Source: Terriglobia bacterium (GTDB lineage Bacteria > Acidobacteriota > Terriglobia > Bryobacterales > UBA6623). From it: 64,000 nt of DNA. Positions 1-64,000 of the stretch are shown here, one piece after another (the first letter of the stretch is position 1; each line of letters starts with the position of its first letter). A program made the position numbers and the translations under genes. The stretch spans positions 51,125 to 115,124 of the forward strand of contig VXMF01000056.1 of NCBI GenBank assembly GCA_009841225.1, in the 5' to 3' direction. The notes below the pieces were generated by a model. The model did not search any database. It saw nothing but the letters and a program-made list of their open reading frames with translations, and was not told the origin of the DNA.

Positions 1-7
1 CCGGGAA

Positions 8-544
8 GTGATTCCACGGCAGCTGACGTACTCGCGCGAGAGGTACATCCCGGAGCGGACCGAGTGGTACGTGGATGCCGCAGGCCAACTCGACTTGGCG
101 AAACTACTGGAGGCGTTCCAAGGGTACTTCCGGGAGAACGTGGAGCATTGGGTGGAGCACTTCGAATACAAGGAGGCAGGCCCTCAACTGCTGTTGCAAG
201 CGTACCTGCACCGGATCGTGAATGGGGGCGGGCGCGTGGAGCGGGAATACGGCTTGGGACGCGGGCGGACCGACTTGCTGGTGTTGTGGCCGCAGGGCGG
301 GCAGTGGGATCCGGCGCAGGTGACCAAGCATGTGATCGAGTGCAAGGTGGTGCGGCCGGGACAGGGCCAGGAGAGCGTGGTCCGGTCCGGGCTGGAGCAG
401 ACGAGTTGGTACATGGACAGGTGCGGAGCAGAGTCAGGGCACTTGGTGATCTTCGACAGGCGACCGGGCCAGTCGTGGGAAGAGCGTGTGTTCCGGAAGG
501 ATCCTGACCCGGGCGAGAGTCCGATCACGGTATGGGGGCTGTAG
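8..544 (+). CDS. C-terminal part of an AAA-ATPase/PD-(D/E)XK nuclease-like protein; probably starts upstream of the window
   Basis: ORF touching the window edge; 'GRGRTDLLVLWP...KHVIECKVV' resembles the D-x(n)-ExK core of the PDDEXK domain in DUF1703/AAA-ATPase-like proteins. Confidence 0.55.
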   Translation: MIPRQLTYSRERYIPERTEWYVDAAGQLDLAKLLEAFQGYFRENVEHWVEHFEYKEAGPQLLLQAYLHRIVNGGGRVEREYGLGRGRTDLLVLWPQGGQWDPAQVTKHVIECKVVRPGQGQESVVRSGLEQTSWYMDRCGAESGHLVIFDRRPGQSWEERVFRKDPDPGESPITVWGL

Positions 545-1022
545 TACGAACCTGACCCGGCTGAGACACTGGCAAGGAGGCAATGATGAAGCCGCATCAT
601 GCTCGCCAGACCACCGGAGACTCTGACGAATTGACACCGGACTAACCGGCAGTTTCGCTTTGGAGTGCCCCCTCCACGCTGCCAAGATCAACAGGAGTCC
701 AGCGGCCAAGGCGGCTCGGCACTAGTCTGATCGAAGATGCGACGGGTCGATCCATGAACAGCTCACAGCGATTTCACTGGCGCAAGGTCGCTTGTCAGCA
801 ACTTTGGTTGGAAGCTCCCTCGAAAGCTCCGTTGCACATTTTGGGCATGGGTTAGGTCACGATCTCCGTACCATCCATCGAAGACCCTGCTCGATTCTGC
901 TGCGAAAGAAGTCTTGGGTTCCAAAGCGGTCATCGCGCGAGACCCGACAGCAGGAGAATCGGATTGATCACCCCCTCTGTTCATTCGATCTGCACGGGAC
1001 ATGCGCCGTAAATAGACAGAAA

Positions 1023-1046
1023 GGGGGAGCGGTTGCCCGCTCCCCC
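1023..1046 (-). terminator. Rho-independent terminator downstream of the 1100-4576 ORF
   Basis: Perfect 10-bp inverted repeat GGGGGAGCGG-GCAA-CCGCTCCCCC followed by TTTCT on the minus strand. Confidence 0.75.
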
Positions 1047-1099
1047 CGGATGACCATGTCGCCACGCCACCTGTGGGTGGTCGACGACGCGGTGTGGTG

Positions 1100-4000
1100 C
1101 TACGGCAGATCTGCGCCGTATGCGCCGTTGATATTCCCCATGCTGTACCTGCCGAGCAAGCCCAGCGGGCCTTCTGCCGAAGATCCCACGAATGCTCCTT
1201 GGTGGTTGGTAATGCTCAAGGTGCCCGGGGTCACGCTGCGGTCCACGTAGTTGACGCTCACACTTCCAGATGTCTCCGCAAAGTCGACCAAGTCGTCATC
1301 TGCTGCAACCACCATCGCCACCGCGGGGAAGACGAGTTCCCGCACATCCTCGTCTGCATTCACGTAGAGGTCGCCGTTGGCATTCTGTAGATTGCTGATC
1401 ACCGTCTGGACCTGAGCGCCAATGGCGAGGTCTGTGCCGCCGGAATCTTGGAGTGCGTTCCACTCGACTCGCACGTCGACTTCGCCCTCGTAGCCTACGT
1501 TGCCTACGAACGCGACTGTCCTGCCTTGGTAATTCGCAGTGGCACCAGCCGGGTAGTTCGGCGAATTCCGCGAGGTGATCTTGGACGCGGACAGCGGGCT
1601 GTAAGCGAACGTGTCCATCTCTGCGTTATCCCAGCCGCCACTACGTTGCGCATCGCGGCTCCGCCTGACACGCCAAGCGCCGAAGCGCGTGTAGTCCGTA
1701 GTCCCGAACCAAGTCTTCACCTGCGAGTCCTTCTCCCCGAAGATATCGCCCGAACCCCTCGTCACGAAGGGCTGGTTGTTGTCCTCCCTCACGAAGAATC
1801 CGTCCTCGTCCGGATCCAGCGCCTCTTCCAAGTTGCTGGCACTGGACAGCGCGAGCAGGATATTGTCGATCTTGGACAGAGCGGTGTCCTTGTCGTAGCC
1901 TCCTCGTACGCTATGCGGTAGCCTTTCGGTGAAATCTGTGCCATCAGTACCTGGGTCTACGTGGGCTCGGTCCGGTTGGAACACGTACTCCAGCAGGGTC
2001 TGCTGCACCTCATGCCACAGGTCCCTCTGCTCATCCGGCACCAAGTCCGCGCTGATCAGAGTCGCCAGAGATTCGCGTAGCTGCTCGATCCTCGCCTTCG
2101 CCAAGGCGCGGTAGATGGCGCCGTTAGTGTTGTGCTCGGCAAACTCCTTGGCCTTCAGTGCAGTCAAGGCGATGTCGTAGGTCCGCGTCGCATCGTCCGT
2201 GGTCGTGTTGTCCTCGCTCCCATCGTCGAGACGGCCCCATGTCCATGTGGGATCGTTCAAGGTCGCCCCGGTGTTTACATCTCCACCGGCCTCCCAGCCG
2301 TACTTGGCAACTGTGATCTTGAGCATGCCGCTGCTCAGTTCGGTCTTGACGTAGTTGTTGGTATTGCCGTCATTTAAGTCAGCAGGTGCCGCTGACAGTA
2401 GCTTGGCCTCGATCGTAGTCACCTCGTCATCCGGCGTTGGCCGACCGACGGAGTCGTCCTCTGTCCTCATCGCGCCGTAGCCTGCTGCAAGGTAGTCGTT
2501 GCTGTCCGGGTTCTCCCCGACCGACCACGTGCCGACCGCTTCGCTTCCGGCTTGGTTGCCGCTTCCTCCCAAGAGTCTTCCGCTGAACGTCGCATCGACG
2601 GACTGCGGAATCGGGCTTCCCGCTCGACGCGCGAAAGTAACGCTCGCTCCTTCGCTAACCACAGTGGGATCTGACATGTCTCCACCCCAGACGCCGGCGT
2701 TAGTCATGGTCATTGTTGGCAGGACGATCGCCTCCACATCGCCGTACTGGTACTCCCAGGGGTCCCCACCGGCTGACGTCAGGCCTGTGATCAGTCCGCT
2801 GACTTTGCTGGTGGTGAACCGGACTTGAATGTCAATGTCTCCTGAGAAATGTGTTCCGGCACCGGAGATTGCGAGCGTCTTGCCCATGTACCTCGCAGTT
2901 CCCGTGGTTGTCTGCACGTAACGCGCCCGGGCCGTCTCGGCGGTGGTGCCGAACCCGAATGCGCCCAGCTCGCCCTTGCTGCCCTGCTGACCGTCTGTGG
3001 TGGCATCGTTATCGAAGACATGCTGCGCATCCGAAGTAGCGTTGTCGCGCTCCTTCTTCATGATCGCCCCGTAGCGGGTATTCCCGAGCATCCCGTAGGA
3101 CACCGACGCTTCCCATTTTGTGGCGTTGAAGATATCCGCCGCGGACTTGCCGTTCGTCGTCGCATTCTCAAGCACGCCGTCATCGGCTAGCGCAGTTCCG
3201 AGCAGATCCTCGGTTGACAATGCGGCGATCAGATCCTCGATTCGGCTCACTGCGTCGTCGTCGTCCGGTGAGACCGTGATTCCGGCGTCGCCGAATACAG
3301 CATCGAGCACCCCTTTGACATTCTTGCTGGCATTGCCGGTACCGGCGGTACCCCATTGTCGACTGACATGAAGGTCCCGGTCGGCTTCAGTTTCGAAGAC
3401 CGCGAGCAAGGCTTGGATATTGGCCTTGATCCCCTCCAGCTCCTCTTTGGCAGCGGCCACGAAGTTGGCACCCATCTGCTCCGACATGCCGTCCGGCAGC
3501 AGGTTGTTGAACGAGTACAGGTCGCCGCCCACTTTCAGCGCCGTCTTGGCCTCGTTCACGTCCTCGGTGTCGTCCTCGTCCCCGGGAATCGTCGGCAGTG
3601 CGCCGAGGCCGACCGTCTTGAAGTCCGTGTCGCCGTCAATGGCGACGTTGTCCAGCCGCGTGCCCATTAGGACTCCGTCCATCATCGTCACGCGGTAGGT
3701 CCCCTGCGACGTATCGATGTCTCCCATTCCGCTGGCGGGCAGTGTGGTGCCGTCGACGTCATACATGTCATCGGCCTCGCGCGTCATGGCCACCAAGCCC
3801 GTACCCTCGATCATCATCGACTCGGGCTCGAAGCGTGCCGACCAGATGCCGTCGGTGTACCACAGCGTGTACGTGTTGCCGTTGTCCGACATCACCTCGG
3901 AGCCGACTCCGACTCCCTCAGAGCCCAGCCACCAGGACATGTCCTCGGCCCGCACCAGCTCCACCGAGCCCTGCGTGCCCAAGGCCACCGTCACCATCAC

Positions 4001-4576
4001 CTTCTGGTACATGGCGCTCCACATGCCCTCGGAGTCCATCATCAGCGCGTACATGTTGCCGTTCGCCGCCGTGTAGACCGTGCCGTCCTTGACTTCCATC
4101 TCGCCGATCCACCAGGTCATGTCCTCGGCCTGCTTCACGGTCACCGTGCCGCCGAGCGCGCCCAGCATCACTTCCTGCATGGCCGCAACGTGCATCACGC
4201 CGATCGGAATGCCGTCCGGCGACAGCACCGCCGCGTAGACGTTGCCGTTCGCGGCCGTCACTGTCGTGTCGGCCGTGATCATCACCCACTCGCCGTTGAT
4301 CATCGCCGAGAAGGTCAGATCCTCGTTCCGGCGGACCTCGACCGTCGAGCCGGAGATCCCCAAGGGGATGCTCAGAGCCGGCGGCTGGACGTACTCGGCC
4401 ATGAACGTGCCGTCATCGCTTATCGTGACGGTGTAGGCGTTGCCGTTCTCGGCGGTGACGCTACCGGCACGACTAGCACAAGTATTGGAAGGCTGGGTGC
4501 TGACGGCACTTAGCCTGTGAACGCTCGGGTGACCAGCTACGACGCGGTTTGTGCGCAAGCTACGTAAGCGGGCCAA
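1100..4576 (-). CDS. Repeat + double TbpB-like barrel surface protein, headless copy A (no signal peptide; family homology only to about 4461)
   Basis: 1158-aa ORF; repeats 'LGISGSTVEVRRNEDLTF..NGNVYAAVLSPDG'; two C-terminal modules with 'TRFGAWRV..FAYSPL..ANYQGRTVAFVGNVGYEGEVDVRVEW..FVGSSAEGPLGLLGRY..GAYGADLP'; N-terminus starts inside a repeat. Confidence 0.75.
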   Translation of the reverse strand: MARLRSLRTNRVVAGHPSVHRLSAVSTQPSNTCASRAGSVTAENGNAYTVTISDDGTFMAEYVQPPALSIPLGISGSTVEVRRNEDLTFSAMINGEWVMITADTTVTAANGNVYAAVLSPDGIPIGVMHVAAMQEVMLGALGGTVTVKQAEDMTWWIGEMEVKDGTVYTAANGNMYALMMDSEGMWSAMYQKVMVTVALGTQGSVELVRAEDMSWWLGSEGVGVGSEVMSDNGNTYTLWYTDGIWSARFEPESMMIEGTGLVAMTREADDMYDVDGTTLPASGMGDIDTSQGTYRVTMMDGVLMGTRLDNVAIDGDTDFKTVGLGALPTIPGDEDDTEDVNEAKTALKVGGDLYSFNNLLPDGMSEQMGANFVAAAKEELEGIKANIQALLAVFETEADRDLHVSRQWGTAGTGNASKNVKGVLDAVFGDAGITVSPDDDDAVSRIEDLIAALSTEDLLGTALADDGVLENATTNGKSAADIFNATKWEASVSYGMLGNTRYGAIMKKERDNATSDAQHVFDNDATTDGQQGSKGELGAFGFGTTAETARARYVQTTTGTARYMGKTLAISGAGTHFSGDIDIQVRFTTSKVSGLITGLTSAGGDPWEYQYGDVEAIVLPTMTMTNAGVWGGDMSDPTVVSEGASVTFARRAGSPIPQSVDATFSGRLLGGSGNQAGSEAVGTWSVGENPDSNDYLAAGYGAMRTEDDSVGRPTPDDEVTTIEAKLLSAAPADLNDGNTNNYVKTELSSGMLKITVAKYGWEAGGDVNTGATLNDPTWTWGRLDDGSEDNTTTDDATRTYDIALTALKAKEFAEHNTNGAIYRALAKARIEQLRESLATLISADLVPDEQRDLWHEVQQTLLEYVFQPDRAHVDPGTDGTDFTERLPHSVRGGYDKDTALSKIDNILLALSSASNLEEALDPDEDGFFVREDNNQPFVTRGSGDIFGEKDSQVKTWFGTTDYTRFGAWRVRRSRDAQRSGGWDNAEMDTFAYSPLSASKITSRNSPNYPAGATANYQGRTVAFVGNVGYEGEVDVRVEWNALQDSGGTDLAIGAQVQTVISNLQNANGDLYVNADEDVRELVFPAVAMVVAADDDLVDFAETSGSVSVNYVDRSVTPGTLSITNHQGAFVGSSAEGPLGLLGRYSMGNINGAYGADLP
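3690..4461 (-). repeat. Array of protein repeats (about 4 plus a partial) encoded in headless copy A
   Basis: Recurrent 'V.LG..G.V...R.ED..W..G...V..NGN.Y.L...DG.W.A.F' units in translation. Confidence 0.65.
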
Positions 4577-4652
4577 GACAGCTAAGGCGGCCTCCGATCC
4601 GCCGAAGTTCGACTACTGGGGAGGGCAGTAAGCGGCTCCTCCTTAATTCGCT

Positions 4653-4904
4653 CTAGTCCACAACAGAGCGTGGCTCTTGACCACTCTGATCGAAGCTAAG
4701 AGGCATGACAATCGACTCGGTGCTAACCCGATGGATGATCGGACTTGCGGGCGTGCTGCGAAAGCCGAGCCGCTCATAGAGACGAGCTGTGGGAGTGCCG
4801 AGCCTGACCCTCAGGCTCACACACTCTTGAATTCGTGGGTACATTCGGTATGGTGAGATCGATGAGCGCAGAACTGATCGGCATCCTGAGCGTCGGTGTG
4901 GCAC
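4653..4904 (-). pseudogene. GNAT acetyltransferase C-terminal fragment
   Basis: 'VSLRVRLGTPTARLYERLGFRST' resembles the GNAT motif B/C 'L.V...N..A..LYE.LGF'; no complete domain. Confidence 0.4.
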
Positions 4905-5050
4905 TGGCCGGACTGGTCTTGCGACTGTCGGCGGGGATTGATGGGATAGAGGATCGGCTAGCTAGCGTCGAGCAGCGCTTGGCGCGAGTCGAAGGGCTGT
5001 TAGAAGGACTTGGCCTATCGGGTCGAGTCGTTCCAGCTACGGGAGACTGA
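4835..5050 (+). CDS. Small membrane protein with one TM helix and a coiled coil
   Basis: 71-aa ORF: hydrophobic 'LIGILSVGVALAGLVLRL' followed by heptad-like 'IEDRLASVEQRLARVEGLLEGL'. Confidence 0.45.
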   Translation: MGTFGMVRSMSAELIGILSVGVALAGLVLRLSAGIDGIEDRLASVEQRLARVEGLLEGLGLSGRVVPATGD

Positions 5051-5655
5051 GCACATCAGTGCAATTTCTGGTCCCATGAGGGATCCCGTCAACAGTCATT
5101 CCACCAAGGCGGACCCCGCAGCCGCGGAGAGTCGTCTGGAAGAATTCTTCAAGATCCAGACCTGCCACAGATGACAGCTAGCGGATTGCAGACCTAGCTA
5201 AGATTCGCCGTTGCTCGAGACCATAGGGAGACGGTCAGGTTTGCCTTGGAAGAGCTACAAAACATCCCGTTGATGTTGCCTTCCTCTCCAGTCTTGCCAA
5301 TGATCCGAACATATGCCACCTGACCATTGATAGGAACCATTTCCACGCTTTGCCCCAGAACAGCGAATTTCCAGCTTGCCTTTCTCGATAACAAGGGAAG
5401 TGGTCAAGCAGGACTCGTCCAATAACACTGACAAACGCGGTTTCACATTTCATCTGAGAACGCTAAGCAGCGAGTTTTCGTCATCGCCGCAAGCGACGAT
5501 CCCGGCCGGAATGGTGCTTCCCCTTCCCAGACTTTGCAAGACCATTTGGCGATCGAACTTCATTGTCAGAGTCAGAATCGCTCACAAGAGTAAACTCCTC
5601 CGTTGATTCCCCTTCCTCTGTCCATTCTCCGAAACCAACCCAACAATACGAAAAA

Positions 5656-5679
5656 GGGGGAGCGGTTGCCCGCTCCCCC
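5656..5679 (-). terminator. Rho-independent terminator downstream of the 5712-9188 ORF
   Basis: Same 24-nt hairpin GGGGGAGCGGGCAACCGCTCCCCC followed by TTTTT on the minus strand. Confidence 0.8.
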
Positions 5680-5711
5680 TGGCAGGTTGATTCTGACGAA
5701 TCTTGCCGAGT

Positions 5712-8700
5712 CTAGGGGACCTCGACGCCGAACGCACCGTAGATGTCCACACCGAGGTCGTCGGTATGACTCCCGTCGGGTGCAACACGACCGATCGTGT
5801 CGTCGGTCAATGTCCACGTTCCGATCGCGCCGAGCGGTCCGTCCACTCCCTGGCCCACGAACAGCGCCTTGACGCTGTTGGTGCCAGTTGCGTCGATGTC
5901 GGCCCCGGCGAGGGCGCGGCGGTACCGGACACCCGTGACGCTCGCTTCGCCGTAGGGGATGTTGCCGTCAGCATCCGCTGTGCCAGCTTCGCCGACGATC
6001 ATGTTGTTGGAGAAATCTCCCTGTCCGCCCACGATGATGTTCATTGTGGGGAACACGATATCCATGACCTCGTTGCCTGCCGCGGTTGCTACCGTGACAT
6101 CCGCGCTGCCGCCCTGCGACAGTGGATCGCCCACTGCGGACTGCAGGCCGCTGATCGTCAGCGCCATCGTGCCAACCGTGGTACCCGCGTTCACGTCGGC
6201 GGGAGTCCCCCAGCTGACGTCCACGCTGGCGGTGCCGTAGAGGATCACCGTGTTCTGGAGCGCAATCGTCTCGCCCGTGTAGGTCGCGCTGCCGTCCTGC
6301 GGGAAGCTCAGGTTCTGCAGCGTGCCGACATTCGTCGAATCCAGCGGGCTGTAGGCATACGTGCCGGGTCCGCCGTGCGGTCCGCGAATTACGTTCGCCA
6401 CATTGCCGTCGTTCCTCCGAGCGCTCGTCGTGCTCTCGCGCCGCCAGAAGCCGAAGCGCGTGTAGTCCGTCGTCCCCATGGCCGAGAACACCTTGTACTC
6501 CCGCTCGCCTCTCAGGTTGGCAATGGTCCGAGTGCTGACCTCGTTCCGCCTATCCGCGGCATCGTACATGCGGAAGTCTGCTTCATTCTCCCGTGCGTCC
6601 GTGGCGGGGTCGTCGGCCGTGCCGCTATCGTAGTGATCGAAGATCCCCGTTCCGTCCGGATCGAGGGCATCCTCCAACTTGGCGTTGCTAGACAGCGCGT
6701 CCAAGGCGCGGTTGATCAGGTCAATCGCATCCGCTTCGGAATCCAGCGCGGTGTAGGCGTCGGTCAGCTTCAGCGGCAGCAGTCCGCCGAAGAAGTTGAA
6801 CTGCACCGCGTCCTGCACTCTCACCCAAGCCATCTCCTCGGCAGTTTGCGTGTCGGCCGAGTTGAGGCCCTGCAGGGTTGACAGCAGGTCGCGCTCTCTC
6901 GTGAGTGTTGAGACAACGCCATCGATCCACTTCGGACCGTTCATCGCAATCTGCGCGCCGTTGTTCCCCGCTAGCGCCGCCAGGTCCCACTTGGCGGTGA
7001 TCAGAGTCTCATCGGCAGCTTCGCCGAGCGCTTGGTAGGTCGGGGCAGTCGCGCCGTCGCGGCCGGCCCAGCCGTACTTGCGCTGCTTCACCGTCAGCAT
7101 CCCGTCCGCGATCGACACGCTGGTCAGGTTCTCCGCCGCGTTGGCTTCGACGTTCGTGAACAGCATCGCGGTCGCCGCCGAGCCGTCGTCTCCGGAAGGC
7201 ACTGGCCGGGTCGCGTCCGCGACGTGCACCACGCCGAAGCCGCCCGTGATATAGCCCGAGCCATCCGGATCTCCGACAGACCACGTGCCGTTGGCCTCGC
7301 TCCCCGCGTCAGCGCCCTGGCCCAGCAGGATGCCCTTGAAGGTATTCATTTGGTTGTTGACGGGCCGCAGCAGCCCCGAGTTGGCGGTGTAGAAGATCGC
7401 GGCGTTTTGGCCCGTGCGGTCGTCGGCGCCAGTGGTCCACGTGGCGTTCCTCAGCAGGTCCGCGTCGTCCAGCACGATCCGGTCCACGTCCGCGAAGTTG
7501 TGCTGCCAAGGCAGCCCGTCGGCGTCCTCCAGCCCGCTCACCACGCCACTGACCGAGTTGGCCTTGAAGCGCACCTGGACATCCATCATGCCCGAGTAGG
7601 TATCGCCAGACGCGGTCACAGCCCGGGTCCCACCCGAGTAGCTGGCAATCCCCGTCAGCGAGACCGCTGCCGCGTCCGCGGACCGCAGGGTCTGCTGCAT
7701 CGTCGAGTACGAGAACGCCCCGTACTCGCTCGTGCTCGCGCCGGCCTTGGCGTTTCCGGACGTCTTCCGCAGCGCCGTGCCGTAGCGCGTGCTGCCGGTC
7801 ATGCCCATCGTCGCCGAAGCGCTCCACATTACGCGGTTGAACGCATCCGCCGCCGCGCCGGCGCCCAGCGCCTGGCTCTCGAACACCCCGTCGCCGTCCT
7901 CGGCCGTCGCCGCGACAAAAGCGTCCTCGCTCGACAGCGCGTCGAGGATGTCGTCGATTTCGTTGAGGATGTCCTCCTCCCGTGGCGGGGTCATCCTGAC
8001 GGCCGAAGTGGGATCGGTTTCAGCATCGCTGTCGGTACCGAAGATGTTGTCCAGCGCCATTTCGAGCTTGGTCCACTGGCCCCCGAGAATCCCGGTCTCC
8101 CCTTCAAGGTTGCTCGGCTTGGTGTCGAGGGCGAGCAGCGCGGCCACGTCGGCTCGGATCTTTTCGATCGCCTTCACGGCCTCGGCCACGAAGTTCGCGC
8201 CCTCGTCGCTCGCCATGCCGCTGCCCAGCAGGTCTCCTATCGAGAACATGCCCTCGCCGTCGTCTTCGGTGCCCGTCGTGATAAGGTACGTCCCCGCCTC
8301 GTTGGCCACCGTATCGCCGTCGTTGGTGCTCAGTCTCGGAATGGGCAACATGTTGGTCACATAGTGGTCGGTGTCGGGGTCGATGGCCGCGTCAAACCGC
8401 GCTCCCATCAGCATCCCGTCTTCCATCCAAATGTGATACATGGCACCGTCCACGGTGACGTCGCCCACGCCAGTCTCGGGCAGGGTGCTGCCGTTGACGT
8501 CGTACATGTCATCGGCCTCGCGGGTCATGGCCACCAGGCCCGTGCCCTCGATCATCATCGACTCGGGCTCGAAGCGCGCTGTCCACACGCCGTCGGTGTA
8601 CCACAGCGTGTACGTGTTGCCGTTGTCCGACATCACCTCGCTGCCTACGCCGACGCCCTCAGAGCCTAGCCACCAGGACATGTCCTCGGCCCGCACCAGC

Positions 8701-9188
8701 TCGATCGAGCCCTGCGTGCCCAGCGCCACCATTGCCGTCACCTTCACGTAGGTGGCGGTCCAATCGACGTGGTCGTCGTGCTCCATACTCGTCAGCACGT
8801 AGTCGTTGCCGTTCGCCGCCGTGTAGACCGTGCCGCTCTCGACGTGCATCTCGCCGATCCACCAGGTCATGTCCTCGGCCTGGGTCAGCGTCACCGTGCC
8901 GCCGAGCTCGCCCAGCATCACTTCCACCATCGCCGCCACGTGCATCACGCCGATCGGAACGCCCTCCGGCGACAGCACCGCCGCGTAGACGTTGCCGTTC
9001 TCGGCCATCACTGTCGTGTCGGCCGTGATCATCATCCACTCGCCGTCAATCATCGCCGAGAAGGTAAGGTCTTCATTCCGGCGGACTTGGACTGACGAGC
9101 CCGAAATCCCCAGAGGGATGCTCAGCGCCGGCGGCTGGACGTACTCGGCCGTGAACATGCCGTCGTCGCTGATCATCACCGTGTACAT
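5712..9188 (-). CDS. Repeat + double TbpB-like barrel surface protein, headless copy B (no signal peptide; open frame runs to about 9.25 kb)
   Basis: 1158-aa ORF paralogous to copy A; C-terminal 'TDYTRFGFWRRES..YAYSPLDSTNV..ATYTGETIALQNTVILYGTASVDVSW..FVGQGVDGPLGAIGTWTL..YGAFGVEVP'. Confidence 0.75.
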   Translation of the reverse strand: MYTVMISDDGMFTAEYVQPPALSIPLGISGSSVQVRRNEDLTFSAMIDGEWMMITADTTVMAENGNVYAAVLSPEGVPIGVMHVAAMVEVMLGELGGTVTLTQAEDMTWWIGEMHVESGTVYTAANGNDYVLTSMEHDDHVDWTATYVKVTAMVALGTQGSIELVRAEDMSWWLGSEGVGVGSEVMSDNGNTYTLWYTDGVWTARFEPESMMIEGTGLVAMTREADDMYDVNGSTLPETGVGDVTVDGAMYHIWMEDGMLMGARFDAAIDPDTDHYVTNMLPIPRLSTNDGDTVANEAGTYLITTGTEDDGEGMFSIGDLLGSGMASDEGANFVAEAVKAIEKIRADVAALLALDTKPSNLEGETGILGGQWTKLEMALDNIFGTDSDAETDPTSAVRMTPPREEDILNEIDDILDALSSEDAFVAATAEDGDGVFESQALGAGAAADAFNRVMWSASATMGMTGSTRYGTALRKTSGNAKAGASTSEYGAFSYSTMQQTLRSADAAAVSLTGIASYSGGTRAVTASGDTYSGMMDVQVRFKANSVSGVVSGLEDADGLPWQHNFADVDRIVLDDADLLRNATWTTGADDRTGQNAAIFYTANSGLLRPVNNQMNTFKGILLGQGADAGSEANGTWSVGDPDGSGYITGGFGVVHVADATRPVPSGDDGSAATAMLFTNVEANAAENLTSVSIADGMLTVKQRKYGWAGRDGATAPTYQALGEAADETLITAKWDLAALAGNNGAQIAMNGPKWIDGVVSTLTRERDLLSTLQGLNSADTQTAEEMAWVRVQDAVQFNFFGGLLPLKLTDAYTALDSEADAIDLINRALDALSSNAKLEDALDPDGTGIFDHYDSGTADDPATDARENEADFRMYDAADRRNEVSTRTIANLRGEREYKVFSAMGTTDYTRFGFWRRESTTSARRNDGNVANVIRGPHGGPGTYAYSPLDSTNVGTLQNLSFPQDGSATYTGETIALQNTVILYGTASVDVSWGTPADVNAGTTVGTMALTISGLQSAVGDPLSQGGSADVTVATAAGNEVMDIVFPTMNIIVGGQGDFSNNMIVGEAGTADADGNIPYGEASVTGVRYRRALAGADIDATGTNSVKALFVGQGVDGPLGAIGTWTLTDDTIGRVAPDGSHTDDLGVDIYGAFGVEVP

Positions 9189-9210
9189 GTTTCCGTTCTC
9201 GGCGGTAACG
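8420..9210 (-). repeat. Array of protein repeats encoded in headless copy B
   Basis: Same repeat units as copy A, nearly identical over long nucleotide stretches (8521-8720 vs 3780-3980). Confidence 0.65.
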
Positions 9211-9559
9211 GTGGATCTATGTTCGGCTGCAAGAAAACTATTTCTAAATATATAATGCTAAATTATTTACGAAATTCTCACAGTTCGAAGTCCATCACTG
9301 TGACATACAAAAAAGTGGTGACAAATCACTGCGTTATCTTCGAGTATCAGTGCCCCACTGCGTGCAGAACAGTGACCTTCAACGGGACGCTCCCAGCATT
9401 CGCGACGGCTGTTGCAGTGGGCCGATCGGCGAATAGTCGGATTCTGCGGTTCATCCCGATGGCCACCGCTCACCCAGCCGGCCACGAATCTCTGTACGGC
9501 GGCATCGAAATATGCTCTCGCCGACTGCAGGGCCGAGCCCCTAACAGCGAGGCAATCGT

Positions 9560-10726
9560 ATGAAGCGGCTGAGAGACGCTCGATATGTCCGCGGTCTCTT
9601 AGTTCCCGGAGAGCGAGTGCGGATGCACTCGCTCGGGGGCGGCCTGATCCTGCGTGTCGGCAAATCCGGCACGGGGTCGTGGGTCCAGCGTATTACCGTC
9701 AACGGCCGCCGCAGGGATATCGGGCTCGGGCCGACCCGCACGGTCTCTCTCGAGCAAGCGCGGGAATGGGCGAATCTCAACAAGTACAGGGTCCTGATCG
9801 GACATCCCGACGCGGTCGTTGGAATCGCTGAGATGCGGTGGCCACGCCCCTCGACCGTGCCCTACTTCGGCGAATTCGCCAGGTCGGTAGTCGAGTCCCG
9901 CCAGGACCTCAAGCGCGATGTGCAGCGCGCGCACTGGATGAGCACGTTCGAGAACCACTGTCGGTTGCTCTATCGCAAGCGAGTTAACGAGATCCGGCGA
10001 CAGGATGTCATCGCCGTGTTTGAGGAGAGAGTGGAAGGCGGCGAGATCCTCTGGACGGCGAAGCCCGCTGCCGCGAAGCTAGCGCTACAGCGTCTAGGCT
10101 ACGTGTTCACGGTCGCAATGGGCCGCGAAATCATTGCCGAGAATCCGGCGGATGAGGCACCCATCCGGGCCGCTTTGCCGCGGATCAGGGGCAACGGCAG
10201 GACCCGACACCACAAGGCAATCCCCCATACCGAGCTGGGCGCGTTTCTCGCCCGGCTGGACCGGTCGAGGACCGCCCATTCCGCGACCCTGTTTCTCGCT
10301 CTGACGGCGGTCAGACGGATGGAGGTTCTGGAGGCGGACTGGAGCGAGGTCGATATGGAGACGCAATCATGGACGATTCCGGCCGGTCGTGCGAAGACCA
10401 ATCGAGACCATGTCGTCCCATTAAGCAGAGCAGCGATCGGCGTTCTCGACCGAGCGCATGCACGGACAAGGGGGGCTGGGCGGATCTTCGCAATATCCCG
10501 AACGGCAGTGCAACGCGTATTCTCGGCTGGCGGCGGGACGGCTCACGGAGTCCGTAGCGCGTTCCGCTCTTGGTGCCAGGACGCGGGCAAGGTCCGCGAA
10601 GTCGCTGAACTGTGCCTCGGGCATCGGATCGGCAGTGCCGTCGAGCAAGCCTATGCGCGGTCGAGCCTGCTTGAACACCGTCGCGAACTCATGAGAGAGT
10701 GGGCCGAGTACCTCGGCCTGCAGTAG
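9560..10726 (+). CDS. Tyrosine recombinase/integrase, P4-like
   Basis: 388-aa ORF; DUF4102-like N-terminus; catalytic signature 'TAVRRMEV', 'HGVRSAFRSW', 'LGH', 'EQAYARSS'. Confidence 0.9.
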   Translation: MKRLRDARYVRGLLVPGERVRMHSLGGGLILRVGKSGTGSWVQRITVNGRRRDIGLGPTRTVSLEQAREWANLNKYRVLIGHPDAVVGIAEMRWPRPSTVPYFGEFARSVVESRQDLKRDVQRAHWMSTFENHCRLLYRKRVNEIRRQDVIAVFEERVEGGEILWTAKPAAAKLALQRLGYVFTVAMGREIIAENPADEAPIRAALPRIRGNGRTRHHKAIPHTELGAFLARLDRSRTAHSATLFLALTAVRRMEVLEADWSEVDMETQSWTIPAGRAKTNRDHVVPLSRAAIGVLDRAHARTRGAGRIFAISRTAVQRVFSAGGGTAHGVRSAFRSWCQDAGKVREVAELCLGHRIGSAVEQAYARSSLLEHRRELMREWAEYLGLQ

Positions 10727-10921
10727 GCCCTGACCGCATTCGATTCTCAATGCAGTCCATCCGGACCCGTCCGATAGTTCGCTCTGTTCCCCTAGTCTGA
10801 TCGTGACGGAAATGAAGCTCGCCCGTCCAGAACGGCCGCTAGAGCGTGACGTGACCGACCAGAGCGATGCCGGCACGTCGGGATCGCTCAGCAACGTGCG
10901 ACCATTGAAGCTGCTGCCAAG

Positions 10922-11308
10922 ATGTCCGAAACCAAGATCGGCCAATTCCGTGACCTCCTTCAACTCGCCAGCGAACCGCTCCGGCCTGTAATGGAGAGTG
11001 TCCGGACTCTCATTTTCGAAATCGATCCGGGTGCCTGCGAAGTGGTTCGCCTTGGCGAGAAGGCGGCTTCGTACGGTTGCGGACCTCGAAAGATGAGTGA
11101 TGGCTACGCCTACATCATGCCCTTCCGCTCGTGGGTCAACCTCGGCTTTTTCCAAGGCACGAAGCTGATGGATCCGCACGGCTTGCTGGAGGGCACTGGT
11201 GCCAAGCTGCGCCACATAAAGCTCCGTACAGTCGCTGAGACCGAGCAACCGGGCGTTCGAGAACTGGTCGAGGAGGCCTACACCGAACGCAAGGCCGCAT
11301 TGCGCTGA
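10922..11308 (+). CDS. DUF1801-like (YdhG-like) protein
   Basis: 'AYIMPFRSWVNLGFFQGTKLMDPHGLLEGTGAKLRHIKLRT' pattern. Confidence 0.65.
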   Translation: MSETKIGQFRDLLQLASEPLRPVMESVRTLIFEIDPGACEVVRLGEKAASYGCGPRKMSDGYAYIMPFRSWVNLGFFQGTKLMDPHGLLEGTGAKLRHIKLRTVAETEQPGVRELVEEAYTERKAALR

Positions 11309-11995
11309 AGCTGTCGGGTGTCCGAAGGAGGGTACGTCCTTCGCCTTGAAGAACTCGCGAGAGCGCTGACGCTCCGGCTAACACCTACTATGTGGTTACA
11401 GGCGCAGGTCGGATCTCAGGGCAACAAGCAGCGAGGTGTAGCAACCACTCCCTAGCTGTGCTGCAATATCAGGTGAACACTGCTGTACAGCAACTGCAGC
11501 TTAGTCCGATTCAGGCTGCGAAGGGCCACCGGTTCCGTCGGTGACTTGCGCAGCACCGTTCGCAGGGTCTTCGTCGGTGTTTGCCGCAACTATGTGCGAT
11601 CAGCACGCGCCCGCCGCTCACGGAAGGGCTGATGCGTTCCGAGATTCAGGCTCGTCCGTTGGGAGCGGATCGCATCGGCGGAGCCAATCGCTGGCTGATG
11701 GTGCAATATATGGGAGCACGAGTGTTCTCCATGGTTCGAGGTAGGCAAGGGATATGACGATTCGTATCGTTCGCCGGCAAGCGCGAACTGGACTTCTCCC
11801 CAGAGGAAACCAGTCCAGGCCTGAGCTTGTCGGCGAGCAGCGGGTCAGCCTCGTGCGAGCAATACCGCATAGCACCCTTCGTCGGACTCTATTGGTCACA
11901 CTAGGCGCGGATGGCGGCAGCCTCGACCGAACGCAAGTCTCGAGCGTCTCGGCCACAGCCGGCTTCCGCGGACAGCAGGTTTCCGGATAGCCGCC

Positions 11996-13264
11996 ATGTT
12001 CCGAACGACAAGGCGAGGCGCAATCCGATCAGCGTTAGGAGGAGTCTTCATGGCACCGTTGACAACAACTACAAGCAAGGCTGCAAGCGACAGTGGCGCG
12101 GACGGCCAGCAAATCGTCCTGGGCATGTCAGCCGCATTCTCGGGCCCTACTAGGGGTCTCGGGATCGAGCTGTACCGAGGGGCCAGCGCGTACTTCGAGC
12201 ACGTCAATAGCAGCGGAGGCGTCCACGGCCGAAAGATCGCACTCAAGACCTATGACGATGGGTACCAGCCGGATCCGTCGGTGCAAAACACGATGACGCT
12301 GATGCTGGAGGACCGGGTGTTCGCCCTGTTCGGCTATGTTGGCACGCCAACGGTGACGCGCGTCCTCCCCATGCTGAAGAAGTTTCAAGATCAGACCGTA
12401 TACCTGTTCTTTCCGTTCACCGGAGCCCAGCCTCAGCGGGAACCGCCCTACTCAGACTTCGCATTTAACCTGCGCGCGTCCTACCGGCAAGAAACTGCTG
12501 GCCTCGTCGACAATTTCGTCTCGATTGGCAGGAAGCGGATCGCGGTGTTCTATCAGGCTGACGCCTACGGTCGTAGCGGCTGGGAAGGCGTCAGAAGGGC
12601 TCTGAGGGAGCACGGGGAAAAGATTGTTTCAGAAGCCACCTATCGCCGGGGCCAGAGGTTCGAAAGTACCATGGGTCGGCAGGTTGAGATTCTAAAGGCT
12701 GCGAATCCCGACGCGGTGATCTGCATCGGGGCCTATGCGGCCTGCGCGGCCTTCCTGCGGGACGCGGTCGACCTCGGACTGCAGGTTCCAGTTGCCAACC
12801 TGTCCTTCGTGGGCAGCGAGAGCCTGTTGCAGCTGATCACCGAATCCCGCCCGGACAGGGACCGCTACACCGACTTGTTGGTCAATTCTCAGGTTGTCCC
12901 CAGCTACGAGGATGCCCGGATTCCGGCTATCCGGGAGTACCGCCAGCTAATGCTGCGGTACAACCCGGATCCTCCGCAAGACCTGCTGGAGCAGGCCTAC
13001 AGCCCTCTTCCCCAGAGCTTTGTCAGCTTGGAGGGTTTCCTCGACGCGAAGATGATGGTGAAGATCCTCGACGTGCTCGGCGAAAACCCCGATCGAACAA
13101 ACCTGGAAAGCGCGGTATTCTCGATCCAAGACTACGACCTCGGAATCGGGGAATTGGTCTCGTTCGCCCCGGACCGCAGGCAAGGCTTGCAGACCGTCTA
13201 CTACACGATCGTCGACGCGGGACGCTTCGTCCCCTTGGACGATTGGAAGCGCAGGTTTGCCTGA
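11996..13264 (+). CDS. ABC-type substrate-binding protein, branched-chain amino acid/urea type (Peripla_BP_6)
   Basis: 422 aa; twin-arginine-like leader 'TTRRGAIRSALGG'; 'GMSAAFSGPTRGLGIELYRGASAYFEHVNSSGGVHGRKI'. Confidence 0.85.
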   Translation: MFRTTRRGAIRSALGGVFMAPLTTTTSKAASDSGADGQQIVLGMSAAFSGPTRGLGIELYRGASAYFEHVNSSGGVHGRKIALKTYDDGYQPDPSVQNTMTLMLEDRVFALFGYVGTPTVTRVLPMLKKFQDQTVYLFFPFTGAQPQREPPYSDFAFNLRASYRQETAGLVDNFVSIGRKRIAVFYQADAYGRSGWEGVRRALREHGEKIVSEATYRRGQRFESTMGRQVEILKAANPDAVICIGAYAACAAFLRDAVDLGLQVPVANLSFVGSESLLQLITESRPDRDRYTDLLVNSQVVPSYEDARIPAIREYRQLMLRYNPDPPQDLLEQAYSPLPQSFVSLEGFLDAKMMVKILDVLGENPDRTNLESAVFSIQDYDLGIGELVSFAPDRRQGLQTVYYTIVDAGRFVPLDDWKRRFA

Positions 13265-13265
13265 G

Positions 13266-14036
13266 ATGAGCCTCCAGAGACTGTTCCAGAAGACCCTCTT
13301 CGGAATCTTCTTCCTCTTCGGCATGATCGGTGTCGCGACCTCGGTGCTTTGCATCAGGACGGTCGACAGCTATCTGTCGCGGGAGTACGAGGCCAACAGC
13401 AAGGGCATCGCGAAGACAATCGCGGATGCCAGCGTGGACATCATCCTGAACCGCGATCTGTCGGTGCTGCAGTCCCTGATCGACCAGTTCGTCGAAATCC
13501 AAGGCATCAGCTATATCTACATCACCGACGAGACCGGTGAATTCCTTGCCCACACGTTCGTTCCCGGAGTCCCGGAGGAAATCAGGATCGGCTACACGGG
13601 AAGCACCGAGACGGTGGAACGGAGGCTGCCCGGAATCGGGGACTTTGTAGAGGTAAGCAGCCCGATCTTGGCGGGAATCTCTGGGAACGTGCACGTGGGC
13701 ATGGACATGGGTCTCCTGTCGCTGAGGATTCAGGGTGCGATCGGCCAGCAGGTGTACCTGATCACGTCGATTTTCGTCGGCGGCGTATTCGCTGCCATCT
13801 GGCTCATGGGACTGGCGGCGAAACCGATAGCGCAGCTTCTCTCCTACGCCGTCAAGCTGGCGGGCGGTCGAGCCGACGGCGACGATCGCAGCGAGAAGTT
13901 GCTGGCGCGAGACGACGAAGTCGGGCATCTCGCCAGGCTCTTCCTGTATTTCTCGGAAGCTAAGGATCCGAACAGGATCGAGCGAGCGACTGCCGCTGGG
14001 CCAGATCCTGACATGTCTGGAGCGCTTGGCGGATGA
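13266..14036 (+). CDS. Membrane sensor with periplasmic domain and a HAMP-like segment, without output domain
   Basis: Two TM segments flanking a Cache/PAS-like region; C-terminal 'AKPIAQLLSYAVKLAGG..DDEVGHLARLF' HAMP-like; ORF ends there. Confidence 0.65.
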   Translation: MSLQRLFQKTLFGIFFLFGMIGVATSVLCIRTVDSYLSREYEANSKGIAKTIADASVDIILNRDLSVLQSLIDQFVEIQGISYIYITDETGEFLAHTFVPGVPEEIRIGYTGSTETVERRLPGIGDFVEVSSPILAGISGNVHVGMDMGLLSLRIQGAIGQQVYLITSIFVGGVFAAIWLMGLAAKPIAQLLSYAVKLAGGRADGDDRSEKLLARDDEVGHLARLFLYFSEAKDPNRIERATAAGPDPDMSGALGG

Positions 14037-15361
14037 GCCTTGCCGGAGCGATCGGACGGCGTCATGTGATCGTCGTCGTATGCACGCTTCTGCAGCTCTG
14101 TTTGGGGACAGTCTATGCCTGGAGCTTCTTTCAGTCGCTCCTGGTCAGTCAACTCGGCTGGACCTACATCCAGACGGCCTATGCCTTCAGCATCACGATT
14201 TTCTCGCTAGGCATCGCAGCGGCTTGGGCTGGCCGGGCTCTGCCACGGTTCGGGCCCCGCAAGCTCGCCACCTTGGGCAGCGCGATGTTCGCCGCTGGCT
14301 ATGTCGCGGCAGGTACCGCACTAGAGATCGAGTCAATGGCTCTGTTCTATCTCGGATACGGCTGCGTCGGCGGTGCGGGGATCGGACTGGGATATGTGAC
14401 CCCGGTGGCGACTGCGGCCAAGTGGTTTCCAGAACGCAAGGGGCTGGTGACTGGCATAGTCATCATGGGTTTCGGGCTCGGCGCGTCGCTGCTCAGCAAA
14501 GGCCTTGCCCCGTATCTGGTCACGCTGACAGATGGGGACCTAGCACTCGTGTTTACTGGGCTGGGGATTATTTTCGGCTGCATCTTGATCCCCAGCAGCC
14601 TACTTCTGACCGATCCCCCGAAAAAGCAAGAGCCGCCGGTACCCGCGAAGGCAATCGCAACCGATGCCGGCCAATCCAGTGATTCCGACTCGATTGCGGC
14701 CAGCCTGTACTCCTCGAAGTTCTTGATCATGTGGCTGGTCTTCTTTTTCAACATCTCCGCCGGAATCTCGGTGATCAGCGTGCAATCCCAGTTATTCCAA
14801 GATGTCTGGAGGCTCGGCGAGCCCTTGGCGGAACCAGAAGCCCTCGCCCAGTACGGAGCGACATTGATCGCCGTTAGCTCCTTGTTCAACGGCGTGGGCA
14901 GGCTGTTCTGGGCATCTCTGTCGGACCGTTTCGGACGCACTCGAGTGTTCCGGATTCTGCTTGCGAGCCAAATGGTGGTTTTCGGCGTGCTGATGTCAGA
15001 GAGAGATCCGTGGATATTCGCGGCGCTTGTTTGCTATATCCTGCTGTGCTTCGGCGGCGGTTTCGCGACCATGCCATCCTTCGTCTCGGATGTCTTCGGG
15101 TCCAAACGGATGTCAGCGATCTATGGGACGATCCTAACAGCCTGGTCGGCGGCCGGCATATTCGGCCCGCTGTACATGGGTTATCTGCGGGACCAGTACC
15201 CGGACCGCTTTGTCATCTACTGCTTCTTGGTCGGGGTCTTGATCCTCGGAATGGGCTACGTGTTCTCGTACCTGTTGAATGACGAGCGCATCCGCACGCA
15301 CCCACCGACCCTTGAGGGGACGCTTCGCCAGTTTGGTATTCCCCGGCTGCGGAAGCCGTAG
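14033..15361 (+). CDS. MFS transporter, oxalate/formate antiporter-like
   Basis: 12-TM-like 442-aa ORF; overlaps the previous stop by ATGA; 'LLQLCLGTVYAWSFFQSLL'. Confidence 0.85.
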   Translation: MSLAGAIGRRHVIVVVCTLLQLCLGTVYAWSFFQSLLVSQLGWTYIQTAYAFSITIFSLGIAAAWAGRALPRFGPRKLATLGSAMFAAGYVAAGTALEIESMALFYLGYGCVGGAGIGLGYVTPVATAAKWFPERKGLVTGIVIMGFGLGASLLSKGLAPYLVTLTDGDLALVFTGLGIIFGCILIPSSLLLTDPPKKQEPPVPAKAIATDAGQSSDSDSIAASLYSSKFLIMWLVFFFNISAGISVISVQSQLFQDVWRLGEPLAEPEALAQYGATLIAVSSLFNGVGRLFWASLSDRFGRTRVFRILLASQMVVFGVLMSERDPWIFAALVCYILLCFGGGFATMPSFVSDVFGSKRMSAIYGTILTAWSAAGIFGPLYMGYLRDQYPDRFVIYCFLVGVLILGMGYVFSYLLNDERIRTHPPTLEGTLRQFGIPRLRKP

Positions 15362-15481
15362 TAGTCCTGCTGCCCGTCGCGATCTACGGCGGCAAGTCCG
15401 CTTGGTCGGCGCTGCAGGAAGTGCACGGGTTGATCGACCCGACGCTGCCGCTGTCAAAGACCTTTGCCACGGAGACCTGTC

Positions 15482-15871
15482 CTATCGGACTATGACAACT
15501 TCGGCAGCTGTCTCGATCGGCACGTCTGCCCAAGCCCGGTCAGTGGTGAGGATGGGCGCGCCTTCAGCTATGCCCAGAGCAAGGCAGGCCCGGTCTCCGA
15601 GCGATAGTCCTAGAGGCCGCGTTACTTCGCGGCGGGCCCCTGCCATGAGCGCTTGCTCTGTGTCAAATCCTCGGACTTCCAAGCTGAGGCCTGACAGGAT
15701 TTCGAGCACCTCTTGGCTGTCAATCCCGCGGTCGCAAAGTATTGCGGCGACCTCCGAGAAATTGACGGAGGATACTACTACTTGTGCGAAGTACGGCTCG
15801 ACCATGACAGAGCCCGGCTCGCGATACAGCACGGCGAGCAGGGCCGAGGCATCGAGCACTGCCCTAGGCAT
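15482..15871 (-). CDS. vapC: PIN-domain toxin (VapC)
   Basis: 'AVLDASALLAVLYREPG...SLGDRACLALGIAEGAPILTTDRAW' contains the expected PIN acidic residues. Confidence 0.85.
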   Translation of the reverse strand: MPRAVLDASALLAVLYREPGSVMVEPYFAQVVVSSVNFSEVAAILCDRGIDSQEVLEILSGLSLEVRGFDTEQALMAGARREVTRPLGLSLGDRACLALGIAEGAPILTTDRAWADVPIETAAEVVIVR

Positions 15872-16214
15872 CGCCCGATTCCCTACGAGCCTCTGCCCGC
15901 CGGTCTTCGATCAATTCGTCCGAAGCCAGCTTGCCGCCTGGCTGAGCGATTCGCGCAATCCGGTCCTGCGTTTTCCTCAACTCCCGCATTCTCGTCGTGA
16001 GGGTCACGTGGTCCCCACGCGGATCGAAGAACACCTCCGTGCGCTGGCCGGCAATGCCAAGCACCGCTCGAAGTGCAGCCGGGATCACGACTCTGCCATC
16101 TTCTGCCACTGTCGCGCTGAATTGCTGTCGGCGCTTCCTGTTTCGGGCTTCGAACACCGTTACTGAACTACGTGAGGAGACCTGGGCTGCGACCCCTTTG
16201 TTCCGAGGTGTCAT
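15864..16214 (-). CDS. vapB: AbrB/MazE-type antitoxin paired with VapC; probable GTG start near 16163
   Basis: 'FSATVAEDGRVVIPAALRAVLGI' SpoVT-AbrB signature; overlaps VapC. Confidence 0.8.
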   Translation of the reverse strand: MTPRNKGVAAQVSSRSSVTVFEARNRKRRQQFSATVAEDGRVVIPAALRAVLGIAGQRTEVFFDPRGDHVTLTTRMRELRKTQDRIARIAQPGGKLASDELIEDRRAEARRESGDA

Positions 16215-16319
16215 AACGCGCGACAGGGGCGATGATTGGACAGGTTCGGGGAGTACCCGGCGGCCGCTCGGCCCGATTTCCCTCCAAATCCCGCAGCACC
16301 AGCGCCGCGAGTGCGCAGC

Positions 16320-16679
16320 TCAGCCGTCCGGTAGGGCTTGCCCACCACCGTTTCGCAGGAAGCGCTCCACAGACTCGACGAGCTTGGGGAATTCGATCTC
16401 GATGGCAGTCCAGACAATGTCCCTGCTCATCTCATGATAGGCGTGAACCAAGCGGTTCCGCGTCGCCGAAACTGCAGCCCAAGGCACCTACGGCATCAAT
16501 CTGCATGTGTCCGGAGTGAGCCGGCTAGCCGCCTCACCAACAACCTCCACCCGCTTGACCTGGGCGAGGAAGAAATTCTCGTCGGTATCGAAATCCGCTC
16601 GAGTGCGCCCGGCAGCCTCCTTCATCGCTGCCCGAGCCCAATCAAGGATGTCCAGCAGCCGGGCTCTGTCCTTCGACAT
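16320..16679 (-). pseudogene. HEPN-domain toxin (MNT/HEPN pair) interrupted by an in-frame TAG at 16488-16490
   Basis: Frame reads 'MSKDRARLLDILDWARAAMKEAAG...SRLTPDTCRLMP*VPWAAVSATRNRLVHAYHEMSRDIVWTAIEIEFPKLVESVERFL'; RNxxxH motif lies after the stop. Confidence 0.85.
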
Positions 16680-16971
16680 ACTGCACCTCGGCCGAGTCCA
16701 GCACCGATTGTCGGAAATGGCGGCTCAGTTCCTCCGCCACCTTGAGGTCCACCTTGCGCCCGCCAAACAGAGCCGGCAGGCTCATCTCCATGCCTGCATA
16801 CGCGAAAAGCCCCGGGATGCGGTCGGGAGAAAACTCCACCAGCACGTCGATGTCGCTGTCGGGCCGGAAATCGTCCCGCAGTGCCGAGCCGAACACAGAC
16901 AGCTTGGCGATCCCGTTGGTCCGGCAGAACTCCGCCAGCTTCTCCCGGTCGACAGAGACTCGAGCGTTCAT
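16642..16971 (-). CDS. Minimal nucleotidyltransferase (MNT) antitoxin
   Basis: 'SVFGSALRDDFRPDSDIDVLVEF' GS-x(n)-DxD motif; overlaps the HEPN gene. Confidence 0.9.
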   Translation of the reverse strand: MNARVSVDREKLAEFCRTNGIAKLSVFGSALRDDFRPDSDIDVLVEFSPDRIPGLFAYAGMEMSLPALFGGRKVDLKVAEELSRHFRQSVLDSAEVQYVEGQSPAAGHP

Positions 16972-17453
16972 GGCCGTTTCCCCATTCTACCGTGGCAGTG
17001 CCGGTTCCAACGATTGCGCGACGCGCGAGCCTGAGGAAATGCAACGGACATTCGTCCCGCCATAGAACCCGTACAGGCGGCCTCGCCGGTAAGCCACCCG
17101 GAGCCAGCGAGAGCAGAGCAGCACCTCAACACAGTACAATTCTCCGACACCAATGGCACGCTCCGCCGGACCAGAGAGAAGCCGGAGGTGCGAGGTTACC
17201 GGCTCAGCGTCGACTTGAAACACGAGCCGACGGAGGAACCCGCCGCAGCGGAGGGTGCACCGCCGGCCGGATCCGGCTTGCGTCGCCAGCAGTCTATTCG
17301 CTCGCCATTCTTGTAAATCTCGATGCCGGAACGTCGAGACTCGTCCTTGTCGAAGCCATAGCAGATCCAGCGGCCCTGCCGCTGGCTGGCGACATCCGGG
17401 CCCTCCTCGCGCAAGCCGTCGATGCGGACGTCAACCTGCGGACCATGCTTCTT

Positions 17454-17516
17454 GCTTCCTGTTTCTGGCTTCGAACACCGTTACTGAACTACGTGAAGGA
17501 GCCTTGGCCGCGACCC
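17454..17516 (-). repeat. Duplicate of the vapB 5' end (first copy about 16133-16195)
   Basis: Near-identical 'cttcctgtttc(g/t)ggcttcgaacaccgttactgaactacgtga' in both; reading frame of this copy is 'VFEARNRKQAWSAG*'. Confidence 0.8.
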
Positions 17517-17540
17517 ACGAAGTCTGGTAGAACGTATGGC

Positions 17541-17771
17541 ATGCAGAAAACGACCGTGTATCTGCCAGCCGAACTCAAGACTGCGCTGCGATGCATGGCC
17601 CGTGACATCGGGACCTCGGAAGCGGAGTTGATCCGCCAGGCAGTCGGGGAGAAGGTGCTGCTGCGACATCCTCGTCCCCGACCGCGCATTCCGCTTACCG
17701 GTCGCGGGCTTGGGGATCCTGAAGCCGCGGATCGCGTCGACGAGTTGCTCGCTAGATTTGGGCGCCACTGA
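17541..17771 (+). CDS. Ribbon-helix-helix antitoxin
   Basis: 'MQKTTVYLPAELKTALRCMARDIGTSEAELIRQAV' CopG/RHH pattern. Confidence 0.8.
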   Translation: MQKTTVYLPAELKTALRCMARDIGTSEAELIRQAVGEKVLLRHPRPRPRIPLTGRGLGDPEAADRVDELLARFGRH

Positions 17772-17780
17772 TCGACGGTC

Positions 17781-17825
17781 GTGGTTGACACCAGCGGTCT
17801 GTTGGCGACCCTCTTTCCGGGATGA
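17781..17825 (+). pseudogene. VapC toxin truncated after 14 residues
   Basis: GTG GTT GAC ACC AGC GGT CTG TTG... = 'VVDTSGLLATLFPG*', the PIN-domain N-terminus, 9 nt after the RHH antitoxin stop. Confidence 0.75.
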
Positions 17826-17866
17826 CGATCACGCTTCCAAGTGGTGTATTCGTAGCGCTCCGTACT

Positions 17867-20800
17867 TTACTGTGTCTGAAAGACCACCGTGTTGCTCCTG
17901 ACTCCATCGGCGGCAATCTGAACTTCGTGTTCGCCAACGGTGAGGTCTGATGGCAGGACCACGATGACCTCGTATACCCCTGCCTCGAGGGTTGAAAGAC
18001 CGCTGGATTCGACCTCAACCGTGCGGTTGTCAATCCACGCCTGAGTTGTCGCGACTACCAGCTGCGGTGTCTCGCTGTCGCCTGCAAGGCCGGTCCTACC
18101 CTCTGGGCTGACCGCCCCCAAGCCAGTGCAGTGAATCTTCAGGCGTTCGCCCGCACTGGGCAGTGCCTCGTTCTGCAATGTAAGGGGATCGTCTTCGCGT
18201 TCGGCTGCACCGATCCGCTCAGGAAAGATTCCCGGCTGCACGGCGCTCACGGGAATCGCGGCGACAGCGCTGCGTCCGTACGGCGTTGCCACGCCGACGT
18301 TGACCGATGTGCCTTCCGCCCAGAATGGCAGCTGGAACGTCACTTCTAAGGGTGAAACTCGCACAAGAGGAGCTCCTACGCCATTGATAGGTACGCGAAT
18401 CAGGCCCAGGCGGTCGGGCAGCGTCGGGACCTCCGTCTCCGTGTCCGGTTCGGCCACCAGTTCTTCCAGAGCCAGTTGCGAACCACGCAGCGTGAGCAGA
18501 CTCCCCGGCGCGAATCCACGGCCCGGGCTAGCAGGCGCCTGACTGGCGGCGTTGACGACATTCGAGACCTCGAACGTTGGCGGTCCAGGAGTCGATCGAA
18601 TCGTCGTCGAAACCGCCACTTCCGGCGCGTCCTTAACGCGCGCCACGTACTCTGTGTCGCCCAGCGTCGCTCCCAGCTGCCAGTTCACCGACACCTCCCC
18701 GAAAGCGTCGGTTGTCGGACTCGCGATGATCGGGCTGTCCTCACCGGCTGCGAGAAACTCCATTGCGACACCGCTGTACCGCACGTGATCCTCGTCGCGC
18801 AGCACAAATCCCAGCGGCGATCTCAGTTCATCCCCGGTCAGACCGTAGAGTTCTGGCGGATGCATCCGCAGCATCTTCATGCCCTCGAGGCCGGAACGCA
18901 CCCTCAGCCGAGTTCGAGGCTGGTCATAGCCGAGTTCCGAGGCCTCGGCCACGAGCGAGGTCACGCCTGCTTCGAGCCCGATCACTTCGAATTCGGCATG
19001 CAACTCTCCAGCCGGGATCGTCACAGTCGCCGGCACCGCGGCGATCGCGTCGCCCAGGGTCAGCTGGACTGTCAGGTCGGTATTCCGCGCGTCGGCGATT
19101 TCGATTCGTACACGGCCAGTGCTTTCGGCAACCACACCGCCTGCGGGCCAGGTCGAAAGGTGGAGCATGCGCACTAAATCGGTGGCGATCGTGGCGCGAT
19201 CGTCCAAGTGCGCGATGAAATAGCCGCGCCAGAGGCGGCGCAGCCGCTCCAGCCGCCTAAGCGTGTCCGGGTCTGGAGCCGTCCCTTGATCCACCACCAG
19301 CACGAACGCAAACCGGAAGTGCCGCTGCGATACCGATGTGTCTGGCCTGCGCGCGCCGTGTGCAGCGATGATGTCTTCGATGCGGACCTCCTTGCGCACG
19401 CCGTTGAACTTCACGCCAGCCTCGGGTGATCGCGAGCGGGCACCGTGGGACATTGCCGAAGGAACTTCGACGAGAAACGAGGGCTTGACCTCGTCTGGAT
19501 CGAAGAAGCCCATCAGGTACTTGTCCAGAGCGCTATAGGTCTGAGACGCGGCGAAGGTCTCAAAGCGGGGGTTTGCCTCGGCTCCGTTGTCGCGGATCGC
19601 ATTGCCCTCGAGCACGGACGCATCCGTGTTGAAGTAGAAGCTCCAGTGATTCAGCTGCCGGCCTAGCGTCGTCGGGTTGAAGTGACCGGTCTCTGGATCC
19701 TTGAAGATTGCGTTGGCCAAGAACCTGTGGCCGATCTCGTGTGCGAGCACCGTGAGCAGCGAGCTATCGGGGCGGTAGGGGATCGGCTCTAGTGGATTGT
19801 CAGGGTAAGCGGAGATCGGACCCATGTTTACGAACGAACCCGTGCGGCGCGGCGAACCGAAGTAAGGTCCCGAATTGGACACGGGCTTCCCAATGCCCGT
19901 GACTTCGTTGCGCACAGTGTAGGCATGCGCCAGAGTATGGACGCTGGCATCCAGGCCCAGGTCGTTGAACAGGATCACCGAGTCGTAGGCGTCATCTTGA
20001 GAGCGGAAGAACTGGTGAAACGCCGCGAACTCGTCAATCGTTGTGGCTGAAGTGAAGACCTCGGCCAAGATCGCTGTCTCGTCGAACACGTCCGCTGACG
20101 CTGCACTCCAATCGACCGCCAGAGAGGGTCGCGTCACGTCGCCCGGGAAGATCCCCACGATCGCCGCTGGCAGGTCGATGTCACCGTAGCGGAATTCGAT
20201 CGAGTCGTCCGCGCCCAAGGTCAGCTGAAACGTCTGGAGGTTGCCGACACCCTCGCGTGCCCAGAGCGGGATCCCGTGCCAGGTCACCACAACGCGGTCC
20301 GGCGAGGCAGCAAAGTAGATTTGTCCGGCAACGCTGGGGTCCATGTCCTCGAAGAGCGGAGCGATCCGCGGTGGCCCGCCCGCCGCCCGCGCGTAGGTGC
20401 GGTAGTTGGAACTCGGTTCCGGAGCGACGAAAGTCAGATTGCCGTCGGAATGCACATAGGCACCTGGATAGGTCTTTCCGTAGTACGTGAACTCGAACGG
20501 CAGCTCGATCCTGACGGCGTCGTCGTCACCCAGATCGAGCGGCACTCCCTGGGCACTGATCGGCGGAAGGGCGGTAGCGTCCGATGACTCTATCTGGAAA
20601 CTCTCGTCCCGTGAAGTGATTAAGATCCTGCGCCCTTCAAGGTCGACCTGATTGGCCGGCGACACGATTTCGGGCGTGGCCTCGATGATCGCGATCTCGC
20701 CGACGGAGGTAGGAACACGAGGTACGTCTTGCGAACGCCGGGTCGGCACGACGGATAGCGACGACAAGCGCGGCAGCTTTCGCGACGGTACGTGCGGCTG

Positions 20801-20980
20801 CCGCGCGCTGGGATCGAGCAGCACATGTTGCTGGTGGAGAAAGACTGTTTCCGCCGCGCTGCGCTGCGCGTCGCAGAGGCCAATCCCCGACGTGGCAGGG
20901 GCTGCCGACACCCACGGCACCGCAACGAGCGTGGCCGCGGCGGCGCCGAGCATGGGTGCAGAGCCCATCCTAAGTCGCAT
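17867..20980 (-). CDS. Secreted HExxH metalloprotease-like protein with nidogen-like N-terminus and Solibacter-type C-terminal domain (TIGR03437-like)
   Basis: Signal-like 'MRLRMGSAPMLGAAAATLVAVPWVSA'; 'TVLAHEIGHRFL'; C-terminal 'ISNVVNAAS..PLVRVSPLEVTFQLPFWAEGTSVNVGVATPYGRSA' type. Confidence 0.75.
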   Translation of the reverse strand: MRLRMGSAPMLGAAAATLVAVPWVSAAPATSGIGLCDAQRSAAETVFLHQQHVLLDPSARQPHVPSRKLPRLSSLSVVPTRRSQDVPRVPTSVGEIAIIEATPEIVSPANQVDLEGRRILITSRDESFQIESSDATALPPISAQGVPLDLGDDDAVRIELPFEFTYYGKTYPGAYVHSDGNLTFVAPEPSSNYRTYARAAGGPPRIAPLFEDMDPSVAGQIYFAASPDRVVVTWHGIPLWAREGVGNLQTFQLTLGADDSIEFRYGDIDLPAAIVGIFPGDVTRPSLAVDWSAASADVFDETAILAEVFTSATTIDEFAAFHQFFRSQDDAYDSVILFNDLGLDASVHTLAHAYTVRNEVTGIGKPVSNSGPYFGSPRRTGSFVNMGPISAYPDNPLEPIPYRPDSSLLTVLAHEIGHRFLANAIFKDPETGHFNPTTLGRQLNHWSFYFNTDASVLEGNAIRDNGAEANPRFETFAASQTYSALDKYLMGFFDPDEVKPSFLVEVPSAMSHGARSRSPEAGVKFNGVRKEVRIEDIIAAHGARRPDTSVSQRHFRFAFVLVVDQGTAPDPDTLRRLERLRRLWRGYFIAHLDDRATIATDLVRMLHLSTWPAGGVVAESTGRVRIEIADARNTDLTVQLTLGDAIAAVPATVTIPAGELHAEFEVIGLEAGVTSLVAEASELGYDQPRTRLRVRSGLEGMKMLRMHPPELYGLTGDELRSPLGFVLRDEDHVRYSGVAMEFLAAGEDSPIIASPTTDAFGEVSVNWQLGATLGDTEYVARVKDAPEVAVSTTIRSTPGPPTFEVSNVVNAASQAPASPGRGFAPGSLLTLRGSQLALEELVAEPDTETEVPTLPDRLGLIRVPINGVGAPLVRVSPLEVTFQLPFWAEGTSVNVGVATPYGRSAVAAIPVSAVQPGIFPERIGAAEREDDPLTLQNEALPSAGERLKIHCTGLGAVSPEGRTGLAGDSETPQLVVATTQAWIDNRTVEVESSGLSTLEAGVYEVIVVLPSDLTVGEHEVQIAADGVRSNTVVFQTQ

Positions 20981-21142
20981 TCCCACCGCTTTGATTGTCA
21001 CACTTAGCGCCAAAACTTGCGAATCTTGCTGGTCGGACCTTAGCAAGCTAGATGAAGACCCCGATATAGAAGCCGAACTGATTGCGATGCTGGGCAGGGC
21101 ATAGGCGGGCCGGGCTAGCAAGCCGTCCACTACAATGCGGGG

Positions 21143-21793
21143 ATGTCGGCGACGTCGATTGGAAAACTCGCCTCCAAAGCCTCGGGCCGCACACGGGGCC
21201 TTTACCTCGACGATGCCTGGGCTTGGTCACGATCGCAGGCGGATGCGCTGCGTCGGCGCGACATCGATGCGATCGACTGGGAGAACGTGATCGAGGAAAT
21301 CGAAGACGTGGGTAACCGTCATTCCGATGCATGGGCGTCGCACTGCAGGAACGTCATCTCGAACCTGCTGAAGATCGAGCATAGCGGCGCAGCGGAGGCC
21401 GTCGACCACTGCCGCAAAGAGATCGTGGCTTGGAGGCGGGAGATGTACGGCAAGCTCTACGAAAATCCCGGAATGAAGAGCAGTCTCACCGAGCTGCTGG
21501 ATAGGGCGTGGAGGCTCGGCAGGGGGGATGCCGTGCAGGCGCTGGCCGAGCAAGCCGGTCCCGAGGACTGGGTGGCGGGGAAGAGGGGTTTGCGCGGCTG
21601 GCAAGGGCGCTTGCCGCTGGAGTGCCCGTACAGCCTCGAGGAAATCGTTGGCTACGACCCCGTCGACAAGAGGGCCGAGCCCGAGCCTGACGTCTGGCCC
21701 GCGTCCGTGGCTCGGCGGCTGAACGAGAAACTGGGTAGGGGCTACCCTGTGCCGCATCGGGCCCCAGAGCCCGAGAGCGGGCGCTCGCGCTGA
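21143..21793 (+). CDS. DUF29 family protein
   Basis: 'YLDDAWAWSRSQADALRRRDIDAIDWENVIEEIEDVGNRHSDAW'. Confidence 0.85.
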   Translation: MSATSIGKLASKASGRTRGLYLDDAWAWSRSQADALRRRDIDAIDWENVIEEIEDVGNRHSDAWASHCRNVISNLLKIEHSGAAEAVDHCRKEIVAWRREMYGKLYENPGMKSSLTELLDRAWRLGRGDAVQALAEQAGPEDWVAGKRGLRGWQGRLPLECPYSLEEIVGYDPVDKRAEPEPDVWPASVARRLNEKLGRGYPVPHRAPEPESGRSR

Positions 21794-21981
21794 GCGGATC
21801 GGCGGGCATATTGGGAGGCACTGGGGCCGGGTCGGCCGCTCGTACTCTATCGCTGTAGTCGCACTGCGGCCGTCTTGAGCACTTCGCCAGACGGGTGGGT
21901 CCGCAATGCTGCCTGAGCCTCCACAGCCGGCGAGCGTGTAAAACATAAGCGGTCCGAATGTCTTAGTGAATTGGCTCTTAG

Positions 21982-24513
21982 TTGGTACACTCTTTGGATG
22001 CCGTGGTTCGGGGTCTGTGGAGCCGTGCGCTGCTTTGCGGGATCATAGCTCCCGTATGGGCGCAGAGTGCGGAGACAGCAGACCTACCGCGCATACCGTC
22101 CGCCGAGGACAGAACGGCTCTTTCCGGCACTAGCGACCGTGCGCCCCAGGACTTGCGGACAGCGGTCTTTCGCGGGCGCGAACTGTCGTACGTAGTCGTG
22201 GACGGCATGGCAGTCCACGCCGGCGATATCGTCCTGGGTCCGGCTAGCGACATCGAAGCCGCCTCAGCCGGCCCGGGCCTTTCCGAACGTTCCGAGCCGC
22301 TCATACCGGTAAGGCGTGATACCGCCCCCGCCAGCTCGGACAAGCTCTGGCCCAATGCGACCGTTCCATACGTGATCGACAGCGACCTCTCGGATTTGCA
22401 GCGCCAGAACGTCGAGAGCGCCATCGCTGAATGGAATGGCAAGACCGTAATCTCGCTGGTAGCGCGGACTGCGGAGGCGAACTATGTGCGGTTCCGAAAC
22501 ATCGCCGTGGGCAACTGCAGGTCCAGAGTCGGCATGGTCGGCGGGGAGCAGGCGATTGGCTTGCCGCCTGGGGGCTGCTCGGCCCACGCAGTCGCCCACG
22601 AGATCGGCCATGCGATCGGGCTGTGGCACGAGCACCAGCGTGTGGACCGATGGAAATACGTCTCGATAGAAGTCGGTAATCTAGACCGGTCCCTAGACGC
22701 TTGGTTCAAGGCGGAACATCCGGGCAGTGACTTCTATGACTTTGCGTCGGTGATGCACTATGGCCCTCTGACCGCGACTGCCAACGGCGGATTCGTGATG
22801 GAGACCATCCCACCCGGGATCGACATCCCCGCTGCAGGACTGTCTGCCGGCGACATCGACGGGGTGGCGCGACTCTACGGACAAGTGCCAGAGAAGTTGA
22901 CGATTTCCAGCAATCCTCCCGGTCTGGACGTCCTAGTAGACAACGTGCGCTACACCACTCCGGTGAGTTTCGACTGGCCGGATCGCAGCATCCACACGAT
23001 CGAGCCGCCAGTGTCAGTCGTCGAGGGAGAGACGCGCTATCTGTTCGGTCGCTGGAATACAGGCGGGAACCGCTTGCGCTACGTGATCGCCGGCCAGGTC
23101 GGAACGTGGCTAGAGGCCAATTTCATCGTCCAGCACCGAGTGGAAATCGAAGCTCGTCCCCCTGACGCGGGCGAAGTCGTGGTCACTCCGCGTACGCCGG
23201 ACGGGTATTACACGATCCGCACTCCGATGCGGGCCGAGGCCAAGGCGGATCCCTCCGGCGAGTACCAGTTTTGGCAGTGGGGCAGCAACCTGCACGGCGA
23301 GCACGGCCGCTCGTCGAATCCGGCGACTTGGGCCGTGGACCGGCCGGAAAAACACTTCCATGCATATTTCGTGGATCACCCCTTGGTCCGCATCACCTCA
23401 ACGGTGGATCCGTTCACTGTCTATGTCGACGGCACGCTGCGCCTAGGCCCGCTCGCGCTTTCCCCTGAAGAGCATTCCGATCCCGTCGAACTCAGGGTCG
23501 ACGAAGTCCGTCCGGCTCCGGGTCCGGGACTGCTGCGTCATCGATTCGAGCGCTGGAGCAACGGCGGGGCAATCTCCCAGAAGGTCGTCCTGCCGCAGCA
23601 GGGCGGGGAGATCTCGGCCGAGATCGTGCCCGAGGTTCCGTTGTCCTTCTCCGTGGCCCAATCCGGAACCGGGACAGTCACGGTGGAGCCTGCCTCGGTA
23701 GATGGCTATTACCCCAAAGGCACTGCCGTTCGTGTCACTGCCAGGCCTTCTTTCGGCTGGACGTTCGCCGGGTGGATTGGCGAGATCGGCTCAGTAGACC
23801 CGGCGGCTCAGCTGGAAATGGTCCGCCCCATCCATCTGAAGGCATCCTTCTCCCTAGTCGGTTCTCTGCAGGTTGACGAGGAAAGCCTCCTCGAAGAGCC
23901 GTTCCTAGATCAAGGACTTGTGGGTTCTGAACGCATGACGGGGGACTTCTGGCCTCCCTCCGAACCGGCCGAGGATCTCTTCCGAATCAAGATTTCCCCC
24001 CCTGATGGCGTAGTCGAGCGATTCGCCGAAGCCACTCAACTGGCGCAGGTCCGGCCGACGGCCGTCGATACCACGGCACAGACTTCCAATCTAGATCTTC
24101 GGTCGAGGGTGCTTGATTACTCCGGTTCCGTTGGAAGCGAGGTCAGATCAGGGACGATCGCGAGCGACTTGGCGAGTCTGCGGGCAAAGACGTTCGTGTC
24201 TCCGCCGGGGAACGATCCCGAACCGCAGGTGCTTGGGCTAGTGAATCACAGCCAACAGCAGATGCGGTTCGTGGTCGAGTCTGACCGCCCGTGGTTGTTT
24301 GCTTACCCAAGCGAGGGGACGCTAGCGGGCGGGGAAAGTGCTCAGGTCGCCGTGAGCGTCTCAAGTGCCGGGATGCCGCCAGAGACGTATCGCGGCCAGC
24401 TCGTGGTCCGTCAGATTCCAGCGGATGTGGCGGGGGACGGAGTGGCCGAGACAGTCTATGTGACATTCGTGAGCGTGCCCAGCGGCCGAGGGCCGCTCGT
24501 CCAGACTCAATAG
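21982..24513 (+). CDS. Secreted astacin-like (M12A) metalloprotease with BACON-like C-terminal domain
   Basis: 'VAHEIGHAIGLWHEHQRVDRW' = HExxHxxGxxHExxR; leader 'LLCGIIAPVWAQS'. Confidence 0.9.
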   Translation: MVHSLDAVVRGLWSRALLCGIIAPVWAQSAETADLPRIPSAEDRTALSGTSDRAPQDLRTAVFRGRELSYVVVDGMAVHAGDIVLGPASDIEAASAGPGLSERSEPLIPVRRDTAPASSDKLWPNATVPYVIDSDLSDLQRQNVESAIAEWNGKTVISLVARTAEANYVRFRNIAVGNCRSRVGMVGGEQAIGLPPGGCSAHAVAHEIGHAIGLWHEHQRVDRWKYVSIEVGNLDRSLDAWFKAEHPGSDFYDFASVMHYGPLTATANGGFVMETIPPGIDIPAAGLSAGDIDGVARLYGQVPEKLTISSNPPGLDVLVDNVRYTTPVSFDWPDRSIHTIEPPVSVVEGETRYLFGRWNTGGNRLRYVIAGQVGTWLEANFIVQHRVEIEARPPDAGEVVVTPRTPDGYYTIRTPMRAEAKADPSGEYQFWQWGSNLHGEHGRSSNPATWAVDRPEKHFHAYFVDHPLVRITSTVDPFTVYVDGTLRLGPLALSPEEHSDPVELRVDEVRPAPGPGLLRHRFERWSNGGAISQKVVLPQQGGEISAEIVPEVPLSFSVAQSGTGTVTVEPASVDGYYPKGTAVRVTARPSFGWTFAGWIGEIGSVDPAAQLEMVRPIHLKASFSLVGSLQVDEESLLEEPFLDQGLVGSERMTGDFWPPSEPAEDLFRIKISPPDGVVERFAEATQLAQVRPTAVDTTAQTSNLDLRSRVLDYSGSVGSEVRSGTIASDLASLRAKTFVSPPGNDPEPQVLGLVNHSQQQMRFVVESDRPWLFAYPSEGTLAGGESAQVAVSVSSAGMPPETYRGQLVVRQIPADVAGDGVAETVYVTFVSVPSGRGPLVQTQ

Positions 24514-24756
24514 GAACGAGGGACCTGGACGAACCGTAGCGCTTGGCGACCTAACCCTCTTGAGTCGGGTGCTCGCCCCGACTGGATGAAACAGGTGCAA
24601 AGGACGGGCACGGGCGACGGGTTGACTGCTACGTCCCTCTGTTGGAATACGGAGCGGAGGCGAGGGTGGTCGCAGTCAGTTTCCGTGAGTAGTTTCGCGA
24701 TCTTCCACCAGCGTGCGGCTTCCCGGGCTCTCTCCCGGGCCCAGCGACCGCTATAG

Positions 24757-25176
24757 CTACGCGCTGCGAGCCCAGGGCGGCGGGGGCGCAATCGGAGAAT
24801 TCCAAGGGAGAACTATACGACGACAGGATTTCGTTTGGTCGCACCATATGCCAATCACAGTGCTATATTGTTCCGTCGTTCCTATTGGATCGAAGTGATC
24901 GAGCGCATATGGCGCGAGTTGCCGGGTGTAGACCATGCGGATCGCCAGCAGCGTGGCCGCCGTCAGCACGAGAGCGTTGCCCAGCGCGGGATTCGGGGCC
25001 AGCGGACACTCGGTGTGCGCCGTAAACACCCACGCCACGCCGCAGAACGCGATCACGAGTCCGGTTGCGCGGACGAGGTTGAGCCGGTCCTCGGGCACGA
25101 CTACGGCCGAGATCACGGATCTGCCTATCTGTGGAGCGGTTGAGGCAGGTTTGCTGCCGCTATCCAGCCTCTCCAA
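24757..25176 (-). pseudogene. EamA/DMT transporter fragment
   Basis: 'NLVRATGLVIAFCGVAWVFTA...GNALVLTAATLLAIRMVYTRQLA' EamA-like but no full 10-TM protein. Confidence 0.6.
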
Positions 25177-25241
25177 ATCGGGTCATGTGGACGCACACCG
25201 AATGACGGAAACGCAGGGCGGCCCTCATTACGCGTAGGAAA

Positions 25242-28200
25242 CTACGGGGTTAGATCCGCGCCGAAGGCTCCCTCGATTGTGCCCCACTCCCAGGTTCCAA
25301 CCACGGCGCGCGGCCCTGCCGGGTCGTAGCCGACGAACTTACCCGTGGTTGAGCCGGTGATGAAACTCCTCTCGCGGCGACTCGGGTCGAAATAGCGGAC
25401 TCGAACAATAGACGTGCCGCTGAACCCAATTCGGTCTAGCGTGTCGAGCTGGACGCTCGCTCCGTCGAAGATGAGTTGGCTGACCTCGAAGTTTGCGTCC
25501 AGCAACGGCCCGCCATTATCTGTCCTCGCTAGGTTTTCGATGACCGTGGTGACCGCTGAGCCATCCGGCCGATCGCTTCGCCAGCGAACACTGAGGCTGA
25601 TATCACCGTCGTAGAACGCTGTCCCGTCTGAGCTGACGTCCACGGCCAACGTGCGCCCGACATAGGTTGAGTTGAACCCCCTGGGGAAGTTCGGGTCGCC
25701 GGTCGAGAATATTGTTTGCCCAATCTGGCTATAGGCGAACACCCCGCTGCGCTCGTTCCCGGTCGCCGCCTCCACCGGCGAGAGGGCGTTCTCACGAACG
25801 TGCTTGGCCCACACGCCGAATCGGCCGTAGTCGGTGTTGTCGTACTTGACCTCGACTTCGTACTCGAACGCCGCGTAAATGTCCTCGAAGTCGTAGTCGC
25901 CGTTATCTAGGCTGGATTGGCTCAGGGTGCCGTCGAAAACGCCCCCGTCTTCGACCGCGTCACGGAAACTTGCGGGACTAGCTAGGGCTGCAAGGGCGTC
26001 CTGAAGAAGCTCGACGGCGTCCTCGTCGCGATCCGCGAGGCTTGACCCAGAGGGGTAGCGCGTGCCCAGCAGCACGCTGGTGCCCGTTCGACTGCCGAAG
26101 ATGTAGTCCTGCAGGGTTTGGTTCGCATCCTCCCACAGCCTCTCGCGGCTCTGCAGCGCGGTGCTCGTGCTCTGGTCGAAAATGTTGATGTAGATACTCA
26201 GCAGGCTGAGCTGCCGGTCCAGCTCTTCCTGCGCCTTCTGGAACAGCCGGGGGCCCACAATGATGGTCCCGCCGCTGGCAGACAGCTCGGCGGCGGGCAG
26301 CTCGATGCGGTCGTTGTCGGTGTCGCGCGCGTCGATCGTGATGTTCCCGTCACTATCTGGCCGGGCCACCAGCCAGGTCTCGGCCACCTCGCCGAGATCG
26401 GGCGTCGGGACCACCGGACGAACGGGCGGCGGGGGTCGCGTGGATGTTCCGTGGGAGTCTACGCCGAAGCCGCCCGCCAGGATCACGTTCCCTCGCGAGC
26501 TGAGGCTCCAAGTGCCGATAGCAGATTGCCCTGCGTCCGCTCCGCGGCCCACGAAGCGTCCTTCGAACTCTGAGCTCAGCGACCGAGGCGAAAACCGGAC
26601 CGCGAGCGGGTTGAACGAAACGGAGGCGGTGCCACTGGATGCCGGTTCGAACGAGCCGTCACTCGAATGGAGCCTGGCAGTGGGCAAGTGAATCGTGTCC
26701 ACTTCCTGCAGGGAGTAGCGCCACAGGCGGCCGGTCACGTCTTGCAGGTCGGTAACCAGGCCCGTGACCTGCCTGCTGGCAAACCGCACGCGCAGCTCGA
26801 TGTTGCCCGTGTAGATGGCTTGGCTGGACTCCCTGCTCGCTGCGACCGTCTCGCCAAGGTAGAGTGCCTCCCCGCTGCCCGGCAGATCTCGGGTCCGCGT
26901 GGGCTCCAAAGGGCTGTAGGCGAACGCGCCGATGCCTTCCGTGCCGGACGCGAAGTCTAGGGGACGCGAGGCCGCGCTCCGTTCCTGCTTGGTATACGCT
27001 CCGTAGCGTGTCGCGCCAGTCCAGCCGAATCCTAGGCGGGTAGCGCTCCGCACCGCGAAGTACGTGTCATCGCTCTCGTCGGCATCCACTAGCCTCGAGC
27101 GCGAAAAGATACCGCTGTCAAGTGATTCGCGAAAGGCAGATGCGCTGCCTAGCGCCGCCAGCACGTCTTCGATGTCCTCGATGAGCTCTTCGTAGTCAAT
27201 GGTGATGCCATTCCGCTCCTTGGGCGCGTCCTGGCCCAGCAGCGTTCTGCCCTCGCCCGGGAAGACGAGGCTCAGGTGATCGGCGATGCGGTCCCAGCGC
27301 CGTTCGATCGTCGTGGCCAGGCTCGGGGCCGATTCGGCGAGTCCGATCAAAACCTCGAGATCCTCGAGCTCGTTCGTGATCAGGGCGAGCGCTTCTTCTG
27401 CGAAGGTCACTTCGCGGTCGGCCCGGCCGTGCGTGAACAGCCCGTGCACCGAATACTCCAGACCGTTCACCTCGAGGATCGAGCCTTCGCGCGTGCTAGT
27501 GCCGCTGTCGCTGGTCAAGCGTACCCGTGGAGTGACGCCAACGTAAGTGACCAGCGCGTCAGTTGTCAGCGGCTCGCCGGGATCGGGCCTGCCGGGTGGA
27601 ACCGTCGTGCGCACGGCCCGCCAAGTACTGCCTGCGACCTGCGTCAGTACGTAGTTCGAACCGCCGACGGAGATCACGTCGCCGCTGCTTACCGAGGCGC
27701 CTTCGTACAGATAGGAGCCGTCCTCGACTTGGGTCAGGACGATGCTTCCGCCGGTGCCCGGCAGGACGACGTGAATCGGCATGGGCTGCGGCTCGGCTCG
27801 CCAGGCCCCGTCCACCAGCGTGAGCCGGTAGCGGTGCCCGTTGACGGTGGAGCGCACGACGTGGCCGCTGCGAATGGCATCGTCTCCCAGAGTCCACTGG
27901 CCGTTTTCTTGCCGAATCACTCGGATCACGCCGCCGTATGCCCCTAGGTGCACCGTCTCGGGCTCGGTCACGAAGCTTGCAGTCCAGCGCCCGTCTGTCC
28001 CGAGCGAGAACCTGTATCTTGCGCCAGCCGCCTCGCGAACTTCGCCGCTCCATAGCGGCGTGCCATTGAGTTCGAAGGTGCCCGCTTCCAGCCTGGTGAC
28101 CTGCACCGTCGTGCCACTCGCCCCCAGCGCCACCCGTTGAGGCTCCGATGGCACGAAATGTGCTTGCCACATACCGTCTGTGCCTAGGGCGAGTGTGTAG

Positions 28201-28826
28201 CGGTTGCCGTTGGCTGCCCGCACCACGTGGCCGCTGCGAAGCTCCGCATCGTTGAGCCAGAAGCTGCCGTTCTCGCGCATTTCGATGTCCACGGCGTCGC
28301 CGCTGATGCCGAGCGCGAGGCGCACAGGATCCGGCGCCACGAATTCCGCGCTCCAGCTACCACTGGTGCTGAGCTCCAGTTCGTAGCGGTTGCCGTTGCC
28401 GGCCGTGACTACGTGGCCGCTCTGCACGGCAGAGGAGCCGAGCTGGTAGGTGCCGTCCTCCTGGAGTTCCAGGGTGACTTCGTCGCCGCTGGTGCCTAGC
28501 TGCACGCGTGCAGGATCCGGCGAAACGAATGCGGCACTCCATGTGCCGCCGGACAGAGTCAGGCGGTAGGTGGCCGCGTTCTCGCCGCGAACGGTGCTGC
28601 CGCTGGTGAATGGCTGGCCGTTGTGCGTCCAGCCCCCGGCTTGGGTCGAGATCACGGTGGTGGCGCCACCCCGCTCGCCCAGTGTCACGACCACGACGGC
28701 GGGCACGAACGGTGGGGGAGCGGGAATCCTGGGGGCGGGTTCGCTCGCACAGCCGACCAAGACAGCCGAGACAAGCGCGGAGAGGACCACCCAGCACAAG
28801 GCGGCGGTTCTGGGGTTCCGATTCAC
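25242..28826 (-). CDS. Repeat + double TbpB-like barrel lipoprotein, paralogue C
   Basis: GTG start at 28826 preceded by AGGAG; signal/lipobox 'VVLSALVSAVLVGC'; 6 N-terminal repeats; two barrel-like modules; ends 'GAFGADLTP'. Confidence 0.8.
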   Translation of the reverse strand: MNRNPRTAALCWVVLSALVSAVLVGCASEPAPRIPAPPPFVPAVVVVTLGERGGATTVISTQAGGWTHNGQPFTSGSTVRGENAATYRLTLSGGTWSAAFVSPDPARVQLGTSGDEVTLELQEDGTYQLGSSAVQSGHVVTAGNGNRYELELSTSGSWSAEFVAPDPVRLALGISGDAVDIEMRENGSFWLNDAELRSGHVVRAANGNRYTLALGTDGMWQAHFVPSEPQRVALGASGTTVQVTRLEAGTFELNGTPLWSGEVREAAGARYRFSLGTDGRWTASFVTEPETVHLGAYGGVIRVIRQENGQWTLGDDAIRSGHVVRSTVNGHRYRLTLVDGAWRAEPQPMPIHVVLPGTGGSIVLTQVEDGSYLYEGASVSSGDVISVGGSNYVLTQVAGSTWRAVRTTVPPGRPDPGEPLTTDALVTYVGVTPRVRLTSDSGTSTREGSILEVNGLEYSVHGLFTHGRADREVTFAEEALALITNELEDLEVLIGLAESAPSLATTIERRWDRIADHLSLVFPGEGRTLLGQDAPKERNGITIDYEELIEDIEDVLAALGSASAFRESLDSGIFSRSRLVDADESDDTYFAVRSATRLGFGWTGATRYGAYTKQERSAASRPLDFASGTEGIGAFAYSPLEPTRTRDLPGSGEALYLGETVAASRESSQAIYTGNIELRVRFASRQVTGLVTDLQDVTGRLWRYSLQEVDTIHLPTARLHSSDGSFEPASSGTASVSFNPLAVRFSPRSLSSEFEGRFVGRGADAGQSAIGTWSLSSRGNVILAGGFGVDSHGTSTRPPPPVRPVVPTPDLGEVAETWLVARPDSDGNITIDARDTDNDRIELPAAELSASGGTIIVGPRLFQKAQEELDRQLSLLSIYINIFDQSTSTALQSRERLWEDANQTLQDYIFGSRTGTSVLLGTRYPSGSSLADRDEDAVELLQDALAALASPASFRDAVEDGGVFDGTLSQSSLDNGDYDFEDIYAAFEYEVEVKYDNTDYGRFGVWAKHVRENALSPVEAATGNERSGVFAYSQIGQTIFSTGDPNFPRGFNSTYVGRTLAVDVSSDGTAFYDGDISLSVRWRSDRPDGSAVTTVIENLARTDNGGPLLDANFEVSQLIFDGASVQLDTLDRIGFSGTSIVRVRYFDPSRRERSFITGSTTGKFVGYDPAGPRAVVGTWEWGTIEGAFGADLTP
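27600..28700 (-). repeat. Six tandem about 58-aa repeat units in paralogue C
   Basis: Starts VTLGERGG / RVQLGTSGD / RLALGISGD / RVALGASGT / VHLGAYGG / VVLPGTGG. Confidence 0.75.
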
Positions 28827-29127
28827 TTGTGATGCTCCTTGATTTACTACAGCATAGTCTATTGCGTTCTTGCGACGGACTGTTGATGCCTCGCCGCACT
28901 CGAATTGAGCCCGAGCCTGCCCGCTGTTGCGTAAGATAGTTCCGGTCAATAGTGGCGAGCTGTGCTCCGGATCGGGCGGACGTATTCGCTAGTTTGGATG
29001 CCGGTGGTTCTGCGGAAAGGACAGAATTGGCGGCAATTCTTGACGGTGAGGGAGTTCGGATCAAAATTCGAGGCTTGTATTACATTCCCGTGCTATACTG
29101 TATTGGCCAAAACAAGGGGAACGGAAA

Positions 29128-32100
29128 ATGATGCGTAAATGGAGCCTGCCTATTCTGGCGAGGGCCTGCCTCGCCGCATCAACCGCTGTGCTCTTTCTTT
29201 CCTGCGGCGGAGACTCGGCAGGACCGACAACTCCGCCGCCTCCGCCGCCATTCCAGCCCCAGACTGTTGTGGTGCAGCTGGGCACAAGGGGCGGTGCCAC
29301 CACACTCATCTCTACGCAGGCTGGCGGCTGGACGCGCAACGGCCAGCCCTTTACCACCGGTAGCACTGTAACGGGCGAGAATGCCGCCAGTTACCGCCTG
29401 ACTCTCTCCAACGGCAGGTGGACGGCCGAGTTCATCGCGCCCGATCCCGAACCACTCGTGCTCGGCGCGAGCGGCGACGCGGTACTGCTGCAGGCCCAAG
29501 AGGACGGCAGCTACGAGGTCGATGGCGAGCCCTTGGCAAGCGGCAGGGTGGTCGAGGCGGACAATGGCAACCAGTACCGGCTTGTGCGGGGCTCCGACGG
29601 TACTTGGATGGCGGAATACGTGCCCCCCGCGCCGCAGCTCGTGCATCTGGGCACGAGCGGCGAATCGCGCCAAGTGAGTCGACTTGAGGACGGCGGGTAC
29701 ATCGTGAACGGGGTGCCGCTGGCCCCAGGCTCGCTGATCACGACAGGTAATGGCAACCGCTATACGCTGACCCTCGGCGGTGATGGAATGTGGGCCGCGG
29801 TGTTTGTCGAATCCGACCCGCAGCGTCTACAACTTGGCACAAGCGGCGATGCGCCGTTGCTGATTTACCGCCAGGAAAACGGGACTTTCCGCTTGAATAA
29901 CGAACCATTGCTGGGCGGCCGGGTGGTTGAGGCCAGCAATGGCAATCGCTACCGCCTCACCTTGGGCCCGGATCGCTCGTGGCTAGCAACCTATATCCCC
30001 GAACCGGTCACGGTGCGGCTCGGAGGTACTGGCGGGACCGTCAGCTTGACTCCCAACGAAAACGGAACATGGCTACGGGGATCTGCCTCGTTCTCCAGCG
30101 GCGACAGGGTCACGGGCAGCAACGGATTTGAGTACGTCTTGACGCTTGGGTCTGACGGCTGGTTCGCAGAGCCGGTGCCGATGACCGTCGAGGTTGAGGT
30201 GGTTGGGTCGGATGCGCAAGCCTTCCAGCTGGCGCGGTTGGTAGACGGCACGTATCTCTACGACGGCGAGCCGGTCAATTCAGGCGACACGGTGACTGTG
30301 GGCGGAAGCACCTACAGGCTGCAGTTCGCCAACAATCGCTGGACCGCGCAATTCTTGCGAGGAGTAATCTTTGTGGAGTTGGGCGGGCCAAATGACCTCA
30401 TAGAGCTGACCCGGAATGCGGACGGCACCTACGAGTACGACGGCCGGCGCGTGCGCAGTGGCTCGATTCAGAGAAGTCCCAACACGGGCATACGCTACCG
30501 GCTGCGCTTGGCGGGCGGAGTTTGGACGGCGAGCGTGTATGTGCCCCCGACGGTCGACCCCGGTGGCGGCGACCCCGGTGTCGGAACGCCGCCGGTCGGG
30601 GCGGAGAACATTTTCGACGCATTGCCGGAGGAACTGATTGACTCTAACGGCGCGTTCAGTGCCAGTGATACTTCGACTGACGCCAACTATAGGATCCAGT
30701 CCGGCGTCAGCGGTACGAACGCCGATGGCGACCGGGTCGATTACGGCCGCTACAGCGGTAGCGGAAGCTACGAGGACGATACTTTCGTCGAAAGCGTGCT
30801 GCGGGCGATTGCCAGCATTCTTGAGGACATCGAGTCTCAGGGGCTGGCTGATGGGGACGACTCCCAGAGGTTTGTTGCTGGCGTGCTGATTGATGCCGGT
30901 TGGCCTAAGGTGGTGCAGGAGTTAAATGCGATCTTCGGTGGCGACCCGATATCGTTTACCAAGCCCGTGAGGGCGGGAGCGACGGATATCGACGAGGCCG
31001 TGGATGAGCTCGAGGATCTAAGGGAAGACCTCTCCGATGTCGCCAAGTTCAGAAGCAGGTTCATGACGCGGATCGACGCGGCAACTACTGCCGACGCTGA
31101 CGCCACCGCCGACACGATCTTCAACGCGAGAAAGCGGGTGCTGGCCTTGGGATCTTCAGCCAATACGCGCTTCGGCGTGATTTCCACGCTGCCTGACACT
31201 GCAACCGCCGTGACCGTGGCCGGTGGGGATGAGACGGTCGGTCGAGAACCCTTCGCATTCAGCCCGCTCTCGGCTACGCCGACGGCTGATCTGCCCAGTC
31301 GCGGAATCGCGCGCTACACCGGCAGGACCTGGGCAGTCGATGACGATCTAGCGCTGTACTCGGGCTCGATCGTATTGGAGGCCTCGATAGCGATCGAGCG
31401 GGTCACCGCGACGGTCTCGGACCTGCGCCGCAGCGACACCAACGCGAGTTGGATGCACAGCGGCAAGGCCGTGCGAGAGATCACGCTGCCCGAAATCAAT
31501 CGCGTCGAATTCCAAGACAACGGATCGTTTGCGAGGACCGGCGCTAACGCTAGGGTGGTCTATGACGAGTTCGGCGGCCTCTCGTTTGTTGATGTCGGTG
31601 CATCTGCCCTGAATGGGCAGTTTGTGGGAGGCAGCGATGGCCGGAGTCCGGGAGTAGCGGCAATGGGCACTTGGGAGGTCGGTGATCTACTGGATGGATC
31701 GTTCGGGGCAGAGCACATCAGGACGAATGCTGCGACACTTCCATCCCCTGTCTCTGCTGTAAATCACGGCTCGACCGGAATTGATACGGCCGCTGACACA
31801 CTGACGATCACCGGATTCAGTCACGTATACCCGCTCGCTGGCCTTGCAAGCTCGACCCGGACCATTGCCCCACTGACAGCGACGCTCCGGCTCGGGACCA
31901 CGTCTCTTACTCGCTTCGGGGCTTGGAAACTCGTGGACAATACAGACCCGGCGAGTCCGACGATGACAAGTGGGGTCTTCAACTATAGCCAGTTGAGGCC
32001 AACGGATTTCGGCACCAATTTTCGCCCGCTCAGGGGAATTGCTCAATACGCTGGTCGGACAGTGGCGGTTGATTCCGACGGCGATCTGTACAACGGGAGC

Positions 32101-32451
32101 TATCGACTCAACGTGACTTGGGACTCTGGTGGCGACACCATCAGTGCGGCGATCAGCGGCTTGAGTGGATTCACCCTAGGCGGCCAGACCGTGACGCAGA
32201 TTGGTTTTCAAGGTACTGCCTCCGGCACAACCTTCTCAGCGAGCACAACGACAGTCCAGTATGCAACGAGCACACAAGGTGTGGCCCTGCCGTCTGGCAC
32301 CACCGCGACGCATACGGGCACGTTCTTGGGCAGTGGAGGTCCCGACGGACCCTATGCTGTGGTCGGGTTTTGGAGCCTGACGGATAGCAATCCCACCCCC
32401 AATTACACGATCAACGGGGCCGTTGGTGCCGACCTAGTGCGGGCTCCGTAG
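29128..32451 (+). CDS. Repeat + double TbpB-like barrel lipoprotein, paralogue D
   Basis: Lipobox 'STAVLFLSCGG'; proline linker; 7 repeats; two barrel modules; ends 'GAVGADLVRAP'. Confidence 0.8.
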   Translation: MMRKWSLPILARACLAASTAVLFLSCGGDSAGPTTPPPPPPFQPQTVVVQLGTRGGATTLISTQAGGWTRNGQPFTTGSTVTGENAASYRLTLSNGRWTAEFIAPDPEPLVLGASGDAVLLQAQEDGSYEVDGEPLASGRVVEADNGNQYRLVRGSDGTWMAEYVPPAPQLVHLGTSGESRQVSRLEDGGYIVNGVPLAPGSLITTGNGNRYTLTLGGDGMWAAVFVESDPQRLQLGTSGDAPLLIYRQENGTFRLNNEPLLGGRVVEASNGNRYRLTLGPDRSWLATYIPEPVTVRLGGTGGTVSLTPNENGTWLRGSASFSSGDRVTGSNGFEYVLTLGSDGWFAEPVPMTVEVEVVGSDAQAFQLARLVDGTYLYDGEPVNSGDTVTVGGSTYRLQFANNRWTAQFLRGVIFVELGGPNDLIELTRNADGTYEYDGRRVRSGSIQRSPNTGIRYRLRLAGGVWTASVYVPPTVDPGGGDPGVGTPPVGAENIFDALPEELIDSNGAFSASDTSTDANYRIQSGVSGTNADGDRVDYGRYSGSGSYEDDTFVESVLRAIASILEDIESQGLADGDDSQRFVAGVLIDAGWPKVVQELNAIFGGDPISFTKPVRAGATDIDEAVDELEDLREDLSDVAKFRSRFMTRIDAATTADADATADTIFNARKRVLALGSSANTRFGVISTLPDTATAVTVAGGDETVGREPFAFSPLSATPTADLPSRGIARYTGRTWAVDDDLALYSGSIVLEASIAIERVTATVSDLRRSDTNASWMHSGKAVREITLPEINRVEFQDNGSFARTGANARVVYDEFGGLSFVDVGASALNGQFVGGSDGRSPGVAAMGTWEVGDLLDGSFGAEHIRTNAATLPSPVSAVNHGSTGIDTAADTLTITGFSHVYPLAGLASSTRTIAPLTATLRLGTTSLTRFGAWKLVDNTDPASPTMTSGVFNYSQLRPTDFGTNFRPLRGIAQYAGRTVAVDSDGDLYNGSYRLNVTWDSGGDTISAAISGLSGFTLGGQTVTQIGFQGTASGTTFSASTTTVQYATSTQGVALPSGTTATHTGTFLGSGGPDGPYAVVGFWSLTDSNPTPNYTINGAVGADLVRAP
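29265..30550 (+). repeat. Seven tandem repeat units in paralogue D
   Basis: VQLGTRGG / LVLGASGD / VHLGTSGE / LQLGTSGD / VRLGGTGG / VEVVGSD / VELGGPND unit starts. Confidence 0.75.
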
Positions 32452-32714
32452 GTCGACTCCCGTCACGTCGGATGGGCGTGACAGCGCGGGCAAGGCTCCG
32501 AGTCAAACGAAGATCGGTTGCCGATTCGGCGCGCCGTAGCAGGCCGATTGCCGGAGCCAGCGGAGGGAGTTTCCTTGCGACGGGCGTTCACGTCCCCCAG
32601 CGCCGACGTGTGCCGTATCGGAGAATCACGGATCGCCTCCAACAACGTGCCTCCAGGGCTGACCACTGCCCACCACTCGGAATCCGCACCCAAGAGGGCG
32701 CCGATAGGGCGGCT

Positions 32715-33323
32715 TCAGCGCACACGGCGACGCAGCACCGACTTTAGCCTCTCCGGTGCGGTGCGCCTCGGATCCGAAAGATACACATCATGGTGCTTGC
32801 CGGCAAGCTCGAGTCCGTTCGATTTCGCAAATGCATGCATGGTGGAGATCGCCCCTCCCATGGATTCGTATGGGCCGACGTACAGGCACTGCACGGCTTG
32901 GCCCTCTTCCAGTTCTTCCGTTCTCATGTTCCGATGGGCAGCGGTGGTCTTCCCCTTCTTGTCCAGCACTTCCAAGACATCCGCGGTGTCTTCTTCGGAG
33001 ACATGATCAGCCTGGACGAGCATCAGTGTCCACTGCCACTCATCGGCGCGATCCTCGTCGAACGCGGACTCGTCATCTGCCCACCAGAGCGCCTCGAGCG
33101 GCGGCACGACGAAGTCGGCACGGCCGCCTGCCTTTAGTCGGAACTTGGTCGTGTAAGCCGTTGAATACAGAGCGCTGATCGCGTCTTGAAACGCCGCGCC
33201 ATCGGGCGACCCCTTGCCGTCGATCATCCAGTACCGAAACCTCGGCACTTCGACCAAGTGCGGCTCGCGCTTCGGCGCGAACAGGTGCTTGTACTGTTTC
33301 TTGACGTCGATCTTGCCCGCCAT
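32715..33323 (-). CDS. GyrI-like small-molecule-binding domain protein
   Basis: 'PRFRYWMIDGKGSPDGAAFQDAISALYSTAYTTKF' and 'QAVQCLYVGPYESMGGAISTMHAFA' GyrI-like pattern. Confidence 0.8.
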   Translation of the reverse strand: MAGKIDVKKQYKHLFAPKREPHLVEVPRFRYWMIDGKGSPDGAAFQDAISALYSTAYTTKFRLKAGGRADFVVPPLEALWWADDESAFDEDRADEWQWTLMLVQADHVSEEDTADVLEVLDKKGKTTAAHRNMRTEELEEGQAVQCLYVGPYESMGGAISTMHAFAKSNGLELAGKHHDVYLSDPRRTAPERLKSVLRRRVR

Positions 33324-33505
33324 CGCTTCCTCGTCACTTTCAGCCTACCCGCACGCGCCTGCTGGGTCGTTCCGCGTGGCTCGCGGGCTCGGTACCAGCA
33401 GAAGGCATGGGAGGACCATCGCATGCCGCGCGTGGGAGTAGGCGCGCTGGCCGGCAGCCGTGTCTACGAGTCACCTAATGGGGCGTCTGCGCGTTAGGCT
33501 TCTCG

Positions 33506-33670
33506 GCTGACAGCCGTAGCGGTGATCATGCAGATCATTGAGATTCCGCACAGTAGCAAGAAGCAGTGCCGTTAGCCCGCGACGAGAGTTGTCCCGCAGC
33601 CGCCCGCAACCCGTCCGATGAACATCTCTGACCTATAGCCGGTCAGCGAGACCATGCCGACTGCAGTGCC
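33506..33670 (-). pseudogene. Decayed copy of the 3' end of the MFS gene at 38.7-40.0 kb
   Basis: Direct nucleotide resemblance to about 38750-38930, e.g. 'gttgagattccgca.ag.agcaagaag.a.t.c..tagcccgcgac'; frame interrupted by stops. Confidence 0.75.
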
Positions 33671-33686
33671 ATCCAATCAGATCCCA

Positions 33687-34019
33687 TCAGTGTTCTCGCA
33701 GTATTTTTTGACAGCCGGAACAGCCCCAAGACTGATTCGTGAAGCGGTTGGTGTGGATTCGCATCGGCATTCCACACTCGGGGCAGGTCCTCGCGCCAGA
33801 ACTTTACTGATCCCGCCCCAGAGCGACGATTCGAACTTCCGATGGGTTGTTCGCGGATAGGCCCCGAGCAAACTCTTCGGCTGTGGCACCGGTCGTCAGC
33901 AGATCGTCCAGCAATAGAACTCTCCATCTGTCCCAGTCACAATTGCTCTCGAATGCTCCTCGGACTGCCGCCGAAAGTTCGAAGGTCCGCATCCGCTTGA
34001 AACCTCGTATTTTTCGCAC
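33687..34019 (-). pseudogene. ComF-like phosphoribosyltransferase C-terminus followed in frame, after a TAA (33804-33806), by a zinc ribbon
   Basis: 'WRVLLLDDLLTTGATAEEFARGL...VALGRDQ*SSGARTCPECGMPMRIHTNRFTNQSWGCSGCQKILREH*'; PRPP loop plus CPxCG...CSGC. Confidence 0.7.
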
Positions 34020-34086
34020 TCACCTGAGGTCATCCTTGACACCCTCGATATCAGCACGTAGTGCTCTGTATTGCAGGTGGCAGTAA

Positions 34087-34815
34087 TTAACTCCCGCTCT
34101 GCTCCAAGGCTTGCCTCGCCCGTTGGATCTTGGCGAGGATCTCCGCTCCGCTGGCCTTCCAGCGGTACGGCTTCGCCGCGCGGTTGGGTTGCTCCAAATA
34201 CGCCACGATCGAGTCCTTGAGCTCCTTCACGCTGGTGAAGCTGCCTTCCCGCACGCCGTCCTCGGTCAGGTCGCCAATGAACCGTTCCACCACGTTCATC
34301 CACGAACTGGAGGTCGGCGTGAAGTGCATCTGGAACCGCCCGTGCTTCTTGAGCCAAGCCTTGACGGTGCCGTGGTTGTGCGTGGCGTAGTTGTCCGCAA
34401 TCACGTGCACGTCCAGACCCCGCGGCACCTCCCGGTGGAGCTGCTTCAGGAAGCGCAGCCACTCCACGTGCGTGTGCTGGTGCTCGGTCCGGTAGATCAG
34501 CTTGCCTTCGAGGTAGCTCATCGCCGCGAACAGGCAGATCGTGCCGTGCCGAATGTCGTCATAGGTCTTGGTGTGCACGTGCCCCAATCCCAGCGGCAGG
34601 GCGGGCTGGGTGCGCTCCAGCGCTTGGCCTTGCGTCTTCTCGTCGCAGCACAGCACGACCAACTTCTCGGGCGGGTCTAGGTACAGTCCGATCACGTCCC
34701 AGAACTTCGCCTCGAAGTGCTGGTCGCCGGAGAGCTTGCATGTCTCCGTGCGATGGGGCTTGAGGTCATGGGGCTTGAGGTCATGGGCGGCCCAGATGCG
34801 CTGGACACTACACTG
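34087..34815 (-). pseudogene. IS630-family transposase, 5'-truncated
   Basis: 'DVIGLYLDPPEKLVVLCCDEKTQGQALERTQPALPLGLGH...HVIADNYATHNHGTVKAWLKKH...FTPTSSSWMNVVERFIGDLTED' DDE superfamily; N-terminal HTH absent. Confidence 0.85.
34753..34782. repeat. 15-bp tandem duplication (ATGGGGCTTGAGGTC x2) inside the IS630 fragment
   Basis: Read directly; gives 'HDLKPHDLKPH' in the transposase frame. Confidence 0.9.
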
Positions 34816-34833
34816 GATCGAGGAGCGTAACGA

Positions 34834-37800
34834 GTGACTTGGAATTCTAGGACTGCGTCCATGCACTGGCTGGTCCTCTTCGCAGCGGTCGCTGCCATTC
34901 TGTCCGGCTGTGCGAGTGAATCGTCCCCGAGGCTCCCCGCGCCACCACCGTTCGTGCCAACAACCGCGGTCGTGACGCTAGGGACCAAAGGCGGCGCCAC
35001 GACGCTGATTTCGACGCAATCCGGCGGCTGGACCCACAACGGCCAGTCCTTCAGCAGCGGCGAGACCGTCCGCGGCCAGAACGCGGCCACCTACCGCCTG
35101 ACGCTGTCCGGCAACACTTGGAGCGCCACCTTCGTGCCTGGCGACCCGACGCGCGTGCGCCTGGGCAGCAGCGGGGACGAGGTCAGCCTCGCAATGCAAG
35201 AGGACGGCAGCTACCTGCTCGGTACCGCGCCGATAAGCAGCGGCCACGTGGTGAGCGCCCGCAATGGCAACCGCTACGCCCTCAACCTAGGCGAGAGCGG
35301 CACCTGGAGCGCGGAGTTCCTCCCCCCTGACCCGCTGCGCATCGCTCTGGGCACCAGCGGCGATTCGGTGAACATCGAGCGGCGCGAGGACCGCAGCTTC
35401 TCGATAGGCGGCTCGCCCCTGCTCAGCGGGCACGAGGTGCGGGCCGCCAACGGCAACCGCTACACCCTGGCGCTTGGCACCGACGGGATCTGGCGGGCGG
35501 ACTTCGTCGGGTCGGCCCCGCAACGGGTGACGCTAGGTGCGAGCGGCCGCACTGTGCTGGTGACCACGCTCGAAGACGGCACGCACCAGCTCGATGGCGG
35601 GCCGCTGAGGAGCGGCGAGGTGCGAGAGACGGCCAATGGTGCCAAGTACCGGTTCTCACTCGACGCCGACATGCGCTGGTCTGCGACATTCGTGACAGAT
35701 CCCGAGATCGTGAGCCTTGGGGCCCACGGCGGCACGGTGCTGGTGGCCCGGCAAGAGAACGGCCTCTGGACACTGGGGGGCCGGACCATCTTCAGCGGCC
35801 ACACGGTGCGAGGCCAAAACGGCCACGACTACACGTTGGTTCTGGTCGGCAGCACCTGGCAGGCCGTTCCACATCCAGTAACCATTCAAGTCCCCTTGCC
35901 GGGCACGGCAGGGATCATTTCCCTAACCAGAGCCGAGGACGGCACCGTGCTGTACGAAGGGCGCGAGGTCAGCAGCGGGGACGCGATCACGGTCGGCAGC
36001 TCCAGGTACTTTCTAAGGCAGGTGGCGGGCGGCGGGTGGCAGGCGACACTGACCCCGGTTCGGCCGCCGCCCCCTCCGGGTGCGCCGCCGATCAGCGACA
36101 CGCTGGCAACCTATGTTGGGGTCAGCCCGCGAGTGAGACTGACCGAGGAAGGCGGCAGCGGCTCGCGCGCAGGCTCGGTGTTCGAGCTGAATGGTCTGGA
36201 GTACTCCGTGCACTCGCTCTTCTCGAACGGCACGGAGTTCCGCGAGGTGACCATTGCCGAAGAGGCGCGTGGCCTGATCGCGGACGAACTCGCTGACATC
36301 CAGACCCTGATTGGCCTGACATCTGTCACAAGCGGGCTAAGCTCCGATATCGAACGCCGCTGGGATCGCATCAGCTCCCACTTGAGCAAGGTCTTCCCGG
36401 GCGAGGGCAGCCGGCTGATGGGGCTGAACACGCCCAAGCTGCGGAATGGCCGCATCGACTATGACGAGGTCGTTGACCGCGTTCAAGATGTGCTCGCAGC
36501 ACTCTCCAGCAGTTCCGCCTTTCAGTTTGCGCTCGATGACGGAATCTTCTCGCGCTCAAGGCTCAATCCCGACGACAGCCACGACAGGTTCTTCGCCGTG
36601 CGCAGCTTGACGAGTCTCGGGTTTGGCTGGAGTTCGGCGGCGCGCTACGGGGCGTATTCCAAGCGCGAACGCAGCGCGCTCTCGAGGGGGCTTGGCTTCC
36701 CGTCCGGCAATGCAGGCATCGGGGCATTCGCCTACAGCCCGCTCGAGACCACGCGTACAAGCAGCCTGCCGCGCAGCGGCGAGGCGTTCTACTACGGCGA
36801 GACGGTCGCAGCAAGCAGAGAGTCACGCCAGAGCATATACACGGGCGCTATTGAGCTGCGGGTGACGTTCGCCAGCAGGCAAGTCACCGCGCTGGTGAGC
36901 TCCCTGCGAGACTCTGGTGGCCGCGCGTGGCGGTATTCCTTCCAGGATGTGGACGTGATCGCGTTGCCCACCGCTAGGATCAGCGCCAGCGACGGCTCGT
37001 TCACGCCAAGAACCCCAGGCACCGCCGCACTCTCGCTCTCGAGCTCAAGCGCCCCTCGGTCGCGTGCGTTGAGCGCGGAGTTCGAAGGACGCTTCGTGGG
37101 CCGCGGCCAAGAATCCGGCAGAACCGCGATCGGCACTTGGAGCCTGACGAGGGCCGGGAGTGTGATCCTCACAGGCGGATTCGGAGCGGACCGATCCGTG
37201 CCACCTAGGCGGCCCCCGCCCGTTGTCCGGCCGATACCCCCATCCAGTGATCTGGGCGAGCAGGCGGCGACGTACATAACGGCCCGGCCAGACAGCGACG
37301 GAGACATTCGGATCGCGGCGCGGGACTCCGAAGACAACCGGATCGCGCTGCGGGCTTCCAAGCTGTTCACGGACGGCGAGGACGTCGTCACCGGAGAATC
37401 CTTGATTCAGAAGACGCAGAACGACCTGCGGGACCTGCTCAGGCTGCTGGATGTCTACATCCACGTTCTAGGGCCGAATGACCCCTCGGCGCTGCGCAAT
37501 CGCCAAACGCTCTGGCAACAGGCGAACGAGACGTTACAGGACAACGTCTTCGGCAGGCCGAACGTGCTGGGCCGCACCTATCCGCGATCCGGATCCCGCC
37601 TAGATGACCGCGACGACAAGGCCGTCGACCTGCTGCGGGATGCCGTCGTAGCCCTGTCCAGCCCCGCGAGGTTCGAAGATGCGGTCCAAGAGGGCGGCGT
37701 GTTTGAAAACACCCTGAGCCAGTCTAGACTGGATCGCGGCGACTACGACTTCGAGGACATCCACGCGGCGACCGATTACAGGGTGGAGGTCGAGTACGAC

Positions 37801-38400
37801 AACACGGATCATGCTCGATTCGGCGCGTGGGTCAAGCTGGTCCGTACTACAGCCCTCCCGTCCGCGACCCTTGCGTCGAGGATCGAGCGCGCCGGCACGT
37901 TCGCCTACAGCCGGATTGGCCAAACAGTGTATTCAGCCAATGACGTGAATTTCCCGAGAGGCTTCACCTCCAACTACTACGGGCGCACCGTAGCCGTGGA
38001 TGCCAGGTCGGACAGGCCGCCTAGGTTCTATGACGGCGATGTGCACTTGTCGGTGCGGTGGGGCAACGACGGCCCCACTTTCTCTAGCGTCACCACAATC
38101 ATCGAGAACCTGTCCACGACCGATGGCGGCGAGCCCTTTCAACTTGGCGGCTATGACGTCAGTCACCTCATATTCGCTTCGGCGAGCGTCCAGCTCGACA
38201 GTCAAAACCGCATTGAATTCGACGGGATCTCCCCGGTGCGGGCGCGCTTCTTCGATCTAGGCCGCTCTGAGAGAGATAACGGCACGGGCAAGACCGAGGG
38301 GAAATTTGTCGGCTACGGCGCGGCCGGGCCGAGCGGCGTGATCGGGACTTGGGACTTAGGGTCGCTCGAAGGAGCATTTGGAGCCGATCTGGTCCCGTAA
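34834..38400 (+). CDS. Repeat + double TbpB-like barrel lipoprotein, paralogue E
   Basis: Signal/lipobox 'LVLFAAVAAILSGC'; collinear with paralogue C throughout; ends 'GAFGADLVP'. Confidence 0.8.
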   Translation: MTWNSRTASMHWLVLFAAVAAILSGCASESSPRLPAPPPFVPTTAVVTLGTKGGATTLISTQSGGWTHNGQSFSSGETVRGQNAATYRLTLSGNTWSATFVPGDPTRVRLGSSGDEVSLAMQEDGSYLLGTAPISSGHVVSARNGNRYALNLGESGTWSAEFLPPDPLRIALGTSGDSVNIERREDRSFSIGGSPLLSGHEVRAANGNRYTLALGTDGIWRADFVGSAPQRVTLGASGRTVLVTTLEDGTHQLDGGPLRSGEVRETANGAKYRFSLDADMRWSATFVTDPEIVSLGAHGGTVLVARQENGLWTLGGRTIFSGHTVRGQNGHDYTLVLVGSTWQAVPHPVTIQVPLPGTAGIISLTRAEDGTVLYEGREVSSGDAITVGSSRYFLRQVAGGGWQATLTPVRPPPPPGAPPISDTLATYVGVSPRVRLTEEGGSGSRAGSVFELNGLEYSVHSLFSNGTEFREVTIAEEARGLIADELADIQTLIGLTSVTSGLSSDIERRWDRISSHLSKVFPGEGSRLMGLNTPKLRNGRIDYDEVVDRVQDVLAALSSSSAFQFALDDGIFSRSRLNPDDSHDRFFAVRSLTSLGFGWSSAARYGAYSKRERSALSRGLGFPSGNAGIGAFAYSPLETTRTSSLPRSGEAFYYGETVAASRESRQSIYTGAIELRVTFASRQVTALVSSLRDSGGRAWRYSFQDVDVIALPTARISASDGSFTPRTPGTAALSLSSSSAPRSRALSAEFEGRFVGRGQESGRTAIGTWSLTRAGSVILTGGFGADRSVPPRRPPPVVRPIPPSSDLGEQAATYITARPDSDGDIRIAARDSEDNRIALRASKLFTDGEDVVTGESLIQKTQNDLRDLLRLLDVYIHVLGPNDPSALRNRQTLWQQANETLQDNVFGRPNVLGRTYPRSGSRLDDRDDKAVDLLRDAVVALSSPARFEDAVQEGGVFENTLSQSRLDRGDYDFEDIHAATDYRVEVEYDNTDHARFGAWVKLVRTTALPSATLASRIERAGTFAYSRIGQTVYSANDVNFPRGFTSNYYGRTVAVDARSDRPPRFYDGDVHLSVRWGNDGPTFSSVTTIIENLSTTDGGEPFQLGGYDVSHLIFASASVQLDSQNRIEFDGISPVRARFFDLGRSERDNGTGKTEGKFVGYGAAGPSGVIGTWDLGSLEGAFGADLVP
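34965..36060 (+). repeat. Six tandem repeat units in paralogue E
   Basis: VTLGTKGG / RVRLGSSGD / RIALGTSGD / RVTLGASGR / VSLGAHGG / VPLPGTAG unit starts. Confidence 0.75.
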
Positions 38401-38694
38401 GGCTGCGCACGCGGCCAGTCCGGGTGCAGGCCGTCTCGCTTGCACGCGAGCCGCGCAGCGGTCGCGACTCGTTGCGGCTGCATTGGCCAAGCGCTCAGTG
38501 GTTTTCACGTTGCGATGCCATGTCACTGGGAACCCTCACGCTGAACGAAGTGGCGCTGCCAGAGGCACCCGAGCACAGCTTCCCGCTGCAGACCTGAGCA
38601 ACTCCGGTGCAGCAGAAGGCATTCGACTTGCTGGGAGTCGATCCCGCACGATTTGTTGCCAGTAACGTGGCAGCTTGAAGTGCCGCTCTCTCCT

Positions 38695-40002
38695 TTATTT
38701 CATTGCAGATAGCTTCGATCTAGAAGGTGAAGTTACGTCTAGGCGTGCGGCCGCTCTGCTCACAGCCGCGGCAGTGATCAGTCCGACCGTTGAGATTCCG
38801 CAAAGCAGCAAGAAGAAGTACTGATAGCCCGCGACTCCCGGAAAGTTGTCCAGCAACCGGCCCGCGATCGGTCCGATGAAGATGTCCGGCGTATACCCCA
38901 TCAGCGAGATCAGGCCGACAGCAACGCCGGTCACCGTGTGTGGCACGCGGGTCTGCTCGAGCAGCGCGAAGTAGAGGCCCCTTAACGCGTAGACGCCGAA
39001 ATACGTGATCACGAGGTTGGTGTACACGATCGCGAGGACTTCTGGGCTGGCGTCGAGGAGATCCAATATAGCCCAGCAGCCCGCCAAGGCTCCGAACGAA
39101 ATCCAGGTGAGGCGCGCGATTCCGAACCGATCCCCCAAGAGGCCCGCCCCCACTGCCGCAACGAGGCGCAAGTAGCCTGCGTTGGCGGTAAAGCCCGCCG
39201 CGTCAGCTTCGTTCATTCCGAGGACGTCATAGGCGTACCCGGAGTAGTAGTCGATCCCCTTGTAGCCGGAATACGCGCAGGTCACGATGACCGCTGTCAG
39301 CCACACCGCGCGCATTCCGAACACCGTCCGAATCGCCGGCCAAGTATTCCGGCCACGCTCGAGTTCGTCAGGCGAGGAATCAGGGATGCACACCCAGGCA
39401 ACAATTCCCGCTGCCAGGGTGGCGAGCGTGTATTGGAGGATGACTATCTGCAGTGCGCCCGCTCGAGTCGCTTCATCGGCCAGCGCCGGGTCACTGCCGA
39501 GGCCCGTCCGTAGCAGCATCACGCCGAGGCTTGCAAAACATGCTGCCACGAGGCCGCGGCCCCCGTCCAGCAGACCAAAACCGCGACCTTGAGAAACCTC
39601 GCCGCCCCAAGACCTAGTCGCCCTGATCAGTGCCCCCCAGTACAGAAAAACGGAGGTAACGCCCCAGAAGGCATAGAGAAACGCGAGACCTGCAAACCCA
39701 GGGTAGGACATCAAGTACACGCCGCCCGCGGCGGTTGTGGCCAGTGAGATGGTCATCAGCCTGCGCGCCGAGAAATGGTCGGCTAGGATACCACCTGGGA
39801 AATACCCGATCATGGCGAAGACACCGTAGAATACGAACGCGTCCCCGAGGTCGGCGTTGGAAAGCCCGAACACGTCGAGGACTGTCGGCCGGTAGTATCG
39901 GGGCAGGTGATAGGGCAGGCTGAAGATCATCTCGCCGCCGAAGACAAGCGCGAACATGGCGAGGAAGCGCGAGCTGAATCCGGACGTAGGCGTTGTCGGC
40001 AT
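38695..40002 (-). CDS. MFS transporter
   Basis: Multi-TM ORF, 'FALVFGGEMIFSLPYHLPRYYRPTVLDVFGLSNADLGDAFVFYGVFAMIGYFPGGILADHFSARRL'. Confidence 0.85.
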   Translation of the reverse strand: MPTTPTSGFSSRFLAMFALVFGGEMIFSLPYHLPRYYRPTVLDVFGLSNADLGDAFVFYGVFAMIGYFPGGILADHFSARRLMTISLATTAAGGVYLMSYPGFAGLAFLYAFWGVTSVFLYWGALIRATRSWGGEVSQGRGFGLLDGGRGLVAACFASLGVMLLRTGLGSDPALADEATRAGALQIVILQYTLATLAAGIVAWVCIPDSSPDELERGRNTWPAIRTVFGMRAVWLTAVIVTCAYSGYKGIDYYSGYAYDVLGMNEADAAGFTANAGYLRLVAAVGAGLLGDRFGIARLTWISFGALAGCWAILDLLDASPEVLAIVYTNLVITYFGVYALRGLYFALLEQTRVPHTVTGVAVGLISLMGYTPDIFIGPIAGRLLDNFPGVAGYQYFFLLLCGISTVGLITAAAVSRAAARLDVTSPSRSKLSAMK

Positions 40003-40131
40003 TAGAAGGGGTGGATTGCAGTGGACTCGGACTGCTTGGTCACGACACACCAGCAGCGAGACTAAAAGCCCTCAGATTCGTTGCGGCCCGATGCCCTACC
40101 ATTGTCCACTAGTCAGGGTGTTTTTCAGGGC

Positions 40132-40252
40132 GTCCGCGCCGTCCGCTATGACCATCATCACTAGGGGGTGCACATGACAGAGATACCGGCGAGACAGGAC
40201 GCGGCCATGCGCCGCGACCCGCCACATCGCGGATCGGATATCGCGGATGTTG
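40132..40252 (+). pseudogene. HigBA relic (HigB C-terminus 'RAVRYDHHH*' plus HigA start), direct repeat of 45144-45265
   Basis: Shared 'cactagggggtgcacat.acagagat.ccggcgagacaggacgcggccatgcgccgcgacccgcc.cat'. Confidence 0.75.
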
Positions 40253-41222
40253 GCGGCAATGCTAGTTCGCACACTTTCGGGCGTGTCGACAATCGGGCCG
40301 TTCCGCCTTCGCCGTCCCCATCGAAGATCCGGACGCGTTGGCCAAGCTCTCCCAGGCGCTGGCGCTAGTGTGCGGGGAGTTCGACAGGACCTTGGAGCCG
40401 CCGTCACCCGCGTCCCCGGCCACATCGGCTGATTGCGCTTCAACTGCAGGCAAGCAGCGATTCTCGAAGCTCCCCATCAGGTCCGCTCCCACCACCCGCT
40501 CCTGCTCCAGACAGAACCATGGGAGACTGGACGATTTGAGCCTGACCGGCTGCTCGGGTGTCGGCAGACGGTCCGCCCCGACTCGGAACGGCGTGGGCCG
40601 CGCACTAGCAGCCTGAGCCTCCCTAGCCGTCGACTGCATCATTCCCGCCCAGTTGCGGGAGAGTCGCTCCTGACCACAGGGCATTGCTGTTGCCGACTAT
40701 TAGCGGGCCAAGTCTTTTCCAATGAGAGTTTAAGCATGATCCCCTCCACCCAGGCTCATTTCGTGACGGAAGAGTTCTGGGAGAGGCGACGACAGGCTGG
40801 CCTGCTCGACAGCCACCTGCGCGAAGACCGCCTCCGGCGGGCGGAACCTCCCGCACCGAGAGCCCCAAGAATGCGTGTTGCCACCGGGGCCGGCGTGTCG
40901 TGGAAGCGATCCTAGCGGAACAAACCGGCGAGTGGGCGTGCAGGGGTACAAGTACATGACACTGGACTCTTGGCTGGCCAGCGGTGACAATGAGCTGTTC
41001 AAGCCCCAATCGGTGGCAACTCGATAAGCTAGGCCCAATCTTGGCGGGATCCAAAACGAAGATCCCGCATCCACAGCTTCCGGGGACATGACCGCGAACG
41101 AGAAACGAAGGAATATGCTGTGGTCGTATCTGCATGTGGAGATGCATTTCCCGCTCTCGAGTTCAAGCCGTTCGACAGGGGCAGGCTGTTGCAGAACCCG
41201 ACTTCGAGCTCACTGTCCATCG

Positions 41223-44200
41223 ATGCCGAGACCCCTCCAGGTTCAAGGAATAGGCGGCTGGGCGAGGTTCCGTCGTCGGTTCGCGCTTCGACTACAGCAG
41301 CTTGCCCTGACCCTGGGCGCGTCGGTCTTCGTTTCTGGACTGCTCACTCCGTGCGTACTCTTCGCAGCCGAAGGCGCTGTCGAATCGGTACAGCTACCGA
41401 ATGGCTTCACGGGCGTAGCCATAGTCGGCGGCGAGGCACTGCACTACGAAGTCATCGACGGCCTCGCAATTCACGACGGAGACATGGTTCTGGGCAGGGT
41501 CGAGGAGGTCGTTGAAGCCACTCGCCGACGACGGTCCGGGAAGCCGTTCCCGGGCCATTGGCCCGAGAGGAGGCACCTCTCGGCCGTGGGCGGGGATTAC
41601 CTCTGGCCGGATGGAATTGTCCCGTACGAGATCGAACCGGGCTTCACTGCGAGAGCACTGCAAGACATCGAAGCAGCAATCCACGAATGGAATTCCAGAA
41701 CAGTCCTCACGTTCGTGGCACGGACAACCGAGCCGTCGTTCGTCCAGTTCCGACCCCGATCGTCAACCCCGTCGCGTCCGGGCTGCAGCGCAAACGTAGG
41801 CTACCGGGCCAGCGGGGCGCGCGCAGTGTCGCTTCGGGGCCCCCAAGGCTGTGGGATGACGGCCACGGTTCATGAAATCGGGCACGTGATAGGTCTGCGC
41901 CATGAACACCAACGCAAGGATCGGGACAGACACATTCAGGTTTCCGATGCGCTGCGCACGGGGCCGAGCAGGTATTCGTATTCCAGTAACCGCCCGGTGA
42001 GCGGACAGTACGACTACGCCTCGGTGATGCACTACACCGGAGGAATCGAGTCGATTCCTCCCGGCATGCCGATCAGGTCGTCGACGTGGTTGTCAGCGGG
42101 GGATATAGACGGAGTGGCCCGAATGTACGGAATGGCGCCGACCTCGACAACGATCTCAACGAATCCACCGGGGCTGGAGATCGTCGTTGACGGGCAGCGC
42201 GTTGTCACGCCCGCCACGTTCGACTGGGCTGCCGGTAGCGAACACGTACTGCAGGCCCCTTCCCCTCAATCGTTTGGAACCGAGCGGTACGTCTTCGGGC
42301 GTTGGAACGACGGCGGCGGTTCCGAGAGGACGATCGCGTCCGACCCGGATGTCACCTGGCACGAGGCCAGCTTCGTCGTACAGAAGCAGTTTCTCGCTTG
42401 TGCCACGCCGCCGGGTGCGGGTCAAGTGACAGTGAGTCCGGAATCGAGCGGTGGCTTCCATACCCTGGGGGCGCCGATCGAGTTTGAAGCGGTCTCGGAG
42501 CCGGACAGTGGCCTCCGGTTCGTGGACTGGGACTTGAACAATTCCACGACGCGGCACGGTGAGTCCAAGAATCCTGCTTCCGTCGAGAGCGTCAGTCGCT
42601 TGAGCGGCTGGACAACCTACGAAGCCCGTTTCAAGGCCGGTCCATTCTTCGTCATCGACACTGACGTCGACAAGGCGCGGATCGAAGTCAACGGCAGGTC
42701 CCGGAACTTGCCGCTCGCATTCCACGCCGCGGAGCATCAGGACGGCATCAGCGTCGATGCCCCCGAGACGATTCCCGTGAGCAGCGGATTCCGGTACCGC
42801 TTCAAGGGTTGGAGCGACGGAGGGGAGCGCGCCCACACGGTCGATGTGCCTGCGACAGGCGGATCCCTGCGACTGGATCTCGTCCGGGAGTACCTCATAG
42901 CCGCGCGTCCGGTCGGCAGAAGGGATAGTGATGCAGCGCTCCAGATCACGCCGGAGTCCGAAGACGGTTACTACGAGGAAGGAACGCAGGTGACGATGAC
43001 GGCCGTTCCGACGGCCGATCGGCATTTCGCCGGATGGGTCGGTGCCGTATCCGGTTCCGAGTTGGTCCAGACCGTCGAGGCGGACGCTCCGAAAGGCCTT
43101 TGGCCGGTCTTTACCGAGAGCCAGCCAGTGGCCCCGGGCGAATCGATCGACGTAACGCTTGCGGCTACCAATCAACTCGAACTCCACAACCGTTCGGACG
43201 GCTACAACGTCCTTGTACCGAGCGACGCGAATGCGTTGACCGTCACCTTCCAGTCGACCACGCCCGGAGCCGAGGTCGATCTTTACATGGCTCTCGGCAG
43301 GGAAGTTGCCGAGCGGCAAGGCGACGACGGAGAGACCGTAGCGATCCTTGCGGACTTCGAGTCGAAAACGGCGGGCTCCAGCGAGAGCATCACCATCAAT
43401 CGGAGTTCGATTCCGCCACTGCTCAACGAGATCTACTCCATCGGCCTGGCGGTCCATCCGACACAGAATGAAATCCAAGGCACGCTGTCGGTGGAGGTCC
43501 AGCGGAGCGGGATCACAGGAGCGACTCCGGCGGCGCTGACGTTCATCAGCAGCAACACGAGCGATCGCGCGCCTCAGACGATCCGACTGAGTCACGCAGT
43601 GACCGGTTCGGTCCGGTACCGGATCGATTCGAGCCTCGCCTCGGTCACGGCCTCCCCGCACGAATGGGTCCAAACGGAATCCGGGACTACCGACATCGCC
43701 GTCACTGTCAACAGCGCGGGTCAGGAACTCGGTTCCCACCAAGGGATGCTGACAGTTGTCCGGGTCACCGAAGACGGAACCGTTCCCACAGGGATCGAGA
43801 TCCCGGTCCTAGTGGGAATCATTGACAGCAGTTCCAGCACCACCAGCGCTCCGAAAATCAGCCGTGTCCGAATCGCCAGCCGTCCAGGCAGGGGGAACAC
43901 CTACGTCGAGGCCGAGCAGATCGCGGTCGAGGTGCACTTCAGGGAACCCGTCCAGGTCACCGGGACGCCACGGATCGCTCTTACCGTGGGCGATGAGACG
44001 CGGCAAGCGGATGGTGCCGGGAGCAGCACGAACCAGTGCGGGGGGCACGAACGAATCCTGTTCCGTTACGAAGTGCAGGCCGAGGACATCGACGCGGATG
44101 GCATCGGGATCGCGGCCAACGCCCTGACGCTCAACGGAGGTGCCATTCGGAGTCTGGACGGAACGGACGCGAGTCTCGCTCTCCGCGATCATGCTATCGC

Positions 44201-44987
44201 TGCGGCGCGAGGCCACAACGTCGACGGCAGCTTGGTGCTCCCGCCCTGGGTGGTCAATGCGGGGATTGCAACCGATCCACAAAATGGGACGGCATACGGT
44301 GCAGGCGAATGGATCCGGGCTTGGGTGCGATTCGACAGACCGATCGAAGTATCCGGCACTCCGCAACTGGCAATGACGATCGGTGACCAGACACGCCAGG
44401 CAAATCGCTATGCCACCGGCACGACTACCTTGTGGTTTCGCCATTTGGTGCAGTCCGATGACTTGGACAGCGACGGCATCGGGATCGCCGCCGACGCGCT
44501 GACACTGAACGGCGGAACGGTCCGAGGGACCACCGGTGCCGACGCGGAGCTTGACCTCGGGCCGCGGGCCATTGCCGACGCGGAAGGGCATGCCGTGGAC
44601 GGCAGCAAGCCAGCCATCCTAGTCGTGCGCAGACTGGGAATCCGTACCGAACCGCAGGACGGATCGGCGTACGGGACTGGCGAGGAAATTGGCGTGTGGG
44701 TGGAATTCACCGGACCGATCGAGGCGTCGCGTGGTGTCCAACTGGAGCTGGACGTAGGAGGCCGCAGGCGCCTGGCGACTCTCTCCAGCAGGCGTACGTC
44801 GACGTTGGTCTTCGGATACCGGGTCCTATCGGGTGACCGGGATGCGAACGGTATTGGAATCCCGGCGGATGCGGTGAAACTCAACGGAGGGTCCGTTTGG
44901 AGCCCAGCCGGTGCCACGGTGGACGTTGGTCTAGGTGACCACGCGATTGACCGTGCGGACGGACACCGGGTACGGGGCGGCGGATAA
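41223..44987 (+). CDS. Large secreted astacin-like (M12A) metalloprotease with C-terminal tandem repeats
   Basis: 'TVHEIGHVIGLRHEHQRKDRDRH' = HExxHxxGxxHExxR; hydrophobic leader after M(PRPLQ). Confidence 0.9.
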   Translation: MPRPLQVQGIGGWARFRRRFALRLQQLALTLGASVFVSGLLTPCVLFAAEGAVESVQLPNGFTGVAIVGGEALHYEVIDGLAIHDGDMVLGRVEEVVEATRRRRSGKPFPGHWPERRHLSAVGGDYLWPDGIVPYEIEPGFTARALQDIEAAIHEWNSRTVLTFVARTTEPSFVQFRPRSSTPSRPGCSANVGYRASGARAVSLRGPQGCGMTATVHEIGHVIGLRHEHQRKDRDRHIQVSDALRTGPSRYSYSSNRPVSGQYDYASVMHYTGGIESIPPGMPIRSSTWLSAGDIDGVARMYGMAPTSTTISTNPPGLEIVVDGQRVVTPATFDWAAGSEHVLQAPSPQSFGTERYVFGRWNDGGGSERTIASDPDVTWHEASFVVQKQFLACATPPGAGQVTVSPESSGGFHTLGAPIEFEAVSEPDSGLRFVDWDLNNSTTRHGESKNPASVESVSRLSGWTTYEARFKAGPFFVIDTDVDKARIEVNGRSRNLPLAFHAAEHQDGISVDAPETIPVSSGFRYRFKGWSDGGERAHTVDVPATGGSLRLDLVREYLIAARPVGRRDSDAALQITPESEDGYYEEGTQVTMTAVPTADRHFAGWVGAVSGSELVQTVEADAPKGLWPVFTESQPVAPGESIDVTLAATNQLELHNRSDGYNVLVPSDANALTVTFQSTTPGAEVDLYMALGREVAERQGDDGETVAILADFESKTAGSSESITINRSSIPPLLNEIYSIGLAVHPTQNEIQGTLSVEVQRSGITGATPAALTFISSNTSDRAPQTIRLSHAVTGSVRYRIDSSLASVTASPHEWVQTESGTTDIAVTVNSAGQELGSHQGMLTVVRVTEDGTVPTGIEIPVLVGIIDSSSSTTSAPKISRVRIASRPGRGNTYVEAEQIAVEVHFREPVQVTGTPRIALTVGDETRQADGAGSSTNQCGGHERILFRYEVQAEDIDADGIGIAANALTLNGGAIRSLDGTDASLALRDHAIAAARGHNVDGSLVLPPWVVNAGIATDPQNGTAYGAGEWIRAWVRFDRPIEVSGTPQLAMTIGDQTRQANRYATGTTTLWFRHLVQSDDLDSDGIGIAADALTLNGGTVRGTTGADAELDLGPRAIADAEGHAVDGSKPAILVVRRLGIRTEPQDGSAYGTGEEIGVWVEFTGPIEASRGVQLELDVGGRRRLATLSSRRTSTLVFGYRVLSGDRDANGIGIPADAVKLNGGSVWSPAGATVDVGLGDHAIDRADGHRVRGGG
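43850..44985 (+). repeat. Three tandem about 120-aa domains at the C-terminus of the astacin-like protein
   Basis: 'YGAGEWIRAWVRFDRPIEVSGTPQLAMTIGDQTRQA...DSDGIGIAADALTLNGGTV' recurring three times. Confidence 0.75.
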
Positions 44988-45059
44988 CTCTCGGCCGATC
45001 TCGTCATCGGTCGGGCAGGGGTGTAGCGCAGTTTCGGTATACGGCTCGGCTTGTTGCCT

Positions 45060-45180
45060 GATACCCGCAGGCCACGCGCCGACGAATGGAGCATCCGCGT
45101 CTCACACGGTTGGCACGTCACGTTCAGCACGGACGGTCCGGATGCCCGCGCCGTTCGGTACGAAAACTATCACCACTAGG
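45060..45180 (+). pseudogene. HigB toxin C-terminal remnant
   Basis: Frame 'LPDTRRPRADEWSIRVSHGWHVTFSTDGPDARAVRYENYHH*' matches the HigB C-terminal pattern; no N-terminal half. Confidence 0.75.
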
Positions 45181-45182
45181 GG

Positions 45183-45497
45183 GTGCACATCACAGAGATG
45201 CCGGCGAGACAGGACGCGGCCATGCGCCGCGACCCGCCGCATCCCGGATGGGCTATCGCGGATGGCTGCATCGGCCCGGAGGCGGCTCGGCACGGCGGCG
45301 AGCGGACGATAGCTGCCGCCGCAGCTCGACTGGGAGGGACCCCCGCCCAGCTATCGAGGGTGATCCACGGACATTGCGCGATCAGCCCGGCCATGGCCGT
45401 GCGCCTAGCGATGGCCGGATGGGGCAGCGCCGAAGGGTGGCTGTGGGAGCAGGCCCGATGGGATATCGCCCGCGAGCGCAAGCGGATGGCTGCCTGA
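45183..45497 (+). CDS. higA: HigA-type XRE antitoxin
   Basis: 'MRRDPPHPGWAI...TIAAAAARLGGTPAQLSRVIHGHCAISPAMAVRLAMAGWGSAEGWLWEQARWDIARERKR'. Confidence 0.85.
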   Translation: MHITEMPARQDAAMRRDPPHPGWAIADGCIGPEAARHGGERTIAAAAARLGGTPAQLSRVIHGHCAISPAMAVRLAMAGWGSAEGWLWEQARWDIARERKRMAA

Positions 45498-45534
45498 TGC
45501 GCCCAGCCAGAGTGGATCGCGGCGCGGTGTTGTT

Positions 45535-45618
45535 TCACGTCAGTGGGGTGCCCGAAGAGTCGGTTTCGCGATGACGCTCTGCGGCCACTAGCGCACTTGT
45601 GTCGACTACGATTCCCAT
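45535..45618 (-). pseudogene. VapC toxin truncated after 27 codons
   Basis: ATG GGA ATC GTA GTC GAC ACA AGT GCG CTA... = 'MGIVVDTSALVAAERHRETDSSGTPLT*', overlapping the antitoxin stop. Confidence 0.8.
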
Positions 45619-45875
45619 GGGTTAGTCGCAGGTTTGTCGGATGCGTTGATTACATCTAGGTCGTCGGCGAACGCCGGGTCGCTTTCGGCACCGTCACACC
45701 AAATGCTGAGCGCATCCCCAAGAGTGGCGCCTTTAGTCCCGTCTTCGATCGGCACGATCCGTGCGACGGGCCTTCCGCTCCGCCAGACGACAAACGAGTC
45801 GCGGCGATAGCGCACCTTGGACAGAACATCTCCGAGGTTGCGGGCGAGGTCCGTAGCTCGAATCGTATGTTCCAT
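45606..45875 (-). CDS. Phd/YefM-like antitoxin
   Basis: 'TIRATDLARNLGDVLSKVRYRRDSFVVWRSGRPVARIVPIE'. Confidence 0.8.
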   Translation of the reverse strand: MEHTIRATDLARNLGDVLSKVRYRRDSFVVWRSGRPVARIVPIEDGTKGATLGDALSIWCDGAESDPAFADDLDVINASDKPATNPWES

Positions 45876-46119
45876 ATTTCTCTATTCTTCAGAATCACAT
45901 GCGCCGCCTGTGTCGGCTCTTGTTGGAACACGATCCAAGAGACAGGCGGTGCGGTAAAGGCATTCTGCGGCGCCCCGCCCCCGAGTGAGCTTGAAGACTA
46001 TCCCCGTCCGGCCAAGCCAGCTTGATGCCTGGTCCCGCAGGCTCCGCGACGGCGCATGCAACTTGGTCAGCACAGGCCAACCAGCTCCGGCCGGACGACC
46101 GGGCGTTGCGCTGTCGCGG

Positions 46120-47103
46120 TTACTCGACGAAGTAGCCTGCGCCGACGAGAATCGGAATGCCGTAGGCTGTGACTCGCTGGACGATCGAGACCTTGCGCCC
46201 CATGCTGCCAGTAGCCGGGTTAATGGTGTCGTAGTACAGAAAGATCTCGCCGAACGCATCGCCGATGGCAGCCACGTCGCGACCCACGAACGGATCCTCG
46301 GCCAAGCCGCCTCGGGTCCATTCCGCAAGGCTCACTCCGTTCACGGCCAGCCCGCGGCCGGTGAACACGTGGTTGCCTGCCAGGTCCACTCCGAACACGT
46401 AAACCGAGCCTGACTTCCAGCGCTCGTCGGATCGAAACATCTGGGTCGCGAAATACCCTCTTGCCTCGACTTGCAGTGCAGCGCAGCGCACGAATTCCCG
46501 CAGCTTGGCGTTGGAGGGTTCGGCGGAGAGCCCGGCGGCATTGACTTCCTCCCTCTCGCAAGCGCCCGGGAAGTCGCGCCGATACACGCCGGAGCCGATG
46601 TAGGCCGGCGTTCCGTTCCAATCGACGGGCAGGATGTACGATGCTTTCGGCGCGGGGGACCCGGTGGCAGGATTCCTGAAGGTGTAGTAGTACCAGCCGC
46701 CGCCGTACTCCTCGATCACGCGCACTGCCGCCGCCTGCCGATCGGCCCCGAAGCTGTCCGTGCGGTCGAAGGTCGTCCAGTGCTCCCGGGACGGGATGGG
46801 AGGGAACAAGAGCGACCTGGCCTTGCTCCCGTCAGGAATCAGCTCCACGCCGAAAATGTAGGTTGGGCCGCTCTTCCAGCGCGGATCGTTGTGGAAAAGC
46901 TCGTAGGCCGCATCGACGCCCACCTCTTCGATCAATTCGTGGGCGCAGTGCACGAACGCCTCGACGTCTGCTTCTGTCCTCACTGCGCTGGCTGCGATGC
47001 TGCGCTCCGCGCAAGCAGCCTCGGATTGCGCCGGAGCGACCAGAAGGGCGGTACAGAAAATAGCAGCCTTAGAGACTAGGGAAGCATTACGGAAAGTTCT
47101 CAT
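46120..47103 (-). CDS. Secreted tandem single-Cache-domain protein
   Basis: Two repeats of 'F...P.WKSG..Y.FGV.L' and 'NPATGS...K.S/ASYI..V...G.P..IG.G.Y'; signal peptide after MRTFRN. Confidence 0.75.
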   Translation of the reverse strand: MRTFRNASLVSKAAIFCTALLVAPAQSEAACAERSIAASAVRTEADVEAFVHCAHELIEEVGVDAAYELFHNDPRWKSGPTYIFGVELIPDGSKARSLLFPPIPSREHWTTFDRTDSFGADRQAAAVRVIEEYGGGWYYYTFRNPATGSPAPKASYILPVDWNGTPAYIGSGVYRRDFPGACEREEVNAAGLSAEPSNAKLREFVRCAALQVEARGYFATQMFRSDERWKSGSVYVFGVDLAGNHVFTGRGLAVNGVSLAEWTRGGLAEDPFVGRDVAAIGDAFGEIFLYYDTINPATGSMGRKVSIVQRVTAYGIPILVGAGYFVE

Positions 47104-47402
47104 TTCTCGAACATACCAGAAGCTGAACCGTCTCTGAAGTCCGGGACGGTAGGGCCACGTCCATCGAGAGTGTATCTGCACGCGGGAGAGATTCCGCAGC
47201 CGCCTGACGGACGGCCTGCGGCGCTAAATTTAGCCCGTTCGCCACGGCGAGAGCGGTTCCGGCTCGTGCCAGAAATCGGGCGGGTCGGGGTATAGAATAG
47301 TCACAGTAGGTACTTTGTGGGCAAAGGCAAGGGACCCGCAGCTGAGAGGTTGCGAGCTCTTGCCCTTGGCGTGGCATTGACGGCTCTTAGCGGGAGGATA
47401 TT

Positions 47403-48584
47403 GTGCAAAGTGCAGTGGACGTAACACCGGGCGGGCCACACCGCATCCTAGTGGTCGACGACGAGCCCGATCTGGAGCAACTGGTTCGGCAGCGGATGCG
47501 GCGCGAGATCCGCTCCGGGGAGTACGTGATGGAGTTCGCCCACAACGGCTTGGAAGCGCTGGCCAAGCTGGACCGGCAGGATCGCTTCGACATCGTGCTG
47601 TCTGACATCAACATGCCCCAGATGGACGGACTGGAGTTGCTGCAACGGATTCCGAGCGTCGATCCGGATGTGCGCGCCGTGGTCGTCTCCGCCTACGGGG
47701 ACATGAAGAACATTCGCACGGCGATGAATCGGGGGGCGTTTGATTTTGTCACCAAGCCAATCGATTTCGGCGACTTGCGGGTGACGATCGACCGCACCTT
47801 GGAAAACTCGGTGGTCTGGAAGCAGGCGATGGAGTCGCGCGATCAGCTGGCGGTATTAGAGAGTGAACTCGACGTGGCCCGCCGGATGCAGGCCTCGATC
47901 CTGCCGACCGAGTTCCCGGAGGAGGACAGCTTCGAGGTCCACGCCAACATGGAGCCAGCCCAAGCGGTGGGCGGGGATTTCTATGACGTGCAAGACCTGC
48001 CCGACGGACGTGTGGGCGTGGCGATAGCTGACGTGTCGGGCAAGGGCGTGCCGGCGGGATTGTTCATGATGTCGAGCCGGACGCTGCTCAAGGGGGCGGC
48101 GATAGGATCGAGCGATCCGGCCACCGTGCTGACCACGGTCAACGGCGTTCTCAGCGATGACAACGCCGAGATGATGTTTGTAACGGTGCTTTATGCGGTG
48201 TATGACCCCGAGACGCGCATCTACACCTACGCCAGCGGAGGCCACGACAGCCCGTTGGTGGTGCATGCCGATGGCACTGCGACACTGCTGCCTCACACTG
48301 GGGGTGTCGCGCTGGGCGTGATGCCGGGAATCGAGTATCAAACGCAATCAGTGACGCTGGAGGAAGGCGACACCGTGCTGCTGTATACCGATGGGGTCAC
48401 CGAAGCGCAGAACAGCGACGGCGAGCAGTTCGGCTTGGAACGGTTACGGGAGACCTTCCGCGGGCAGGCACCGAAGGGAGCAGGGACGGCTACCTCGGAG
48501 GTGTTCTCAGCGGTACGGGAGTTCGCCGGAGACGCAGCGCAGTTTGACGACATCACATGCCTAGCACTCAGCCAGAGGGGTTAG
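47403..48584 (+). CDS. Response-regulator receiver plus PP2C/SpoIIE-type phosphatase (RsbU-like)
   Basis: REC 'ILVVDDEPDLEQLV...FDIVLSDINMPQMDG' followed by 'PAQAVGGDFYDV...IADVSGKGVPAGLFM'. Confidence 0.95.
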   Translation: MQSAVDVTPGGPHRILVVDDEPDLEQLVRQRMRREIRSGEYVMEFAHNGLEALAKLDRQDRFDIVLSDINMPQMDGLELLQRIPSVDPDVRAVVVSAYGDMKNIRTAMNRGAFDFVTKPIDFGDLRVTIDRTLENSVVWKQAMESRDQLAVLESELDVARRMQASILPTEFPEEDSFEVHANMEPAQAVGGDFYDVQDLPDGRVGVAIADVSGKGVPAGLFMMSSRTLLKGAAIGSSDPATVLTTVNGVLSDDNAEMMFVTVLYAVYDPETRIYTYASGGHDSPLVVHADGTATLLPHTGGVALGVMPGIEYQTQSVTLEEGDTVLLYTDGVTEAQNSDGEQFGLERLRETFRGQAPKGAGTATSEVFSAVREFAGDAAQFDDITCLALSQRG

Positions 48585-48590
48585 GCATCG

Positions 48591-49004
48591 ATGGCCGACC
48601 AGCTCAGCCTCAACTTGGAGTCCAGCCTTGAGGCGCTGGGCGAGATTGAGCGGGCGGTCACAGAGTTCGGGGCTGAGAATGGATGGCCCGACGATCTGCT
48701 ATTTCATGTGCAGCTCACGCTGGACGAACTGGCGACCAACGTGATCAATCACGGGTATGGAGCAGGCGGCCACAGCTTTCAGATCACGGTCAAGTCCTAC
48801 CCAGAGGTGGTGCAGATCGAGCTCGTCGATGAAGCACGCCCGTTCGATCCACTGCAAGATGCCCCGCAACCGGCCATCGACGCCGGCGTGCATGAGCGGA
48901 AGGTGGGAGGGCTAGGCGTGTATATCGTGAAGGAGCTCATGGACGAGATGGAGTACAGGCGCGAGGGCGGCAAGAACTGCCTCACGCTCGTGAAGAAGCG
49001 CTGA
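48591..49004 (+). CDS. Anti-sigma factor-type serine kinase (RsbW-like HATPase_c)
   Basis: 'VQLTLDELATNVINHGY' N-box and 'GGLGVYIVKELMDEMEY' G-box. Confidence 0.9.
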   Translation: MADQLSLNLESSLEALGEIERAVTEFGAENGWPDDLLFHVQLTLDELATNVINHGYGAGGHSFQITVKSYPEVVQIELVDEARPFDPLQDAPQPAIDAGVHERKVGGLGVYIVKELMDEMEYRREGGKNCLTLVKKR

Positions 49005-49236
49005 TCGTCCCGCCAGATCGCTGCTTGTCAGCGTCGAGCAGCGCGTCCTCGTGGTAGGTACAGCCGCACATCGGTCGGCCGTGTTGAACCTCCGCGACGA
49101 GCCCGATTGGAACGACTGAGCCTCCTCCGTCCTCCGGAGCAGCGGAGTCACACTGATTGCTCAGAACCTAAGCTCTATTGCGCCATGTGCCTGGTCCTGA
49201 ACGCAGACATCGACGAATTGATCGGGCCAGAGCGCT

Positions 49237-49572
49237 TCAGCCGCTGAGCGATGCGACAGCCTCGTCCCTGGTCTTATGGATCGAAACGACTTCGTCAACA
49301 CCGATCGCGAACAACTTACGGACATGCGGTTCAATCTCACACAAGCAGAACCCTACGGCCCGCTCTTCGAGATTCTTGGCGGTCAGGAGAATCGCGCGCA
49401 GTCCGGCACTGCTGATGTACTTCAGCAGCTCGAAGTCAACCACCAACGCACGGTCACCCTCTTGGACGATGTCGCAGAGCGCACACTCGAATGCAAGGGC
49501 GTTGCTTCCATCTACGCGGGCGCAGCTGGTAACGATCACTACGCCGTGCGTTCGCTCGAAGTTCAACTTCAT
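49237..49572 (-). CDS. STAS-domain anti-anti-sigma factor
   Basis: 'RALVVDFELLKYISSAGLRAILLTAKNL' STAS phosphosite pattern. Confidence 0.9.
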   Translation of the reverse strand: MKLNFERTHGVVIVTSCARVDGSNALAFECALCDIVQEGDRALVVDFELLKYISSAGLRAILLTAKNLEERAVGFCLCEIEPHVRKLFAIGVDEVVSIHKTRDEAVASLSG

Positions 49573-49863
49573 GCCAAGTGTCCTAGTAGTCTCTTTTCTC
49601 ATGCATTAGACAGATCCATACTGGCTTCTGCATCAACAGTGTGTCGTAAGCATATCATCCAAACAGACCATTGCGTGACTGCTGCCGTCAAATCGCGCGT
49701 GGACCAGCGGCAGCGCTGCCCCGCTGCCATGCCAGGGAGGCCGGGGGATACCTAGGCTACGCCCGGGCTCTAGGTCTGCAACGTCGGAACGTGAGTCGAT
49801 TGGCCGGGCAGCGCGTGCGGGGCAGCTACCACCGTAGACCGCGAACAATCGGCGCTTGGTCTC

Positions 49864-49879
49864 ATAGCATACATGCTAT
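49864..49879. promoter_or_regulatory. Inverted repeat ATAGCAT-AC-ATGCTAT, candidate TA autoregulatory operator
   Basis: Perfect 7-bp arms, about 11 bp upstream of the 49891 ATG and overlapping a TATACT-like -10. Confidence 0.65.
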
Positions 49880-49890
49880 ATACTTGCGGT

Positions 49891-50217
49891 ATGGTCTGGC
49901 GTGTTGAGACGCTGAACGACGCGGTGGACAGGGAGTTCGACGCGCTGCCCGCGGACATCCGGGCGCGGTTTGCGCGCACTTGCCAGTTGATTGCCACGGT
50001 TGGCTTGGAGCAAATGGGTACACCACATGTCAGGCACGTGACCGGTCCGCTGTGGGAAATGCGCCTCGCGGGTCGGGATGGGATTGCCCGGGCGCTCTAT
50101 GTCGCCGCAGCGGAGCGGCGGGTCGTTGTGGTCCGCGTGTTCGTGAAGAAGACCCGTCGCACGCCAAGCCGGGAGATTGAGACGGCGCTGCGGCGCGCGA
50201 GGGAGGTATTGCGATGA
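49891..50217 (+). CDS. RelE/HigB-like (phage Gp49-like) toxin
   Basis: 'DREFDALPADIRARFARTCQLI...VRHVTGPLWEMRLAGRDGIARALYVAAAERRVVVVRVFVKKTRRTP'. Confidence 0.9.
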   Translation: MVWRVETLNDAVDREFDALPADIRARFARTCQLIATVGLEQMGTPHVRHVTGPLWEMRLAGRDGIARALYVAAAERRVVVVRVFVKKTRRTPSREIETALRRAREVLR

Positions 50218-50492
50218 CAAAGGTTGCTGAACTGCACGAGCGGTGGAGCCGGGACGCTGACTATCGCGAGGCGTATGAGCGGCTAGGACCGGAATTCGAG
50301 GTGGCGCGTGCACTGATCGAGGCGCGGACGCGCGCGGGGTTCACCCAGGCGGAGTTGGCGGTTCGGATGGAGACGACACAGTCGGCGGTGGCGCGGATGG
50401 AGAGCGGACGGGTGCCGCCGTCGATGCGGACGCTGGCGAAGTTCGCGCGAGCGACGGGTACTCGTTTGCGAATCAGCTTCGAGCAGGGGTGA
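50214..50492 (+). CDS. XRE-family HTH antitoxin
   Basis: 'EARTRAGFTQAELAVRMETTQSAVARMESGRVPPSMRTLAKFARATG'; ATGA overlap with toxin. Confidence 0.9.
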   Translation: MTKVAELHERWSRDADYREAYERLGPEFEVARALIEARTRAGFTQAELAVRMETTQSAVARMESGRVPPSMRTLAKFARATGTRLRISFEQG

Positions 50493-50648
50493 GGCGGACT
50501 TGAGGCAGGAGGACAGAAGCCTGCAGCGCTCGGAAATGCGGCGTGTACCGCGGTTTATCTGACAGTCGCTGTACCGCGACGCTCGCGGACCCGCTACCCC
50601 CTGCCCCCGCCCCGTCTCGTCCAAGCGATGCTCCGAGCCACGAGCAAC

Positions 50649-50900
50649 TCACTCTAGGCGGAATTCTCGCTCGATCTCCTCATGCGGGATCCCCTTGCCG
50701 CCGTTCTGCCTGAGCCATTCTTCGGCCTCCGCGACCAACCGCGCTTCTTCCTCGGTTTCCGGCTCGTCAGATTCCGGGGCGTTGCGGCAGGCAGCAGCAA
50801 GAGGGCTCGGGTAAGTTGCTAGGAATTTCTTCAAGCCCGCGACTTGCCTGTCAGTCATCCGATCGATCTCTTCGTGAACTTCCGTGCGAATGTCAGACAT
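50649..50900 (-). CDS. Small acidic antitoxin-like protein
   Basis: 'MSDIRTEVHEEIDRMTDRQVAGLKKFL...EEARLVAEAEEWLRQNGGKGIPHEEIEREFRLE'; antitoxin-like composition and C-terminus. Confidence 0.45.
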   Translation of the reverse strand: MSDIRTEVHEEIDRMTDRQVAGLKKFLATYPSPLAAACRNAPESDEPETEEEARLVAEAEEWLRQNGGKGIPHEEIEREFRLE

Positions 50901-51192
50901 TTCGATTTCTCCCGCGTCCTTCGTTATAGGCCCGCGTCGAGCGGCTGTCCCAATACCGGTATGAGCCGCGCACCCACCAATACGTTCGGATCGTAACAGA
51001 ACACCGCCCCGCACTCCTCCTTGACGAATGCAACGCACTTCTGCCGATCAGTTGCGACTAAGGTCGGTTGTGATCGTCCGTTAGTATCCAAGTTGGTCGC
51101 ACCATCGAACAAGTCCATCGATTGGGACGACGAGGTTGCGGACCGCCTTGATCAACAACCAGGTGGCGCAGCTTCAGTCAAAGTACTGCGCG

Positions 51193-52926
51193 TCAGCGTC
51201 GCTCGTAAGCGTGGAACACGTATTGCTGCACCATCCGCTGCGTGTTGAAGAAAGAGCCGTTCAGCGAGATCGCCCCGCGCATCACGGCTGCGTAGGCGTT
51301 GCGTTGTTCGTAATACAGCGGGAGCACAACCCGCTCGAGTTTGTCGTAGAGGGCGTGCGCGACACTCACCCGATCATCGAGCGCGCCTCGGTAGTTCGCC
51401 GCCGACCAGCCGGTCACTCCTTCGACATGGCCTTCGAGCCACCAGCCGTCCAGCACGCTCAGGCTCGGCACGCCGTTCAGGGCCGCCTTCATGCCGCTGG
51501 TCCCGGACGCTTCGCGGGTCTTCTCCGGCGAGTTCAACCATAGGTCCGACCCGCTGGTAAGGATCCGGCCCAAGTCCATCTCGTAGTTCTGCAAGTAGAC
51601 GATCTTGACCAGTCCCTCCAAGGCGCGAGCCGCTTCGTGGACATCCTGGATTGTTCCCTTGCCGCCTTGGTCGCGCGGGTGCGCCTTGCCTCCGAACACC
51701 AGCTGGAACCGCCCGACATGCCGGGCGATCCAGCGCAGCCGGTCCAGGTTCTGAAACAGCAAGTCGCCGCGCTTGTAAGGCGTCGCCCGCCGAGCGAAGC
51801 CAATCGTGAACGTCTCCTCGTCCAGTACTTCGCCTGTGCGGTCGCGCACGGTCCGGATCAGCGCTAGCTTCGACTTATGGTGCGCCGCGAGGATCTCGTC
51901 GGCGGATATGTCGCTGGCGTAGCGCAAGTAGACGCTGTCCCGGCGCCACTCTGGGATGTGGCGGTCGAAGAGATCGCTCATCGCCGGGGCCGCCCAGGTG
52001 ACCGGGTGGATTCCGTTGGTCACGCCGTGGACGCGGTAGCCGGGAAACATCTCCTGCGAGACCGCTTGATGGATCTTCGCGACGCCGTTGGCGTAGCGCG
52101 AGCACTCGAAGGCGAGCTTCGTCATGTTGAGCACGTCGCCCTCGAGCAGGCGGGCGGCTGCCAGCAGGTCTGTTCTGGGCGCGCCAAGGACCTTTTCCAC
52201 CAGCGACCGGTGAAAGCGATCGTGTCCGGCCGGGACCGGTGTGTGCGTGGTAAACACGCACCTGTCCCGGATCGTCGCCAAATCCGCTTTCGTGGGGCGC
52301 TTGCCGCGCCGGGACTCAATCTGGTCCTCCAGCAGCGACAGGCCCAGCAGGGACGAGTGCCCCTCGTTCATGTGGTAGACCTCGATGCCGCCATGGCCTA
52401 GAGCGGTCAGGATCCTCTGGCCTGCTATGCCGAGGATCGCCTCTTGGCAGAGTCGGTAGCGGTCATCGCCGCCGTAGAGATAGTGCGTCAGCGCGCGATC
52501 CGCGTCGCAATTCTCTTCAAGATCGCTGTCCAGCAGGAACACCGGGACGCTGTGGCCGGTGGCGCCGGCGATGCTGAAGCGCCAGCAGCCCACGGTGACG
52601 TCGCGGCCCTCGATCTCGATGCAGACCTTGGCATCCATGCGGTCCAGCACGCCGTCCGGCGTCCACTCGACAGGGTGTTCTGCCTGCTGCCCCGCAATGC
52701 TGATGGACTGGCGGAAGTAGCCCTTGCGGTACAGCAGCGTCACCCCGATCATCGGGACGCCCAGGTCGGCCGCCGAACGAAGGGTGTCCCCGGCGAGCAC
52801 GCCCAGGCCGCCCGAATACGTCGGGATGGCCGAGTCCAGCCCGATCTCCATGGAGAAGTAAGCCACGCCCGCCAAGCTGCTGCCCGGCCCTGTTGCCGAG
52901 AGCGAGTTGGTCGGTGTTGCCGTCAT
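51193..52926 (-). CDS. glgP: Alpha-glucan (glycogen) phosphorylase, short form
   Basis: 'YFSMEIGLDSAIPTYSGGLGVLAGDTLRSAADLG' and 'EASGTSGMKAALNGVPSLSVLDGWW'. Confidence 0.92.
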   Translation of the reverse strand: MTATPTNSLSATGPGSSLAGVAYFSMEIGLDSAIPTYSGGLGVLAGDTLRSAADLGVPMIGVTLLYRKGYFRQSISIAGQQAEHPVEWTPDGVLDRMDAKVCIEIEGRDVTVGCWRFSIAGATGHSVPVFLLDSDLEENCDADRALTHYLYGGDDRYRLCQEAILGIAGQRILTALGHGGIEVYHMNEGHSSLLGLSLLEDQIESRRGKRPTKADLATIRDRCVFTTHTPVPAGHDRFHRSLVEKVLGAPRTDLLAAARLLEGDVLNMTKLAFECSRYANGVAKIHQAVSQEMFPGYRVHGVTNGIHPVTWAAPAMSDLFDRHIPEWRRDSVYLRYASDISADEILAAHHKSKLALIRTVRDRTGEVLDEETFTIGFARRATPYKRGDLLFQNLDRLRWIARHVGRFQLVFGGKAHPRDQGGKGTIQDVHEAARALEGLVKIVYLQNYEMDLGRILTSGSDLWLNSPEKTREASGTSGMKAALNGVPSLSVLDGWWLEGHVEGVTGWSAANYRGALDDRVSVAHALYDKLERVVLPLYYEQRNAYAAVMRGAISLNGSFFNTQRMVQQYVFHAYERR

Positions 52927-52930
52927 GGTG

Positions 52931-54733
52931 TCAAGCGCTGGCGGTGCGGGCGGACGCGCGCGACAGAGTCAGCCTAGTTGCCCTGCCAGATGCTGGAATG
53001 CGCACTCCGTACAGCCGAGCGTAGCGGTTGAGCGTTGCTGTCCAGTTGTACTTCTCGCGGACTTCTCGGTCCGCCGCCTGCTGCATCCGCCGCAAGGCGT
53101 CTGGATTTGCAGCCAAATCTAGCGCGCGGCGCATGGCACTCGCCAAGCCGCGCAGGTTCTCGCGATCAGTGGTGGCGAAGTAGCCGAGGCCAGTCACGCC
53201 ATCGATGACCTTGGACAGGCCTCCGACTTGGTTGACGATCGGCAGGTTTCCGTTCAACTGGGCGATCATGTCGATCAGCCCGCACGGCTCGTAGCGGGAC
53301 GGGACGAGCAGGAAGTCCCCGGCTGCGTAGATCCTGGCCGCCAGACTGTCGCTAAACCCCTTGATCACTGCCACCCGGCCGGGAAACTGCTCTGCCAGAC
53401 GCAGCAGGCCGGAGAACACGAACGGCTGGTTGCCCTCACCCAACACGCACAGGCCGGCCTCGGCGTTCGTGCTGAGCACTTCCTGGGCGGCGCGCACGGC
53501 GATGTCCACGCCCTTTTGGTCAGTCCAGCGGCCCACGAATGTGAACAGGCAGCCGCTGTCAGCCAGACCCCGCAAGCTGCCGTGGCGGTCCGCCGCGCGC
53601 ACGCCCCAAGTGGGGTCCAGCTCGCGCTTGGAGAGCCGCTTCGCGAAGCGCTTGCGGAAGGCTGGCTTCCAACCGAAGCCGCCGGCATCCGAGAGACGCA
53701 TGCCCACTTGCCTACGGATCGCTTCCGGGCCCTTGAGCGCGGCCGAGACGCCGTTAACGATGCCTTCGAGTGGGATCGAATTCTGTGCCAGGAACTCCGA
53801 GAAGCCGCGCAGGTCGGCATCACCGCCCGAGGTGTGCAAGTGTGCCCCTTGGACTTCCCAGGCATAGCCGTCGCTGACCGTAGTGAGGTGGTCGGCGTAC
53901 AACGCAGCCGCTGCGAACGGATCGAATTCCCCCTCGATCGCGCACTGCGACACTGCCGCTAGGGGCAGGCCGCTCGCTGCCGCCACGAACCCCAGATCGG
54001 CGCAGCGCTGCCGATAGGAAACGCCGCAATTGTGGGCTGTCACCACGAAGCGGCTGTCCGCGCACGGCGAGGGCGGCTCGGCCAGCTTGGCCATCATCGG
54101 CAGCATGGCGGTGTGGGCATCGTGGCAATGGACGATGACAGGTCGGCGCTGCCTCTCGATCCAAGCCAAGGCGGCCTTCTGAAGCAGCACGTTCATTGCG
54201 AAATAGTCGAAGTGTCCGCTGCCCTCTTCGAGAGGGAAGTCCTTGGGCGGGAGCTCCGCGCCGCAAACCATCCGGTCGGCTGGCGAGGCCTCTAGGATCG
54301 CCTTCACTTCGCCGGCGGTATAGGTGTACGGCCGCTGCTTGCCCACGAAGCGGTCAGCGACCACTTGCGCCACTTGTAGGCGCACTGGTCCGGAAAACTG
54401 GATCGTCTCGATCGCCGCCGGTTCGGTTCGGTGCGGCTTGTCCGAGTAGGCCATCGGGATGTCGTACGCCGCGGGATCCAGATAGCGCACCTCGTGATCT
54501 TCCCAAGGCAACATCGCGGAGATGCGCTCGGCCAGCGCCCTTTGACGCTCGCGGCTGTAACGGCCGTAGTGCGGCACAAAGATGGTGGAATGAAGCCCCT
54601 GCTTGACACACTCCAGTGCCAGCTGCAGGACCACGTCGCCGACGCCACCGGCAGCGACAATTTCGGCGCACTCCCGCGCGACGTGGACGACGTGCGGCGC
54701 TTTGGTGCGCAAGGATGTCCTAGTGTTCTGCAT
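52931..54733 (-). CDS. glgA: Glycogen synthase, GT5
   Basis: 'VHVARECAEIVAAGGVGDVV', 'VPSRYEPCGLIDMIAQLNGNLPIVNQVGGLSKVI'. Confidence 0.9.
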   Translation of the reverse strand: MQNTRTSLRTKAPHVVHVARECAEIVAAGGVGDVVLQLALECVKQGLHSTIFVPHYGRYSRERQRALAERISAMLPWEDHEVRYLDPAAYDIPMAYSDKPHRTEPAAIETIQFSGPVRLQVAQVVADRFVGKQRPYTYTAGEVKAILEASPADRMVCGAELPPKDFPLEEGSGHFDYFAMNVLLQKAALAWIERQRRPVIVHCHDAHTAMLPMMAKLAEPPSPCADSRFVVTAHNCGVSYRQRCADLGFVAAASGLPLAAVSQCAIEGEFDPFAAAALYADHLTTVSDGYAWEVQGAHLHTSGGDADLRGFSEFLAQNSIPLEGIVNGVSAALKGPEAIRRQVGMRLSDAGGFGWKPAFRKRFAKRLSKRELDPTWGVRAADRHGSLRGLADSGCLFTFVGRWTDQKGVDIAVRAAQEVLSTNAEAGLCVLGEGNQPFVFSGLLRLAEQFPGRVAVIKGFSDSLAARIYAAGDFLLVPSRYEPCGLIDMIAQLNGNLPIVNQVGGLSKVIDGVTGLGYFATTDRENLRGLASAMRRALDLAANPDALRRMQQAADREVREKYNWTATLNRYARLYGVRIPASGRATRLTLSRASARTASA

Positions 54734-55068
54734 GACTTCAGACCTACCTACCGAACCGCGGGCCGTAGGCGGCAGCTGACCTTACCCGACCGACAGTGCA
54801 AACGCTACGCAACGCCACGATTCCCCCAATGATCCAGACGGCGGCTTGCGTGCGTGAACTCGAAGTTAGAGAGACCACCACCCTCCCGAGCCAACGCGAA
54901 CGGAGCGGCCTCTTCGACTATATTATCGGTATCGGCGGCGGCCGTCAAACCTGCCGCCCGAGAACGCTCTCGGTCGCGCGCAGGGGTGGTCTGGATGGCC
55001 TGAGGTCGTGGATTCCGGGCGCGGCCCGCATGGCTGGACCGCCTTGTCCCAGCGCTGCTAGCAAGAAC

Positions 55069-57159
55069 ATGGGCAGAGCCGAATCTCGGGGGACGCCGCA
55101 CCCTCTCGGAGCGAGCCTGTTCCCCGATGGCGCGAATTTCGCGCTGTTTTCTGAACACGCTGAAGCGGTCGAGCTGTGCCTCTTCGATTCGCCCCGCGAG
55201 CGGCGCCCGACCGAGGTGCTGTCGCTGGCGTCGCGTACGGGCCGGGTCTTCCACGCGCGTTTCGGCGGGATCAGGACGGGCCAGATCTACGGCTATCGCG
55301 TGCGCGGACCGTGGGACCCCGACGCCGGCCACCGATTCGATCCGTGCAAGGTCGTGTTGGATCCGTATGCCCGCGCAATCGCACGCCCTCCGAAGTGGGG
55401 GCCGGAGGTCTATTCCTACAGGTCCGACACCTATCCCAATCCAGCTGCGCTGGATCAAGCCGGGAGCTACCTCCACAGTGGCGATTGCTCCCCACTGGGC
55501 ATCGTGGTCGACACGGCCCCTCCATTCAGCGCGGCGAGCCGCCCTGGCACGAGCTGGCGTGACACGCTGATTTACGAGTTGCACGTCCGAGGGTTTACGA
55601 GACTCCACCCGGAAGTGGATCCGGGCTTGCGAGGCACCTATGCAGGCTTGGCATCCGAGCCCGTCTTGGAACACCTGCGCAGCCTGGGCGTTTCAGCCGT
55701 CGAACTGCTGCCCGTGCAGCACTTTGTCGATGACCACCGACTGACCAAGCTCGGGCTGTCCAACTACTGGGGCTACCAGCCGCTGGGCTACTTCGCACCC
55801 GAACCGCGCTACGCCGCGGCCACCGGCGCGGCGGTCGCGCAGGAATTCCGCGACATGGTGGTGCGCTTCCATCAAGCGGGCATCGAGGTCATCCTCGACG
55901 TGGTCTACAACCACACGGCGGAGCAAGGCCACGATGGCCCCACACTGTCGTTTCGCGGCATCGACAACGCCAGCTACTACCGCTTGGAGCCCGGCGACAG
56001 GCGCCGCTACGTGGACTACACCGGCTGCGGCAACACACTCAACGCCCAGCATCCGGCCGTCGTGCGCCTCGTCATGGACAGCCTGCGGTACTGGGTCGAA
56101 GCAATGGGCGTGGACGGTTTTCGGTTCGACCTTGCCACCGTCATCGGGCGTACCGAGCGCGGCTTTGACCGCCGGGCGCCCCTTCTCGCCGCGATCAGCC
56201 AAGATCCGATCCTCCGCTCTGTCAAACTCATCGCCGAGCCGTGGGATGTCAACTCCCACGACAGCATGCAACTCGGCAACTACCCCTTCGATTGGGCAGA
56301 GTGGAACCTGCGCTTCCGCGACGAGACGCGGTGTTTCTGGCGCGGTGATGCCCACATGGCGCCGCGGTTGGCCTCCCGCCTCGCCGGCAGCAGCGATGTC
56401 TTCGGGCTCCGTCGACGTTCGCCCCAGGCCAGCGTCAATTTCGTAGCGTCCCACGATGGCTTCACGTTGGCCGACCTCGTCACCTACACGCGCAAGCGTA
56501 ACTCCGCCAACGGGGAGGGCAACCGTGACGGCGAGTCGAACAGCCACAGTTGGAACTGCGGCGCAGAGGGCCCGACGCAAGACGGGCAAGTACTGGCCGT
56601 GCGTGAGCGGCAGCAGCGCAATCTGCTCGCAACCCTGCTGCTGTCGCAGGGTGTGCCGATGCTCGCGGCCGGCGACGAGTTCGGACGCACGCAGCGGGGA
56701 AACAACAACGCCTACTGCCAGGACAATCAGATCAGCTGGGTCGACTGGGCCCAGGCGGAAGGCAGTACGCTCCTGGAATTCGCGCGGCGTTTGGTCCAGA
56801 TCCGTCGCAACGAACCAGCCCTGCGGCGTGAGCGCTTCTTCGAAGGGCGCATGGATCCTGAAACCGGGCTCAAGGATGTCACCTGGCTTCATCCGAGCGG
56901 TGAAGAGATCGCTGCCGGGGACTGGAGCCGCGACAGCCTGCAGTGCTTCGGCGCACTCGTTGCCGCCGCTGGCGGCGCTGCGTTGCTGCTGCTGTTCAAC
57001 GGATCGGAGCACCGGTGCGTATTCCGCCTGCCGGAGATGGCCGGCTGGAAGGTCGAGCTCGATACGGCGCAGGACAGCTGTGCACCAACCGACTTGGACG
57101 GCCGCGAATACCAATTGACCGATCGCAGCTTCGCGCTGCTGAGGGCGGAAGGTGGTTGA
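55069..57159 (+). CDS. glgX: Glycogen debranching enzyme
   Basis: 'GLSNYWGYQPLGYFAPEPRYA', 'VILDVVYNHTAEQGHDGPTLSFRGIDNASYYRL', 'DGFRFDLATVIGR', 'NFVASHDGFTLADLVTY'. Confidence 0.95.
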   Translation: MGRAESRGTPHPLGASLFPDGANFALFSEHAEAVELCLFDSPRERRPTEVLSLASRTGRVFHARFGGIRTGQIYGYRVRGPWDPDAGHRFDPCKVVLDPYARAIARPPKWGPEVYSYRSDTYPNPAALDQAGSYLHSGDCSPLGIVVDTAPPFSAASRPGTSWRDTLIYELHVRGFTRLHPEVDPGLRGTYAGLASEPVLEHLRSLGVSAVELLPVQHFVDDHRLTKLGLSNYWGYQPLGYFAPEPRYAAATGAAVAQEFRDMVVRFHQAGIEVILDVVYNHTAEQGHDGPTLSFRGIDNASYYRLEPGDRRRYVDYTGCGNTLNAQHPAVVRLVMDSLRYWVEAMGVDGFRFDLATVIGRTERGFDRRAPLLAAISQDPILRSVKLIAEPWDVNSHDSMQLGNYPFDWAEWNLRFRDETRCFWRGDAHMAPRLASRLAGSSDVFGLRRRSPQASVNFVASHDGFTLADLVTYTRKRNSANGEGNRDGESNSHSWNCGAEGPTQDGQVLAVRERQQRNLLATLLLSQGVPMLAAGDEFGRTQRGNNNAYCQDNQISWVDWAQAEGSTLLEFARRLVQIRRNEPALRRERFFEGRMDPETGLKDVTWLHPSGEEIAAGDWSRDSLQCFGALVAAAGGAALLLLFNGSEHRCVFRLPEMAGWKVELDTAQDSCAPTDLDGREYQLTDRSFALLRAEGG

Positions 57160-59200
57160 TCCCTCGCTCCAGAGACTGGCGCGCCTCTACGGTGTCCAAG
57201 CTGGCCATCGGGACGGATTTCGCCAGGACCGATACCCCGAGCAGGAGGCGCTCCTTGCCGTGCTGCGGCATCTCGGGGCCGACGTTGTCAAGTCCGACGA
57301 CGTGCCGCGCGAGATCCGGCGCGCGGAGATCGAGCGCTGGGAGCGCATCAGCGATCCGGTAAGCGTTTCGTGGGTGGGGCAGGGGAGCCTTCCCGAGCCC
57401 GACCGCGTGTCTATCCGGCTCCGCTTGCCGATCTCTTTGGAGGCCGAGCGGCTTGATCTCTCGATCGAGAACGAATCCGGTACCCAACGCCACGTGTCGG
57501 CGGAACTGCGACGCCTGACCTGTAGGCGAAAGGCAACTGTCCATGGCCGCTCCTACTCGGTAGCCGAACTGCCGATCGGCGGCTCGCCTTTGGCGGCCGG
57601 CTATTACCGGTATCGGGTCAGCGTGGCCGGGCGCGAGGCCGCTGGCCTGCTCGTCCGCGCGCCGCGATCTTGCTTCGGCCTGAAACGGGGCTGGGGAGCG
57701 TTCGCGCCTCTGTATGCGCTGCATTCGCGGAATTCCCCCAGCGTTGGCACATTCACGGACCTGTCCCGATTGACTGCATGGGTGGGGAGCATGGGAGGCG
57801 GCTTTGTCAGCACGCTGCCACTGCTCGCCTCGTTCCTGGACGAACCGTTCGAGCCGAGCCCGTACATGCCCGTCAGCCGTTGCTTCTGGAACGAACTCTT
57901 CGTGGATCTGCTGTCCGTGCCCGAGTGGTCGCCCGAGTTTGGAGGAGTCGGCGATGCGCCCACAGGTCGGCATATCGACTATCGGATCCTGATGCGCGGC
58001 AAGCGAGCGGCTCTAGAAAAGGCGCTGGCGAGATTGAACGGGCAGCGGCAGGAATCGTTCGCCCGATTCGTGGAACGGCGTGCGGAGTTGCGCGCCTACG
58101 CTGCCTTTCGAGCCGGACTCGAGCGCGGACTTTGCGAGCCGCCGGAGTTTACGCTGGGGGATCCGGACTGCGCCTATCATGCGTTTGCCCAGTGGATCAC
58201 TGAAGAGCAACTCAACGCGTTGGCCGAGCGGGCTGCGGCACACGGTCACCAGCTGTGCCTTGACCTGCCCTTGGGCGCGCATCCGCGCGGCTTTGACAGC
58301 CACCGGTACGCGGATATCTTCCCCCACGGCATCGCCGCAGGCGCTCCACCCGACCGCTTCTTCAGCAAGGGGCAGAACTGGGGCTTCGCACCGATCAATC
58401 CTCGCTTGGCGAGGGAGCAGGGGCACGCGTACTTCATCGCGTGCATCCGCCACCACATGAGGCTTGCGGGAGTGCTCCGAGTGGATCACTTGATGGGACT
58501 GCACCGCTTGTACTGGATTCCGGAAGGCTTCGACGGGGATCAAGGAGTCTATGTCCGGTATCCCGCCGAAGAGCTATACGCCATCCTGTGCCTGGAATCG
58601 CAGCGCTCCAGCACGGCCGTCGTGGGAGAGGACCTCGGCACTGTGCCGGGATACGTAAGGCAGCGCATGGCCGACCACGGCCTGAGGCGCATGTACGTTG
58701 CGCAGTTCGAATACCGCGGACACGGGGACCCGCCCTACGACGCCCCGGCACGCCAGAGCGTGGCCTCGGTGAATACTCACGACACAGCGATGTTCGCTTC
58801 GTTCTGGACGGGCCGCGACATAGACGACCAAGTCGCCCTAGGCCTGTTGGACGATGACCACGCCGACGACGCCCGCAGGCGGCGAACACGACTCCGGCAG
58901 GCCCTTCTCAGCCACTTGCGCAAGCTTCGCTTGATCCAAGGAAGGCAGCCGTCCGCCGATACCGTGTTGCGGGCTTGCCTGACCATGCTGGGCGCGTCCG
59001 AAGCAGAGTGTGTCATCGTGACGTTAGAGGACCTTTGGGGCGAGACCGATCCGCAGAACACGCCCGGGACGGATCAGGAGCGTCCCAACTGGACGCGCAG
59101 GGCGCGGCTCTCGCTTGAACAGATCCAAGCGGACCAGGGTGTGGTGTCCGCACTGACTAGCATCGCGCGGGCCCGGCGTTCTTCCGCTCAGCAGCACTAG
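57152..59200 (+). CDS. malQ: 4-alpha-glucanotransferase
   Basis: 'LCLDLPLGAHPRGFDSHRY', 'VLRVDHLMGLHRLYWIPEG', 'VVGEDLGTVPGYVRQRMADHGLRRMYV', 'SVNTHDTAMFASFW'. Confidence 0.93.
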   Translation: MVDPSLQRLARLYGVQAGHRDGFRQDRYPEQEALLAVLRHLGADVVKSDDVPREIRRAEIERWERISDPVSVSWVGQGSLPEPDRVSIRLRLPISLEAERLDLSIENESGTQRHVSAELRRLTCRRKATVHGRSYSVAELPIGGSPLAAGYYRYRVSVAGREAAGLLVRAPRSCFGLKRGWGAFAPLYALHSRNSPSVGTFTDLSRLTAWVGSMGGGFVSTLPLLASFLDEPFEPSPYMPVSRCFWNELFVDLLSVPEWSPEFGGVGDAPTGRHIDYRILMRGKRAALEKALARLNGQRQESFARFVERRAELRAYAAFRAGLERGLCEPPEFTLGDPDCAYHAFAQWITEEQLNALAERAAAHGHQLCLDLPLGAHPRGFDSHRYADIFPHGIAAGAPPDRFFSKGQNWGFAPINPRLAREQGHAYFIACIRHHMRLAGVLRVDHLMGLHRLYWIPEGFDGDQGVYVRYPAEELYAILCLESQRSSTAVVGEDLGTVPGYVRQRMADHGLRRMYVAQFEYRGHGDPPYDAPARQSVASVNTHDTAMFASFWTGRDIDDQVALGLLDDDHADDARRRRTRLRQALLSHLRKLRLIQGRQPSADTVLRACLTMLGASEAECVIVTLEDLWGETDPQNTPGTDQERPNWTRRARLSLEQIQADQGVVSALTSIARARRSSAQQH

Positions 59201-61161
59201 TGATGGACCCGATGGCGCAGCCGAAATTCCTCACCGAGTGGGACCTCGGCCTGCTCGCGGCCGGCACCCACTACCGCAGCTTCGAGAGTTTGGGAGCACA
59301 TCCCGCGTATACCGGCGAGTCTGCCGGAACACGTTTCGCAGTCTGGGCGCCTAACGCTGACGCCGTCTCCGTGATCGGCGATTTCAACGATTGGGACCGA
59401 AGCCGCCACCCTTTGGTCAACCGGGGCTCATCCGGCGTGTGGGAGGGATTCGTTCCGGGAGTCGGTGACGGGGCGCTCTATAAGTACAGCATCGTGTCGG
59501 AGCATCACGCTTATGAGGCTGAGAAGGCAGACCCTTATGCGTTCGCCTGCGAGGCGGCACCGCGCACTGCCTCCAAGATTTGCGACCTAGAAGCCTACGA
59601 ATGGGCGGATGCGAAGTGGATGGCCGAGCGGGCGGCGCGGAATCGGCACGACGCTCCGCTTGCCATCTATGAGGTACATCTGGGTTCGTGGATGCGCGTC
59701 CCTCACGAAGGAGACCGCTGGTTGACGTACGCCGAGTTGGCGACGAAGCTAGCTGACTATGTCGAGGAGATGGGCTTCACCCACGTGGAACTGCTGCCGG
59801 TGACGGAGCATCCTTTCGGTGGCTCTTGGGGTTATCAGACTACTGGCTATTTCGCCCCGACCAGTCGATTCGGAGATCCCCGCGCCTTCATGGCGCTAGT
59901 CGACACGCTGCACCAGCGCGGAATCGGAGTGGTCATTGACTGGGCTCCGGCTCACTTCCCTGACGACCCGCACGGCTTGGCACGCTTCGACGGGACCCAC
60001 TTGTACGAGCACATGGATCCTAGAATTGGTCGTCATCCGCACTGGGACACGTTGGTCTTCAACTACGGTCGAGCGGAAGTTGCGAACTTCTTGATCGCAA
60101 GCGCCATTTTCTGGTGCGAGAAGTATCACGTCGACGGCATTCGCGTGGACGCGGTCGCCTCGATGCTATACCGCGACTATGGCAGGCAGGACGGGGAATG
60201 GATACCGAACCACCGCGGCGGCAATGAGAACTTCGAGGCAATCCGCTTCCTGCAGACGTTCAACGAGCAGGTCTACGGACACTTTCCCGATGTCATGACG
60301 ATGGCCGAGGAATCGACGGCGTGGCCCCAAGTCACGCGTCCTACGTCGCATGGCGGCCTTGGATTCGGCTTCAAGTGGAACATGGGCTGGATGCACGACA
60401 CGCTCGCCTACATGAAGTTAGATCCCATCTATCGGAAGCACCATCACAATCGCCTTACCTTCAGCATGCTCTATGCGTTTCGCGAGAACTTCCTCCTCCC
60501 CTTCTCGCACGACGAGGTGGTGCACGGCAAGGCGGCACTGTTGGAGAAGATGCCCGGCGGGGAGGGGCAGAAGTTCGCCAATCTGAGGCTGCTGTATACG
60601 TACCTGTACACGCACCCGGGCAAGAAGCTGATGTTCATGGGTGGAGAGTTCGCGCAGCGGGCCGAGTGGAATCATGATCGGAGCCTGGACTGGCACCTGC
60701 TGGAGCACGGCTCGCACCGGGGCGTGCAGCGCCTCGTTGCCGACCTGAACCGGCTCTATCGGGAAAAGGCAGCCCTGCACCAGACCGATCTAGAGGATCG
60801 GGGTTTCTCGTGGGTGGACTGCCAGGACTGGGAGGCCAGCGTAGTCAGCTTTCTGAGACTCGGGGCGGTCGCTGCAGAATCGCTCTTGGTGGTCTGCAAC
60901 TTCACGCCGGTTGTGCGCGAGGGCTATCGCCTCGGCGTGCCACGACTTGGAGGGTGGAAGGAACTGCTAAACAGCGACTCGGAGCACTACGGCGGGTCCA
61001 ACATAGGCAATCAAGGACTAGTGGAAGGCGAGCAGGTGCCATTTCACGGCCACGTATACTCAGTTCGACTGACGCTGCCGCCTCTTGGCGCTGTCGTCTT
61101 CGAGTCAGCTGAAGACTTGCCGGAGGCCAAGGCCGACCAGCTTGACTCTCGAGCGAGATAG
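59200..61161 (+). CDS. glgB: 1,4-alpha-glucan branching enzyme
   Basis: CBM48 'RFAVWAPNADAVSVIGDFNDWDRSRHPL', 'YHVDGIRVDAVASMLYRDYGR', 'FLLPFSHDEVVHGKAALLEKMPGGEGQKFANLR'. Confidence 0.97.
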   Translation: MMDPMAQPKFLTEWDLGLLAAGTHYRSFESLGAHPAYTGESAGTRFAVWAPNADAVSVIGDFNDWDRSRHPLVNRGSSGVWEGFVPGVGDGALYKYSIVSEHHAYEAEKADPYAFACEAAPRTASKICDLEAYEWADAKWMAERAARNRHDAPLAIYEVHLGSWMRVPHEGDRWLTYAELATKLADYVEEMGFTHVELLPVTEHPFGGSWGYQTTGYFAPTSRFGDPRAFMALVDTLHQRGIGVVIDWAPAHFPDDPHGLARFDGTHLYEHMDPRIGRHPHWDTLVFNYGRAEVANFLIASAIFWCEKYHVDGIRVDAVASMLYRDYGRQDGEWIPNHRGGNENFEAIRFLQTFNEQVYGHFPDVMTMAEESTAWPQVTRPTSHGGLGFGFKWNMGWMHDTLAYMKLDPIYRKHHHNRLTFSMLYAFRENFLLPFSHDEVVHGKAALLEKMPGGEGQKFANLRLLYTYLYTHPGKKLMFMGGEFAQRAEWNHDRSLDWHLLEHGSHRGVQRLVADLNRLYREKAALHQTDLEDRGFSWVDCQDWEASVVSFLRLGAVAAESLLVVCNFTPVVREGYRLGVPRLGGWKELLNSDSEHYGGSNIGNQGLVEGEQVPFHGHVYSVRLTLPPLGAVVFESAEDLPEAKADQLDSRAR

Positions 61162-61299
61162 AGCTGGATCGAGGGTCATTGCGTCCGGTTGCAAGTGCAC
61201 GTGGCGGATGGCCCCGCCTCGCTGAAGAAACTAGGTGAGACTCACCTCCGTACAATCTGGTGGGATGCAACACAACGTCAGACAAGAAGGGACGTAGCA

Positions 61300-61563
61300 A
61301 TGGCTGCTAATCAACTAGTCCAAGCTCGAATCGACGGGGCCGTAAAGGAAGAAGCGGCAGCGGTGCTAGCCGCTATGGGCCTGACGGTGTCCGACGCGGT
61401 GCGATTGTTACTCACGAAAGTGGCACAAGAGAAGGCTCTTCCTTTCGCGTCACTGATTCCCAATGCTGTCACGATCAAGGCGATGAAGGAAGCCCGCAGG
61501 GGCAGCCTGAAGCGATTCGGCAGTGTGCAGGAGCTGCTCGACGATCTGGATGCGGGCGACTGA
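61300..61563 (+). CDS. RelB/DinJ-family antitoxin
   Basis: 'MAANQLVQARIDGAVKEEAAAVLAAMGLTVSDAVRLLLTKVAQEKALPF'. Confidence 0.9.
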   Translation: MAANQLVQARIDGAVKEEAAAVLAAMGLTVSDAVRLLLTKVAQEKALPFASLIPNAVTIKAMKEARRGSLKRFGSVQELLDDLDAGD

Positions 61564-61783
61564 GCACGCCAAGCAGTTCAAACGCGATTACAAGCGCGAG
61601 TCTCGTGGGCGTCATCGAGCATATCTTGATGGCGACTTGTTACCAGTCGTTGATGCGCTTGCCCAAGATGCACCACTTGATTGCCTCGCGAGGCTTCTGT
61701 TCCTAGATCCGTGCGACAACTCTAGTTGGAAAGAAGCGGTTCGTTTGATTGGTCTGATAATCTGCATGGTTCAACTTGGTTGA
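61550..61783 (+). pseudogene. YafQ-like toxin with degenerate C-terminal half
   Basis: 'MRATEHAKQFKRDYKRESRGRHRAYLDGDLLPVVDALAQDAPL' is YafQ-like; the remainder 'DCLARLLFLDPCDNSSWKEAVRLIGLIICMVQLG' lacks the H..W..HIKPDL.LIYR core. Confidence 0.75.
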
Positions 61784-61798
61784 CTGGAGGTTGGACGG

Positions 61799-62344
61799 AT
61801 GGCCGAGCTCGTCTATGTCGATAACTCGAACCTCTTCATCGAGGGCAGACGCGTCAAGGCCGTGGACACAGGTGCGGCTAACAACATCTATGACGCGATG
61901 AACAACCGCATCCTCGACATGAGATACAAGATTGACTTTGGCAAGCTGCACAGCTTGCTTGCCGGCGACGACATGTCAGCAATTAAGCGCTGCATGCTGT
62001 TCGGAAGCCGCCCACCGCCCAACGACAGCCTTTGGGAGATCGCTACACGTGTTGGCTTTGAGGTCCGCGTAGTAGACCGCAATGCCCAAAACAGAGAGAA
62101 GAAGGTCGACACGGGAATAGTCACAGCGATGCTAGCTGATTCGTACGAAGTTGCCGAGACCGACAGCGACGTCATTACACTGGCCGCTGGCGATGCAGAC
62201 TATGTCCCCCCCGTAAAGGCGTTGGTCCAGCGTGGATTCACTGTGCATGTAGCCTTCTGGAATCACGCGGCTCGCGAGCTCAAGAATGCGGCATCACATT
62301 TCTTTGGTCTCGACCAGTACTTGAACCACCTGCAACTCCGATAG
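61799..62344 (+). CDS. NYN-domain (PIN-like) protein
   Basis: 'VYVDNSNLFIEG', 'EKKVDTGIVTAMLADSY', 'DVITLAAGDADYVPPVKALVQRGFTVHVAFW'. Confidence 0.85.
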   Translation: MAELVYVDNSNLFIEGRRVKAVDTGAANNIYDAMNNRILDMRYKIDFGKLHSLLAGDDMSAIKRCMLFGSRPPPNDSLWEIATRVGFEVRVVDRNAQNREKKVDTGIVTAMLADSYEVAETDSDVITLAAGDADYVPPVKALVQRGFTVHVAFWNHAARELKNAASHFFGLDQYLNHLQLR

Positions 62345-62539
62345 CGGTGCGTCTGTTCGAAGCAACAAGTAGACCTTCGCAGCACGTTGCGGTCCGGCTC
62401 CGGCTGCGGGCGCCGTGGCCGGAGGAACTCGGCCCGTTGCGGCCGGGCGAACTGGTGGCCGACCAAGTGGCCGAGATCCACAGCCCGGGCACGCAAGCGG
62501 GAGGCGATCAATCGGCGGGTGAGCCGCGACCTGAGCTGT

Positions 62540-62720
62540 AAGGATGGCGCTGTGCACTCCTTGGTCGATGTCGGGGAGGACGGGATCCGCTGGTCGCGGC
62601 CAGCCGACCGGATCGAGGTGGAAGCGGAACTGGACGGGGTGTACATCATACGCACCACCCTGGAGGCCGAGCAACTGGGGGGACGAGGCGGTGGAGACCT
62701 ACTTCGCCTGCGCCAGTAAA
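62540..62720 (+). mobile_element. IS1634/IS4-type transposase fragment
   Basis: 'IRWSRPADRIEVEAELDGVYIIRTTLEAEQL' resembles IS1634-like transposases; no DDE core. Confidence 0.55.
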
Positions 62721-62757
62721 GCTGGTCGACCCCGATAGTAGAGCCGTAGAGCGCCGT

Positions 62758-63099
62758 TCACTCGGCTCCTATCCCCCGTCGAAGTTTCTCCGTGACCAGC
62801 CCGAGTTGACCCGCCGACACCCGACCTAGCTTCAAGGCGTCTGCCGCTTCGATTGTCGCTATCTTGGCACTACGGATGAGGGATGGGGAAGGCAGGCCCG
62901 CCATCTTCAGATTGCTGAGTGGCACATCGTCAGGCCAGCCCCTGTTCTCGGCGCTGGTAATCATGACGACCCACAACAGTCCGTGTAAGTCCTCGAGTCG
63001 AGCCGTTGACACGACCAATGCAGGTCGCCATTGGCGCGTCGCGCGGTCCGTGTACGGAAACGGTACCTTTATAACGTCACCACGCTCAAAGTTCTGCAT
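62758..63099 (-). CDS. mazF: PemK/MazF-type toxin
   Basis: 'FERGDVIKVPFPYTDRATRQWRPALVVSTARLED...SLIRSAKIATIEA'. Confidence 0.9.
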   Translation of the reverse strand: MQNFERGDVIKVPFPYTDRATRQWRPALVVSTARLEDLHGLLWVVMITSAENRGWPDDVPLSNLKMAGLPSPSLIRSAKIATIEAADALKLGRVSAGQLGLVTEKLRRGIGAE

Positions 63100-63310
63100 A
63101 GGCTCTGGCGTCCGCTTCCGAGTGCCATTCCTCGAAGGAGCGGAACGGATCATCTGCCGTGGCGCCGGTCCGGGCCTTAGTGAGAATCACTTGGCCATCA
63201 ATGATTTCGTATAGCAGCTCGTCCCCAGGCTGCAACCCAAGTGCTGAGCGGATTGACTGCGGGATAGTAGTCTGAGCCTTGGAAGTTAGCTTGCTGATGA
63301 TCAAAACCAC
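63086..63310 (-). CDS. mazE: AbrB/MazE-type antitoxin
   Basis: 'SKLTSKAQTTIPQSIRSALGLQPGDELLYEI'; overlaps the toxin gene. Confidence 0.9.
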   Translation of the reverse strand: MVLIISKLTSKAQTTIPQSIRSALGLQPGDELLYEIIDGQVILTKARTGATADDPFRSFEEWHSEADARAYAEL

Positions 63311-63412
63311 ACCTCTGTTTGATTGGGCATGCCTCCCATTGTAAGGAATTTCCTTGCGCTTGTCAGCTCATATGACGAGGCTGTCAATGGGCATCGAACA
63401 TGGCCCACACGG

Positions 63413-63943
63413 CTAGTTCTCGGTCTTCGCCGTCTCCGAGAGGTTGCTGGCCGTGTTGCACGGCTCATCCTGTGCCTCAGCTCTCTTACTCGAGAGCTGT
63501 TTCAGGATCTCTTCAGGGCTAATGTCGCCCTTCATCTCTAGAACAAGGTCGGGATCAACCGGCTCGTCGAATCGTACGGCAGACACACTCTTCAGACCCA
63601 GCATCCACGCCTTCGCAACTCGATGCATGCCATCAAGAACTTCATTGTCAAAACTCAAAATGATCGGAAACGTCGGGTCGGAATCCCGAATTTGCTTGGC
63701 ATGCCTTGCTACTGAACGACATGTAGGCGTGTCAACTCCATAGCCATACCATGGCTCGTCGCTGTCGAATTCAGGCAGGTCATCAATCGATACTTCAACG
63801 ACCTCAAGTCCTCGGGATAGTCGCCATAGCCGCTCGACATCCCAAACGTGCAAGATCTCGCCTTCAACGACGCGACCGGCGATTCGCGAAGTTAGCTGCT
63901 CATTCATCTCACCATCCCCACGAAAAGGAACCGCTACGCCCAC
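63413..63943 (-). CDS. ParB-like nuclease-domain protein
   Basis: 'FPIILSFDNEVLDGMHRVAKAWMLGLKSVSAVRF' resembles ParB/Srx 'DGxHRxxA'. Confidence 0.65.
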   Translation of the reverse strand: MGVAVPFRGDGEMNEQLTSRIAGRVVEGEILHVWDVERLWRLSRGLEVVEVSIDDLPEFDSDEPWYGYGVDTPTCRSVARHAKQIRDSDPTFPIILSFDNEVLDGMHRVAKAWMLGLKSVSAVRFDEPVDPDLVLEMKGDISPEEILKQLSSKRAEAQDEPCNTASNLSETAKTEN

Positions 63944-64000
63944 CTAGTCTAGCTTCCGTGTCGGCAGTCAAGGCCAGACCCGTGCGGGTAGGTTCTGAAA

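Follow-up and report, generated by a model that had tools for sequence, protein, structure and literature searches.

A probable archive of silent lipoprotein cassettes beside a tyrosine recombinase gene in an Acidobacteriota genome

Surface variation from silent cassettes is best known in pathogens that face adaptive immunity. In the vsa system of Mycoplasma pulmonis, silent variable 3' ends come to lie behind a promoter, a ribosome binding site and an extended constant 5' coding segment (714 nt), and a tyrosine recombinase, HvsR, is encoded nearby (PMC2268961). The vls system of Borrelia burgdorferi combines a single expressed gene, vlsE, with promoterless cassettes that contribute to it by segmental gene conversion (PMC11499132, PMC2632889), and the hsdS locus of Streptococcus pneumoniae pairs an expressed gene with partner copies in inverted orientation, where several repeats of differing length in the coding region recombine through the tyrosine recombinase PsrA and by other routes (PMC4948785). 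No paper on surface variation in Acidobacteriota or in sponge symbionts was found in the literature searched. The named relatives that share the gene parts described here are Bryobacterales/Terriglobia MAGs, and their sample names are ones that we take to denote marine sponge samples.

The window, meaning the whole 64,000-nucleotide stretch of DNA that was analyzed (C24:51125-115124), belongs to a 115-kb contig (C24) of a 5.74-Mb draft genome with a GC content of 62%, referred to as G000. An initial annotation of the window had described two headless paralogues, A and B, with long intact reading frames and no signal peptide, and had interpreted them as promoterless donors for an expressed lipoprotein gene, with independent 5' truncations at a hotspot as the alternative. 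The descriptive part of this proposal held. Both frames encode 1158 aa, neither a signal peptide nor a lipobox was found in A or B, and no promoter-like site of the kind seen at the expression site described below was detected between positions 900 and 9700 of the window, the stretch that holds both copies. The corresponding features are:

1022..1047, minus strand: terminator-like hairpin 3' of A
1100-4576, minus strand: ORF A, intact, 1158 aa, headless
1100..4456, minus strand: headless cassette A, made up of a repeat region (3737-4456) and barrels, with homology to E starting at 4456
5655..5680, minus strand: terminator-like hairpin 3' of B
5712-9188, minus strand: ORF B, intact, 1158 aa, headless
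5712..9206, minus strand: headless cassette B, made up of a repeat region (about 8478-9206) and barrels, the barrel being of E type

A search of the same genome with B returned 15 matches, most of them on the same contig. Among these is E, a full-length lipoprotein gene located 20-24 kb to the left of the window, on the strand opposite to A and B. Full-length paralogues that carry a signal peptide also occur within the window:

C24:27048-30959, plus strand: E, full-length lipoprotein gene with promoter, ribosome binding site, lipobox (LGLAGC), 148-residue head, repeat region and barrels
25242..28949, minus strand: full-length paralogue with signal peptide, not headless
29128..32451, plus strand: full-length paralogue with signal peptide
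34834..38400, plus strand: full-length paralogue with signal peptide

Upstream of the start codon of E lies a promoter-like site, TTGACA-18-CATGAT with an extended TG, which is conserved in five genomes (G000, G001, G003, G005 and G006). A head with at least 90% identity is present once in each of G000, G001, G005 and G006; none is assembled in G002, and G003 has two head-bearing contig ends, one of them without the promoter. A copy combining a promoter with a secretion signal is thus present at the sequence level in E, and its expression is inferred. The promoter of the second G003 head (G003:C86, L111 1-314) is lost, the break falling just before the -10 region, and this head adjoins a XerC-like recombinase 58-59% identical to one found upstream of F, a further headless copy. 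Homology upstream of the head stops at nearly the same point (C24 near 26809) in G001, G003 and G006, so that head and promoter together possibly constitute a movable unit.

Five headless copies, F, C, D, A and B, are present on the contig, all on the minus strand and thus inverted relative to E, with F, C and D located to the left of the window. Like A and B, copies C and D begin at a shared breakpoint, termed bp1, whereas F is shorter and begins at a second one, bp2. The cassettes are whole 3' parts of 3.4-3.6 kb, mostly separated by other genes, and in those that start at bp1 the first 240 codons or so form a repeat region with 70-96% protein identity to that of E. Copies A, B, C, D and F, together with the G002 copies, remain intact over 1000-1200 codons. 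All five headless copies on the contig are therefore intact and without a 5' end, the absence of a promoter-like site applying to the stretch that holds A and B; their silence at the RNA level is inferred. A family of 532-aa AAA-ATPases is present in multiple copies interspersed with the cassettes (window 1-544; C24:40411-51668), and copies of it also adjoin cassettes in G003, G005 and on a contig discussed below as misbinned. A HEIGHxxGLxHEHQR metalloprotease motif occurs in two secreted-looking proteins of the window (21982-24513 and 41088-44987).

The initial annotation had also proposed that A and B lose homology at the same codons, in a VTAENGN motif, and this was confirmed. The V|TAENGN motif spans 4441-4461 in A and 9190-9210 in B, and homology between the two begins at its ACC codon (bp1; A 4456, B 9206); in an ungapped alignment, identity per 25 nt is about 8-36% upstream of this point and 76-96% downstream. 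The breakpoint is exact to the nucleotide and is preceded by at least four different upstream sequences. The claim that these upstream sequences are unrelated held only in part: it is true of A versus B, but about 150-190 nt upstream of A are shared with the headless C and D at 77-80% identity, and the sequence upstream of B is shared with headless copies of other species at 74-87%. Different breakpoints in relatives had been named as grounds for refutation; instead, four congeners have headless copies that start at the very same bp1 codon, namely G001 (a copy 53 nt from a contig end), G002 (two copies), G005 (two degenerate copies) and G006, and so has a contig binned as Chloroflexi. This contig, JAJDZD010000029.1 (L067), is likely misbinned; the barrel of its bp1 cassette is 83% identical to that of G006. 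A 22-mer at bp1 is found at the head and at most cassettes, and upstream of bp1 head and cassettes have no more than about 3-5 nt in common. In G007, G008 and G010 the bp1 motif occurs with one mismatch inside longer, head-carrying open frames, and no headless copies were seen in these genomes, not every fragment of which was covered. The second breakpoint, bp2, corresponds to WMQDG (DNA TGGATGCAAGACGG), with the strongly diverged barrel part lying behind it, and recurs behind unrelated upstream sequences in three genomes (F of G000, G005:C34 and G003:C314; L055 near 4660, L051 near 3345 and C24 near 34775).

Comparison of the copies with E reveals exchange within the repeat region, the relevant features being:

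3965..4336, minus strand: 372-nt tract of A, identical in DNA to E, recent gene conversion
4457..4644, minus strand: U, upstream element common to A, C and D, an antisense relic of a barrel 3' end

At the protein level, the 240-residue repeat regions of E and A share 96% identity, versus 36% and 26% for the two barrel parts. The 372 identical nucleotides lie inside the repeat, the remaining 368 nt of which contain 37 mismatches; all fourfold-type sites of the tract are identical, against a barrel dS of about 1.3 or above. The E-D and A-D pairs share 200 identical nucleotides each, and the permutation P-value for identical tracts is 0.00025, the lowest value that the test can return. Copying of repeat-region segments between E and silent copies has therefore taken place and, since the conversion tract ends within the repeat, homologous recombination is indicated. 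It remains possible in principle that the identical tracts are assembly artefacts of a draft genome, yet G005 shows the same pattern with real mismatches. The U element bears on the barrels: its noncoding divergence among A, C and D is about 0.25 substitutions per site, whereas their barrels differ with a dN of 0.65-0.69 and a dS of 1.6-2.1, and the barrels must therefore have been replaced after U was copied. U was also considered as a second recombination site and rejected, given its identity as a relic of a barrel 3' end.

Barrels have likewise been exchanged between orthologous loci. Next to the recombinase gene intB, G000 carries B as the tail, whereas G002 carries an orthologue of cassette C (78.6% aa identity over 970 residues), G006 a third type that the misbinned contig also has, and G005 a broken copy. 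Head-linked barrels also differ among species, being of E type in G000 and of F type in G005, where the head-linked barrel is 97.7% identical in DNA, over the 349 nt from bp2 to the contig end, to a headless copy of the same genome. The junction of a silent-copy barrel with a lipoprotein signal peptide, put forward in the initial annotation as a check, was thus found for the F type, though a head joined to exactly the barrel of A or B occurs in no assembly. Nearly all the genomes are drafts, with contigs that often break off within the tail or shortly after bp1; repeated or variable sequence is expected to give such ends, which are no proof of variation. Whole recombinant genes could not be seen in G001, G005 and G006 because their contigs end inside the expressed tail. 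Taken together, the E-A tract and the G005 junction support the recombination role assigned to the headless copies, and recombination among copies rests on good evidence, its operation as switching within a population being inferred.

One rival to a cassette function is that A and B are decaying pseudogenes, produced when old duplicates lost their 5' ends independently, at least twice, at a fragile site or an integrase target. In its favor, some copies are degenerate (G005:C134/C130 contain stops and G003:C314 is broken), and the cut in F and its counterparts lies elsewhere. Against it stand the intactness of the copies listed above, the recent tracts of identity to the expressed copy and the exchange of barrels at a single orthologous locus, both of which it leaves unexplained, and the selection acting on headless barrels. 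For the latter, only barrels headless in both compared genomes were considered: C versus G002:C60 yields a dN/dS of 0.34 (948 codons, 95% bootstrap 0.28-0.42) and F versus G002:C115 one of 0.39 (927 codons, 0.33-0.47), without stops in either pair and with a largest value of about 0.51 in 1000 bootstraps. These barrels are under purifying selection, as would fit silent copies that return at times to the expression site, although a dN/dS below 1 could conceivably reflect expression of headless frames by another route. We consider the truncation scenario very unlikely, and the alternative offered by the initial annotation is disfavored on these grounds.

The explanation that we favor, with a probability of roughly 0.8, is that A and B are silent donor cassettes in an archive feeding one expressed variable surface lipoprotein; live switching has not been observed, with neither reads nor transcripts at hand. 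The archive would comprise one expression site, E, which supplies promoter, ribosome binding site, lipoprotein signal peptide and 148-residue head, and the five headless donors. The repeat region would serve as homology arm, with the diverged barrel behind bp2, and homologous recombination within it is inferred to replace whatever follows the head, so that another barrel would be displayed. The route may be gene conversion or inversion of the DNA lying between E and one of the cassettes, the latter conceivable because the copies are inverted relative to E. Some joinings at bp1 may be, or may have been, site-specific, as suggested by the exactness of bp1 behind unrelated upstream sequences together with the linked and selected recombinase IntB, encoded next to B:

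9207..9559, no strand: intB-bp1 spacer, 74-87% nucleotide identity in four congeners, candidate recombination or regulatory region
9560..10726, plus strand: intB, tyrosine recombinase with arm-binding, middle and catalytic domains

IntB matches PF00589 (Phage_integrase), PF13356 and PF22022 above the curated cut-offs, including the arm-binding domain. Besides G000, orthologues exist in exactly G001, G002, G005 and G006 (85-94% identity), and in all five genomes that have it intB is oriented divergently to a neighboring bp1 cassette, from which a conserved spacer of about 350 nt (plus a 430-nt insertion in G005) separates it. Its dN/dS is 0.13-0.28 and no broken copy was found. The flank to the right of intB is syntenic among G000, G001, G002 and G005. 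On the strength of this linkage a role of IntB in cassette recombination is inferred; the acting enzyme is not shown. An AT-rich inverted repeat in the spacer at about 9245-9269 (TAAATAATTT-AGCAT-AAATTATTTA) is conserved in G001, G002 and G006, with one arm degenerate in G000. As a crossover core it was rejected, being absent beside the head and the other cassettes. Another gene, xerF (C24:34858-35787), was rejected as a dedicated recombinase because many relatives about 50% identical to it occur elsewhere in the genus, and it is hence not specific.

Two further readings assign IntB a different part. In the first, it acts as integrase for an island whose insertion at bp1 of a lipoprotein gene stranded B as the 3' half, the duplicates being similar through concerted evolution only and without any switching function. 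An arm-binding domain is typical of island integrases, and the order of integrase, spacer and bp1 resembles an attachment-site end. However, the right flank of intB is conserved chromosome in four genomes, a second end with a matching head half was not found, and different barrels occupy the same integrase-linked position in different species, so that this reading appears unlikely. In the second, IntB carries out site-specific inversion or exchange at bp1 as in Mycoplasma vsa, flipping the DNA that separates E from a cassette and thereby giving the head a different whole tail. The nucleotide-exact bp1 behind different upstream sequences, the inverted orientation of every cassette relative to E, and the conservation, selection and constant position of intB all speak for it. 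Against it, no core with inverted arms common to head and cassette (att-like) sides was recognized when looked for, beyond the few nucleotides shared with the head upstream of bp1; the conversion tracts sit inside the repeat and not at bp1; barrels can also switch near bp2; and an intB orthologue is lacking in G003, which does have heads and barrel copies. On balance the evidence tips slightly away from such a mechanism. In a bolder version that we regard as possible, IntB, an island-type integrase with its arm-binding domain, would have been domesticated to serve the lipoprotein cassettes, attaching tails to the single head at a core site that lies within the coding sequence and acting alongside homologous recombination in the repeat region, which would constitute a two-mode surface-variation system in Acidobacteriota.

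The lipoprotein itself matches no Pfam or NCBIfam family above cut-off, and a sequence search of solved structures gave no match. The structure model of full-length B has low confidence (pLDDT 43), whereas that of the C-terminal barrel is usable (pLDDT 79), and its closest fold matches are the meningococcal fHbp (E = 0.015) and NHBA (E = 0.02), both weak and not significant. As in barrel lipoproteins of the fHbp/NHBA/TbpB type, a lipobox is combined with a C-terminal barrel ending in GAFG, but neither a profile nor a fold match of the present family reaches significance. That the protein is a barrel lipoprotein exposed at the surface is plausible and not proven. If the favored reading is true, an archive of this kind in Acidobacteriota would imply a further use of such systems as a defense against phages or grazers, or against an invertebrate host. 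The analysis further yields a lipoprotein family with no named domain, a short set of junctions open to testing on existing reads, and a new candidate recombinase.

With respect to the systems described at the outset, the sequence features that define a silent-cassette system are present here, and clonal switching is inferred. The locus shares with M. pulmonis vsa one expressed lipoprotein gene with a constant 5' part, headless silent copies that here run opposite to the expression site (plus strand for E, minus strand for the others) and a tyrosine recombinase nearby; it differs in its host (Acidobacteriota, with a GC content of 62%), in its unrelated lipoprotein, in the arm-binding domain of its recombinase and in having conversion tracts within the repeat region, while inversion is not shown. 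With Borrelia vls it has in common one expressed surface lipoprotein, promoterless cassettes and segmental gene conversion, but vls cassettes correspond to a central region and form a contiguous plasmid array, whereas those described here are whole 3' parts on a 115-kb contig, for the most part with other genes in between, opposite in orientation to the expression site and linked to a recombinase. Inverted partner copies, repeats inside the coding region and one tyrosine recombinase recall pneumococcal hsdS, which encodes a restriction specificity subunit and not a surface lipoprotein. The locus is therefore distinct from known systems in its lineage, its lipoprotein, its large inverted cassettes with two breakpoints and its linked integrase.
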